DNA of 64,000 nucleotides. Origin: Isoetes taiwanensis. Taxonomy: Eukaryota > Streptophyta > Lycopodiopsida > Isoetales > Isoetaceae. The notes under the pieces are model-generated. The model searched no databases. It was not told where the DNA came from and saw only the letters and a program-made list of their open reading frames with translations. A program made the position numbers and the translations under genes. Shown here piece by piece: positions 1 to 64,000 of this stretch; the first letter of the stretch is position 1, and the number at the start of each line of letters is the position of its first letter. Location: contig JAJEKV010000058.1 of NCBI GenBank assembly GCA_021234155.1, positions 5,714,600 to 5,778,599 of the forward strand, given 5' to 3'.

Positions 1-244
1 TACAATAGAATTATAGATAGAGCACTGGTTGGCTTCTTGACATAATAGGCCACCTCCATTCAAAATGATTGTTTATATCTGTGTCTTGTATATCAATTTA
101 TGTACCATCACGTTCACTCCTCGTACCAGCACAGAATTCTATATAAGCATATGCATTCAATGAGTGTCATTCATGCACACCATCAGACGACGCAGGGGAG
201 GTTATTTCTCATTTCCAAACCTCTACCTTTGGAAAACTCATGTA
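1..244. repeat. Large duplicated block, copy 1, left part
   Basis: This stretch is repeated almost base for base at 58,469-58,712. The match begins at the first base of the window, so the duplicated block probably extends further left. The two copies stay collinear until position 244, where copy 1 enters 2.5 kb that copy 2 lacks. I see no gene here. Confidence 0.95.
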
Positions 245-2740
245 TCAAAACATATATAAAGCATTCACTTTGATTCTATTCTTCAAGATTCCTTGATGCT
301 CCATTGCATGCGTGCCAAATGTCAATTTTTTTTTTCGGGGAACATTTTTGCAATTTTGCGTTCTTGCATTTATTGAGGAGGAGTCACAGCCACGTTTTTG
401 CATTTTTCTAGTTAAAATATTTATTGAGGAGCCACAGCCCAGAATCTCCCCTTCTGACGCCATAGCCAATCATTTGGGAGCTCCAAATGATGCCAAATCC
501 GAGCTTCTGCCATCTTCCGCCAAGGAAAATCCTTCCAATGGCCCCGGAGGCAGCTCCAAGCAGGGATCAAAATGCGTGTCGATTTTTTTTCGCTCTTCCG
601 GGTTGAATATTTCCGGGATTTTGAACAATTCTGTCTTTGAATCTGTTTGATTCATGGTTTTTCAGCCGAAAAAATGCAATGAAGAAGAGAATCGTTTTGC
701 GTCCATATGGGAGCGGAGGCAAACCCCTTGAAGAAGTCCTTCCTTAGACATGTGGGCTTGGAGAAAATATGACCAAAACCCATCAAAGACTCGCCTTTAT
801 CCAGTGCGCCTATAGCCGAAAGCTTACAGATATTCTTTTTTTTTTGCTTTCCTAACCCAATTCCATCGTTTTTTGCATTTCTTTTGCCTTTCCGCCATAG
901 CCCACCTCGGGACTTCCTCCCACTTCTTTCATTCGTCATTAACTACTGCTCTAGCATATGCAGCATGTATATGTCTCTGTGGTAGATTCTTTTGATTATG
1001 TTTTGCAGTCAAATCTGCAGTCCCCACGATTATGTAATCTCTAGGTATGTCTTTTTAACTTAATAATCTCATTTCTCACACTCAATTCTTAAAACCCCAT
1101 TGCGAAATATTTATTCGCGGATTCTGATCTGGACTCTAAGTCTGTTGCATACCTTTGCCAAAGATAGACTGTATCCTTCTCTCAGAAGCAAAGTGAAAGA
1201 AGAACATCTTACAATGAAGCTCTGCATCCTGCCCAGGTCGTTGCTTTACATTAAATCACATGGAATAATTTTAGCTTCAGCTCTACTTTATCTTCACAGC
1301 ATTGAACACCCCGAAGCAGTTGCAAATAGGAAAGTTGCTTAAAATCTCCCATGAAATCTCCCAAAAAGCTCAAAATTTATGCCCTAAATTGTAAATTGCT
1401 GCTTGCACATTCTCTGCTCCGGGCAATCGTTGTTGCAAGGAGGATCTATCCATCCGGGAGCGGATCCCCGACCAAACCACCGAAATTCCTTGAAAACTTT
1501 CTAACCTCCCATATCGGCAAAAATCACCTAATTTAATGGAGATCAAAGGCATTTTTTTCTTGCCAATTACATGAGGATCACCTTTTTAGATTCACCTGCA
1601 CTAATCAAGAAAGGTTATATAGTTACTATTCAAGAGAGCGTGCAAAAAAAAAACCGGCCGATTCGTGGTTGCGACTTCTCAAATACATAGCCAAGACCAT
1701 CATTAATGGATCTTCTCGTCATCAATTCCCAGCTTTTCTTTGGTTTTATGCAATTCTGAGTTATAACTGTTAAAATAGACCGGCCTCTAAGTTTTTCTCG
1801 ATTAATCCATTTGCTCCACGAAGATTTCTATGGTATTTGTCCACTAATCATTCGGTTCTTATGAAATCGTTTTCATCTCCTCATCCTCCGGCCTTGCCAT
1901 GAATCGAGAGGTACATTCATTCATAATAAAAGCACGGGCATTCGGCAACTCTCTTATTAGCAGCTTTTCCGTGTTCCATGTATTAAGAAGAATGGCGACG
2001 GCCTTTATTTGCAAGACTGAGTTTGTTTCCAAGTTGTGGATTTTACGATTTAGAGTAAGAAGTCGCTTTTTGAAGCATCTCGAACCGGATCTTCAAGGTT
2101 TGAAGGTAAGACGCTTGTTGCTATCTAAGTTATAGCAGCGATTTACTTAGAACCAAGCCACGAGATTTAGGGTCCAAGCCCGAGGTTTGGCATCCGAAAC
2201 AAAGCGATTTTCATAGCGAGTCATTAATCATGGCGTTACGTAACTTGATTTCGCCATTTTGCTTGTGATACTATTAAAATAGTTGTGCTCATTATTATCC
2301 CCGATTTGGCAACACAAGGGCATTTGGCAACACAAGACAAACAACAAATCATGTCTGTAAAACACTCTTTGCCATCTCCAATGATCCATTTTATAATTGG
2401 ATTAGTCGCTCTTATCTTGCCCTTGGGTTTGGGACTAATGAAATGATAACAAATAAAGATGCCTTTAATAGCCTCTGAGGAAACTTAATACATGGAGAGT
2501 GGCAAAATATTACGAGAATGATAGGATGCTTACATTCAGTTCCCCCGGAACCATATGTCTTGGAAGGAAAAGGCAACAAAACATATGGCTATCTTGCAGT
2601 TCAATTCTCGCGACTATTGTAAAAGCTGAACTATCACAAATCTCAAACTAGATAATATCCCAGGAACATATCATAAGTCTCATTGATAGGGTTGGAAGAA
2701 GAGCGTTAAGCGTGCCTTGGCGCGCAAGTAAATTCTTGTA
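245..2740. other. 2.5-kb segment present only in copy 1 of the duplication
   Basis: Copy 2 passes directly from the equivalent of position 244 to the equivalent of 2741, with two extra bases (TA) at the join. The segment is bounded by TGTA on both sides (241-244 and 2737-2740), which could be a 4-bp target duplication or chance microhomology used in a deletion. It lacks obvious terminal inverted repeats, a Helitron CTRR end or a long A tail. Open frames of 60-110 codons occur, including minus-strand ones at 470-655 and 652-939, but none resembles a protein I know. Whether it was inserted in copy 1 or lost from copy 2 is open. Confidence 0.7.
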
Positions 2741-4611
2741 TTAAATAATTACTATGCACTATGTGCACCGCATTGCTTGTGATAGGTCTCAACAAATTTA
2801 TCAAAAACACAAAGTTTTACTTTGTTAAACCGGTTCTTCCTTTGCATATTTGTAATTCATGTATAGATAATTAAAGTCAAAAGCTTTTACATGTTTGCAT
2901 GGTTCTTACCCTAATGAAGTTCTTGAACAAGATATGGATTCTTTATTTGAAGTTATTTTAATTTCTTCCTTTGTTTCACGTAATATGTCGAAGTTACATA
3001 CGAGAACAACAATAAGGTCCTCTATGAAAAAATTGCTGCCAAAAGAAGTCAACTTGCCTTAGCGCGGGTTCTCAATCAAGGAAGCGATGTTGCATCCATT
3101 CCCGCACGCGCCGAAGCTCAATAATCTGAAGGAGAATGTCTCAGCACTGGCTTTGCTCCTTTCCCATGAGGATATGGAGGGGAATGAGGGGGTTGTACCT
3201 CATGATCTTGTTGTTGGTGAGATATATGGTGATGCATTCATGTCATCAACATGGAGACATGGAAGTACACCACCACTTTCTGTTTGACAATGTGTTGAAA
3301 AGTGAAGTCATAGCTACATAAGAATGAGCATCAGAGTCTGACCCACGTATGACCAACGTATAATGCGGAGCACATGGAGTAAGCTTGACCTAATCACATA
3401 ATACCCAAGAATTTGCCCACAATAGAGAAATCTGATATTAACCAGCATGCAATGAATGTTGTGAAAGAAATTCTCTGCCATAATTTCTAACGCTATGGTT
3501 TAGAAACTGAAGCAGGAATTTGTCAGAAAGTTTGTTTTCAGGAGAAAGCTCTACATGGTAGGACCAGAGAGGATAGATTTCAACTAGTGTTCAAGGTTCA
3601 GTTGGCATAGCTCTTGGGTGCTACAAATCCAGAGAAATATATGTTGGAGTATTTGGCTGCAACGGATTGCTGTATTCATTCCTACTTTTTCAAAATTCTA
3701 TAAGCATCTATCTATGATTGTGCTCTATACGGTTCAAAGGATATCTAATTGTTGTTATACTTTCGCCCACAGGATACTCTTTTCCTCTTAGTATTATGCA
3801 TCAATGCAATTATGATATTGATCTAGGTAAAATAACATGTTCATACTTGATTTATCTTCAATTGATTTGTATATTTGCAAAATGGAGGAGAAGCAGAAAA
3901 ATCATCACATTTCCTTGGATCTAGATCTTGAGTATACTTGGCATATGGTTCCATTTCTCACTCATTATAATATCTTCTTGAGCAATATTCAATGTCTTCT
4001 CACCCAAATCCGTTGTTTTCCCTATTCCTCTGTTAGGAGCCAAGCTTCCTTTTGAGCCACCAGATTGAACCAACCCTGAGATCTCAGAACTCGCCAGAAT
4101 TCTTGTCGCAGCATAGCATAGCATGAACAATCTCGCAATATAGCATGAATAGGGCAGAGGACGCTTGTTCTTTAGAATCTGGCTGCACATGAAGGGGCGC
4201 GATGGCGCCAGATTGGTGAGCCCCTGAAGGCCTGCGATGGCAAAATAAGCTATAGAAGCTTCTTCCTACTGCCCGCCATCGCCAACAGCTAGGCGTCTGG
4301 TTCTACCAAGAGATGGAGCAAAAGAAATAAAACATGGCATGTCAATAAACCCCAGCGAGACCATGGCAGCGGATTTCATAAAAAAGTAAAATACAGATGA
4401 TTGAGGATGGGGAGAAAATAACAATTTTTTTGTAGGCGGACGAAAAAAAGGAAACTAGTTTATATATGTTCAGACAGAAATATACTATGGTTATGGCATA
4501 ATTTTTTATTATTGTCAGTACTTTAGCTAAGGGGATGCTTGATGATCCCCTATGTTGTATGACGTATTATTTGCCAGGGGAGATGTTGGGTGATATCTCC
4601 TTTTTTTTTTG

Positions 4612-5160
4612 TCTTCTCCCTTTCTTTGAGGGAGAGAGTGTTGAATTTGATATGTTTGTTTAGGTGTGTCGGAGTTTTGGTGCATGGGTTTTGAGCTCTC
4701 TTTCTTTTTTTTTTTTTCTTTTGTGTTGGGGATGAGGGAGAAAGGCGGGATTGGATTTGATGTGTTTACTCTCTTTTGAACTCACTCTTTTCGAACTCTG
4801 CGCTATCGCTTTCGAACTCTCTAGCCTCGATTTCGGCTTCTCTGCAATCTACGCTATTCTCGATTCTCGGCTTTCGGCTTCTTTCTGCTATTGCAACCGG
4901 GCTATTCAAATTCTCGGCTTCTTCTTGGCTTCTATTGTAAATTTCGATTTCTATTTCAAATCTCTCTGGGGAGAGGAATATCATTTGCTAATTAGTTAAT
5001 TTCTCTCGTTCTAGTGCATTACACATGGTGATTCTCGTTCAACTATACTTCCTTTGGGCGACAATCAACGGCTGGACCCTATACAAGATACTACTAAATT
5101 GTGTTGTTCAAAACCTACAAAGAGAGGTGGACAAGGCATACAAAGAGAGGTGGACAAGCT
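4612..5160 (+). other. Pyrimidine-rich leader and start of an unknown truncated gene
   Basis: A tract rich in TCTCGGCTTCT-like pyrimidine repeats precedes an ATG near 5,025. Copy 2 keeps the frame better: from 61,022 it reads MADSRSTILPLDDNQRWTLY and continues about 25 more codons before running into the tail of the opposite-strand gene. A very similar pyrimidine-rich tract lies upstream of the second gene in element B (47.5-48.3 kb), so this looks like the leader of an element gene cut off by rearrangement. The product is unknown. In copy 1 the second codon has lost a base at a CTG. Confidence 0.35.
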
Positions 5161-5268
5161 TGGGATATTTTGAAGGGTGCTTTTGATTGCTTTAGTCACT
5201 TGAGTCGGTCGTAGCTCAAGTTGGGCTTGACAAAGGTGACACCACTGAACGTCACTTCACGTTTATTG

Positions 5269-7377
5269 TTACATAGTCGACATATCTTGGAATTCTTTGA
5301 TATTTCTTTTGCTCTCCCATCCTTGTTCTTCATAAGCCCCAAGGGAAACATGGGAGCTCTCTTGTATCTGGCTCTGACTGTACAAACAGTTTGGCAAATG
5401 CGCTGATCTGAGGAACATGACTATGTGGTACACTTTTGCTTGTGTCATGCCTGCAACTCTGCTAAAAAAATCTGTATATTTTTTTACATCCCACAGCGTC
5501 GTAAAACTACGCATGTCAACGAAAATCATGGTTGCATTTTCTGACACCGGTGCAGACACAAGGATGCCAGTTTTTGTGACGTGCTGCACGGTGTTTTTCT
5601 TCTCTTTCATTTTTTTGGCTTCTTCTGGCCTCATTATAGCAATAATAGCTTCCAAAAAAACTGTTGAAAGATTACCTTGAACTGCTTCTTTATTATAGTT
5701 CGCTTTAATATATTCAAAATCTGTGTCTGCTATATCCAGGAGTCGTTGTTCAGACAGCTCTGGAAAACATGAAGCCATCTCTTCAAAATTCTTGTATTGC
5801 TTATCTGAAACAGAATTGGCATATGATAACACTTCACGACGCATGAGTGAAAGTGTTCTGATGTCTAAAGCCCTCTGACGGCAATCAAAACGTCCTGCAT
5901 ATCCTTGCTGCACTTTCAAAAAAACTTTGCCCTGTAAGATTTCGTCCATCAATTGGCTTACCTCAGCATTGTTCATTCCTCGTAGGTTTCTTAGGAACGT
6001 CTTGTTGAAAAACTCCTTTGACGGTTTCTCTGGTAATTCCCCCTGATCCTCAGTTAGCTTTCGAGCTGCCCATTTATTGACAACATCTACGAGCTTAGAC
6101 CATGATTCTTCTTGCATAAATAGGAACTGCTTTTCATCCTTAAGTTCCTTAACCTTCAAGGTTGTGGTAGCCACCTCGACAAAATCCTGTACAGAAGTGC
6201 TGGTTAGGATCACGACAGTGATTTTCCTGAACAAAAAAACGAAAAACATACCTTCCACGCGGATGTCACTGCAGTTCCTGTTGGCCCTTGTGGAGGACAT
6301 CCGAATGCCTTGTGCTGGTTTCTTAGTTGTTGGAGCTTTTCAATGAGTGGTTCTTTGTATACTGTTTCTGCGATTACATCGTTGCACTGTATAGAAATCT
6401 GAATGTATTCCTTGTTGGAGAGGTTCCCATTTAACACACGACTTCTTCTTTTTGCATATGCTTTCGCAAATTCCAGTCTTTGTTCGACATTACCCATGTA
6501 AGTGCATAGAAACTGTGCAGCAAAGATGCTGTGATTTCCAGAAATAATAAAGAATTTCTTGTTCAACAGTTCTTCAGGGCGGGACCAAGTGACTAATTTC
6601 CTGCATGGACAGCATATTGATATAAAACCAATAATACAAGCGAGAAATGAATATGATATAACTGACCTTGTTACTGGATCGAATGGAATGACATCAGCAG
6701 GTGTAAGAACCTCCGTTGGATATTTTTTGAAGCTCTTTATCAGGGTCTGGACATGGTCATTCGAGCGAACTCTATGTGTCATATTTGCGGGAGCTGGCTC
6801 GCAATCGAAAATACTGACCTTCTGGAACCAGTTTACATCCATTGGGTAATACCTTTTGAACTCTTCGAGTTTAGAGGCTGTCTCCTGAGCGAGTTTCTTT
6901 TCTTCATCTGGATTAAACTTTAATTCTTCGGGCACTCGCGCAGCAGTTGGCCAGGTCAACATACAGCTAGTAGCTGTTGGTATGGTGGACGAGGAAGGAG
7001 TAGAAGATGTCGAAGGTTGCGCACTGTCATCCGTGTTCAGCTTTGGAAGCTTGATTTTGAATGTCCTTATCTTCTTTGCTGGCTGTTCTTCTATTGCCTC
7101 AGAGTCTCTGGCGGGAGGTGGCATAAGCGCAACCGGTGAAGGGGTTCGACAACGGCGGGAACAACCAATATTTCTTTGGGGATAACCTCCATGGGGAGTA
7201 CAGTATCCTTTGAAGTGGATGGTTAAGCCTATAGCGCCCGGAGGGGCCACGGATCTCTTCTTGGCAGCGGCTCACGAGCCGGTTGGTGTCCATTCTTGAA
7301 GGCAATTTGTTGTCCTTAGTAGCCTTCAAAGCGGCCGAAGGAGGTTTCTTATCCATGAAAAGACCCTTTACGCACAT
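5269..7377 (-). pseudogene. ParB-like / methyltransferase-like mobile-element protein (copy 1), disrupted
   Basis: The gene reads right to left. Its N-terminal part is basic and low complexity (PAKKIRTFKIKLPKLN near 7,050), plausibly a nuclear localisation region. Next comes a ParB/sulfiredoxin-type domain: a stretch beginning MTHRVRSNDHVQTLIKSF, then, after a 66-nt intron at 6,601-6,666, the signature FFIISGNHSIFAAQ, which matches the ParB G-x-[HR]-[RS] loop. A 65-nt intron at 6,187-6,251 (GTATGT...TGTACAG) joins in phase to a helical middle region with LRGMNNAEVSQLMDEI. The C-terminal part (IFVDMRSFTTLWDVKKY and onwards) sits where an amino-methyltransferase core would be, but its motifs are poor. 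The reading frame is broken near the N-terminus and the end. Palindrome clusters lie upstream at 7.78-8.31 kb. The ParB call is solid; the methyltransferase call rests on the family A relative. Confidence 0.7.
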
Positions 7378-7778
7378 ACTAAATCAACAAGTATATCCTT
7401 GTTACACTTTATACCAGACAAGCTCAACGAATCATATGATGGCAGTATCCACCCAAATCCCTTTGATGAGTATCTTCCACGCTGCAAATAATTGCATCCT
7501 GTACATTATTTTTGGTGCCTTCCCACATAGCAATAACTATTCCTAGTTGTTAAGTAATCTTACGGACCCTTGCGGTCTGAAGAGCGAACACAAATCCTTT
7601 TCGGGCGGTCTCGACCACATGTGGTTTGGCTTGCAAAATTTCCACACACCACTTCCAGCTTCTATCAGGTGTTACGATCTAATCGGTTCTACGTTGGGAC
7701 CGCGGAAAAGATCCAGCGCTGCAATAATAATTGAACACAGGTTAGATACACTAGTTAGTGGAAGAAGTTGCTCATGAA

Positions 7779-7963
7779 GATCGCGGCCGCGATCCGGTTG
7801 AGCACTAGCCAGCTAAGATCTAAGTCGCTAACGGCGGTATCTCACCATTGTGCTCGTAAGAAATGCGGCCGCGTATGGTCACCACAATCGCGGCCGCGAT
7901 TGTTGTAAGCACTACTTTCCCAAAAAGAAGAAAGGTCATGGTCGCAACTATCGCGGTCGCGAT
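7779..7963. repeat. Cluster of CG-rich palindromes, consensus ATCGCGGCCGCGAT
   Basis: Four palindromes lie within 185 bp upstream of the ParB-like gene. GATCGCGGCCGCGATC at 7,779-7,794 is a perfect 16-mer and ACAATCGCGGCCGCGATTGT at 7,884-7,903 is a perfect 20-mer. A core GCGGCCGC at 7,865-7,872 has imperfect arms, and ATCGCG-GT-CGCGAT sits at 7,950-7,963. The same cluster occurs in copy 2 from 63,780. Three NotI-type cores in under 130 bp of otherwise AT-rich plant DNA is not expected by chance. Likely protein-binding sites or a promoter element of the mobile gene. Confidence 0.8.
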
Positions 7964-8164
7964 CCTGTCGACCATCTAACTATCCTAAAAGACATAATAA
8001 CGGCTAAAGGCGACGACTATGCTAAACAAAATCGTGAAAAATACCTTCTCTCGAGGGCGGCGAACGGGACATGATGGCTTCGAAATAGTTGAAGGCGCTT
8101 CGAATTTTTCTTGAAGGCGGCAAGTCAGCCGGAATCGCGATGTGATCGAGAAAAGAAGGGTTTC

Positions 8165-8311
8165 ATTTTTATAGGAACCGCCATTATGGCCAGGGCATTT
8201 ATGACGGGAGGCGTAATTATGACCGGCGGCGTAATTATGAGGGGCGGCGTCATTATGACAAGCATTTATGACAGCGGCGTCATTATGGCGGGACGGCGTC
8301 ATTATATGGCG
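8165..8311. repeat. Minisatellite of roughly 18-bp units (GGCGTCATTATG core)
   Basis: About seven diverged units with cores GGCGTAATTATGA or GGCGTCATTATG follow one another, opened by the inverted GCCATTATGGC at 8,180-8,190. The array is further upstream of the ParB-like gene than the CG-rich palindromes. Some unit differences fall at sites that look like scrambled CAG/CTG, so the true array may be more regular. Confidence 0.65.
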
Positions 8312-8409
8312 ACATATTCCCCATTTATCCAAATATCCGCCCGTCAAAAGCGTCTGGGAAAGTGACTCACGAGAATTTGTGTCGGGGAGGGAATTTGCGA
8401 CCCCATGGA

Positions 8410-8823
8410 AAGGACAACAAATCACCCACGGACGCGTCGGTTTTAATTGGATAGGGGCGGGGACAACAAATCACCCGCGACGCGTCAATTTTAATTGGAT
8501 AGGGACGAGGGACAATCGGCAAGCACATTCATTAAATTGTGTTTTCATTTAAATTGCCCCTCGGAAGGACATTGTTTTGAAATTCAAATGCAATTCATGG
8601 AGTGGAAAGACCCTACAAGACTTTCATTGTAGCAAAGCTTGGGAAGGAGTCTCTCGAGGCACTGGAGTGAAAACATCACAGTGCTCGAATGAAATTGAAG
8701 GTGTGGTGGATTCAAAGGCGCTCGTCTGAATTTGAAGGCAACTAAGCATATTTTACGTTCTTGAATTCATGAAGGCCAAAGGCAGGGCAAGCACATTCAT
8801 TAAATTGTGTTTTCATTTAAATC
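8410..8823. repeat. Tandem duplication and direct repeats
   Basis: Two units of about 52 bp run from 8,410 to 8,512, each containing ACAACAAATCACCC and TTTTAATTGGATAGGG. A 36-bp sequence beginning CAAGCACATTCATTAAATTG occurs at 8,519-8,554 and again from 8,788, about 270 bp further on. No gene is visible between 8,312 and 9,216. Confidence 0.7.
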
Positions 8824-9599
8824 TACCACATGCACACCTTCTTTGTGTCGGATTAAATCAAATCCGTTTTAATTTGGGAATGAAGATTGCCTCTCTTAAC
8901 AAGTCTGAGATGTTCTTGTTCTTAGGCGTTGATGTGATTCATCTTCCCTCGATGCGGTTCATCCTTACGGCACAACTAGTAGTCGTCCAGGATCATGAAG
9001 GCGATCTTCGCAACATATTCTAGACTAAGGTACCTATAAATGCTGCGGATGTAACTAGCGGTTGCACGCAAATAGACACTTGTCTTATTGACTCGGGTCT
9101 TAACACATGTCTTCTTTAGGGCGTCGACACAACCCACAGGGGTGCTCACCCGGTCAGCGGTCGCGATCACCGCTAACTCTTGAGTCTTGCTTGAAGGAGG
9201 TTTATCACGTGGCTTCTAACAAGATTGCGTATTAAGCGAGGGTAAATCATCGAAACAAGAGCAAAAGGAATATTCCTTAAAGATTCTTTTTTTTTACAAA
9301 AAGGGGTAAAATGAGGTAAAAAAAGTTGCATGAAATTCACCCAAATGACAAGTTTTTTTTTGTGGAGCGAAAAGAATTGACTTTTTTAAAGTGACACTTT
9401 TCTTAGCAAATAGAATGTTCTTGAAGTATGTTTTTGAGAGAAACTCTAATTTCAAAGGATAAAATGTTTAACAAAAATTGAAGTAAAGTCACGTAAGCGT
9501 CTTTGTAGTATTCTCAAAATTTGAAGATAAAATCTTCATATTCACATGCAAAATTCTGATCTTTTTCTAAGACTTCGGTTATGTGCAAAAGTATGAGGA

Positions 9600-12500
9600 G
9601 TGATGAAGGAGGGATCGAGCGTCATCATATTCTCATCTCCTTCACTTCTTTCCTTTTGTCACTCGAGGAAGTACTTGAGTTGTCTTCCTCATCACTATCA
9701 ACGAATTTTGAAGCATTGCCACCACCACTCCCTTCTTTATCCTCTTCCTTGTAATTACAAGCCTTTTAAAGCAAATTGATAGTTTTTAAAGCGGGGCGAT
9801 TTATGCGATTTCAATTTGAAATCATAGCATAATATAGTCACATCACTCAAGTTCAGCTCATCCCTACAACCCACTTTCTTAGACTTCCTCCCTTTTCCTT
9901 GACTTCTGATTTCTAATTCATACCTACCTTCAAAAGCATTTTACGAGCGTGTTGCCCGGCCGATTGAATCTTGAGTTTAGTTACTAAGCCTTCCTCCTCT
10001 CATTCCCTCGTCTTGGTCCAAGGTACATGACTCGGTCCTCGTCTTCCCTCTCTGCGGTGCTAATGTAGCATTGCTTGGACTGCCGTTGAAGCGTGACTTG
10101 GTTGATGGAAGGTATCGAGGGCCATTGAAATGGTTCTTGCAAGCTGTCTTAGAGCCGGGTTTTGCAAGGCGACTTTTTGGTCAAGAAAGAAATTTGTCCT
10201 GCAGCTTGATCTTCTTAGAAGTACTTAAAGCCGAGGAAATGCCATTTTCAATGGCTTTTAGGGATGTCAATGGGGTACTTTTTCTTTGCTTGGACTCCTT
10301 AGGATTTTTGAGAGGAAGTTGCTCGAAGACGCTCTCTGAGGCAATAGTGCGGAACAAATTTAAGGAAGTGCAATCCCTACGATGGACTCAATCCTTAGTT
10401 GTGGTGTACGTCTTCCCACGTAAGAAGCTTTGTCCATCCTTCAAGTAGAACTTGATGTGATGTTGAAAGGTAAGATCATTCATTTTGTTCCTGACTAGCT
10501 CTCTATCGAGCGTTGAGGAAAAACAAACTCTCTAAAGTCTGCTGGTCTCTTTAAGATGCTTTCGACCCTTTGGAGCAGGAGTGTAAGAATCTTCAATGAT
10601 TCGAACTAAAGTAGGAAGACAAAAAGCTTTCTTCCTTCTAAAGGCGCCTGAGAAAATCCTGCTGAACATCGGTCAATCGATCATGGGTGTGCCCTACAAG
10701 CAAAAAATCGAGCTTTACTTTTACGAAGATCCTTAGCTCCACTAGCATAGCACAATAAGCAAAGAGTGTTTGATTCTTGTTCTCTCTTGTAGTATTGTCA
10801 AGTTGCAAGTAAAGCACGGGTGGTAGTTGCTCTTGCTCGCACATGACCTTGTTAAGGATTGTAATTGTTAGGTTTGGGTCACCATGCAAGTTTGGATCGT
10901 CAAAATACTTTGCACTTTAAACTTCCTTTGAAGACCATGGCCCACAAGGTGGACTTTAACAAAACATTTCTCGGCACATCTTTTGGAATATTTAGGAAAT
11001 GGGGTAGAGTTGTCTTTTTCGATCCATTCCATCAATTACAATAGACATGTATTGCAATGGGCGTTTGAGTGCTTTTTACGTGCTTGGCGAGCTTTCTTCT
11101 CTCTTTGCTTGTTGTTCACGATGTCACGGCAAGATTTTGTTGCACAATATCGTAAAAAGAAATCGAGGTTAAAAAATTTCTTCAAAGCAAGTGATAGGAT
11201 GGAGGACATGAGCTTACTTCTTTTCGACCCTCTGTCTTTTGCGGTTTTCGTTGACTTTTTTAATTTGGCATCTTGAGCAAGCGGACATTCTATGTCTTCT
11301 TGGAATTTTCACAAGGCCAAATTCACTTTTCCACGGTCTCGTGAAGTGTGACTAAGAGATGTCTTTGGCCGAATGCATGTCTCTTTGTATTCTTTGAAGG
11401 CGTCCTTTTTGTAATATTATGCGTGAGATGATACATGTTCTTATTAGGCAACTTCTCACATGTCTCTCTAAAATATTTCTCCATCCATGTGCGATGGCGG
11501 GGCATGCATAGTTACAACTCTTCTTGGACCCACAGTGATCATCAATTCTTTGGGTTTTGTCGATCTTTTGTGTATTGAGACATTCTTGTGGACCCTAAGC
11601 GGTGGACAACCATGAAGCATTTTTGGCGGACTTGTTCACGGTTAATATAGTGCAAGAAGGTGTTGCGGTGCGGTCTTACATGATAAGCTAAGTAGGCATT
11701 ACAGTGCGCCAATGTCATTGAAGCGTAGTTGTCTCTAAGCGCTTTCGTAATTTGGCCATGTTAAATCTGTTGATGCAACCCAATGAGCAGCACTTAGTTC
11801 TCAGGAGTTTTCTCATTTTGTGTTCATCCATAAGGTTTCTTCTTCTTACAGAGGAGCATGCTCTCAAACCAAAATTCACCTTGAATTTCTTTGAAGATTG
11901 GCTGGAGAACATGTAATCTCGTTGTTCCTTGTTGGTGTCTTCATCTTCTGATGAAACTTCTACTCTAGGGGTGGTGTGTTTGTAGAGGAAAACAGACCAT
12001 CCCGAAAAAGACGGTAGCACAGTGTTAAAGGATGGTGATGGCCCATAAGATGTTGTGGCATCAACTGTTCTTGTACCATCCTGAAAAGGAGTTCTTGCAA
12101 ACATCTCCTTTAAATGATTTGGAATTCGCAAATCCATGTATCACAATCGTTGTGTGAAGAGGAGTACATGCTGCAGCATCGTCCTCATTTGTAGTGAAGT
12201 CCTGGTGAGAGAAATTGTAGTGAATCTCACAGTCTTCTATGTTTTCTGTGTTCCTTGTATGTTTGCATGAAGGGGGCGAAACTACAAATGGGAGGGATAG
12301 CTTGTTCTTGAGCAGCCATTGTTGTGGAGCATCTGTAGGTCTGGGGGATGGAACGAAGGGTGGTGGCAGCATGCTCGAACTTGTGGTGATGCTTTGGAAG
12401 GAGATGCCGGTAATCTTGTCTCTTTGGACTTGGTGACGGTTGGAAGGATGGTGGAAGTCTGTTACGTGCTGGACTCGGTGTGTCTTCGACAAGCAACAAC

Positions 12501-12634
12501 GATGAAGTAGAGGTCGTAGTCGGAGAATGCAGATCTTCGGAAGAAATGACGTTGTTCCCAAGCGTGTCTTCAGAACTAGATGAGCTTGAGACAACAAAAG
12601 GTGGTGGAAGTTAGTTCGCGAAGCGGTTCGTCAT
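9600..12634 (-). pseudogene. Family A DDE-type transposase, copy 1, disrupted
   Basis: This is the relative of the better preserved copy at 37.8-51.2 kb and starts at an ATG at 12,634. Recognisable pieces are a Ser/Thr-rich N-terminus (12.1-12.6 kb), a Cys-rich region with LMDEHKMRKLLRTKCC (about 11.8 kb), and the catalytic-type blocks LQLDNTTRENKNQTLFAYC and FLLVGHTHD near 10,690-10,810. The DN and GHTHD blocks are those of the RNase H-like transposases often annotated as DUF7869-type proteins. The frame is interrupted many times. Most interruptions coincide with places where copy 2 has CAG or CTG, so the true state could be better than it looks. Without such correction it is a pseudogene. 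Confidence 0.7.
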
Positions 12635-13046
12635 CTTAACAAGCGCAAAAGCGATTGTAGAGATTTGAGAAACTTTCTCTAGTGCGAGCTTTTCTTATTC
12701 CGAATACCGCCCACATAGTACAAGTAGAAGTTCTGTACCAATTAAGTGAAAGGCAAACTAAAAGCTATTCCAGAATACACTGGAGTAGGACAGTAAAGCT
12801 AAACGTATTCCACTTCACATAGAATACGAGCAAGACGAAATGGATACCTTTAAAAGGAAATTTTGAAACCGGTTGCATATTCAGGTCTCGAGCTCAAATT
12901 CATGGCGCCCTTGGCCCTCGAATATAATATTCGGAGGCGTATTCGGTCGCATATAGAAGACATGGACGGTGAGCAACAAAGTACAGCGTACAATCATTTT
13001 AAGTCTGTTTCTTATTAGAATAGGTTTTGCCTTTAGGTGTGTAAGA

Positions 13047-13152
13047 CAAAGTGTATTCAGGAATACACTTTGGCTTACCTTGAAGACAAAGTGTATACGG
13101 AATACACTTTAACAATCAGCGTGAAAGCGAAAGTGTATTCGGAATACACTTT
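13047..13152. repeat. Palindrome array A1 between the divergent genes (copy 1)
   Basis: Three AAAGTGTATTC...GAATACACTTT palindromes at about 13,047-13,072, 13,087-13,110 and 13,130-13,152 sit between the transposase start (12,634) and the ParB-like gene start (13,376). A looser copy (TATTACGGAATA) lies at 13,319. Copy 2 shows the intact form with CCGG at the centre; here the centre is CAGG, ACGG or CGG. Confidence 0.85.
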
Positions 13153-13375
13153 CAGCCTTCACACGCGTGTGTTTAGGTTTTGAAAGGTCAATTCTTCGAA
13201 TTGTTTTCGTGAATTTTAGGCGTTTTTCATTTGTTTAGACTTGTTTAGCCTTGTTTTTCTCAAAGGCGGTGTTGTTTTGGCCTTTTGACCACTTTTATCA
13301 TTTTCTTTAGACATCTTGTATTACGGAATAGTTTTATGCGGTGTTTTCTCTAAAAAGTCGTGTTTACACACAATA

Positions 13376-16300
13376 ATGCGAGGCAAGAAGGCAGCAAGAA
13401 ACAACGGAAGAAGACCATCAAATTCTCTCGGAAAAGCACCCACAGGAGAAGGGTTGGCGATCTTCTTGAACACGCAATTTACGAGAACTTTCAAACTCAA
13501 TGGTTCTTCCACGGTACAATTTGGAAAATACTGACACCCTTACTTTCTTACATGTGCGGTTGAGTCCTGGTACAAAAAGGTATGATGACGGAGAATTTGT
13601 CTGCATGGAAGCTATATACAATTTGTGAGTGAAATAATTTGGGGAGTCAGAACAACGAGGGAGACTATCATTTCAGACATCCCAAGGTTTCATTCATGTT
13701 GATGAAGCCTTTTTTTTAGAATGGTCAAAGTAAACCCAGGCACTTTACAAGTATGTTTCCCACTACATCAACAAAGCTCGGTGCCATAATCAGCGGCGTT
13801 CGAAGCACCACAGGCGAAGACTTTGCCCCTGGCCGAGTCAAAGCGGGGAGAAGAGGAAGAACAACCGGACCGGCAGTCCATCAAGGTGGCGGCGATCCAT
13901 CGAGGATCGATGAAGCGACCACCATCACCACCACCAAAGAAGCGGAGGCTAACCGTTGCTGATAAAGAGCCTAAAAAGATAAAGCGACTTTAATTGCAGC
14001 GAAGATGCTCGAGGAAGCACCCAAGAAGAGGAAAGCGGAAGGGCAAAGCACACTGGTGTTGCCATTAAAAGAAAAGAAAGGTTGATAAAACATCGGAGAA
14101 GATGGAAGAGATTAGCTTTGCACAAGTTTGTGCAAGGTGTCATTACTTGCCCGTCACATCAATGAAGCTTCCTCAAAAATGAAGGCTGGAGAAACGACCC
14201 GCTGCGGGTTCGAAAAATATATGCAAATCATCTAAGGAACCTCAAGGGCCGAATTGAACAATCAAATGCCCATGTTGCTCCCATTGTGGTTCTTGTTGAT
14301 AAAAGCGATTGCTCAAGTCTGCAGTACGATATAGAAAAATGCGGACACATATCGCATTATGTTTTGGATGGGAACCACAGCTTCAAGGCAAGGAGGCAAT
14401 TGTACAAAGAAAAAAAGAATCCTAGGTACTTATCTGTTCTTTGTGCAGTCTATTGTGGTTTGACCGACGAAGAAGCCAAAATCATTGCCAACACTCACAA
14501 CGCTGACAACGAGTACAAGTAAAAAATGAGCTTTGTCGACAAAATTAGATTTATGCACAGAGAATATATCATTTTCAAGGAAAAGTACGGGGAGGATTTG
14601 AAAAAGCCACAGTACTCACTTGAACTTAAAAAGCTTGTGCCATTGAGTGTTGCCTTAAATGACGAAAAGGCGAACAAGCGAGGCGTCACTCATTGGTCAT
14701 GACAACTGGTTTTCAGCTAAGCGTTTAGGGATGGCCGGGTACGTTACAAGCGTATTCCAGAATAAGATTTAATGTACAACTAGCTGATGAGTTTCTTATT
14801 TTGTTTGCGGATACGGGAGCTCCAAAGCGAAATATTTAATATGTTTGAGCATGGTGAACTGAAAATTAAGGGCAAGGTCACCGGAGAAGAAAGCGGAAGC
14901 GTGCCAAAAAAAAAATGACTATCAGCATGCGGAGGGAGATCTGAGAGGTTTTGCGACCACGAGTTACTAGAAGCGGCTCTGCGAGAAGGTGGTGGACAAG
15001 GAGTTCACACTAGAAGAAATGTCGAAGGAGTTGCACAAGTAAGCATTACCATCATTCTTTGCCTTTTCATTTCTAGAATTCTACAAGAACCTCAAAATAA
15101 AAGCAATCGAAGGGTACTCACGAAAATGCTTCTTCTCCCCCTCGAGGGATGAAAGTGTATTCAGAATACACCTTTGCGCCGTTAGTGTAAAAGTGTATTC
15201 AGAATACACTTTCAATCCCAGCAATATTACGGAATACACTCTTACTTAGTGCGTTGTAGAAGTGTCTTCGGAATACACTTTTCGCTCATTCACTGCCGAT
15301 GAAAGTGTATTACGGAATATCTTCTTACAACAACAAAAATGTTGTCTAAGGCACTTGTATTCTAGAATAAGTTTACATGGCGGGGAAGATTGTTTAATTT
15401 ACTTTTGCACTTTCCAAGCTGCTAAAAGCGGTTTGTGGTTTTCTTTCAAGATAAAAAATGTCATCACACTGCGGGACATGTCGATGAGCAACTTAACGTG
15501 GAGATGTGGGAGGTGCAAGGAGCTTTATCCCATTGCTACATCCGGCGGCGTATTGTTCGATGCGCTCCAAATTTTTGAAAAGGATGGATGCGGCTGATTA
15601 AACACATCATACTTGACTTGTCTCTGTCTCAATCTCTCCTTTGTTTTGCGAGAACAAGAAGAAAAATAAGGACACCGGAAGGTTTCATGCACCTCGTGAG
15701 GCAGCACGAGAAAGAAGAACATTGGCGGATAGGAGGACTCTAGAAGTGGAGCCTTACGATTATGAAAAGTTTAGTTTATCTGACCAAAACAATTTGTTTT
15801 CTATCATCCCAGGGATGCACTAAAGCTGGTTTGGAGCGGTAAAGCCCACGAGGATTTTTACGGTGGTCATAAGCGGACCTTCCTTATGGCTTTAAACTAA
15901 AGAGCGACCATTCGACGATTAGCCTTTTTAAAAATTGAGTTTAGCGCTTTTGTCGTGACATTAAACAAGTCCAGCGGCCAAAACCACTGGCGTCTTGTCA
16001 TGTTTCATTCGAGCATGCAATCGGCCTTGTGGAGTCCACGTTCAAAAATCATTCCGGATCATTGCAAAAACTGGTTTGAAATTTGGTTTAGTAAGTAACT
16101 TATTCCGGAATACGTTGTGTTTGTTTCTTCTTTGTGTTTTCGTTTTCTATTCCAGAATATGATTGCCTTTGACTTGTTCTCTTTGTTTGTTTCTTGTTCT
16201 GTTTTCGTTAGTGACACGACTCTAATTTCTATAGGTACAAGACAAATATAAACTACCATGGCGGCCGAGGTTGCTGAGTAAAGTTGAATACCTCCATGTT

Positions 16301-16665
16301 GCTTACTGGAGTTTCGATGGCAAATGCACCATGGAGCATTTTAAACTTTGACATGCGAACTTTTTCTAATGTTTTGGAATTTCCAGCTGTGCTTCAGAAG
16401 CTACAAGACCCTAGTGCACAAGGTAGAATTGTTAATCACTACCAGAATCCTCAAAAGCTAATCAACCATCTTCTAGACATGTTTTCCGTCGGAGATTGGG
16501 TGCTTGATGCCAACACGGCTCACGGTACAACAATAGGTTGTGCACTAAGAAGGGGAATTGTGTAGCAGTGGACATAGATAAAGAAGCTGTGAACTTCATC
16601 AAGATGAGACTGGCTGCCTTGCCTACCCTACGGATGAGCACCAAGGTTAGGTGCGGATCCTCATC
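13376..16665 (+). pseudogene. Family A ParB-like / amino-methyltransferase-like protein, disrupted
   Basis: The first ATG opens MRGKKAARNNGRRPSNSLGK. Basic nuclear-signal-like segments follow (PPPKKRRLTV-like near 13,940 and KKRKVDK near 14,070). A clear ParB/sulfiredoxin domain spans about 14,205-14,700: the segment ending APIVVLVDKSD, then HYVLDGNHSFKARRQL and LTDEEAKIIANTHN, in the order found in ParB N-terminal domains. Towards the end (16,430-16,640), KLINHLLDMFSVGDWVLDAN followed by GTTIGCALRRG and CVAVDIDKEAVNFIKMRL match motif I and the following strand of N4/N6 amino-methyltransferases (usual form VLDPF-x-GSGTT). I found no DPPY motif. Exons are separated by non-coding sequence that includes the second palindrome array. 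The frame is broken in several places. The ParB assignment is firm and the methyltransferase one good; activity is unlikely as read. Confidence 0.75.
15152..15320. repeat. Palindrome array A2 inside the ParB/methyltransferase-like gene
   Basis: Five GTGTATTC/GAATACAC palindromes or fragments at about 15,152, 15,189, 15,224, 15,259 and 15,302 lie between the ParB-coding and methyltransferase-like coding parts. Isolated TATTCCxGAATA sites also occur near 12,768, 14,750, 15,357, 16,102 and 16,150. Element C has its own array in the equivalent position, after the ParB part. Confidence 0.8.
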
Positions 16666-17649
16666 GATTTTCCAAAGCTGACCTCTTAGGAGATCTGACC
16701 TCCATTCACTGACTCCTTAGATGATGAAGCTACCTTTGCGAGAGGCTGAAAGAAGTGGCACTAGCTACCATTCACGAAGACAACTGCAGTAGTAGACAAA
16801 GGGTAAGGCACAAAGAAAGGATCGGACTTCTGAGAATCGGCACATCAGAAACAAGCAAAAGAATGATGAAGACTACGATTTGGACCTTTAGTGTCTTCTA
16901 CCAAAAATTTATTACTCACCTTCATGTGTTGTTACAAAATGATGTCATTGAAACACTTTAATTATATAATGATTATTTTATTCACTACATTACGGTGTTT
17001 TCAAGAAAATACTTTTAGAGAATACAAAAGCATGTCTAAATTCTTCCCTTTTCAAGTCTTTGCTTTTGGCAAAATCCAAGTTCTTTTTGCACTAAGGGCC
17101 AAAAAGGAGTAAAAAAAATTAAGCCTATTGGAATTCCCAATTAGAAGGAAAAAAGTGTCATTTTCTAGGCGGGGTTTTTGTTTTTTCAAGGGAATCTTTG
17201 AAGCGGGGAGTCTTTGCAACACTTCCGTTTAATTTTACAATCATGTTTTACGCTTTTTGAGGCGAGCGAGAAAGTGCTACACAATTAACATCGTAGTGGC
17301 ATTTTCTCTAAGCACTAATGACCTTTACGCTTGCTGCGGCATGGCTCAAAGTCCATACTATTTTGAGTCAAAGTCAAAGAGGGAAAAGTACATAACCGAC
17401 AAAAGCACTATAACTTGCCCTTCTTAGGAAGATAGCATAGTAGTGTATATGGAAGTTCGGGGTAGTGTTACGCACATTACGTCTGAGGATGTCAGGAACT
17501 ACAAAGGTAAAATTTAGATAAAATGCATTCTAAAGGTGTATAGGCACAAAAAGCTTGGGGTCGTCGGCCCGACTTGGATAATGATCTCGATAGGGGGCAT
17601 TATTAGTAACTGCAGAAATCACGGACAAGATAGGAACTTGGGTATGCCA

Positions 17650-18240
17650 AGGGGTTCTAACCACATCGTGGAAATGGATTGCAAGAACATTCAATAGTGG
17701 GTAATTATCTTGTGCTTATATTTGTTGAATGTGGTAGTGGTGGCGATACCAGACAAGTCTTTAACAAATTATCTCAAGTAATGAACATGCACGGACATCT
17801 CTCATATCGGGGCATATTGTTTGTGGATGACCCGACATGCTCTCGATGTATACCAAAAATGCAAGGACATATTGTTAGTTGGATTTGCACTTATCATAAA
17901 AATATCGAGAACATGGATCTAAAAAGGAAAGCATTGAAATTTTGTTTTGATGAGAGAGATGCATTTGGAGGATGTGCCTCGGATCTGTTGTGTCTATTTA
18001 AGCATGAAAGCTTTGTGGTAATATAGCTGCCATAGATAAGGCAAACCTTAAAAGCATCGCGGCGGTTTGCACCTTTAAAGCATATAGTTGTATTGGATGG
18101 AGTCTTAGACAAGGGTAGAAAATTACATTCAAAGATCATCCAAAAGGGATTTGAACAAAATCGTTTTGTTGGTAGGAGTTTGGTTGGAATGTATGCTACA
18201 TGTGGTTCCTGCGTGGCAACAAAGGACCAATGGGGGCTTA
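17650..18240 (+). pseudogene. Pentatricopeptide repeat (PPR) protein fragment
   Basis: The open frame from 17,679 reads SIVGNYLVLIFVECGSGGDT followed by RQVFNKL, the classic plant PPR pattern GNxLVxMYxKCGSxxxAxxVFxKL. A further repeat appears in another frame near 18,145-18,200 as NRFVGRSLVGMYATCGS. PPR proteins bind organellar RNA. Here the spacing between repeats is disturbed, stop codons and frame changes intervene, and no start or C-terminal domain is visible, so this is a decayed fragment beside the end of the family A element. Confidence 0.7.
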
Positions 18241-19288
18241 TGTGGTGGGCGTTCCTCTAATTATATTGCTTATATTAGTTGTAGAAGATTGCGAGTTATA
18301 TTAGTTTTCCTATCATCAATCAAAGAGCATTGTAATTTTAATTATATACCTAGATTATGGGATTGTTCCATTGCTTTTACTGAATCGAGTTGAGCAAATG
18401 TTTTTTATTGAGGGGTATGTATAGAATCATAGTCTTAATGCATGTAAGGTACTATTCTATGATTCCGATCACTGAAGCATATTTTCTAGCATTGCAACAT
18501 GAAAATATATCTTCATTGTGTTGTTTGACATGTTTATATATGTTCAAACTTGCAGGTCCATACCTATTCTATTTCAATGGAGCTTCTATTGTAGAAGAAG
18601 AACGAGAATCAAATTGGTTTGTTTTGATTCGATGGCGAGGTAAATTTTCAAGTCCAAGTCAAAAATTTGCTTGTGAAGCTAGACTTGCAACGAGTTGGGC
18701 AATGTTTGGATTGTTTGCGGCCGAGGAGAAAGCATCATTTGGTAGCTCTCCATTATTCGATTCCTCATCCTTAGCTAACTCACCCTTCCCGGTCAAATAT
18801 CATGATGTCCCATGTTACCCACAGACATGTTCAACGGGTTAACAACAAAGGCGTGCATGCACCATGCTCCCACATTTAGCATACACACCTAACAATGTGT
18901 TTGCCAAAAATATATCTATATCATACCCATTCTTAAAAGATTTGAGTGGGGCAGCTATTCTGTGTTCAAACTATCTATTTTCACAAATTTTCCTCCCACT
19001 TGCTTGGCCTCTTATTTTTCTGCAGAGCTAGCACATGCCTTAAGCATGGCAAGATAAGTTAGAGCATGTGGTGTAAAACCTTCATTCTGCATGCACTTAA
19101 ATAAATGTAGTTGATGTAGATGTCAAACGTTAGAGCCTTTTACTCTTAAAAAAGTGTCTATAGAGGCTTCTTTGTGCATGTTGTTCTTAGAGACTTGGTA
19201 TTAGAGTTCTTTTTTGTTTCTCAAGCATCAAAGCAACAAGAAAAGGAATCGAGATAGGACAAGAGAGGAATTAAGCTAAGTACACTTC
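18241..19288. other. No gene recognised
   Basis: The longest open frame is 150 codons on the plus strand (18,390-18,842). It contains ordinary-looking segments such as GPYLFYFNGASIVEEERESN but matches no family I know. I treat it as unassigned rather than as a gene. Confidence 0.5.
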
Positions 19289-20050
19289 TTTTTTTTTTTT
19301 TTTTTTTTTTTTTTTGAAGGAAAGAAGTTTTATATTAATCATATAGGAAGTATTACATCATAAGGGATCCCACATGGACCAAATCATAATTAAGCATAGA
19401 ATGTTTCATCACAGTAGAAAGATTACTACAGGAGTAACTCAACATCTTCATCTTTCTTGTGCGAGAAACTTATTATGACTCAAAAGCACGATATGTATGA
19501 AGCACCATAATCCGTCCACAAGTAGCGGATGTTGTAATGATGATACGAGATAAGCCATTAAGGGCCCCTAAATTCTCAAACCAAATAGTAGAACCACATA
19601 AATTCTTCGAAATATTGGGAAAGGCAAGAAAGCACGTATATACGTATAGCTTGATGTGAGAATGGAATGAGGTTCTTGGCATAGTACCAAAACCAATCAA
19701 GTATCGACGCGAAAGATTAAGCCCGGGCATAGCAGTGCACGAGCAGAACCGAGGAGCTAAATAAACATAGGGTTCTTGGCATAGCGAGTACCGAGAATCA
19801 ATCAAGCATCGACATGAAAAGATCCGCCCGGGCATAGCGAGTACCTGAGCAGAACCGAGTATTTGGGATCATCTCACCATCTTTGCCATGCTTCTGTTAT
19901 ATCTGCAATTTCGACCATTTACCAACAAATCCGTAGTAATCCACATAATTTTACTAATCGGTGTGAGCCTTTACTATCATCCAAATACATAATCCAGGAC
20001 CTTTTTGCTAGAAAGAAAGAGTGGAAGGAAGGAAAATTTCTACTATAAAG
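19289..20050 (-). mobile_element. LINE 3' end with A tail, minus strand
   Basis: A run of 27 T (19,289-19,315) followed by GAAGGAAAGAAG and TTTTATATTAAT is the complement of a LINE 3' end and tail. The same arrangement, with a different body, recurs at 22,818. The minus-strand frame at 19,473-19,835 may be the end of the polyprotein but has no clear motif. The body upstream of it cannot be delimited. Confidence 0.5.
19671..19860. repeat. Two-copy tandem duplication of about 95 bp
   Basis: GGTTCTTGGCATAG...GAGCAGAACCGAG occurs twice in succession, with small differences concentrated in CCGGG/CCGA-type positions. It lies inside the presumed LINE 3' region. Confidence 0.75.
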
Positions 20051-22560
20051 AAGACTTGGAAAGAAGATAAACTACTTAGAAATCGAGAGCGCCACCATAA
20101 GCTAACATTCCAAAATCTTGCTCCACCTTATAGACATCTCGTCTTTTGATTGTGTCAAGACCATAAAACATGAAGAAAAAATCCTTCAAGAAAGGGTCCT
20201 TCAAGAAATCTATCTTTATCTTTCTGAACTAGATCATAATGCTTCATAGGAAGCGGAAGAAGCGAGAATTAACCCGTTAGTAGCTTACGGAATCGTTAGC
20301 GGGGCCATACGGTGCTGCTCAGAAGTCGATCCTGCTATAAATCCTTCAAATCTACAAGCGATGAGTGAGTTTCCCTTGTAGCATCGAAAATCGAGGAGTT
20401 AGGAAGGCAAAGAAATTAGCGGCCGGTTCGATTGGAAGGGGATTTTTGTCTCACGTCACCCCTACGGCATTGCCGCTGCGCCAAGAATACAAGAACATTT
20501 AAAGAGTATTTTTATACTTCAAATATATATCTAAGCAGAGGACTACTACCACGGTTGGATCGCGAAAGAAGGAATTGATAACATTGTTTCTCATAATCTT
20601 ATCATTAAACTCTCAAACAAAAGCGAATTAACCCACATCTGCTTTGTGTTTAGCATATTTGAATCTCATCGCATTACAATCTCAAGAGAGAGAGGCGACT
20701 TGTGATAATCAAACTAAATCACATGAATCTTCCCAAATACATATAGTTGCTCTGGCGACAAATAATGCTCAATCTTGCAAATCGTTCTAGAACTTTTAGC
20801 AACTTTTCTCTTTGAGTTCAATAAAACTCTTTTGGATTGTAACTAAGAGAATGTGCAAAATAAACTTAGGAGATCGAGATCATGTGATTGACAAATGTAA
20901 TGGAATTGAGAGATACAAAAAGTATCCTATCGGATATGAAAAATGATAACCAGTTGTGTGATTCCATAGAGCAAATGTGTCAAAAGAATATTTAGTTTGA
21001 TAAAATCGTCGGGAAGAGACTTTGAAAAATTTTAAATGTGTCATTTGGCATTACACAAATATTAAGTGTGTCAAAAAAATTAAAACCCCAAATGCACTAT
21101 AAATTTTTTTGTTTTGAAAATTTGTGTCATCAATATATTAAAAGAATGGTAATGTTACAAAGCAAATGAGGAGGAAGGAAGCGCTGAAAAAGGGCGATAC
21201 CTCGACACTCCACAACAAACTCACAAAAACCGCAACTCACTGGCTTTGTACAAACCGACCATCACCATCTACAACAACCCAAAGTCCCGCCAAATGGCAA
21301 ACTTCCGGCTCTACTAATCCGGGAACACAGCTTTGAAATAGCTTGTACTTTGAGTCGGAATCGAGAGAGGCTGCGGTGCTGAATCTGAAAGATCAACCGC
21401 CCGCCCGCTTCCAAATCAACCACACCAACCAAGCCAACGCATACGGTCAAGGCTTCTTGCCGCATAAGGCGGCCAAACACGGGATACACATGAAGCGGCA
21501 AGCTGGCGGCTAGTCAATCTCACGAAGCGAGGCCTTGACCCAATTCGGGCGGACGCAGGTGGACGCCAAAACCGGACAATGCTCCCCGGTCTCGATGAAG
21601 GCCACAACAAAGGGCAAAGGGGGCTCACACCCGACCCTAAAGCCCGACTCACAAGGACATTCACCACGTCTGGTGATTGCACCTGCACCCGCGAAGCACC
21701 CTAACCTTGATTGGGGGAAGTGAACTCCATGTCCCGTCCAAGCCAAGCTCGAGGAGAACGGCTGCGGAGACCACTTGCACGAAGGGCAGAGTATCATGAA
21801 AGCAACACTTTCGGTAACAAGGCCGCACAAAACAAGAAGACACAACATCCGGGATGAACCTTCCAGCACGCAACACCACATCATCACGAGGGACTATAGG
21901 TAATGTGTAGCGGAATACTCCCGCCACTTGTTCCCGGATAGCGGTCAGCGCCCTTCGGTGGTGGCTTCGAAGAACTCCACAAAGCTAGATAGCCACCCCA
22001 ATACCAATCCTCCAAAGGTGAGCCGCAGCGGCTTCGCCTCCAGCGAACCTAGCGTCAGAGGCATGCGATGGCAGCCAAAGGGCAAGTGCTTTCGAGTGAA
22101 ATTGCCCTAAAAGAAAGGAGTGTGGTGATAAAGGCGGGGCGTAATCGGAATTTGGAAAACGCACATGATCAAACCCGCAACACCCGGTGAGAAAAGGAGA
22201 TGCATGTGGAAAGGCGGGGAGACATGCTTGATTGCCGAGGCAACTAAGAAAATGCCGCAGGGCGGCTTCCCCAAGCGCCACACAATGGCGAAAGAAGGCC
22301 AACAACGGCAGGTACCAAGAGAAATCATCTGCGGAGGCGCTCAAACAAACTTGGAGACCAACACCTTACTATGCGAGTGCCAAATCGGAGATGGCCAAGC
22401 CCCCACCCATCCTCCAGGTGGGGAACACTTCCACCAAGCCACTTTAACAACAGCCCTTCATCATCCCGCCCACACAAAATTCCGAACAATCTTATCCAAA
22501 GCACGTATCTTACCCTCGGGGCTAACATCACATATGTTGTATACATGAGTGCTACAAATC
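20051..22560. other. Unassigned sequence, GC-rich from about 21,160
   Basis: From 20,051 to 21,160 I see no gene. From 21,160 to 22,560 the base composition is distinctly richer in G and C, and long overlapping open frames occur on both strands (up to 127 codons). They have no motif I recognise and look like by-products of composition. It could be an internal part of a retroelement. Confidence 0.4.
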
Positions 22561-22817
22561 TTGACTTAGTATGATGATCCTACGCCATGGACAACTTGCT
22601 GCCTTCCACCAGTGAGGGTGTTTACGCAGCCCACGCAAATCTCATCCACACCCTCCCCATGGAAACATGCCCTCAAAGGGAATACCAGCGGCTTAGTACA
22701 CATTACACGGAAGCACCTTCCAAGGGAATAGAGCCAAATGCACTAGAATTGCCTTGTATTGGCTTAATTTGTGTATACTAAATAATGTGTATACTTAATA
22801 ATCACGATAAAATTTGA

Positions 22818-23700
22818 TTTTTTTTTTTTTTTTTTTTTTGAGGGTAAGATTTTTTATATTAATAGTAAATGGATTACATTTATTTGAAATACAATAGGCC
22901 TGATAGGAAGAATTTAGGCCGAGAATCATGTATGGATCTAGTAGGAAGAATTAGCACATTTGAAGCAATCACCATCTTTGGAGGCCATCATAAGATGATG
23001 TCTTTGTACTATGGTCAAAGCAATCTTGACCTCTTCCTCTTCACAAGCAGAGAAGGGATATGTAATTCCGCCTTCAACTCAACCACTACTAGAGGGCATG
23101 GCCCTCTTCCCATCATTGCAACTACTATAGGAATTCACTCTGATCCTTGGAGCCCTACTAGACAAAAATCGTCCATATCTTAAAGCTCAAACCGAAATAT
23201 GTACTTGGAAGAATAAGGTCTTTCAACATGGATACTTCAGATCAAAGAGCACCCCTAAGATTCCCTCTCTTCTCACTGCTCATGGTAATAAAAGGGCTCG
23301 ATCCTTTTCCATGTGATGAACATATACTAAAAAGCGTCTTCCCACTTGCAAGATACTATGAGTAAAGCATAAAAAAATGACCTTGGTCTAAAGTACACTG
23401 TCAGCCCATTCTAGTAGCGCCTCACCCTCTTCGTTATATCGGAAATTACTATGGATCATATCTTTTTCCTAGAAAAGTAAAAGCAAGCGATTCCTATTTT
23501 CGAAGTGAAGAAGTACTTCTGAGAAAGCTTGTTGCATTTCCAAAAAAGATCATCATATACTTGCTTCCAACTAGATGTTGCAGCCCCCTAAGGATCATGG
23601 CAACCAACTGCGGGAACATGGAAAAGGAAAAAATACCACAGGTCTCGTCCAATGACAAAATGACTTTCCCATGCCAAGCCATGGCGGCAATGACCCCCTC
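22818..23700 (-). mobile_element. LINE remnant with A tail, minus strand
   Basis: A run of 22 T (22,818-22,839) is followed by GAGGGTAAGATTTTTTATAT, the complement of a LINE 3' end. On the minus strand to the right, frames such as WHGKVILSLDETCGIFSFSM (near 23,660) resemble the C-terminal part of plant LINE reverse transcriptases in layout, but the frame is badly broken. The left end is certain; the right end is a guess. Confidence 0.45.
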
Positions 23701-24299
23701 TAGGCTGGGATGGAGATGGGGTGATCTATACCCACCACAAGCTTATCTCGGCAAACAACATAAAAGCTTTGGAGCATTGCCATTAATCAACAAAAGCTAA
23801 CAACATGCGATGAGTCACGACAAGTCTAGACCTTTGTCCAAGAAGATATTAATGAAATATGCCTCTAACACTAATAGCGGTTTTAAAGAAAACTATCCGG
23901 TTAGACTGGCAGTGCGCCAACTAAATCCCACTTCACCGGTGGCGGCATTTACCTCGATTGGAATGAACCTGTTGCCACGAAATCCATGGCAAACCCGAGA
24001 AAGGAAAGATCACGATGCATCTAAGAGCTAGATGACCCGACAATAGCGGTGATTGCGATGCTCTTCGAGTCGATCATAGCAAAGGGCACGCAAACAGCGG
24101 ATGGCCGCCCGCCCTCTGTCGCCTAGGGTTATTTCTGACTTGTATTTGCACCGCATAATAAATTCACACTTTCGTGATTAGCGGTATGTCTATAATTTGT
24201 AAAGTAGTATGACCGTGTTTTAGTTGGCCCGCCGATCATGCCCCGGTCGCATGCTGTAATTGGCACGCCTTATGAGTGCATGTCCAGAATCGGGACCTG

Positions 24300-27200
24300 T
24301 GATACCATTCTCGTGCTTTAGCGGCCGAATTGATGACCACCAAAATCGCTAAAACGTGTATTGCACCGCCGCTTGCGAGGAAGAAGAGACAAAACCGAAT
24401 GATAGCTCCTATACCTCCTCCTAAAGAAAGCAAGAGGCTTGAAGATACCCAACAGCTCCAAATCACGTAAGAAGGAAAGCCCAATGAGGACGCAAAGATC
24501 CTATGCATTGTCGATGGATGATAGCGGATCCATTATCGAGAAAGCACATACGCATCCTCCATGCCCCGAGGAGAAGATGGATGACAAAAAGCGGAGTGGT
24601 ATGTTGATGTAGGCAAAACAAATGGTAAGGTGGATCTTGTGTTACACTCGAAAAGAAAGAGACCGATCTTATGAAGAAACAAGGTATTCTTATCACTTGT
24701 GAGGAGCAGGATGACATCCGTTGTCAACTTCTAGTGGAGGTTGTGAAGAACCACAAGAAAGATCTCGCCATTTACACATGCCGTGGCAACCGCCAAAGAT
24801 GGTCCGATGAAGAAGGACGGAGGCCGAGTCATGTTTCAAGTACGGGATGGCCTCAAAATACCGCCCTCACTCCAGCTTCTATTAGTGAAGGGGTGGCCCG
24901 AAGTGAGGAGAGCTTTTGCAGGACCTTCTCCAAGTTACTACCCCGAGGAGATGAAGCATCAAAATGATATCGTGGATGTAAATGAAGATTGGCGGACTTA
25001 GGAAAGGACATCCCCGCGCAACAATGCTTGATGGCATTTTGGCGTAAAATGACTAAAAGAAATTGGTACTGAGGCAATGAGTAGGCTAGTCAAGTATGCA
25101 GACAACTACCCACTTGGCCAATCTTTTACACATCCCATCCATGTTGACCGGCCCTGTGAGATCACATAAGTCAAGTCTTGTTAGCGGTGGAGGTATGACC
25201 CCGAGCATGCAAGAGAAATATTGAGGGCGATGGTGAGGAATCCAGCCAAGTTCCTATGCCAGCCAGACGTGCTTCCTTGGGATAAGAAAAGGATGCTCCA
25301 CTCCAAAGGGACAACACTAGAAGAGCTAACAAAGGAGAACCCTAATGTATGCTTCCTTATTATTGACGGACAAAGATTCTATTGAGGCACAACGATCCCT
25401 ATCCAACCAGGCTTTGCAACCGGACAAACAATGTATCTGCTACATTACAACCACGGGAGGTGTCGGTTTCTAAGCCCCCCATACCCCTCAGCAGGGACCC
25501 GGCAGAGATTAGTGCAACATTGAACTAAATGGGCTAAGTCTTTCTTTATAAAAGGTTAGTATATTTAGTGGAATAGAGTCGATATATCAAGTAGCAATAA
25601 CAGTAGTAGAATAGGTCCAAATAGGTGTCAAGGCGTGCCAATTAAAGACCGGGCGCGAATTCATGCTGCCAATTCGCGCCGGCGGTATTCGCCCGCCAAT
25701 TGTCGCGATGAATACACGCCACGCCGCGAATTGCCAATTTCATCAGCGGACGAATACACGCCAGCGTGAATGCGCCTTGCCAATTGGCTACCGGCATGTA
25801 TTCATGCCGCCTATTTCGGACGATTTTATACATGCGGCCGCGAGCCGCTGGCGTGTATTCATCTTTGCCACTACTGGCGTGTATTCGTCCGCTGAATTGT
25901 CGGCATGAATACACGCCAGCGCCGAATTGGCAACGCATCACCGATCAAAATGCGATACATTGGCAATTCGCGTGTGGCGTGTATTCATACTGACAATTCA
26001 CGGACGAATACACGCCAGGCGCGAATTGGCAGCATGAATACACGCCACATGCGAATTGGCACGACTGCCTTTGACCTTTCCTGATTATCCTGTTTGCTTG
26101 ATCTAAAAAGCGGTTCTTTTGTATGCCCTGCTCATATTGGCTGACATGCTTTCCTCACACGTGCAGCCCTTACGTGGAACAACTCCACATGCCCGCCAAA
26201 GAATGGATAGAATATGGAAGACCCCTGCAAACAAAACAGGGAGGAACGAAGTCTGAGGAGTTTAAAGCATTGGAAAAGACCTTGGCTCAGACTATCATCC
26301 AAGATAGGAAACCAAGAGCCAAAAAAACGAGAAAAAAAGCGGGAGGAAGCAGCGAGACGTCCCCAAGCAGCCTTCCGTGAGGTCCTACCGATGCCTACAA
26401 GATCGTCTTCGCTAAGGACGAAGTCTGGGCGAAGTGGAATGAGTTCTGGGATGCTTATGCTCAGAAACAGCTACCAGACCCAATGGGACGAGGGCCTCCT
26501 CAAGATACTTCAATATTTGATCTCAAGACTACCGAGATGAGGAAAGTACAGGGCCTCCAAGATGATGAAATCATTTGGTTGTTAAATCAATGCATAAACA
26601 AAGAAGTTATGTACAAGAAGGCTTCTTCAGTTAAGGACAAAATGTCCTTCATTGATTGTTGCACTCATATAAAGAACATGCGAGTTATGAAGGTAGCAGT
26701 TGGTGAAGAACTTCAGAAGCTATCTGGTGATGTAACATTGTCCAAGTCGGCTGCTAGACAAGTATGGCGTGTCTCACGATGACATCAAGAAATACGTCTT
26801 TTGGTCGAAGGAATTTTTGCAAAACAGGAAATCGAAGAACCAACAGCACACCTCAAAGCTATCTGATAAGGTGATGGCTGAGCTGAGAAGAAAGGTTGCC
26901 GTCCTGAAAGATGTTGGTGGTGACTTACCTGCACTCCAATACCTGGTCTCTATCGGCTATAAAGGTCTCCCACCCGATACAACAATAGGCCCTCGTAATA
27001 TTTCTCTGCTTGTATTGGATAGCGGGACCCAAAAGGAGAGAAGGGGATGACTCAACAGAGTATAGCAGTTTTTTAGTAGTCGCATAGGTTTAACAACTCG
27101 TAGCTCTTTACTATTGTCATCATATGCCCCTCAGGAGAGCCTCATATGCATGCTTTGGTGGCTTCATACGACTTGGAATGCCTAAAGGTCGTTAGGGAAG

Positions 27201-28036
27201 GCTCTCTTCTCTTTGAGACAAAGGATACTGATTTGAGGATGCAGTATAAAAGCACTTGTATAATCTTCATAATGATATCCCTTGTGCTAGATGACGACTA
27301 TGAGGTAGCTAAGAGCAAAGGGGCATCGGATAAAGGTGCATGGCAGTGTTTTCTTTTGGATGAACCCAACTTGAAAAATGTCTTCTACAAAGCAGATGAT
27401 GAGGATGAAGCAAATGAATGCGAGGAATTTGATGTTCCTAACCTCTACCGCAAAGACATCACTCTGGAATTGCTGACAAAAGAAAAGGGACCCTTGAATA
27501 AACATGGGTTTGCAATCAATCTGGCAAGCTATCTTGTTGAGGCATTTGCACCACTTGATACCACTTGCTGTGAATTGCATGTTGGAGGGTATATTGGTAG
27601 AGAGGCCCTGAAGACATCAAGAAGATGTTTAAGTTTCGTCAACGATGACCAGTCCAGGGATTTGCTTGAAGTGTTTCTCGAAAAGGTACTAGCCACGGCT
27701 GATTGGGGTCCCCAAAAAAAAAAAAAAACTGGCTTTTTGGTACCTTACGAAGGGCAGAAGCAGAATACTAGTTCACAAAAGCCTACGAGTGCAACTCCAG
27801 AATGTTCAAAAAGCAATGCAACCCCCGAGGAGAAGGCCAAAATGCTAGAGCGGGAACGTGAGACCATGGAGAAAAATTTGGAGTCCATGCTTCATAACAT
27901 TCCAACTGGTAATGTCCAAATTTTGGGGTACGAAAAGGGCAGTTCCCCGATACCAGCCGGGATGATCATGCAAGCTCGGATGCAACCACCGAGGTTAGGG
28001 AATCAAACCCCCTGTGGTAGCTTTCATAGAACGTAA
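24300..28036 (+). pseudogene. Element C ParB-like / methyltransferase-like protein, disrupted
   Basis: Pieces in order: a helical region near 24,700 (QLLVEVVKNHKKDLAIYTCR); a ParB-like domain at about 25,080-25,420 with EHAREILRAMVRNPAKFL, LPWDKKRML and CFLIIDGQRFYWGTT, where GQR replaces the usual GNH/GxR loop; the repeat array at 25.6-26.05 kb; a middle region at 26,123-27,046 (VQGLQDDEIIWLLNQCINKE) that aligns with LRGMNNAEVSQLMDEI of the 5-7 kb gene; and a region from 27,146 in which LVEAFAPLDTTCCELHVGGY is followed by IGREALKTSRRCLSFVNDD. The last part aligns with the motif I region of the family A protein, but the VLDxxxxxGTT motif is lost, so methyltransferase activity is unlikely. Gene order and domain order match families A and 5-8 kb, supporting common descent. 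Confidence 0.65.
25632..26062. repeat. Repeat array C, 11-mer GAATACACGCC in both orientations
   Basis: The exact 11-mer GAATACACGCC occurs at 25,710, 25,752, 25,907, 26,006 and 26,036, and its complement GGCGTGTATTC at 25,850, 25,876 and 25,976: eight copies in 337 bp. Between them lie CCAATTCGCGCC-type motifs in either orientation (for example near 25,669 and 26,018). GAATACAC is also the half-site of the family A palindrome. A GCGGCCGC core is present at 25,834-25,841. The array separates the ParB part of the gene from the rest. Confidence 0.85.
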
Positions 28037-28261
28037 CGTGTCCGAACTTAACGGTGGCATTCATGCTTCCGACGAAGAAGCATCCGGGGAGTGAAGTAGA
28101 CGCTAAGCCCTCCGCCGGATGACGGGCGACGATGAAAGGTAATTCACGCCAGCGATATGTAGCTTTGTTATGAAGGATAAAACGCAGCTTGGCGGTATTG
28201 CGAACACTTTGCATGGCTAACTCTTTGTTTTCCATGGTTCTCGGGCTCCACCGCTTGTGAC

Positions 28262-28884
28262 AAAATCATTGTCTTCGATCCAATGGTATCCTGTGTAAAA
28301 CGTTTCCTAAGAAGCTTATTAACAGTGATGACTTCGAGCAAGTCCCTCTAGAATCGAATACTAAGTGGATCTATCCTCGTCCACACTTAGAAGATATGAT
28401 GAATGAGGCGTTCAGATTGTTTCGAAGTTGCCATCCGGTCCTCAATGGAATCACGAAAATGTTGAATGAAGTACTTAGGGTGTTACCAGGCATGAATCGA
28501 GACTTTGTGACGATTTGGGACCAAAGTAAGTGTATAAAGTTTCCATATCCAAGAGATCCGGATGGCAAACCGGTCTTCGTGAAACATCTTGGTACTATGA
28601 TGGATCAGCTTGGCATTCAAAAGAAAGAGGACATCATAATAGTAGATGATGATGCTCTTAAGTGCTTTTATAATCAAGGTCAGGCTCTAAATCCACCAAC
28701 TTATACTCCACAAGATTACTCAACAGATGAGTTTCTAGTACTATTCATGTCCATCATGAGTGGCTTGGCTTCTGGTAAAACAATATCAGATGTTGTCGAA
28801 ACGCATCCAGAACTAGATCGGACTAAAGAGATGGATCCCTATCTTGAGAGTTATTTGACAAAGAAAGGACTAGTCCCTCCATGA
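28262..28884 (+). pseudogene. Element C FCP1/SCP-like phosphatase-domain protein
   Basis: The domain begins KIIVFD at 28,262 and, after a disrupted CTG, resumes GILCKTFPKK, the usual plant FCP1-like LVFDLNGVL motif. The intact frame from 28,396 to 28,884 carries VLPGMNRDFVTIWDQSKC and the acid-loop motif IIIVDDDALKC, followed by a conserved NPPTYTPQDYSTDEFLVLF. FCP1/SCP-type HAD enzymes dephosphorylate Ser/Thr residues such as those of the RNA polymerase II tail. The DxDxT site here would read D-L-N-G, with Asn in place of the second Asp as in the element B relative, so catalysis is doubtful. It lies between the methyltransferase-like gene and the right terminal repeat, as in element B. Confidence 0.7.
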
Positions 28885-29094
28885 TGTAATCTTCATATCA
28901 AGTGAATACAATGTAAAAAGTGTTCTCTGTATATTGATGTGTTGTTATCTACAAATGCTAATCAAACACCACATTCTTCTCACTAAAACAAGAAAATGTT
29001 AAACCACCCACTACTACAATGCAAAAATTTGCAACAATGCAAAACAGCATGTCACACAACAAAACACTATATTGAGAAAAGGGTATGCAAAAGT

Positions 29095-29142
29095 GGCGTG
29101 CTTTTGGAACAGACATAAATCCAATTTAAATGAATGATGGTT
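29095..29142. repeat. Right terminal inverted repeat of element C
   Basis: Read on the minus strand from 29,142, this begins AACCATCATTCATTTAAATT and continues close to the terminal repeat of element B, including the AAAA-x-CxCGCC end of the similarity. The next four bases are TATA (29,143-29,146), a possible target duplication. I could not find the matching left terminus, so element C appears truncated on the left and lacks a visible transposase. Confidence 0.75.
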
Positions 29143-29146
29143 TATA

Positions 29147-30089
29147 ATAAAATAGTTTTGTCTGCTGCCTGTTTTGTCACAGCATTACCAGCGGGTTACA
29201 ATTTTTCTAATAACACAAAATAGTAATACTTAGGAGGAATCTGGGTAACTATTAAATCAGGTGATAAAGAGAGTCAAGTTTGTATTATAATTGACCAGTG
29301 AGTCAATTGTAAGCATCTTCAGGTCTACGATCTATATACCTAATCCAGGATGGTATTTTCGTGATACTGTGCATTTGCATTACGTGATGTTGTGCATTTG
29401 CATGCAACGGCCCACCTTCGGAGGGGTGGGGTGGCCGTGTAACTCCGCATCCATGCCAAATGGCCTGACGGATGAGCTAGAACATGTACATACAGATGGA
29501 GAGAGTGGTCTCCTTGGGGTAACCACCCAAGGATTACACTTGGCATGTAGTTATGCATAAGTAATGTCATAATATAGAATGTGCTAACCCATGCAGGGGG
29601 AAACTTGATGGAGCAGGTAAATAATGTATCGTTGTTATGCTAATGACTGAATGTTGAACATCCCTAATGCTCCTCCCCACTTAGTCCTTGTGGACTAACC
29701 CCAGGTGTATGTTTGTATTTAAGATGGCACGTCCTGAGGCTACCATCATCCTGAACCTGGATTCCTTCGTCACATGGTGGTTTAATGAGACGGAGGATGG
29801 AGCCGATATGATGTCCAAAGTAAGAGTTTATGAGATCATAATTTATAATTTATTCATCAAGCCATTTAGGCCCTCAGGCCTCTATGGCAAACAAAATACA
29901 TAATGTAATGCAACGTAATATAGGCACTCAATCCAAGCACCAAATATCAAAACTATCCATAAGATTAAATAAGTTTATAATGTCTCAGACGCCCCATCCA
30001 AACATCCCTAAGATAAGCACTTAACTTATGTGCGTGTATTTCTAGTAGCTCTCTCAAGGTCCTCGTCAGATATCATATTTGGTTCCAAT
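29147..30089. other. No gene recognised
   Basis: AT-rich sequence with short open frames only, none longer than 90 codons and none with a recognisable motif. Confidence 0.5.
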
Positions 30090-30905
30090 ATTCTCTTTTT
30101 TAATTGAGGGCTTATAAGTATATTTATATAAGTATAGGTACAAAACTACTTTTTACAGGGAAGTATAACCCATAGAGTTTTTGGCTTAAGATAATAAAAA
30201 AAGAAGCTCAGGTCAAATGCATAAGTCCGCGACATTTTATGGTTCCAATATTCTCATAAGCTGAACATTCCAGAAATGCGTGCTTCTCTGTTTCTATTTC
30301 AGGGTCTAGGCATCCTAGACAAAATCTCTTATTACGAGGTGTTCCATTCCATCTACCTGTTTCAACATGTAGGTGATGCGATGATAACCGCAACTGAGAA
30401 ATTAACATGCGGTTTTTTCTGTTGATGTTTGCAAGCAAATACTCATGTTCTTCATATGTGTCCAAATTGTTTATATCATCAAGATAGAACCTTTTTTAAC
30501 ATCTCCGCCCTGGTTCAAGCTACCACATTTCCTTCAGACACAAGCCTTCACCTCCCCATAAACTTCTTTGTACTTAATTGACTTCGCCACACATCATGTC
30601 CAAGCCACTTAGTACTCCATTTTCTCACTTCATAATACCACCCCTTATCCTTGGATTGCTCAAGGGCTAGGCGAGGAAATCTATCCACTTCCATTGTGAG
30701 AACCCTATTAACAAAAGTTATTGTTCTGCATAGGGCTTCCACTTCTAAGGGTAACATGCCCTCTCACCAACATCATGCAATATGGAGTTTGTGGCTTTGC
30801 ACCAAGCTCACTTAATAAAAAACATTTCTGCACATTCTCAATGCCATTCCAGCATTTTCGGGATAATCCAGGGCCCCATACTGGGCTACCATATAGTGTC
30901 ATTGT
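30090..30905 (-). mobile_element. LINE reverse-transcriptase C-terminal remnant
   Basis: On the minus strand three frames in succession carry LYGSPVWGPGLS and WNGIENVQKCFL (30,830-30,900), LPLEVEALCRTITFVNRVL and KGWYYEVRKWSTKWLG (30,600-30,750), and LRLSSHHLHVETGRWNG with CLGC...HAFLECSAYE (30,250-30,400). This is the layout of the region after the reverse transcriptase in plant LINEs, ending in a Cys/His cluster. Two frame changes break it. A short T run and GAGGG at 30,094-30,106 may be the 3' end. Confidence 0.7.
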
Positions 30906-31000
30906 TCAGGCAACTGTATTATGAGCAGCTTCGACCTCAAATTGAGGTTGAGGAGTCTTCTTCCAGGGGCAGATCTAGCAATTCCTCCTCGGTCACTTTC

Positions 31001-31250
31001 GAGGAGGGGGAGGAAGGGGACAAGCATGGGTGATTGTGTTGCTGGAGTTGTGTATATAACGTATGGGTGTGATCATTGTATGTTGGTGGAATGTGATCGT
31101 TTATGTGTGGCCCTGGCCTTTATATGAACTTCTATTTGTAAAGAAGCATTATGAACAAAATGTCATTGTTACATGGTTATCTATATCTGGATTATTTGGC
31201 GCAACAGCCTAGGCCAAGGGGCTAGGTCCGTTTCAGTTGGTATGAAAGCC
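31001..31250 (+). repeat. Probable LTR with primer-binding site, Ty3/gypsy
   Basis: TGGTATGAAAGCC at 31,238-31,250 resembles the plant initiator-Met-tRNA primer site TGGTATCAGAGCC, with both differences in the CAG triplet. An LTR ending in CA at 31,235 and beginning TG near 31,030 would be about 206 bp, with GTATATAACG at about 31,055 as a TATA box. A purine tract (GAGGAGGGGGAGGAAGGGGA) lies just before the proposed start, as expected before a 3' LTR. I could not find the partner LTR, so the boundaries are provisional. Confidence 0.45.
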
Positions 31251-31369
31251 AAGTTCTGAAAACCTTCGGGCCATGGGAATTAAGGGCTAGAAACTTAAGA
31301 AGTATACTGGAAAGTAGACTTGTTTTATGGAAAATAACCATTGCCATCATTTTCCAGGTGGTTAGCACG

Positions 31370-32293
31370 ATGTCTGGAAATAATGATAACGATTCAGGAG
31401 CTCGGGGAAGTGGCACTGCTCCTACCATAACTGAGCAAATTTTGGCAGCTATGCAGCCACAACTTGCCACTATGCAACAACAGCTTGCCACCAAGGATGC
31501 TGACCTTGATGAAGTCAACAAGGTTTTGAAGCAACTTAAGATGGAGACATTTAATGGTAAATATACCACAGGTGAGGATGCTGATGCGTGGTTGAAAGGG
31601 ATCGAGTTTTATTTTCAAGTTAAGAAAACTTCCAACTTATTAAAGGCAACCATTGCCGATATGCTATTGACTGGACCTGCCAAGATATGGTGGGAAGAGT
31701 ATAAGAAGGCTAATCAGCTTTTTCTGAGCCATATCACATGGGGTACCTTCAAGGTAGCATTTAAACTCCATTATTTACCTGCTGGGTTTGAGCTAAAGCA
31801 GATGAACAAGTTCCAAAATTTGGTTCAAGAAGATACCGTAGAAGTGTATGCCAATGCATTTAGGGCATTGCAACCATATGGATCCACTATGACAGTGGCA
31901 CAATTAGCTGACAAGTTTATTCGTGGACTCAAGCCGGAGTTGACTTTGCTAGTCGGAGGGGTAACCTATCCCAGCTTAGAAAAAGCTATCCAAGTCTTCA
32001 AGTTTAAAGAGCAAGTCCAGACTCGGATCATGAAAAGTCGAGAGGAAACAACCCAACCTTGGAAATCAGAAAGGGAATGTCCTCATAAGCAGAGAGAAAG
32101 ATCTTTTGCTGCTTCTGGAGATACCAGAGGAAATGCGCGTCCTACTCCAGAAAGGCAGCTAAACGGACCAAGCCAGATAAGTTCTGAGGAACAAGAATGT
32201 TGCCGCCGAGAAAGATTGTGTTACTATTGCAAAGAAGCTAGGCATATTTCAGCTCATTGTCCTAGAAAGTGGCAAAATAGGAACAATGCATGA
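31370..32293 (+). CDS. gag: Ty3/gypsy retrotransposon Gag
   Basis: This 307-codon frame is intact from the ATG MSGNNDNDSG. It contains the retrotransposon gag core (FNGKYTTGEDADAWLKGIEF, then ATIADMLLTGPAKIWWEEYK, LAPQ-like YLPAGFELKQMNKFQNLVQE and LADKFIRGLKPEL) and ends with a CX2CX4HX4C zinc knuckle, CYYCKEARHISAHC, at about residues 288-301. Gag packages element RNA in cytoplasmic particles. It starts about 120 bp after the primer-site-like sequence. The stop at 32,293 separates it from the protease remnant, whereas many plant Ty3/gypsy elements have one fused Gag-Pol frame. Confidence 0.85.
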   Translation: MSGNNDNDSGARGSGTAPTITEQILAAMQPQLATMQQQLATKDADLDEVNKVLKQLKMETFNGKYTTGEDADAWLKGIEFYFQVKKTSNLLKATIADMLLTGPAKIWWEEYKKANQLFLSHITWGTFKVAFKLHYLPAGFELKQMNKFQNLVQEDTVEVYANAFRALQPYGSTMTVAQLADKFIRGLKPELTLLVGGVTYPSLEKAIQVFKFKEQVQTRIMKSREETTQPWKSERECPHKQRERSFAASGDTRGNARPTPERQLNGPSQISSEEQECCRRERLCYYCKEARHISAHCPRKWQNRNNA

Positions 32294-32413
32294 CCGCAAG
32301 CTAGTAGTGGGAACTCGGGAAACTAGAATAGGCCAGTAATAAGTACATCAAGTGTTAGTGGACCTCGAAATACTCGTACTGAGGAGAGGCCTGCACGAGC
32401 TCAAGCAGTTACA

Positions 32414-32768
32414 TTGGAAGAAACAGAAGTAGCACCAGATATGCGTGCATACGTCATTGGTGGAGGCCCTGCTGAATATATTGCTACTGACATTATCCAT
32501 CTACCAGGTAGCATTCGAACGCAACCTTTTCATTTTCTAAATGACAATAGTAGCACACACAATTTCATTTTGCCTAGATTGGTTGCTCAGCATGGAATGC
32601 TAGATCTGTAGAATTAGCAGATGGTGTGATTAGCATAAAGTTTCATACTAACTTTGAAGTCCTTGATCTGGGTAAGTATGATTTAATTCTGGGAATGCCA
32701 TGGTTGAAAGCCGTGAAGGCCTACGTCGATTGTAAAGGCACCCTACTGCATTTGGAATTTATGAGCTA
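32414..32768 (+). pseudogene. Ty3/gypsy aspartic protease remnant
   Basis: FLNDNSSTHNFILPRLVAQ near 32,540 matches the retropepsin segment usually written IDSGSTHNFI, but the catalytic D-S-G has become D-N-S. After a frame change the second conserved block ELADG...YDLILGMPWLKA appears (32,610-32,720), typical of the protease C-terminal half. The pol gene then ends at a stop codon; no reverse transcriptase, RNase H or integrase follows, so the element is truncated. Confidence 0.75.
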
Positions 32769-35700
32769 ATTATTGGTACTATTATAATAGAGTGAGCGAT
32801 GTAGAAGCCCATAGAGCTATAAGAATGTAGTTCTAAAAACATGACGTTCCTGTTGAATGGTTCTAAGAAGATATCATGAAGTATAATATGAGTTTCTACA
32901 CACTTTTGTGTTGAGTGACATTTATGACAACCTTCTATGTAGTTAACCACATTATACACTAGCTCCATTCTATGTCTATTTTGCCGATCCGACTGTTAGA
33001 GAGCTCCAAGAGCGGAGACGAAGGAGCCAAGTTATGATAGTGTGTGGCCTAGTAGAGGAGGCATGAGAGAACCTCATCCATATGCTTCAGATGCAGATCT
33101 TTGCTCGGATGACGTTCTATACGCCCATACACATTGTCAGAGCAAGCCCCCATGGAGCCCAGTGTCCAAACTGCCCCTGGGTAGTCATATTCACGATCGG
33201 GGATGTATAGGAGCGAGCAATTTTGATTGAGTGGCAAAATATGACCTTCCATTATGATTTAAGCCACTTCACCCTCCAGCCATGGAGGGCAACCCTCCGT
33301 GCACAGCACCTTGTTTTTTTTGTTTTTTGTTTTTTTGGTATTGAAATCACAAGCACCAAAGAAAGAGGATCAATTGGAAGTTCAAAACCCTCTTTGGCAA
33401 TCACAAGCACTAAAGAAAAGAGGTTTAAATGGAAGCCCACACGCAACTTGGAGGGTCCAAAGTAGGATCCTAAATAATAACTTTTGTTTCTAAGTCTATC
33501 TGGTTGGTTGTTTTTTCTTCAGATTTTTTTTATGGTATATCATAATCTTTTAGTTTTTCCATCTCTCCATCGGGATTAAAATTCTATTATTTTTAGAGGT
33601 ATAGAGGATACTTAGTTATTTATCATCCTTTTTGGTATTTTTATGTTCTATTTATGTAGATGACCATGTAGTCACGCACTGAGGCTTCAATACATGTAGG
33701 GAAGATTCTCACTAAAGCTCCAACCTATCAGTTATGGAGTTCATAGCTAAAAATATTCTAGTAAACTAATGATAAGACTAGGAACTCTCTTTCCCACCAA
33801 CAAATACTACAAAGGCAATGACCAATGATGACAATGCATTAAAGATAAAATACCCTTTGATTTGGGGATGGATTCCAAAATAAAAATTAAACACATGAAA
33901 TAAGGGTATTAGACTTACAAAGTAAACACAGGTTTAAAAAATAAGCCAAAAAGACATAGCTCCTCAATGTGCTGATAAGCCTGGAAACTCGAATTGCATT
34001 GTATTTGAATACTATTGTATTCAATTGTATATTACGAAACACCACCCACATCATAACCTACAATTTGCTATGCAAAGTAATCAAACGTGTTTTGGACTAT
34101 TTTTTTTTACATCCTTCTTATGCGGCAAAAGGAGAATCTGATTGGTTGCATTTTGATGTCACAATTTGTGGCGGGGTTTTTCCTAAAAGAAAATGGGACA
34201 GCAAAAATTTACACAATGTAAATGAGACATGACACAAAAGTGTCCATGGAAAAGCTCTGGAGTCTTATTTGCTTAAGTGGCTCAATCAAACTTTAAAAAA
34301 ATTAAGGACAAACTTGTCGTGGACCTTTTCCCACCGCAACTACATCTTCTTTTGATTAAATTTGGTTGGTCCACCTCAGCAAATAAGACACGATGGATTT
34401 TCCATAGCAAGTTCTGGGACATGGTGCAAACATCTTCCATGCCCTAGATTTTCCACGGCAAGTTCTGGGACATGGCGCAAACCTCTTCCATGCCATGCGA
34501 ATTCCGGAGCCGCATTTTCTTCCGAGGGATTTCTCCCCCAACAAAATAAGATTGCAACCTAGCCCAACCAGAATTGGTTTCTTCCGGAATATCTGGCTTG
34601 TTTTAGCTTTCTGGAAGAATAGGTAATGCCGCTTCTTGGTGCTTCGCCTCGTGATGCGTTGTGGTACATATCGACCTTAAAACAATGATCATGTGGATGT
34701 ATGACCTGTTCACAATTTATTGAGTTCAAAAGCTTTGCAGCTATGGAAAACATGCAACAGCTGGCTTAATTTTTGAAGGAGATGTGTTTTGAAACAAGGC
34801 TTTTTTGTCTTGCCAATGGCTTAATTTTTGAAGGAGATGTATTTTAAAACAAGGCTCTTTTGTCTTGCCATTTGCAGGAGATGTGTGCTGATTCTTGAAG
34901 ACTTGATGTCATATACTTTTATAAGAATAGAATCGAGTTCTTAAAGACTTGATGCCATATACTTTTATAAGAATAGATTCAAGTTGTTGAGCTGTACTTC
35001 GACCAATTGGAAAGCAAAAAAATAAAATAAAAAATCAAACCCATTAGTCGTACTTCCCTTGCCTTGCTCATCATTAAACAAAAATCAAATTTTGGAAAAA
35101 CTTCTGCCACATATTCTGCAACAGCTATCTTGCATCAAAGCCCTCTTTAACTCATTCCATGGTTTTTGCATCTTCAACAAGACTGTGAACCATGTAGCAA
35201 AAATGCAAGAAAAACAAGAAGAGAAAGAAGTGGCAAAGCGGAATTTATGAGACATGATGTATATTACAAGTCACGCCTTGATAATTGATAACGAAGTAGT
35301 GAAAAGGTAAATTTGATAAGACATGTCCAAGGATGACATGGCATCACAAATGTTGTTGTATACTTATAAGATAGTCATGTTTTAAGCCAACCGGCCCCCT
35401 CAACAAATATGAATCTCGACTTTCCTGGAGCGCCTGTGCCAGCATGAAGCTAGATATATATATTAGCAAAACCTTACCCACATTGCCAGACTATAGTTGA
35501 AAACATATAACTGACCACAGACTATTCATAGTGGTGGTCGTTGATATATATTAGCAAAACCTTACCCATGTTGCCTGACTATAGTTGAAAACATATAGCT
35601 GACCACAGACTATTCATAGTAGTGGTGCTTGAGAAGGACGTTGCATGTTTCTAATAGAAGACTTAGTGCATTAACCTATCTCTATTGTTGTTGAATCTTA

Positions 35701-37293
35701 TTATTGCATTATAACCGTTGGATGAGGGCATATTCTATAGCATATACCCTCACATCCCATCCAAGCCATACACATAGTCGATTGACGGGGTCAATTGTTC
35801 ATGTGGCTCTATAATTGAGGCTTTGATGACCATTAGGTAAAATAAGAATACAGATTGGACTTATTAATAGACACTTCCAATTGAATAGCAAGTTTCTTTT
35901 CATCCTGCAATAAACAAGGGTGTGTCATTATGTTGAAGTTCATTCTCAATATAGGAGCCAAACGCGATGCTCAGATATTGTAGCCCTAGATATTCGAACA
36001 CCATATGCAAAGCACAATTCCAAATAGTCTAGCCTCATGCATATTCAGAATCAAACTCAATGTCTTCCACATGACATCTTTGAAGAGGATCTGGAGCATC
36101 AACAATCCCAGGAATAACTACCACATCTGCACAACATGAAACCCTTGCATAAAAATAAAAGACAAGAAACAAAAATGGCTCTAAATGGTTATGCACTTTT
36201 GCAAGGATTCCTGTTCATGCACATTGTATATGTTCATGAACATTGCATATGTTCATGCCTTACTTGTTTAACAAAGAACCAAAGAAAAAGAACAAAGTAT
36301 GGACTAGAACTAATTTTTGGCTCTGCATATTGGCTACACATGAATAGATCATAAATGAAGTCGTATTATATTATACAACAAGCATGAGTTACAACAAGGG
36401 CCTGCACAAAATCGGCATGAAGGAATCTACAAAAAGAATCCACTGCCAAATAATAAAAAGAAGCCCTTTATACTTAACATCTCCGGATATGCTTTATAAG
36501 AACAAACAAGTTAAGCTGCAAATACACAAAACACACACATGTGCAGAAAAATCTGGATATGGGGATGCATAAGACCACAATGGGAATTATGGTGATGCAG
36601 AACCCAAATATAGAAATATTTGTGCTCCTGCAACAACGCAACAACCGCTATTACGGGCTCCTGCATCAAACCTATGAAATCTAACTTAAGGAAAAAAAAC
36701 AAACAAAGAGAAGTTGTAAGATGCCAAACTTGCTCATTTATCTACGTATTTATATCACTTTACTATTAACAATCTTAGGTTATTTTATACGATCGTTATG
36801 AAAGGGCAAACAATATTGATGCATGAGGAAACATGTAACTTAATACACTTTCAATTGTGTTCTTCATTTGTACTAGGTACTAGAGCTCCTTTTCCTAATT
36901 CTAGAATTGGAGATTTCACCATGTTCATTATTGCCAAATGCAAAATGGCATGTCATGCCATTCTAGCACAATATTTTTTTTTTTAACAAACTAGTGTCAT
37001 ATCATTTCATGTTGTATGATCTGTTCCTCAAGTAGTGTCTTAGTGTCAACAAAGAGGCAAATCCTCAGCAATAGAGTGTCACAGGGGATTTTGCTAAAGG
37101 AAGAAACTAGAAATCAAGAACAAATGAACTGAAGAAAAGAAATGGAGAAACGATACGCCAAGAGAAAAATCTTTGAGTGTTCAAGGAGAATACATGAGAT
37201 CTCCCAAACACGGAGATAAGACAACAAAAATAACAGGATTTGTCTAAGCTTCTAAATCTAAGCTTCTGATATATATAGTACAACGGCCTTGGA
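32769..37293. other. Intergenic stretch without recognised genes
   Basis: Only short open frames are present. Those on the minus strand at 32,759-32,968 and 33,049-33,252 have compositional features of real protein (a CxxC in GCHKCHSTQKC; IPDREYDYPGAVWTLGSMGA) but I cannot place them. The remainder is AT-rich and contains several two-copy tandem duplications. Confidence 0.5.
33344..35626. repeat. Group of two-copy tandem duplications
   Basis: Five separate head-to-tail duplications occur: about 54 bp at 33,344-33,435, 51 bp period at 34,396-34,495, 55 bp at 34,763-34,871, 46 bp at 34,892-34,983, and 88 bp at 35,453-35,626. Each has exactly two diverged units, unlike true satellites. Confidence 0.8.
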
Positions 37294-37754
37294 TAACAAG
37301 ATTGCGTATTAAACGGAAGCAAATCATCGAAACGAGAGCAAAAGGAATATTCCTAAAAGATTCCTTTTTTTTACAAAAAAGGGGGTAAAATGAGGTAAAA
37401 AAAAATTTGCATGAAATTCAATTTTGACCCCCCTTAAATGACTAGTTTTTTTGTGGAACGAAAGAATTGACTTTTTTAAAGTGACACTTTTCAGAGCAAA
37501 TAGAATGTTCTTGAGTATGTTTTTAGAGAGAAACTCTAATTTCGAAGGATAAAATATTTAACAAAAAATTGAAGTAAAGTCTGTAACCGATACTGTAGTA
37601 TTCTCAAAATTTGAAGATAAAATCTTCATATTCACATGCAAAATTTACAGTCTTTTTCTAAGACTCAGTTATGTGCAAAAGTGTGAGGAGTGATGAAGGA
37701 GGGATCCAGGACGTCATCATGTTCATTTATGCCATCCTCATCTCCTTCTCAGAG

Positions 37755-39727
37755 TCAGTCACTCCAGTCAATCCATAGATCGTGGGACGGATAGGGTGGG
37801 CCCAAACTTCTTTCACTGTCACTTGAGGAAGTGCTTGAGTTGTCTTCCTCATCACTATCAACAGATGGTGAAGCATTGCCACCACCACTCCCTTCTTCAT
37901 CCTCTTCCTCGTAATTACAAGCCTTTTTAAGCAAATTAACAGTTTTTTGGCACAGACGATTGTCTGATTTCAATTTGAAATCATAGCATAATATAGTCAC
38001 ATCATTCAAGTTCAGCTCATCCCTACAACCCACTTTCTTAGACTTCCTCCCTTTTCCTTGACTTCTCATTTCTAACTCATACCTACCTTCAAAAGCATTT
38101 TCTGAACGTGTCACCAGCCAGTGAATCTTGAGTTTAGTTATTAAGCCTTCCTCCTTGACTGTATCAAGAACTTTTGCTATCCAAAAGGGTCGACCTTTGT
38201 CATCTTCCTCAGTTGGAAGAGCAATCAGCATACCTTTGGCAATTTCTGTGATATTGCCTTGAGGCTCATTCCTACGTCTTGGTCCAAGGTACATGACTCA
38301 GTCCTCGTCTTCCTCTGCTGCAGGTGCCACTGTAGCATTGCTTGGACCTGTTTGATTCTGGGGTTGATGGAAGGTATCAGGCCATTGAAACGGTTCTTGC
38401 AACTGTCTTAGAGCTAGATTTTGCAAGACCTCTTTCTGGTCAAGAAAGAAATTTCTCCACCACATTTGATCTTCTTCTGAGAAGTACTTGAAGCCCGAGG
38501 AAATGCCATTTTCAATGGCTTTTAAGGATGTCAATGGGGTACTTTTCTTCTGCTTGGACTCCTTAGGATTTTTGAGAGGAAGTTGCTCAGCACGCTCTAT
38601 GAGGCAATGGTCTGGAACAAATTTAAGGAAGTGCAATCCCTCTGCTGGACTCCAATCCTTAGTTGTGGCGTACTTCTTCCCCTGTAAGAAGCGTTGTCCA
38701 TCCTTCAAGTAGAACTTGATGTGATGTTGAAAGGTAAGATTCAACTTGTTCACAGCCAGTTCTCTATCTGAACGTTGAGGAAAAACAAACTCTCTAAAGT
38801 CTGCAGTCTCTTTAAGAAGCTCGACCACTGGAATAGGAGTGTAAGAATCTTCAATGACTCGAACTAAAGTAGGAAGACAAAAAGCTTTCTTCCTTCTGAG
38901 GCGCACAGAAAATCTGCTGAACATCTGGTCAATCTGATCATGGGTGTGCCCTTACAAGTAAAAATCCGAGCTTTACTTTTCTGAAGATCCTTAGCTCCAC
39001 TAGCATAGCACAATAAGCAAAGAGTGTTTGATTCTTGTTCTCTCTTGTAGTGTTGTCAAGTTGCAAGTAGAGCACAGGTGGTAGTTGCTCTTGCTCGCAC
39101 AGGACCTTATTAAGGATTGTAATTGTCAGGTTTGGGTCACCATGCAAGTTTGGATACGTCAAAAATACTTTACACTTTAGACTTCCTTTAAAGACCATGG
39201 CTCCTACAAGGTGGACTTTAACAAAACATTCCTCTGGCACATCTTTTGGAATATTTAGAAAATGGGGTAGAGTTGTCTTTTTTTGATCCATTCCATCAAT
39301 TACAATGGACATATATTGCAGTGGACGTTCGAGAGCTTTTTTTCTGTGTTTGGCGAGCTTTCTTCTCTCTGCTGCTTGTTGTTCACGATGTCTGGCAAGA
39401 TTCTGTTGCACAATGTCTGTAAAAGAAATCAGGTTAAAAATTTTTCTTCAAAGCAAGTGATAGGATGGAGGACATGAGCTTATTTCTTTCGACCTCTGTC
39501 TTTGCAGTTTCTCGTTGACTTTTTAATTCTGCACATCTTGAGCAAACAGACATTCTGTGTCTCCTTGGAATTTTCACAAGGCCAAATTCACTTTTCCACA
39601 GTCTGGTGAAGTGTGAGTAAGAGATGTGCTGAAACTGAATGCATGTCTCTTTGTATTCTTTGAAGACGTCTTTTTTTGTAATGTTGTCTGTGAGATGATA
39701 CATGTTGCTATTAGGCAACTTCTCACA
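37755..39727 (-). pseudogene. Family A transposase, catalytic and C-terminal part (copy 2)
   Basis: The plan, in coding order: Cys pairs (CSRCAELK, near 39,540), catalytic-type block 1 IVIDGMDQKKTTLPHF (39,255-39,305), block 2 LQLDNTTRENKNQTLFAYC (39,010-39,065) and block 3 GHTHDQIDQMF (about 38,915-38,950, across a one-base frame change). This D / DN / H-D pattern is that of an RNase H-like DDE transposase of the DUF7869 type. A long tail follows to a TGA at about 38,296. Directly beyond it MYLGPRRRNEPQ opens a further 179-codon frame with FWIAKVLDTVKEEGLITKLK, KIHWLV and an acidic end, resembling the reader-like (BAH/chromo-type) tail of element B's transposase. Copy 1 has CGA instead of TGA, so the two frames were probably one protein. 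The N-terminal portion lies beyond the Helitron. Confidence 0.75.
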
Positions 39728-42700
39728 TCTACTTATTTAAAAAGTTTTTGGGGTGTCTTGCTGATGCCGGTGTGCCCTTTTTTCCGGCGTTACATTGGAA
39801 GAAAAAACGATTTTCCGGCATTGTTTTCGCCTTTCCGGCTCCTTCCCCTCCCGTTACTATTTTGCCCCCAAAAAACCGTCGTTCTTGATTGTTCTACTGT
39901 GTGTAGCAGAGGAGCGGATAGACCGTTTCAGTCCTCTCGCAATATGATTCTGGGCGGACGGTGACTTCATGGAGGACGGAACCAGACTAAGGAGCATCGA
40001 GCCATTTTTTGCAGATATCTAAACCATTTTGATGGTTTGAGATTTTTGTTTTTGATGTTCTACAATGAGGTTCGGTTTTGTTTATCTATGCAATCTTTTA
40101 GATTCGTTTAAATGAGTTTTTGTTGATCTGAGTTCTATTTTTACCACAGATGAAGTGAAGCATGCACCAGATTCTTTGGCTTCAGTTATTCTATTTATAC
40201 AGCTATCACGGTAGGAGCAAGAGGAGCCGGCATGCAATTATGGGGCCGTTGAGATTTCTCTGCTGCCAATCCGTTTATTTTTTCCTTTCTCCACTTATAG
40301 AAAACGATGCCGAGGTCGCAACACAAAGCTTTCAATCTGAAACTCCGTATCTCCATTTTCCAAAGCTTTTACAGCCAGCCATTTGATTCTGGAAGACCCT
40401 GGAGCAGGAATATTGCATGCAGCACCTGGGATTTTGGTTAGTATGCAGTAGCATTGATGCCTGGTTATGGCGGACGAACTTGCATACAGAAGAATCCGTG
40501 GCTGGTATTGACTCCATTAGTACGAAAATACATGCTGCAGAACTGTTCCTATTTTGGTATCTTATTTTTGGGTTCTTTGGTTTAGACTAAACCGCCTTTC
40601 CAAGTTTGCAAATCACATTCGGGGTAAACTCTTTATGGTTTCTTAAATCTCTATTTTGCAGAAATCCAACTCTATTTTGCAGAACATCTGATTTTGTATG
40701 TAGGTAAGTTTTCGTACTATTTTGCAGGCATTCATGACAGATTTCTGGCAACTGACCGATCTAAAATTGTGGGAGAAATCTGGCTGATGGTAGTGGCAAC
40801 TTTCAAAATTTAAGCTCCTTTCGACACAAAGCACTTTGGTTCCAGGTATAATTTTCCTTGCATACAAGGGATGCTCTTTTATGTTTTCTCATTCTGATTC
40901 TGTTCTTTTGAAATGCTTAGCCCTTGCAATATGCCATGATTAACATTTGCTTGCTGGAGAAGGACGTTTTTAAGTCTAGGGTTCAGGTAAAATATGCTCA
41001 ATGTATCTCTTGCTATTTTAATTTCTATAAATGTTTGATCTGAATAAATCTTTAATTGTTTCCAGAAACATTTACTTAGCTGACCATATTTTGGGTGCAT
41101 AGATCCATTTTTCGTCAGCCATTCAAGCCTCTTTGCATTTGTTTGAGTAATGCTTAGATTTCTTTTGCCATTGAAGGTTTGCTTTCTGATCTTTTTCCTT
41201 TAAATTCATTACCACGATTCTGTAAATTTTTTGGCAATTCTGGATGCTAATCCACCTGTATTTATGCTCTTCATACTAAAATACGATCCAGAGACAAATC
41301 TTTGGAGAGAGTCGATTTCCCAATTCTAACATTAACTCTGATCCATTTCCAAATTCTAACTTTTGTTGTTTTATGCATATGTATAAGTGTAGTTACCATC
41401 GTTTTCGACATTGTTCTATTGTAGGAATCTTATATTTCAAGTTTTGAGAACCAACAATAATGTCGTTTTTGCATTCCTTACAGAAAGAACATTTGTCTAC
41501 TTTTCATGCAAGGTGCATAAGATGATTTAATCATGTGTTGTTTTTTTATGATGTTGTTGTAATGTGTAGGTTCTCGAAAGCTATGGAATGGAGCAAGAAT
41601 TTTCCTTTCCAGATGTTCGTTGGTACTGTTTTGAAGATCCTTTTAAAGCAAAGGTATATGTATTTGTTTTACATCCTTATTCAAAACAAATTTAAGTAGG
41701 AACAGGTTCATTGCTCATGCTAGCCCTATTTGTGAGTCCTTTGATGCCAATGTTTCTAATTACTGGAGTCAATGAGGAGCACCAAAAGCAGAATCCAATT
41801 TCTGGTCTGTGCAGTGTAGTACTTAGGAAATCTTATTATTATGCATATATAGGTCTCCACGTATAAAAATGTAGAAATTAGCTAGATAGAAGTTGAACAA
41901 TTGTTTGTGGCCATAAAACTCCCTTGGTTTTCTGTACTGCCATTTCCTTCGTTAATATTAGAACTATGAGCATAAAATCTACGATCTGATTGTATGCCAG
42001 ATGTCTTAAAATTGTGTGAACTTCCATGCGAAGAAATAGGCATTGTCCATTATGTTGATGACTGAACACTGTATTGAAAAACAAATTCATTGAAGAAGGT
42101 AGTAAAGAGAAATTGGACGTAAGAAGTTGTTGATAAACTGCCATTTCACAATTATTGTTTCATTGCCAGTTGAGGAAGATCTTTTACTACAATAATCTTT
42201 TGCAATCATGTTTTACATCCCTTATAATTCTACAACTTATTTACAAGAAAGGAATGATTGGTTCTACTTTTTTTTTTTTAAAGGGTAATAGATCTATGGT
42301 TTATAACCACTGGAGGATGAAATTTTTTCCATCTATAAGTTTGTTCCTATAAAGAAATGTAGTTGCAAGTTAAAGCTTAGAGCACCCCCTGCATTTAGAG
42401 CATCCATTCCCTATATGCCTATGTACCTTTTCTTGGCACAATGTTTTAAACATGAAAAAAGCAGGCCCTAAATTTTAATGTAAACATACATGTTGGGATG
42501 AAAGTTGTGCATGTATCTTATGGACTTTTGAGGATGTTATCTTTATGATCATAAATAAAGTTGCACCTCATTATGGTGTAATTGCCAAGTTCGAAATAAA
42601 ACTTATGCTCAGGGCACCACTTAATTTATGCTCATATCTAAAAGTTTGAGGAAGTTGATCATGAGTCCATTCTTACCAATGTCAACATGCATTGTTGTTG

Positions 42701-42777
42701 AAGTTGCACATATGAAAGGCCGGGCAAAAACACATCCCAGAACATTAGCCCGGCAACGGTGGGCACCCGTTTACTAG
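39728..42777. mobile_element. Helitron, non-autonomous, 3,050 bp
   Basis: The insertion is exact: copy 1 has CTCACA|TGTCTC at 11,455-11,466, while copy 2 has CTCACA|TCTACTTATT at the left and TTTACTAG|TGTCTC at the right. The insert therefore begins TCTACT, ends CTAG, sits between A and T and has no target duplication, all defining Helitron features. Fifteen bases before the CTAG end's ACCCGTTTA lies GCCC-GGCAACGGT-GGGC, a degenerate form of the terminal hairpin. No Rep/helicase frame is present. Confidence 0.9.
41570..41653 (+). other. Exon-like fragment captured by the Helitron
   Basis: An 84-nt open block is bounded by TGTAG on the left and GTATAT on the right, as a spliced exon would be. 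It reads VLESYGMEQEFSFPDVRWYC followed by FEDPFKAK. Surrounding sequence looks intronic. Plant Helitrons commonly carry such gene pieces. I do not recognise the parent gene. Confidence 0.5.
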
Positions 42778-43796
42778 TGTCTCTCTAAAATATTTCTCCA
42801 TCCATGTAACAGCAGCCAGGGCATGCATAGTTACAACTCTTCTTGGTCCACAGTGATCATCAATTGCTGGGTTTTTGTCCAGTCTTTTGTGTATTCGAGA
42901 CATTCTTGTGGACCCTGGTCGGTGGACAACCATGAAGCATTTTTGGCAGACTTGTTCACGGTTAATGTAGTGCAAGAAGGTGTTGCGGTCTGGTCTTACA
43001 TGATAAGCTAAGTAGGCATTCTGGTCTGCCAATGTCATTGAACTATAGTTGTCTCTAACTGCTCGTAGTTTGGCCATGTTAAATCTGTTGATGCAACCCA
43101 ATAAGCAGCATTTAGTTCTCAGGAGTCTTCTCATTTTGTGTTCATCCATAAGGTTTCTTCTTCTTACAGAGGAGCATGCTCTCAAACTAAAATCCACCTT
43201 GAATTTCTTTGAAGATTGGCTGGAGAACATGTAATCTCCTTGTTCCTCGTTGGTGTCATCATCTTCTGATGAAACTTCTACTCTAGGGGTAATCTCCTCT
43301 GTCCTGATTGGTGTATTTGTAGAGGAAAACAGACCACGTGAAGTTGTTCCCAGAAAAGGCGGTAGTACAGTGTTAAAGGATGGTGATGGCCCATAAGAGG
43401 TTGTGGCATCAGCTGTTCTTGTACCATCTTGAAAAGGAGTTCTTGCAAACATCTCCTTTAGAGCGGACTGGAATTCTGCAAATCCATGTGTCACAACCGT
43501 TGTGTGAAGAGAAGTGCATGCTGCAGCATCGTCCTCATTTGTAGTGAAGTCCTGGTGAGAGAAATTGTAGTGAACCTCACAGTCTTTTGTGTTTTCTGTG
43601 TTCCTTGTATGTTTGCACGAAGGGGGCAAAACTACAAAAGGGGGGGTAGCTTGTTCTTGAGCACCCGTTGTTGTGGAGCATCTGTAGGTCCGGGGGATGG
43701 AACGAAGGGTGGTGGCCGCATGCTTCGAACTGGTGGTGATGCCTTGGAAGGAGATCCCAGTGTCATGTCTACTGGACTTGGTGACGGTTGGAAGGG
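42778..43796 (-). pseudogene. Family A transposase, N-terminal middle part (copy 2)
   Basis: This is the segment between the Helitron and element B. It contains a Ser/Thr-rich stretch, LMDEHKMRRLLRTKCC, GCINRFNMAKLR, CQKCFMVV and CGPRRVVTMHALAAVTWMEK; the Cys pairs may form a zinc-binding domain of the kind found ahead of the DDE core. The frame is open for about 335 codons, then is cut by the Helitron directly after MEKYFRET, where the downstream piece resumes with CEKLPNSNMYHL. Confidence 0.75.
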
Positions 43797-44049
43797 TGGT
43801 AACCATCATTCAATTAAATTGGGATTATGTCTTAATTTTGGGATAAATTTTATATTGCACTTTTTTAGTAACTTTGTTAAATTCACTTTTTAGTATCTTT
43901 GTTGCCCTTAGACTAGAATAGACGTTAACATATAATCATACACGGGAATATAAATTCACACCTTAACTTCAAATTACAAATTCATATATCATGAAACTCA
44001 AGTAGTACACAACTTTTATTAAAAGTGATTGATACATAGTAACTGTTTA

Positions 44050-47019
44050 TCATTTTTCCACCAACATCCCCAAGGATATGAGAACCTTATTCCTTACATC
44101 CTGAGGTATTGTAACTCTCGCTGTTTTACTAGGAATAGTTTTTGGAGTCCACGAGTACAATACAGTTTCAATGTCTAGCCAAAGATCAGGATCACTAGGA
44201 TTTCTTCTCCACCTCTTTGTCCAACAATCTGAATATCTTTCTTTATCGGTGACATTACTCAACTGATGTACTGGACACCACCATTCCACGCGCACCTTAT
44301 TGAAGTTAACATCACCTTCTTCTTTGCAAATATCCGAGATAGTCCATCCCAACCACACTGGATAGGTCTCTAGATCTGCTGGTTTTACTACTACAAATTG
44401 GTGGCACTCCACGTCAGTAGAAGGTTCATAAGAATCCATGCCTAGATATTTTGGCCTATCCTTCTTAGGACCAACATAGTGTTTATCAGATTGAGGAGGA
44501 GCATATGCCTTCACAATGCTACTAATGGTACCATCATCTTCGTCAGCACCAGCTAATGTTTTCCACTTACTTTTAGGGAACCACCCTTCTTTCAGCTCTT
44601 CTGAGGATGTGTCTACCTCATCCAACAAGTTGATCACCTTCTTCCAATAATCTATCAATGCACGATTAGTGTCATCTGAATTAGTTTGCCAATGCTTGAT
44701 GTAGTCATTGATGCCATCCTTAGTCAATCCCAATTGCTTGACTTCTTCAGTTGGTTTTAGAGCTTTTGGTTGACCAGGAGGTATCATAGGCTTGCCATTT
44801 GCATCCCTGCGCCAAATTTCTGCCCCACCTCTCCACTTCTCCTCTGAAGGTCTCATTTTCCATTGCATGATTGGAATCCCTTCTCTCACCCAAAAAGTGA
44901 ATTGAAGAGGTCTAGAATGACCTTCCATGTCGAGAGCATAACCATCCACAAAACTCTTCCAATCAGGCACTTCTTCTATGATAGATCCTATAGGAGATGG
45001 ATTTGTACATCCATGAAATATTTCCAATAGCCTGGGAAAGTTGGTAACTGTCTGCTGTCTCAATACATGACTAAATTTTCCAAACAATGCATCCACATCC
45101 TCATGAGTATGTCCTGGCATTAGGAACCCCAAATTGACTCTTTCAAAAATACCCACAGCTGTTAAGTAGGATAGGAAAGAAAACATCCACCTGTTCTTAT
45201 TTTGACCAGCACAATTATCTAGTTGCAAGAGGAGCTTTACGGGCATCTCGAGGTTTAGCACGAGATGTTGAAGCTCCAACATGTTCATTAGGTCCATTCC
45301 TCCTAAATCTTGCCTTGCTAAACTTTTCAATACTATTAGGGTTCCATCCAACAATGCACTATGTAGTGCCTGGCTAGCTGTAGGATCCTGTAGGTGACCA
45401 TTGTAACCCTTCTTATAGTTTCTTAAACACCTCATGATACTCCCAATGTGAAAATCTGGACCATCACTCCACAACTCTAAACCCGAAATGGCCATAATAG
45501 GTCTCGAGGCCCCATGCAATATTGCCCCGATCATTGAAATCTGCAAAAGGGTATGATCTTCCACATGACTTAGGAATGTACTTGAATTGTGGAAGACAAG
45601 TCTTCTGTTGGTCCATTTTATCATGTATAATACATAGATAGTTATTAGGTTCCATTGCAGATAAGGTCCTCCACATCCAATAAGTTGATCTACATGATAG
45701 TTGATCTGTCATATGGTCCTTCATATGTTCCCTTATCTTTGCCCTTAGACTTGGTTGCACAGTCTTATCTAGTGTCTCCTTCAGCTTAGCACATAAATTG
45801 CACTTGGCAAAGTTGTTTGAAGTTGCTATGGTCACATGCTTGAAATGCTTATTCCATAGCCTACTAAAACTGGGCTGGGATATAGAGGCCACTCCAAGTT
45901 CCCGAAGCAATGCATTTATTTCCTCTAATATGCTCTTCTGGGTACAATGGGATGGCAATCTCTTTTCAACAATAACTCTACCACTTTCATCCTTCTTACT
46001 CTTATGTGGCATGTTTTCGCATTGAAATCCACATATCTTTCAAATATTTCCTTTGCACTATAGTTCTTGAGGTAGGCCTTACGAGGCCGGTGTTCTCATG
46101 CAATGCAATTTTACTACCATTTTCATGTCTCTTTTTGCCGGTTATTGCCAAGAAGAGGTTGGAATTCCATGTATAGCCATCCATGCTTTTGAACATATCC
46201 ACTTTCCATTCAATGGGAATCTTTTCTTCTTTGATCTTTCATCCTGAATTGCATAGCCAAATATGGTGTACATGAAATTTCTCCTACTATCACACTTATG
46301 TTCCTGATATGTAGCTCTTGCTCCCACCAACTCCTCTATTGTGAACATTCTAACACAAGAAGCCCAACAACATTCACCTCCTCTAACCTTCATCATAGCT
46401 TCAGGAGAACAATCATAATCTGACTTGCATCTTTTGGTGGGATAATGTTTGAAAGTTGGAAGTGGCCTCTTGCTACACTGTGTGAACATTGTTGACAATG
46501 GTTCTACATCTAAAGGAAACGTGTAGTTCCCCTCCAGTTGAATACTGTCCCTAGGCCATGCAACAATAGTTGGAACCTCTAGTTGCTTCACACAAGCTAG
46601 GCATTCTTGTTTGCCTGAACCCTTTTCCTTCCAATTGTCATATAATTTTGAGATTGCCACACCTAACTTTGTCCTCCCTAATCTTTCATCATTCAACTTT
46701 GCATTGATAGGATCTGCTAGAACAATAATCCCTTCTCCCATCTTGCCTCTGTTGCATGCATGCGGGGATCTTGACCTTTTTGTTTTCCAATCGGCCCGGT
46801 ATAAAGTACAATTTCCTTTCCTTTGCCATCATCCTTTTCATTTGAGGTCTTTTCCTTTCCTTTGCCATCATCAACATCATTTGGAGTCTTTTCCTTTCCT
46901 TTGCCATCATCAACATCATTTGAGGTATTTTCCTTTCCTTGGACATCATGTTCATTAGTTGGGAATTTCTCCTTGCCTTGATTAGCATCATTGGGGGCTT
47001 TTTTTTTAGCATTTTGCAT
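44050..47019 (-). pseudogene. Element B DDE-type transposase, several frame breaks
   Basis: Starting at MQNAKKKAPNDANQG (47,019), the protein has a hydrophilic N-terminus with four 13-residue repeats (DDGKGKEKT type), a region with CLACV, CCWASCVRMF and YQEHKCDSRRNFMYTIFGYA, then CNLCAKLKETLDK. The core carries IIHDKMDQQKTCLPQF (about 45,600-45,640), LLQLDNCAGQNKNRWMFSF (about 45,180-45,235) and PGHTHEDVDALF (45,083-45,118), which I read as the three acidic blocks of an RNase H-like transposase. The C-terminal 200 residues (HQFVVVKPADLETYPVWLGW, VRVEWWCP, ERYSDCWTKRW) resemble a BAH-like reader domain and end at 44,050 near the left terminal repeat. Frame changes near 46,735, 46,150, 46,010 and 45,490 break an otherwise full-length protein; they may be sequence errors. 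About 960 residues if continuous. Confidence 0.8.
46810..46965 (-). repeat. 39-bp tandem repeat coding for 13-residue units
   Basis: Four units of 39 bp encode variants of DDGKGKEKTPNDV in the N-terminus of the element B transposase. The multiple-of-three period keeps the frame, which argues that the region was under coding constraint when it expanded. Confidence 0.85.
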
Positions 47020-47519
47020 GCCATTGACCTAGAATGCATAAAAATATATAGTAAGTTAGCATATCCAAATAACCTCTAACTAACATGTTCATAAATGAAA
47101 GCCTCGTATGTCTTATTCTATTTGATCATTCTATTTATATAATGGGATTCCCCAAGTTATTTTCCTCAACATTATATAAAAATAAAACCCTCTACTTATA
47201 ACCTTCAAACTTGTATCCTATAATAACCTTAGAAATAACTTTTAAGGTTATTATAGGTTTGCAGTTTTAAGGTTAAGAAGTTTATTATAGGTTAGAAAAT
47301 TTAAGGTTGGAAAGTTATTGTAGGTTAAAAGTTTTAAGTTTAGAAGTCTAACTCATGAACTTTCAACCTTATAACTTAACTATTAACTTAAAACTATTTT
47401 AAAAACTTATAAGTCATAACTTTTAAACTTAATAACCCTTAAAACAATTGTCCTTAAAACAATTAACCCTTGTAATAAATTTTCGCGGAAGTTATAATGG
47501 CGCGGTACGAAATTTTAGA

Positions 47520-48300
47520 AGCAGTTATTATTTCAAGTTAGCCTTCCTTTTCAAACTTTTCTCTCACGCTTTCGAACATTAGCGCTTCTGCTTCCAATTT
47601 CGGCATTCCAGGCGCTTCTGATTCCAATTTCGGCTTTCTCGACTTCTATCTGCTTCTCGGCATCATCAATCTACCTTCAATCTATCTTCTCTGCTTTCTG
47701 GGCATCAATCTATCTGCTGCATGACCTAAGGAATCAATCTATCTGCTGCATGACCTAAGGAATCGTCAATCTATCTTTCTCGGCTTCAATCTGCTTCCGA
47801 GCTTTTATCTGTTTTCGAGCTTTCGAGCTTTTATCTGTTTTTAAGCGCTTTCGAGCTTTTATCTGTTTTTATCTGTTTCTGCTTTTGGGTTTTCGGCTTC
47901 TATCTGCTTCTCGGCTTCTATCTGCAGCAATCTCGACTTCTATCTGCTTCTCGGCTTCTATCTGCATCAATCTCGACTTCTATCGCTTCTAGGCTTCTAT
48001 CGCTTTAGGGTTTTTTTTCTCAAAGGTTTTTTTAGCTCAAAGGTTTGTAGGCTCTATACAAATCGCGGTTTTTGGGTTTCGGCTCTCTACAATCTCTCTG
48101 ACTTTGAATAACTTTGGTTTTTTGTGTTAAAGCTTCTCGGCTTCTCGGCTTCTCGGCTTTTTCTCGGCTTCTTAAGGCTAAAATCATCTGCTATTGGCTT
48201 CTCGAATCAAATCAACTTTGATTTTCGATCTTTTGGTTTCGGCTAGAAGGCAAAGGCTCAATTCTCGGGTACAGAACACAAATAGGTTAGTATTTCCTGT
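47520..48300 (+). promoter_or_regulatory. Pyrimidine-rich region between the divergent genes of element B
   Basis: Repeated TCGGCTTCTATCTGC-type pyrimidine blocks fill this interval, including a 29-bp tandem duplication at 47,704-47,763 (ATCAATCTATCTGCTGCATG and onwards). A similar tract precedes the truncated gene at 4.6-5.0 kb and 60.6-61.0 kb, so it may be a conserved leader or promoter region of this element class. GGCTCTATACAAATCGCG occurs at 48,049 and, in near-identical form, at 48,821. Confidence 0.5.
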
Positions 48301-48429
48301 TATATACATAAAGTAGTTATTTTACATAAAGCAGTTCCTCACAGGATTGGTTCTGTGATCTTGCCTATATGATCTGCTCTTATTCTATTTCACTAGGTCT
48401 TCCTCTATCTGTTCTAATTAATGATCTAA

Positions 48430-48560
48430 AATAATGAAGTAAATAATGATCTATGATCTATCTGCTCTATGATCTATGATCTATCTGCTCTATGATCTAT
48501 GATCTATCTGCTGTATGATCTATCTGCTGTATGATCTATCTGCTGATTCTCCTGTATCTG
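48430..48560. repeat. Microsatellite-like ATGATCTATCTGCT repeats
   Basis: Short units ATGATCTATG and ATCTATCTGCTNT alternate for about 115 bp upstream of the FCP1-like gene. The unit ATCTATCTGCT is also frequent in the pyrimidine-rich region, so the array probably grew from it. Confidence 0.7.
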
Positions 48561-48826
48561 CTCTTATTATATTTCACTAGCTCTTCCTCTATCTGCTCTA
48601 AATAATGAACTAAAACAATGAACTAAATTTTGAACTAAACAAGGACTATTATTATTATATATCTGCTCTAACTGGCTTCATATTTTGAATTCTGCATTCT
48701 GCATTCTGTTAGAATAATATGTTGGAATGGGAGAAATCGCGATTGGCGCATTTCTATTTTTGGGTTACGTTTTTCCACTAGATTAATCAAAGCTCGGCTC
48801 GGCTTTTCTTTTCATACGGCTCTATA

Positions 48827-50068
48827 CAAATCGCGCCAGAGGAAGCAACTAGAGGACCAATCGGCAGTGCAAAAAGCAAAGCTTCTACCTCTAAGACCGA
48901 AATACCTGCAGATTTGCTTAAGGAACGGGAAGGATTGAGAAAGCTATTGGTTGGCCGCAACTTCATGGATGAAACTGAAGATCAGCCAAATTACCAAATA
49001 CCTATCGACATGCCTGTGAACATCCTTGACCCTAAAAATTTAGAACATGTTGAAGATAAGCAGGATGATGCTAATAACAATAATGAGGATGAAGCAGACT
49101 CCAAATCTGAAAACACTAGCCAGGTTAGCGTAAAGAGTAATGAACTATCAAGCATAGTTCCCACTGTACAGATCTCAACTGATGTGGTTGGTGCTTCTAT
49201 CAGACCGGAGACAACTCAGAATAAGGATGCAACGGAAGAAGTCACAACGGGGAATGAAGAAGAAGAAGAAAGGTATCGTAACAATATTCCTTTTTTTGAT
49301 ATCCATGCATTTTGCAAGCATATAGAAATCGCGCCAGACGCGATTTAGACTTTCCTAGAGATCATATTTTTAAATTATGTTGACATGCATCATTCATGAA
49401 ATTGCTTTGCGGCGTTTTAAACACCATTTCTTTTGTCTCATACGTTATTGTTCTCCTTACGAAATAATTTGGCTTCCCCAAAAGTCTTGGTCTTTGATTT
49501 GAATGGTGTGCTATGTAGAACGTTACCTAAAAAGCAACGTTCGAAAAGTCATGGTATCTTAACAACCATTTGAGACCGCATTACCAAATATGTTTACCAG
49601 CGCCCTTATCACGGAAGGAGATGTTGGACCAGGGCCTTGGTATGTTTTAGTTGTGCAATTTGGTCATCTATGGAGCATAGAAATATACAGGATGTTTTGA
49701 AAGTAGTGCCTGAGCTAAATAGAGACTGGGCGTCCATCTGGGATCAAAGCAAATGTGCTTCATTCACAAACCCTAAAGAACCGACAGGTAAAAAGATATT
49801 TGTGAAATGCTTGCGCAACATGATGGATGCCCTAGGTGTTGAGGATAAGGAAGGCATGATCATTGTGGATGATGACGCTTTAAAGTGTTGCTTCAATCAG
49901 TCACAGGCATTGAATCCGCCGCCCTATCATCCTCAAGATTTTGACAAAGATGACTTCCTGCTTCGTTTTGTTAGTGTCTTGCATGAAATAGCTTCAGGAA
50001 AACGATTAGAAGAGATACAAACACTATACCAAGAACTTGATCGGACGGGGAAATTGACAGGACCTTGA
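48827..50068 (+). pseudogene. Element B FCP1/SCP-like phosphatase-domain protein
   Basis: An acidic N-terminal part is open from about 48,830 (IAPEEATRGPIGSAK, then EIPADLLKEREGLRKLLVGR) to 49,348 and ends in IPFFDIHAFCKHIEIAPDAI. The phosphatase-like domain begins KVLVFDLNGVLCRTLPKK at 49,481, continues with IWSSMEHRNIQDVLKVVPEL and LNRDWASIWDQSKC, and ends with MIIVDDDALKCCFNQ and NPPPYHPQDFDKDDF before a stop at 50,068. Motif 1 reads D-L-N-G rather than DxDxT, so the second acidic residue is Asn; WSS and DDD motifs are kept. The interval 49,349-49,470 may be an intron; a stop near 49,569 and a shift near 49,600 interrupt the domain. It is clearly homologous to the element C gene at 28.3-28.9 kb. 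Confidence 0.7.
49326..49346. repeat. Inverted motif AAATCGCG-N5-CGCGATTT
   Basis: Eight-base arms around CCAGA. It overlaps the stop codon of the N-terminal exon frame of the FCP1-like gene. Related sites are AATCGCGATT at 48,735-48,744 and the larger palindrome at 50,633. Confidence 0.75.
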
Positions 50069-50357
50069 GAAAATCGTTCTAGAAAGAGAACTTTTTTGAT
50101 ATATATGTATACAGGAAATACACTTTCCAAAAAGTTTTGAATATGAAATATACTTTACACGAAAGGTTTAGAATTTATATTGTGTTCTTATATCAGCATT
50201 ATTGGTTCTGTGTACGTATTGTTTTTTTATATTATGTGTATGGTTTGCTATACTTGCAATAATTTGTATGTATATACCGTCAATAATTTAGGTGTGTATA
50301 AATAGGCATGCATGAAATTGGCAAACCATAAACCCGGTCTCATATACGCTTGTTATT

Positions 50358-50588
50358 ATGGCACATTTTATTACCTGCACGATGAACCATGCGGACCTCT
50401 GCAGGTGCCGCGAGCTAGAAATAGAACTTCAGGACTGGCTTGATGTCGTTGCTTTGAATCCCGTCCGCTTCTATCCTGATCCCTTTGATGTTGTAATCCA
50501 TCTTATATGGAATCCAGAGCATGGTTTGTTCATGATCGACAGGATCTCAGGACCGCCTGCAGCGCCTGACGACGATGAATCGGATTAG
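50358..50588 (+). CDS. Small unknown protein of element B (76 aa)
   Basis: An ATG-initiated frame reads MAHFITCTMNHADLCRCREL, then LDVVALNPVRFYPDPFDVVI, and ends with the acidic PAAPDDDESD. It lies between the FCP1-like gene and the right terminal repeat, on the same strand. Codon use and length look protein-like but I recognise no family. It could be the last exon of the upstream gene or a separate accessory protein. Confidence 0.35.
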   Translation: MAHFITCTMNHADLCRCRELEIELQDWLDVVALNPVRFYPDPFDVVIHLIWNPEHGLFMIDRISGPPAAPDDDESD

Positions 50589-50632
50589 TTTTTTAAGTTT
50601 ATGTTCTATTATAATGCCTTATTTATGCCAAG

Positions 50633-50655
50633 CAAATCGCGCCACGCGCGATTTG
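50633..50655. repeat. Inverted motif CAAATCGCGC-N3-GCGCGATTTG
   Basis: Perfect 10-bp arms around CAC, 330 bp inside the right end of element B. The half-site ATCGCG is the same as in the palindromes upstream of the 5-7 kb ParB-like gene, and GGCGCGATTTT is repeated next to the right terminal repeat at 50,937-50,947. Confidence 0.85.
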
Positions 50656-50987
50656 AACCATGAAAACTTCGTTTTTGTAGCAACTTGCTTCTGTTATTTT
50701 TCGTAAAAAGCATTACAATTTCAATGTTTAGATTTCGTTGTCGTCCGTGAATGTGCGAATTAATAAGTAATTTCTTGTTTTTTCTATTGCCAACATTCTG
50801 TCATAATATGGGTCATTTGCATGGAATATTTGAATGACTTTGCATTTCAACATAAAATGCATCTTCCTAGCCCGAAAATGAACACAGTGCAAAAGTGTGG
50901 TTAATTCAATATAATGGTCAATAAAATGCTTATACGGCGCGATTTTGGAATAGACATAATCCCAATTTAATTGAATGATGGTTTGGT

Positions 50988-51223
50988 GGAAGTCTCATTA
51001 CGTCTTTGGACTCGGTGTCTCTTAGAAGCAACAACGATGAAGTAGAGGTAGGAGTCGGAGAATACCGGTCTTCAGAAGAAAAGACGTTGTTCCCGAGCGT
51101 GTCCTCAGAACTAGACGAGCTTGAGACAACTAGACGAGCTTGAGACGAGCGGTTTATGGGTTTATGGGTTTCTATAAATAAACCCCTCAGAACTAGACGA
51201 GCTTGAGACGAGCGGTTTGTCAT
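50988..51223 (-). pseudogene. Family A transposase, N-terminal end (copy 2)
   Basis: The start codon is at 51,223 (MTNRSSQARLV), matching the start at 12,634 in copy 1. The piece is Ser-rich (VVSSSSSSEDTLGNNVFSSE) and includes a local duplication of the NRSSQARLV segment not seen in copy 1. It ends where element B is inserted. Confidence 0.7.
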
Positions 51224-51604
51224 CTTAAGAACTGCAAAACAGTGTAGAGATTTGAGAAACTTTCTCTCTTGGCGAGCTTTTCTTATTCCCGAATACAAGC
51301 CCACCTAGTACAAGTAGAAGTTCATGTAACAATTAAGTGAAAGGCAAACTAAAAGCTATTCCGGAATACACTAGAGCAGAACAGTAAGGCTAAATGTATT
51401 CCACTTCACATAGAAAACGAGCAAGACGAAATGGATACCTTTAAAAGGAAATTTTGGCGCCTTCAGTTGCGTATTCCAGTCTCTGAGCTCAAGTCGCCAA
51501 CGCCAGCGCCTCGAATATAATATTCAGAGACTGTATTCCGATCCTCATAGAGAAGACATGGACAGGTGAGCAACAAAGTACAACGTACAATCATTTTTAA
51601 GTTT

Positions 51605-51873
51605 GTTTCTTATTCCGGAATACAGTTTCGCCTTCGCGTAAAGGCAAAAGTGTATTCCAGAATACACTTTGGCTTACACCTTGAAGCCAAAGTGTATTCC
51701 GGAATACACTTTGGCTTACACCCAGTCACGAAAGTGTATTCCGGAATACACTTTGGCGAAAGTGTATTCCGGAATACACTTTGGCTACAGTGTGTCAGCT
51801 AAAGTGTATTCCGGAATACACTTTGGCTTACACCCAGTCACGAAAGTGTATTCCGGAATACACTTTCGTGACT
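51605..51873. repeat. Intact palindrome array of family A (copy 2)
   Basis: Seven palindromes centred on TATTCCGGAATA lie at 51,611-51,622, 51,647-51,670, 51,684-51,717 (34 bp perfect), 51,731-51,754, 51,759-51,782, 51,801-51,824 and 51,836-51,873 (38 bp perfect). The shared core is 24 bp, AAAGTGTATTCC and its complement, with differing outer arms. Only the second has a mismatched centre (CCAG). The core TTCCGGAA also fits the heat-shock-element pattern TTCnnGAA. Confidence 0.95.
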
Positions 51874-51944
51874 TTAGGTTTTAAAAGGACAATTCTTTCA
51901 AATTTTCTCGTGAATTTTAGGCGTTTTTTCCACTTTGTAGACTT

Positions 51945-52002
51945 ATGAGTGACATCTTAAAGGAGCATGCTGGCATTCATTTCAAAATGAGCATAGATAG
52001 AG
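51945..52002. repeat. 58-bp direct repeat at the broken right end of family A copy 2
   Basis: This segment (ATGAGTGACATCTTAAAGGA to ATAGATAGAG) recurs at 55,994-56,051 with one mismatch (CAT/CTT region). It starts at the exact base where similarity to family A copy 1 stops, so it marks the repair or rearrangement that removed the right half of the element. Confidence 0.85.
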
Positions 52003-52084
52003 AAAAATAAATTATCGATGGTGGGGTGGTCCAAAAGAGAGTAGGCGCAAGTTCGATAGGACATCAGACTTTGTTTAATTAAGA

Positions 52085-52560
52085 GTCAAATACAAGTATA
52101 AGTGCAAAGACGGGAATAAAATCTCAGTGGATAAGCAGAGACCCACCGAGTGAAGGAACCCGCCTAAGCATAAGAGCGTACATCCAAATACTCCTCAAAG
52201 ATCAATCGCCTCTTACGAGGGGCAAGTGAAGGACAATGATACAACTTAGCAATGTGAGCTTGCATTTTCTGGAGAACACGGTTATCTGTCACATCCAAAC
52301 CTTTGAAGATTATCAATCTTCGTTTTTTTCCAGATAGTCCAAAGCAACCATCCTGTTGTAAGATGAAAAGTCTGGCTTTGTAACTTCGTCCCAGTACTTG
52401 GGCAAATTGCCAAGAGCTCTTGTTAACTTGTTAGTGAAACTTGAAAAAGAGAGAACAAACAATCCCTTACCTATCTGAGGTGGTCACACATAAAAAAAAC
52501 AATGCTCAATGGTCTCAGATTCACGCTTGTATATTGGACGCTGATCTTGTATTCTAGGAG
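52085..52560 (-). mobile_element. LINE remnant, zinc-binding tail of reverse transcriptase
   Basis: On the minus strand ESETIEHCFLCV, ARLFILQQDGCFGLSGKKRR, LIIFKGLDVTDNRVLQKMQA and HIAKLYHCPSLAPRKRRLIF follow in the order seen after the reverse transcriptase of plant LINEs, where a Cys/His motif precedes a final helical region. Stops interrupt it. No A tail is evident. Confidence 0.6.
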
Positions 52561-55500
52561 ATCTAGTACACACGGCTGTGAGATGGCACATGGGGGATTT
52601 CCTTTAAGACTTGTATTCGCAATAATATATTTAGAATTTACCGTTTTACTTGTTCATCGAGTTACTTGGGTTCAAAGAAGTGGCTTTCTGTAGAGTCCTT
52701 CAAAAGTAGAGTATGTACTAATTGTTATGAAATGTTGTGTTTCAGTCCTTCAAAAGTAGAGTATGTACTAATTGTTATGAAATGATGCATGTTAAAATTT
52801 ATATGAGTCATCATAGCCACAATACCACGTTTATGCCAAGTGCTCTTTTAAGATATGCTAACCATTCAATCATTTTTTCAAGCTTTTCAATGTTTCTCCA
52901 TTTAACATCAGTGAGTTTCATGCTGTGCACAAAGGTATAAGAACTCTACTATGGTGCCTGATGATAATTGCTAGCATACGAGACTAAGTTAATATCACAT
53001 GCAAGAATGCATGCACGTGGAAGAAAGAAGAAATACTAAATGCAAGAACTCAGTATGCTACTTAAAAAAATAAAAAACTTTTTACCTACTTGCATAACCG
53101 AAAAGACATCCCTGGATTTGTCACAATGAACATTGGGTTAGAGGACAATATGACTTTGAGTGCTGCCAGTCCTCATATCCCCCAATTTACCACAATTTAA
53201 AGCTCTCGTATTATAGCCAAACACCTAGCGAATAGCGTCTCTCCTAAGCACCTTAGGCAATGATAATCTCGACAAAACAAAAGTGCTTCACAATGTCCAT
53301 AACAAGTGGTGTTAGCATTCAAGCGCTTGATGTACACATGTTGGTCATGATGACATATGCATGCAAATCAGAAGGCTTCTCCTGGCCTTCCCCATGCCAA
53401 CGCAAGTTGAAACATTAGTATGTGATTATCTAAATCATCTCTATGAATCTATTTCTCTAAGTCAAAGCTTTATATTTGGCCCAAACTAGCCTCAAGACGA
53501 TAGAAATCTGAGATGGTATATATGATAAATTCACCAACAAAGAACTTCTAATAATAGGCAAGTGTGCCCTAGAAGATCATTTACATCTTTGAAGAAAAGG
53601 TCATTCCTTCGACGGTCTAGTCATAAACTAGGAATTTAAAATGCTACTTCTAAATGAATCAAAGCTTTAAAGGCTTAAAGTTCACATGCCACAATCCTCT
53701 AAAGGCAGGTTCGCCTCTTATTTGAATATCTATTTGTTCGGATGTGCATCAATGCAGACTAAGACATAGACAAGCCTCGGGTTAGATTGCACTTTATAGA
53801 TAAAAACCAAAATGCAGTCTCATTTAGAAATCTACCTTTTCTTTATACATAAAAACCAAGTACACGACATCTCAAAAGTAGCAATAGCAACTGACACAAG
53901 CAAACCCCTCATGTGATTATACATTGTGACCTATAATATGTTTGTCCTTTGCAGTCATGGAGTTAAACTAAAAGATGTGCACAACTAACCATGATTGGGG
54001 GGAATTCTAGTCTAGGCTTAGCATGAGACATTAGGAAATGAGATACTGAAGATGCATTAAACCAGTGGCTGATTATAGATCTTCTAAATAGGATGTGACT
54101 CTTACATGTATAGTAGGGTCGAGGGGTTTTCAAGGGCCAGCATATATATCAAACCAGAAAGTAAGTCTGGAAATGGGAGGGTCTAACCATTTTAACAACT
54201 TTTAAGTTACACACGTGTTAAATCAAAACCAAACTTTGCTGGTTATGTTGTTGTACAAGTGCACCCTGACGTAAGTCGAGAATTTGCCTTTTAGATACAT
54301 AAAATGCAACAAAACTTAGAGAAGGGACTCCGATGGCAAGAATCTGATCATGGACAAACAAAAATGTGGAGTCATTTAAAATCCAGAGCAAGATCTTGAA
54401 CTAAAAAATAAATCTTTATACTGGAACAACCTAATTAGGCACACCGCTATCCTTGAGAGGAAGGCTGAGATCTTGTATCCAAAGCTCCAAAAATTGAGAA
54501 GGATGGATCTGATGAATACCATAATACATAATAGCCAAGTGACACCGATCCAATCGTACAAATAAAATCTCACATATATCTTCAATGTGGCCATAGCAAT
54601 AGCACTTCAGTTTGTTTCTCTCCACTGTATTATAGATAGGATAGTACTTTTACGTATTGTATGGTGAAGATATCCTCAAAGATATCCGATATCCATATAA
54701 TGTGTAGTTCATCTTAAGGTGTAGATTTAATCATATACAATCATGCCTATAAATTACAATTTCACTATGTGCTTAGCTCATTTGCTCAAAGCTACAAAGA
54801 AATGGCAGATGCCATTGCTTGCAACATAAACATGATGAAATAAAAGGTGGTCATTTATAAGGTTATATCTCAATCAACCAGGATTTGTGAAGGAATACCT
54901 TTTAAACAGTATATATAATGATTACATATACTGTTCATGTGTTGTACTTTACTTGAAAATTATATATACGTTATTTGTATTTTCAATGTACATGATAGAC
55001 ACAACATGTGGGGGGCATGGCTGCACATTCTATGCTGTTACAGAGTGCAGGCTTACCATAGTCAGCTGTATGCGATGTACTTTGAACATTTCCTTGGATT
55101 CTAATTTTCAACAAAGACAGCCGTCTTAATAGCATGCAAGGCCTTTATATTTCTACATTTTGCAAGCACAAAGTCAAATGAGCCTGAACCTTAAAAATAG
55201 AAAATCCAATATGGTTAAAATGCGCAGAATATGGTTTATGCACTATACTTAGGACCTCCAAGCTTGGTCTTGAAGGCCCAACAAGCCACATTTCTAGGGA
55301 CATATTTGGCTGCCATGTACCTTAAGAAGAGCATGTGTTTGGTGTAATTCATGTTATTTTAAGATAATGCTATGATATCTGGAAAGCAATAACAGCTTAT
55401 GATCTATCTGCCAATGATTCTAGGAATGCATAAAGTTTTGGCAGGATTGGATTATGCTACCTAAGGATTAAAAGTTCCAGCTTAGAATAACATACGATCG

Positions 55501-55993
55501 TTTACATACTGATATGAGGAAACAAAGGTCTCCCAAGTTACATTTGGGTTCCAAGTTACATTGCAATTGTCCATACAAACTGTATAAGAAGAAAATGCAA
55601 GTTACCTTTCTATATGTAGTCCATGTATTTGGATGCTTTTTATCGTTCGGCACTCTCATAAACTCCCGACTATTCTTGATTATGTTCAAAGAGCATTCAA
55701 CTACCTTGCTCTCTAGTGCTTTTGAACTTATGTTCTCTGCCAAGCATAACAAAAACTCAATGGACAGAAAACCAAAAAGATTTTGCCATACAAACACTAC
55801 CAGAAAAGTGTCAACTTTGCACCATCAAGACACTTTAGCTCGCCAGTCTTGCCAAGCAAGCAAAGACGCTGTTCTCTCAACTCCGGTATTGTCTGTAAGA
55901 AGAGGAAAAGGGATATTAGATTGATGGGGATAACGAGGAGTGCATCAGAAACATGAGAGACGTCTTGTGGATAAAGAGGAGTGCATCAGAAAC
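52561..55993. other. No gene recognised
   Basis: AT-rich sequence with scattered short frames. A 41-bp unit is duplicated with period 50 at 52,694-52,784, and GAGGAGTGCATCAGAAACAT is repeated at 55,935 and 55,976. CAG and CTG occur at ordinary frequency, unlike in the transposons. Confidence 0.55.
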
Positions 55994-56051
55994 ATGAGTG
56001 ACTTCTTAAAGGAGCATGCTGGCATTCATTTCAAAATGAGCATAGATAGAG
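55994..56051. repeat. 58-bp direct repeat, partner of 51,945-52,002
   Basis: This is the presumed original copy, because it continues on both sides into host-like sequence next to the small minus-strand gene. Confidence 0.85.
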
Positions 56052-56077
56052 CACAAAGATGACTCTCTATAGCTATC

Positions 56078-57177
56078 AATTTGTTGGTATGGGAATAGAA
56101 GAAACCCTGAGAATGAAATCAGCAGAATTCATATGAGGATACTTCCACTTCAAGAGGCCATTGTATCCATATGGTATGTATGGGTCATCCCATCCCTGCA
56201 CAAGAAACGAAAATGAATTAACTATATATGAAGCCCTGCACAAACTCCCTAGGGACAATATGCTCTGTTTTAAGTGCAACCATTTTCCTAGGAATTTATT
56301 ATTGATGAATGAGTAAAAGACATCGAATCGTAATATTTAGAGCTACACTAGGCACATGGATCTCTTCACATGTTTCCTTTGATAATCCAAGTTACATTTA
56401 CCTGGGAAATCACGCCATCAGCTTTATGGGGAAGTTCTGAATAAGACCACCGAGAATCCTTCGCGTCATTGGCAGAACCCAAAATCCCTTCCATTTTTTC
56501 TGGTATATCAAACCAGCAAATTAATAGAATAAACAGGCCAATTCGCACATGTTATTTTTTTCTGCATGAAGGGAGGGAGGAAAGCAACATTTATATGGAC
56601 AATACTCGTACGTGGCTGAGAGAGAATTCAATTGGAGAATGACTGAGAAGCAGTTCTCCTTGAAAATCCAACTTGGAAAATGTTCTGCACTTTTCAGTTT
56701 GTTATAGTGATAACACTGAATTGCATGACTGTAGACAAGCCTTGCTCTTCTAAACTCATCCATATTTGACCAGTTGAAACAGTCTTCCCACAGCCATATA
56801 CTCAAAGCTCTGAGGAGCTTTACATTTTATGCCACGATGATAAAGATTGCCTAAGACTGGTAACACGCATTTTACAGCATAGACTATCTATCTCTACACA
56901 TGGCATGCCTCCAAATGAAATGAAACTATGCACCAAACATCGATATAGAAATGAAACTATGCATCAAGGTGCAATTGAGACCAACCTGGAAATATTGGAC
57001 TGCCTCCAATTCATAGTTATATTGATGGCTAGATAAGGCATCCTGCTTCCTTGCTTCTATAAGGTCTCTTTCAATTGCCTTCCTCTCTGTTTCTGCGAGC
57101 ATGTCAATGTGTTTGTGCATCAACGGGCGGCATAGTTGGCTTTGGGATCGTGCCAACATCCGACGGACAGCACACAA
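56078..57177 (-). CDS. Small spliced gene of unknown function
   Basis: Exon 1 (57,177-56,986, 64 codons) reads MCAVRRMLARSQSQLCRPLM, then HKHIDMLAETERKAIERDLI and ends YELEAVQYFQ before GTTGGT. A second exon at about 56,499-56,402 lies between an ATACCAG acceptor and a GTAAAT donor, and the last exon starts after TTGTGCAG at about 56,195 with GWDDPYIPYGYNGLLKWKYP and ends SSIPIPTN at 56,078. Exons 1 and 3 are in phase 0 but exon 2 is 98 nt, so one base or one boundary is off; in the frame that joins exon 3 it reads MEGILGSANDAKDSRWSYSE. An arginine-rich start suggests organelle targeting. I do not recognise the family. It is divergent from the kinase, 73 bp away. Confidence 0.5.
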
Positions 57178-57250
57178 ATATCTGGGATTTTTCCTAATTT
57201 AGATGTGGCCTTTTCCCGAAAACCAGGAATAGAACTGAGATATTTTTAGA
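57178..57250. promoter_or_regulatory. Short spacer between divergent host genes
   Basis: Only 73 bp separate the two start codons, so the genes must share promoter space, or one of the chosen starts lies upstream of the true one. The kinase has an alternative in-frame ATG at 57,344 (METKTEETDEE), which would widen the gap to about 166 bp. Confidence 0.35.
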
Positions 57251-58315
57251 ATGGAAAGTGCAGAGTCACGCGACAACTACAAAGGTATAAAAAGAACGTC
57301 TGCATTTGCATTTGCATTGTGTTGGCATTACAGAATTCTGAGTATGGAGACGAAGACGGAGGAGACAGACGAAGAAATTCTCAACTACAACTATTCTGCT
57401 TTATTTCCCAATCTTTTGAAGAGCTATGATCTGCTTAAGGAAATCGGCAGCGGTGGCCAAGCTACGGTTTTTCGCTGCAGAAGTAAAACAGAAGGTAAGA
57501 AAGAGTTTGCTTGCAAAATCATCTGGGTAGGAGACACAGAGCCGATCAAGGAAGTGGAGATCATGCAGAAGCTAGCCAGCAGCCCTGGCGTAGTGCATAT
57601 GCACGAAGTAATCAAAGACGAGGGATTCTGGCACTTGATCATGGAATTGTGCGAATGTAGCTTGCTTGATGTAATCGTCAAGAAAGGCAGGCTATGGGAA
57701 AAGGAAGCTGCTCTTCTTATTCGAAATCTTGCTCTAGCTATACAGGATCTTCATCAAAAGGTATTATCCACCGGGATCTGAAGCCGGAAAACGTTCTTGT
57801 GACCTCAGCAGCAAAACCCTATGATGTTAGGGTTTCGGATTTCGGCCTATCGGCTCGTTTTTCAGGTTCGGCTCCCAGTTTTACATCCAGAGTCGGAACA
57901 CTAAGATATTTCGCTCAGAGGTTGTGCAGGGATATTATTCCACAGAGATAGACATATGGGATCTGGGTTTGATCCTGTATGAGGCGCTTACAGGGAATTA
58001 TCCTTCTCAAGTCTACAAAATGCAGAAATTCACGAAGAACTGCTTCATGGCGAGGATCTGGCTGCCTCACACTTGCATTGGCCAGTTGGGTTGGTGTCAG
58101 AAGAAGCAAAGAGCCTTGTTTTGGCGATGTTGCAGCCTGATCCGGAGGAAAGGATATCTGTGCAGCAAATTTTGGCACATCCCTGGGTTGCCAAATATTA
58201 TTCTAGTGCTAGTAGAAGTGCGCCTCAGAGCTTAAAACGTAAGAGGCCATGCTTCAAATATGGTGTTCCTTCTCCGCTCATCAGAACAGTGAGGCCCTGT
58301 GAAATTGCCTGCTGA
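57251..58315 (+). pseudogene. Ser/Thr protein kinase (PEPC-kinase/CDPK-like), three one-base frame breaks
   Basis: A complete kinase domain can be followed: Gly loop IGSGGQATVF (residues 65-74), Lys-89 in EFACKI, Glu-101, hinge LIMELCE, then IIHRDLKPENVLV, VRVSDFGLSARF, GTLRYFA, DIWDLGLILYEALTGNYP and RISVQQILAHPWV, ending in a short basic tail (LKRKRP). Size and kinase-only layout resemble PEP-carboxylase kinases and the CDPK group; no EF-hands follow. The frame shifts by one base at about 57,762 (between DLHQK and GIIHRD), 57,915 (in the APE motif) and 58,022. All three behave as single missing bases and together restore the frame, which fits sequence error as well as decay. The gene is otherwise well conserved and rich in normal CAG/CTG. 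Start is ATG 57,251 or 57,344. Confidence 0.75.
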
Positions 58316-58468
58316 AAGGACATTCTTTGTTAATTTGCCACTCAAAAGGCAAAATTCTTTTGTACATACGTCACCTCTGTGACATATTTTTTGAATACAA
58401 TTATTTTTAAAGGTTGGCTTCTCAGATATGCCATTTTGAATACAATAGAATTATTTAGAGAGGTTGAA
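58316..58468. other. 3' flank of kinase up to the duplication edge
   Basis: AT-rich sequence with a small internal repeat: TACAATAGAATTAT occurs at 58,441 and again at 58,469, where the duplicated block starts. If the block extends left of the window, copy 1 may also carry a kinase copy. Confidence 0.5.
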
Positions 58469-61111
58469 TACAATAGAATTATAGATAGAGCACTGGTTGG
58501 CTTCTTGACATAATAGGCCACCTCCATTCAAAATGATTGTTTATATCTGTGTCTTGTATATCAATTTATGTACCATCACGTTCACTCCTCGTACCAGCAC
58601 AGAATTCTATATAAGCATATGCATTCAATGAGTGTCATTCATGCACACCATCAGACGACGCAGGGGAGGTTATTTCTCATTTCCAAACCTCTACCTTTGG
58701 AAAACTCATGTATATTAAATAATTACTATGCACTATGTGCACTGCACACACTGTGATAGGTCTCAACAAATTTATCAAAAACACAAAAGTTTTACTTTGT
58801 TAAACTGGTTCTTCCTTTGCATATTTGTAATTCATGTATAGATAATTAAAGTCAAAAGCTTTTACATGTTTGCATGGTTCTTACCCTAATGAAGTTCTTG
58901 AACAAGATATGGATTCTTTATTTGAAGTTATTTTAATTTCTTCCTTTGTTTCCTGAGAATATGTCGAAGTTACGCCACGAGAAACGACAATAAGGTCCTC
59001 TATGAAAAAAAATTGCGCCAAAAGAAGTCAACTTGCCTTATGCGGGTTCTCAATCAAAGAAGCGATGTTGCATCCATTCTGGCACGGCGAAGCTCAATAA
59101 TCAGAAGGAGAATGTCTCGACCCCGGCTTTGCTCCTTTCCCATGAGGATATGGAGGGAATGGGGGTTGTACCTCATGATCTTGTTGTTGGTGAGATATAT
59201 GGTGATGCATTCATGTCATCAACATGGAACATGGAAGTACACCACCACTTTACGTTTGACAATGTGTTGAAAAGTGAAGTCATAGCTACATAAGAATGAG
59301 CATCGATTCGACCCGCGTTATGACCAACGTTATAATCACGACACACATGGAGTAAGCCGACCTAATCACATAATACCCAAGAATTTGCCCACAATAGAAA
59401 ATCGATATTAACCCGACATGCAATGAATGTTGTGAAAGAAATTCTCTGCCATAATTTCTAACGCTATGGTTTAGAAACTGAAGCAGGAATTTGTCAGAAA
59501 GTTTGTTTTCAGGAGAAAGCTCTACATGGTAGGACCAGAGAGGATAGATTTCAACTAGTGTTCAAGGTTCAGTTGGCATAGCTCTTGGGTGCTACAAATC
59601 CAGAGAAATATATGTTGGAGTATTTGGCTGCAACGGATTGCTGTATTCATTCCTACTTTTTCAAAATTCTATAAGCATCTATCTATGATTGTGCTCTATA
59701 CGGTTCAAAGGATATCTAATTGTTGTTATACTTTCGCCCACAGGATACTCTTTTCCTCTTAGTATTATGCATCAATGCAATTATGATATTGATCTAGGTA
59801 AAATAACATGTTCATACTTGATTTATCTTCAATTGATTTGTATATTTGCAAAATGGAGGAGAAGCAGAAAAATCATCACATTTTCTTGGATCTAGATCTT
59901 GAGTATACTTGGCATATGGTTCCATTTCTCACTCATTATAATATCTTCTTGAGCAATATTCAATGTCTTCTCACCCAAATCCGTTGTTTTCCCTATTCCT
60001 CTGTTAGGAGCCAAGCTTCCTTTTGAGCCACCAGATTGAACCAACCCTGAGATCTCAGAACTCGCCAGAATTCTTGTCGCAGCATAGCATAGCATGAACA
60101 ATCTCATAATATAGCATGAATAGGGCGGGGGGGCGCTTGTTCTTTAGAATCACGGCTGCACATGAAGAGTAGCGATGGCGCCAGTTAGTGAGCCCCCCGA
60201 AGGCTGCGATGGCAAAATAAGCTATAGAAGCTTCTTCCTACTGCCCGCCATCGCCAACAGCTAGGCGTCTGGTTCTACCAAGAGATGGAGCAAAAGAAAT
60301 AAAACATGGCATGTCAATAAACCCCAGCGAGACCATGGCAGCGGATTTCATAAAAAAGTAAAATACAGATGATTGAGGATGGGGAGAAAATAACAATTTT
60401 TTTGTAGGCGGACGAAAAAAAGGAAACTAGTTTATATATGTTCAGACAGAAATATACTATGGTTATGGCATAATTTTTTATTATTGTCAGTACTTTAGCT
60501 AAGGGGATGCTTGATGATCCCCTATGTTGTATGACGTATTATTTGCCAGGGGAGACGTTGGGTGATATCTCCTTTTTTTTTTTTTTTTTTTTTTTTTTTT
60601 GTCTTCTCCCTTTCTTTGAGGGAGAGAGTGTTGAATTTGATATGTTTGTTTAGGTGTGTCGGAGTTTTGGTGCATGGGTTTTGAGCTCTCTTTCTTTTTT
60701 TTTTCTTTTGTGTTGGGGGATGAGGGAGAAGGGCGCGGGATTGGATTTGATGTGTTTACTCTCTTTTGAACTCACTCTTTCGAACTCTCTGCGCTATCTG
60801 CTTTCGAACTCTCTGCGCCTCTGATTCTCGGCTTCTCTGCAATCTCTGCTATTCTCTGATTCTCGGCTTCTCGGCTTCTTCTCTGCTATTGCAACCAGGC
60901 TATTCCAAATTCTCGGCTTCTTCTTGGCTTCTATTGTAAATTTCGATTTCTATTTCAAATCTCTGGGGAGAGGAATATCATTTGCTAATTAGTTAATTTC
61001 TCTCGTTCTAGTGCATTACACATGGCTGATTCTCGTTCAACTATACTTCCTTTGGACGACAATCAACGCTGGACCCTATACAAGATACTACTAAATTGTG
61101 TTGTTCAAAAC

Positions 61112-63484
61112 CTACAAAGAGAGGTGGACAAGCCATACAAAGAGAGGTGGACAAGCCGGATATTTTGGAAGAGTGCTTTTCGGTGCTTTAGTCACTTGAG
61201 TCAGTCGTAGCTCCAAGTTGGGCTTGACAGGCAGCGCACGAACGTCACTTCTGTTTATTGTCACATAGCTGACATAATACTGGAATTCTTTGATATTTCT
61301 TTTGCTCTCCCATCCTTGTTCTTCATAAGCCCCAAGGGAAACATGGGAGCTCTCTTGTATCTGGCTCTGACTGTACAAACAGTTTGGCAAATGCGCTGAT
61401 CTGAGGAACATGACTATGTGGTACACTTTTGCTTGTGTCATGCCTGCAACTCTGCTAAAAAAATCTGTATATTTTTTTACATCCCACAGCGTCGTAAAAC
61501 TACGCATGTCAACGAAAATCATGGTTGCATTTTTAGACACCGTCTGGAACACAAGGATGCCGTTTTGTGGCGTCTTTGCCGCGGTGTTTTCTTCTCTTTC
61601 ATTTTTTTGGCTTCTTCTGGCCTCATTATAGCAATAATAGCTTCCAAAAAGACTGTTGAAAGATTACCTTGAACTGCTTCTTTATTATAGTTAAACTTTA
61701 ATATATTCAAAATGTCGTATGCGCTATATCCGAGTCGTTGTTCGGGGCGGCTCTGGAAAACATGAAACCATCTCTTCAAAATTCTTGTATTGCTTATCAC
61801 GAAGCGAGAATTGGCATATGATAACACTTCCACGACGCATGAGTGAAAGTGTTACGATGTCTAAAAAGCTCGGCGGCAATCAAAACGTCCCGCATATCCT
61901 TCTGCACTTTCAAAAAAACTTTGCCCTGTAAGATTTCGTCCATCAATTGGCTTACCTCAGCATTGTTCATTCCTCGTAGGTTTCTTAGGAACGTCTTGTT
62001 GAAAAACTCCTTTGACGGTTTCTCTGGTAATTCCCCCTGATCCTCAGTTAGCTTTCGAGCTGCCCATTTATTGACAACATCTACGAGCTTAGACCATGAT
62101 TCTTCTTGCATAAATAGGAACTGCTTTTCATCCTTAAGTTCCTTAACCTTCAAGGTTGTGGTAGCCACCTCGACAAAATCTGTCTGAAGTCTTTGGTTTA
62201 GGATCACGACAGTGATTTTCCTGAACAAAAAAACGAAAAACATACCTTCCACGCGGATGTCACTGCAGTTCCTGTTGGCCCTTGTGGAGGACATCCGAAT
62301 GCCTTGTGCTGGTTTCTTAGTTGTTGGAGCTTTTCAATGAGTGGTTCTTTGTATCTGTTTCTGCGATTACATCGTTTCACTGTATAGAAATCTGAATGTA
62401 TTCCTTGTTGGAGAGGTTCCCATTTAACACCACGACTTCTTCTTTTTTTTGCATATGCTTTTCGCCAAATTCAGGTCTTTGTTCGACATTACCCATGTAA
62501 GTGCATAGAAACGTGCGGCAAAGATCTTTGTGATTTCGAAATAATAAAGAATTTCTTGTTCAACGGTTCTTGAGTAGGGACCAAGTGACTAATTTCTGCA
62601 TGGACCCGACATATTGATATAAAACCAATAATACAAGCGAAAATGAATATGATATAAGCGACCTTGTTCTTTGGATCGAATGGAATGACATCGGCGGGTG
62701 TAAGAACCTCCGTTGGATATTTTTGAAGCTCTTTATCGGTGGGTCGGACATGGTCATTCGGCGAACTCTATGTGTCATATTTGCGGAGGCTGGCTGCATG
62801 TCGAAAATCTTGACCTTCCGGAACGGTTTACATCCATTGGGTAATACCTTTTGAACTCTTCGAGTTTAGAGGCTGTCTCCTGAGCGAGTTTCTTTTCTTC
62901 ATCTGGATTAAACTTTAATTCTTCGGGCACTTTCAGCGGCCGATTGGCAGTCAACATACGACTAGTAGGCTGTTGGTATGGTGGACCCGAGGAAGGAGTA
63001 GAAGATGTCGAAGGTTAGCATAGCATCATCCGTGTTCAGCTTTGGAAGCTTGATTTTGAATGTCCTTATCTTCTTTGCTGGCTGTTCTTCTATTGCCTCA
63101 GAGTCTCTGGCGGGAGGTGGCATAAGCAGACCCGGAGCTGAAGGGTCGACAACGGCAGAACAACCAATATTTGCTGAGGGGATAACCTCCATGGGGAGTA
63201 CAGTATCCTTTGAAGTGGATGGTTCGCCTATAGCCGCCCGGGCCCGCGGATCTCTTCTTGGCAACGGCTCACGAGCGGTTGGTGTCCATTCTTGAAGGCA
63301 GTTTGTTGTCCTTAGTAGCCTTCAAAGCAGCAGAAGGAGGTTTCTTATCCGCAGAAAGACCCTTTCTGCACATACTAAATCCAACAAGTATATCCTTGTT
63401 ACACTTTATACCAGACAAGCTCAACGAATCATATGATGGCAGTATCCACCCAAATCCCTTTGATGAGTATCTTCCACGCTGCAA
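61112..63484 (-). pseudogene. ParB-like / methyltransferase-like mobile-element protein (copy 2), disrupted
   Basis: Second copy of the gene at 5.27-7.38 kb. The N-terminus is better here: ADKKPPSAALKATKDNKLPS, EPSTSKDTVLPMEVIPSANI and PAKKIRTFKIKLPKLN can be read. The ParB domain (62.5-62.9 kb) is more broken than in copy 1. The middle region from 62,190 to 61,900 is intact and identical to copy 1, and the C-terminal IFVDMRSFTTLWDVKKY is kept. Since the two copies are broken at different points, together they show that most breaks are not ancestral. Confidence 0.7.
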
Positions 63485-63779
63485 ATAATTGCATCCTGTA
63501 CATTATTTTTGGTGCCTTCCCACATAGCAATAACTATTCCTAGTTGTTAAGTAATCTTACGGACCCTTGCCGGTCCCCGAAGAAACGAACCTAAATCCTT
63601 TCGGCGGTCTCCAGCCACATGTGGTTTGGCTTGCGAAATTTCCACACACCACTTCCAGCTTCTATCAGGTGTTACGATTCTAATCGGTTCTACGTTGGGA
63701 CCGCGGAAAAGATCCAGCGCTGCAATAATAATTGAACACAGGTTAGATACACTAGTTAGTGGAAGAAGTTGCTCATGAA

Positions 63780-63965
63780 GATCGCGGCCGCGATCCGGTT
63801 GAGCACTAGCCAGCTAAGATCTAAGTCGCTAACGGCGGTATCTCACCATTGTGCTCGTAAGAAATGCGGCCGCGTATGGTCACCACAATCGCGGCCGCGA
63901 TTGTTGTAAGCACTACTTTCCCAAAAAGAAGAAAGGTCATGGTCGCAACTATCGCGGTCGCGATC
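63780..63965. repeat. Cluster of CG-rich palindromes, copy 2
   Basis: Repeats the cluster at 7,779-7,963: GATCGCGGCCGCGATC at 63,780-63,795 and ACAATCGCGGCCGCGATTGT at 63,885-63,904, plus the two imperfect sites. All are unchanged relative to copy 1 although nearby sequence differs. Confidence 0.85.
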
Positions 63966-64000
63966 CTGTCGACCATCTAACTATCCTAAAAAGACATAGT

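Follow-up and report, generated by a model that had tools for sequence, protein, structure and literature searches.

The transposon family described here is very abundant in the genome of the quillwort Isoetes taiwanensis, and the most informative feature of the element is its palindrome arrays, which are matched to the family of the copy that carries them. By analogy with described systems, the reading towards which we lean is that of a Sola1-like two-gene transposon, whose ParB-methyltransferase protein would bind and methylate the palindromes of its own family and so mark its own copies against silencing. The ParB-methyltransferase pairing is already known from algal transposons; what is added here is a land-plant host, the presence of several families side by side and, most of all, palindrome arrays that match the family. 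Together these additions turn a published suggestion into a testable model.

The transposon and its copies in the window

The window, a stretch of 64,000 nucleotides, holds a decayed copy of a DNA transposon of about 8.2 kb at 9218-17247. The stretch at 13376-16665 with which the preliminary description was concerned is part of this copy, which overshoots it on both sides. Six genomic copies (L017-L022), picked for closely spaced ParB and methyltransferase matches, align along the window copy by blastn. Both 25-bp terminal inverted repeats, AACA...TGTT, are present in four of the six (L017, L019, L020 and L021, with element lengths of 8153, 8274, 8189 and 8393 bp), and the flanks of these four show 4-bp target duplications (GGTT, AATA, TAAG and GCTA, respectively). 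The other two, L018 and L022, have the right terminal repeat only, their left end being unmatched. A locus of a related family, L029, also ends in AACA...TGTT, with ACTT on either side. The features of the window are as follows (a dot marks features without strand).

9218..17247, plus (orientation of the ParB-methyltransferase gene): whole transposon copy, decayed; aligned with six other copies by blastn, left repeat found at 9218, right end from the L022 alignment
9218..9242, plus: left terminal inverted repeat, 3 mismatches against the L017 repeat
9560..12634, minus: decayed transposase gene region with its exons and introns, limits approximate at either end; blastn to L017-L022, L019 and L021 frames, start codon from sequence
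10641..10916, minus: DUF7869 transposase, part of the domain; Pfam PF25273, E 5.1e-29
12766..13330, dot: intergenic palindromes, the two genes being divergent, with 12-mers at 12766, 13054 and 13319
13383..14738, plus: exon E1, N-terminal domain, lysine-rich linker and ParB-like domain; tblastn, 2e-115
14166..14519, plus: longest intact frame of the ParB-like domain; DUF6551 E 3.4e-4, below the Pfam cut-off
14753..14764, dot: palindrome, intron 1
14811..15039, plus: exon E2, two frames; tblastn
15225..15319, dot: palindromes, intron 2, at 15225 and 15308, one core mismatch each
15454..15543, plus: exon E3, Cys motif, partial in the window copy; tblastn
15653..16061, plus: exon E4, methyltransferase motif IV region, frameshifted; tblastn
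16101..16159, dot: palindromes, intron 4, at 16101 and 16148
16236..16873, plus: exon E5, methyltransferase motif I region and tail, decayed; tblastn
17223..17247, minus: right terminal inverted repeat, degenerate; L022 alignment end and sequence letters
37295..51868, plus: second copy of the same family, split by insertions, its match ending in its array; blastn
51284..51860, dot: array of 9 palindromes in the second copy

The copy at 9218-17247 is dead, with 11 stops in its E1 alignment, frameshifts in its later exons and a methyltransferase motif I that reads DANTAHGTT, against DAFSGSGTT in intact copies. Its right repeat was missed by a scan allowing 5 mismatches, and a target duplication is absent, the flanks reading TTCT and TTAC. 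Exons of the ParB-methyltransferase gene were not seen in the second copy by blastn.

The DUF7869 transposase lies on the minus strand, opposite the ParB-methyltransferase gene, and its match in L020 reaches 5e-52. Candidate positions for the DDD triad of a Sola transposase would lie in the D-bearing stretches DGMDQKK, LDN and HTHDQID, which copies of families A to D have in common. Sola elements have 4-bp target duplications and are present in a moss (PMC10741241), and they are placed among the RNase H-like transposases (PMC12633428, PMC3985635). The 4-bp duplication fits this superfamily rule in five quillwort copies (L017, L019, L020, L021 and L029). Since Sola elements share this duplication length and occur in a moss, and by algal precedent, a Sola1 label for the quillwort element is plausible; no mention of DUF7869 was found in the literature searched.

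The element exists in one genome as four divergent families. Nine DUF7869 loci were chosen blind to ParB, four of them the best of the list and five from lower down, and tblastn places a ParB exon in eight of the nine and methyltransferase exons in seven. Two of these loci make up family B (L026, L027), four family C (L029, L030, L031, L034) and two family D (L032, L033); in their better-kept copies, families B to D are about 46-53% identical to family A in the ParB region. L030 has ParB, and no methyltransferase exon was found within 10 kb of it. The sole locus without a ParB exon, L028, is broken by another insertion, and it is for this reason no clean control of a DUF7869 transposase without the accessory gene.

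A ParB-like domain fused to an amino-methyltransferase

The plus-strand gene has five exons with splice signals consistent with GT-AG, as worked out in L020, and in L018 all five read without stops. The protein is 945 residues long as read; its first codons may sit in a further upstream exon, which was not found. Its order is an N-terminal part that matches nothing in Pfam, a lysine-rich linker, the ParB-like domain, a Cys motif and the amino-methyltransferase. Much of what the preliminary description had read from the letters is borne out: the ParB motifs APIVVL, VLDGNHSFKARRQL and LTDEEAKIIANTHN stand in the frame 14166-14522, the motif I letters VGDWVLDAN and GTTIGCALRRG stand in the frame 16278-16565, and the gene does have introns and lysine-rich stretches (described there as nuclear-signal-like) opposite a DUF7869 transposase. 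Its claim that a ParB domain is joined to an amino-methyltransferase holds in full for the methyltransferase, which exceeds a curated cut-off, and as a likelihood for the ParB part, whose matches are weak and lie below the cut-offs.

By sequence comparison, the identity of the methyltransferase as a beta-class amino-methyltransferase is certain. The Pfam family N6_N4_Mtase is matched at 67 bits against a cut-off of 26.7 (E 3.1e-18), the decayed window exon alone giving E 0.13; CcrM is matched at 3.7e-11 over residues 51-296 of E4+E5, the best PDB match being 6pbd, and the phage methyltransferase family phrog_67 at 2.1e-27. The order of motifs is that of bacterial DNA amino-methyltransferases, and the protein resembles CcrM and other beta-class enzymes in having motif IV ahead of motif I and GSGTT within motif I. 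It differs from them in its fused ParB-like domain and in its motif IV, which is D(L/I)PYGF instead of DPPY: DLPYGF or DIPYGF occurs in 13 of the 14 non-window loci with E4 letters, the exception being the decayed L032, so that (D/N/S)PPY is not matched, L or I replacing the first P of DPPY. According to PMC8885841, DPPY is linked to N6-adenine and SPPY to N4-cytosine enzymes, and the same source warns that the domain alone is no proof of methylation activity. Because motif IV begins with D, as in the DPPY rule, and because of a near-invariant A in the palindromes described below, adenine is more likely than cytosine as the predicted methylated base.

The assignment of the ParB-like domain is likely, and it is based on several weak matches that point the same way. 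The ParB family TIGR03764 is matched at E 1.8e-4 (21.2 bits against a cut-off of 143.75) and DUF6551 at the sub-threshold value listed above for the window frame. When five family members were searched, TIGR03764 was matched by two (best 4.3e-4), with a radical SAM family also appearing (0.0068), and DUF6551 by three (best 0.0087), along with an IgA protease domain that looks like a chance hit (0.0024). Among phage families, phrog_30771, whose function is not known, is matched at 9e-4, and the ParB-like phrog_723 at 0.32. Plasmid matches were accepted up to E 10, and at the site of the match ten of the twelve records carry the annotation ParB family protein, each match alone having E 0.6 or worse. 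In a profile-profile comparison, five copies from families A-D matched four plasmid ParB proteins with 80.6% (P 1.3e-5, 107 columns), against 1.4% in a control with the methyltransferase profile; this result is not fully independent, because the four plasmid proteins came from a search with the same domain. The likeness to the ParB family of ICEs and plasmids (TIGR03764) consists of this weak collinear match over 107 columns, whereas the quillwort domain falls far under the family cut-off and no ParA gene was noticed in the element. The Pfam profile ParB_N (PF02195) found nothing in the whole genome, in a search that weak matches may escape. PDB searches with the ParB part returned unrelated proteins only (Na/K-ATPase beta, E 0.15; DHFR-TS, 0.011), and the predicted fold of the window ParB frame alone has a pLDDT of 38, too low for use.

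Several observations indicate that the two domains belong to one gene. The best 150 of 2362 ParB, 1881 methyltransferase and 9907 DUF7869 first-look candidates were scored, and the pairing counts are lower bounds for this reason. A methyltransferase lies 1.8-2.7 kb downstream on the same strand for 40 of the 150 best ParB places, against none of 150 in control arrangements on the other strand or upstream. DUF7869 lies 2.8-4.6 kb upstream on the opposite strand for 22 of these 150 places, the two controls giving 0, and the expected arrangement of methyltransferase and DUF7869 is found for 15 of the 150 best methyltransferase places, against one on the wrong strand. The preliminary description had allowed that the two parts might prove to be unrelated neighbouring insertions; this is ruled out by the constant spacing and strand, together with four copies inside one repeat pair with a target duplication. 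Bacterial or phage contamination is likewise ruled out by the introns, by the occurrence of 150 of 150 scored places in the genome and by the lack of a close relative in the searches described next.

For the ParB part, no relative was found in phages, nor in viral or bacterial contigs, which were searched with two short peptide patterns each. Relatives of the methyltransferase are distant: three viral contigs match at 32-34% over 57-64 residues, and matches in phages and plasmids are all below 60% identity, in searches that covered viral contigs, phages and plasmids, the top-ranked phage and plasmid matches having 28.5% and 29.0% identity to the quillwort protein. Plasmid methyltransferases were rejected as the source of the ParB fusion: four of the best hits, when fetched, are single genes of 265-368 codons, which lack a ParB part since the match begins within 27 codons of the gene start, and PF02195 was absent from two of the four records in a profile search.

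Both domains are under strong purifying selection. dN/dS was computed by the Nei-Gojobori method from family A copies in which the stretch under test is free of stops, after the removal of pairs with dS up to 0.05 or saturated. The median comes to 0.03 in the ParB region (12 copies; 36 of 66 pairs; median dS 1.2) and likewise to 0.03 in the E5 core (5 copies; 9 of 10 pairs; median dS 2.1), both values of dS being near saturation. For E4 it is 0.10 (6 copies, 3 of 15 pairs), for the N-terminal part 0.17 (34 of 55 pairs) and for the C-terminal tail 0.22 (17 of 21 pairs); the DUF7869 estimate comes from one pair only. It seems from these ratios that the accessory protein has been kept functional while the family spread.

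Palindrome arrays and their match to families

Setting the k-mers of seven family A copies against 43.6 kb of other DNA brought out the family A palindrome AGTGTATTCCGGAATACACT; TATTCNNGAATA occurs 82 times in these copies and not once in the 43.6 kb. The palindromes of families B, C and D are GGTATGAATTCATACC, CGGTATAAATTTATACCG and GTCTATGCGCGCATAGAC, and the central hexamers of families A to D are TCCGGA, GAATTC, AAATTT and GCGCGC. When aligned on the dyad, the half-sites are GTGTATTCC in family A, (C)GGTATGAA in B, CGGTATAAA in C and GTCTATGCG in D. All four share TAT at -6 to -4 and differ in the inner three bases, and the A at position -5 is nearly invariant, in logos that are conditioned on the palindrome core.

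The exact 12-mer cores are exclusive to their families, with the exception of one C core in each of two B loci. Genome-wide, 14-mer counts exceed those of the reversed pattern in each family (A, 3720 against 0; D, 1551 against 0; C, 12556 against 17), family B being the weakest case (64 against 11). Any palindromic 12-mer reaches at most one copy in base-shuffled loci (single-base shuffles) and in three other stretches of the window, while the five loci tested reach maxima of 5 to 15. L020, a family A copy with mostly open frames, contains no exact TCCGGA core and seven cores with a C/T centre variant. Exceptions to the family-specific arrays are L028 and L046.

With up to one mismatch in 12, 14 loci contain 211 sites (78 in A, 14 in B, 91 in C, 28 in D), and none of the 211 lies inside a mapped exon of either gene, the exon map being from tblastn and the associated p-values treating sites as independent, which repeats are not. 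In family A, all 78 mapped sites fall within the intergenic region or the introns, well away from the ends of the element, and none is in the terminal repeats; many of them are spaced 42 bp apart. In family D, some sites are near the ends of the fetched stretches, where the element ends are unmapped.

Arrays were predicted in advance for five further copies, selected solely by ParB identity to a family D query. The prediction was clearly right in three of the five: L043, L044 and L045, of the D clade, have GCGCGC arrays of 10, 14 and 14 sites, none of them in mapped exons. A fourth copy, L047, a relative of family A, follows when one mismatch is allowed, with the exact A core once and six sites with one mismatch; six of these seven sites avoid the mapped exons, and the seventh, at 3781, falls in a part of the transposase gene region to which no exon aligned. 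L046, which is decayed and in which no transposase was matched, has no array, and none of the five copies has a new central hexamer.

Proposed self-marking, its rivals and its precedents

In the mechanism towards which we lean, a dimer of the ParB-like protein would bind the palindromes of its own family, and the fused methyltransferase would modify the bound palindromes, with the adenine of TAT as the candidate base. The methyl mark would then distinguish the element's own copies and keep them expressed or mobile, the likely benefit being self-recognition against silencing, as VANC provides for VANDAL. A more specific form of this reading, a private code in which N6-methyladenine is written and read at a family-specific 18-bp palindrome of constant TAT...ATA and switchable hexamer, so that self-marking guards against silencing and at least four reader-site pairs have co-diverged, is put forward tentatively and is doubtful as a whole. 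Speaking against the proposal are L020, mostly open and without an exact core, L046, without an array, and L047, with a single exact core, as well as the lack of a new hexamer among the five predicted copies, the sub-threshold ParB matches and the replaced first P of DPPY.

The strongest rival, though judged unlikely, holds that the arrays are read by the transposase as its binding sites, the accessory protein having its role somewhere else. The transposase, too, varies along with the arrays and differs among the families with different arrays, so that it could be the reader of the palindromes, and many transposases bind internal or subterminal repeats. Yet all 78 mapped family A sites are well inside the element, and the perfect dyad would suit symmetric methylation or binding by a ParB-type dimer. 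We give still less weight to the idea that the arrays bind a host factor, or act as promoter or splicing elements, and were spread by local duplication, the ParB-methyltransferase being unrelated to them. The position of the arrays in the shared upstream region and in introns, and the 42-bp spacing of many family A sites, such as slippage or unequal exchange would give, are consistent with this idea; but a host factor would be expected to call for a single motif, and families sharing one host have entirely different centres, with TAT at -6 to -4 unchanged. Least probable of all appears a role of the methyl mark in controlling transposition, through hemimethylation timing, rather than in silencing. 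Dam times IS10 transposition through hemimethylation, and the quillwort enzyme does have the motif order of its bacterial counterparts; however, none of the 78 family A sites is in the terminal repeats.

VANC of the VANDALs, which are MULE-type elements, is the closest working parallel to the quillwort system, and to our knowledge VANC includes no methyltransferase. In Arabidopsis, VANC binds short family-specific motifs that occur as tandem repeats in the introns and upstream noncoding regions of VANDAL21 and VANDAL6 (PMC5735166), and it causes its targets to lose DNA methylation (PMC5735166, PMC10398659). As these sources describe it, the likeness lies in a transposon-encoded protein, in family-specific arrays of noncoding motifs and in motif and protein changing together, whereas the protein is a different one and the VANC motifs are not palindromes.

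The preliminary description knew of no account of such a gene, and on this point it is superseded: PMC12477816 (2025) describes one opposite the Sola1 transposase of Ectocarpus. Sola1-1_Ec32, compared here by its description, encodes a 1104-residue protein with a ParB-like domain and a DNA amino-methyltransferase (N4C or N6A) opposite its transposase. It differs in its length (21.5 kb against about 8.2 kb) and in its host, a brown alga instead of a land plant, and the accessible text of its description notes no palindrome arrays or selection. For similar proteins in transposons of green and red algae the same paper refers to other work (Iyer 2011; Bostrychia, Petroll 2025), and it already puts forward the idea that proteins of this kind bind the transposon that encodes them and modify it. 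Neither land-plant elements of this type nor family-specific palindrome arrays accompanying them turned up in a literature search that took in few subscription papers.

There are probably thousands of copies of the element, in four families each with a protein and a candidate site. If the proposed self-marking is true, these families would be a natural set of DNA-binding methyltransferases with different specificities. Because the copies, the four families and a native Nanopore-sequenced genome exist, self-marking is directly testable, and the questions that it touches are how broad DNA amino-methylation is in land plants and how transposons escape silencing. As to silencing by the host, the innermost C of the family A half-site reads T in 24% of half-sites, as decay of methylated CpG would give, which hints that the host methylates family A copies.

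Start of the accessory protein

The N-terminal part of the accessory protein is encoded in the first exon found, E1:
window 13383-13800, N-terminal part of the accessory protein
This segment is conserved among copies (dN/dS 0.17), and it matched no Pfam family when taken from the protein of the family A copy L018. Across the copies L008, L010 and L017-L022, no conserved ATG was seen where the E1 frame begins, and a short exon, itself not found, likely lies upstream of E1.

Interrupted copies and a further palindrome

The window holds another copy of family A:
window 37295-51868, second family A copy, interrupted by insertions at about 39.7-42.8 kb and 43.8-51.0 kb
Its similarity to the family ends at its own palindrome array, beyond which no ParB-methyltransferase exon was seen. 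The accessory gene is absent from the stretch examined of L028, where a DUF7869 element is broken by a long frame:
L028 3564-5396, inserted frame with YADD
Judged by eye, the frame looks like a reverse transcriptase. At the D-clade locus L043, another palindrome, CATTCTAGAATG, occurs three times (6596, 6953 and 7605) and may be part of a nested element.

Plasmid neighbours

The ParB family gene of two Pseudomonas plasmids weakly resembles the ParB-like domain of the transposon, and an adenine methylase gene lies near it in both:
L041 105-995 and 1282-3015, adenine methylase and ParB family gene pair
L042 177-1067 and 1354-3087, adenine methylase and ParB family gene pair
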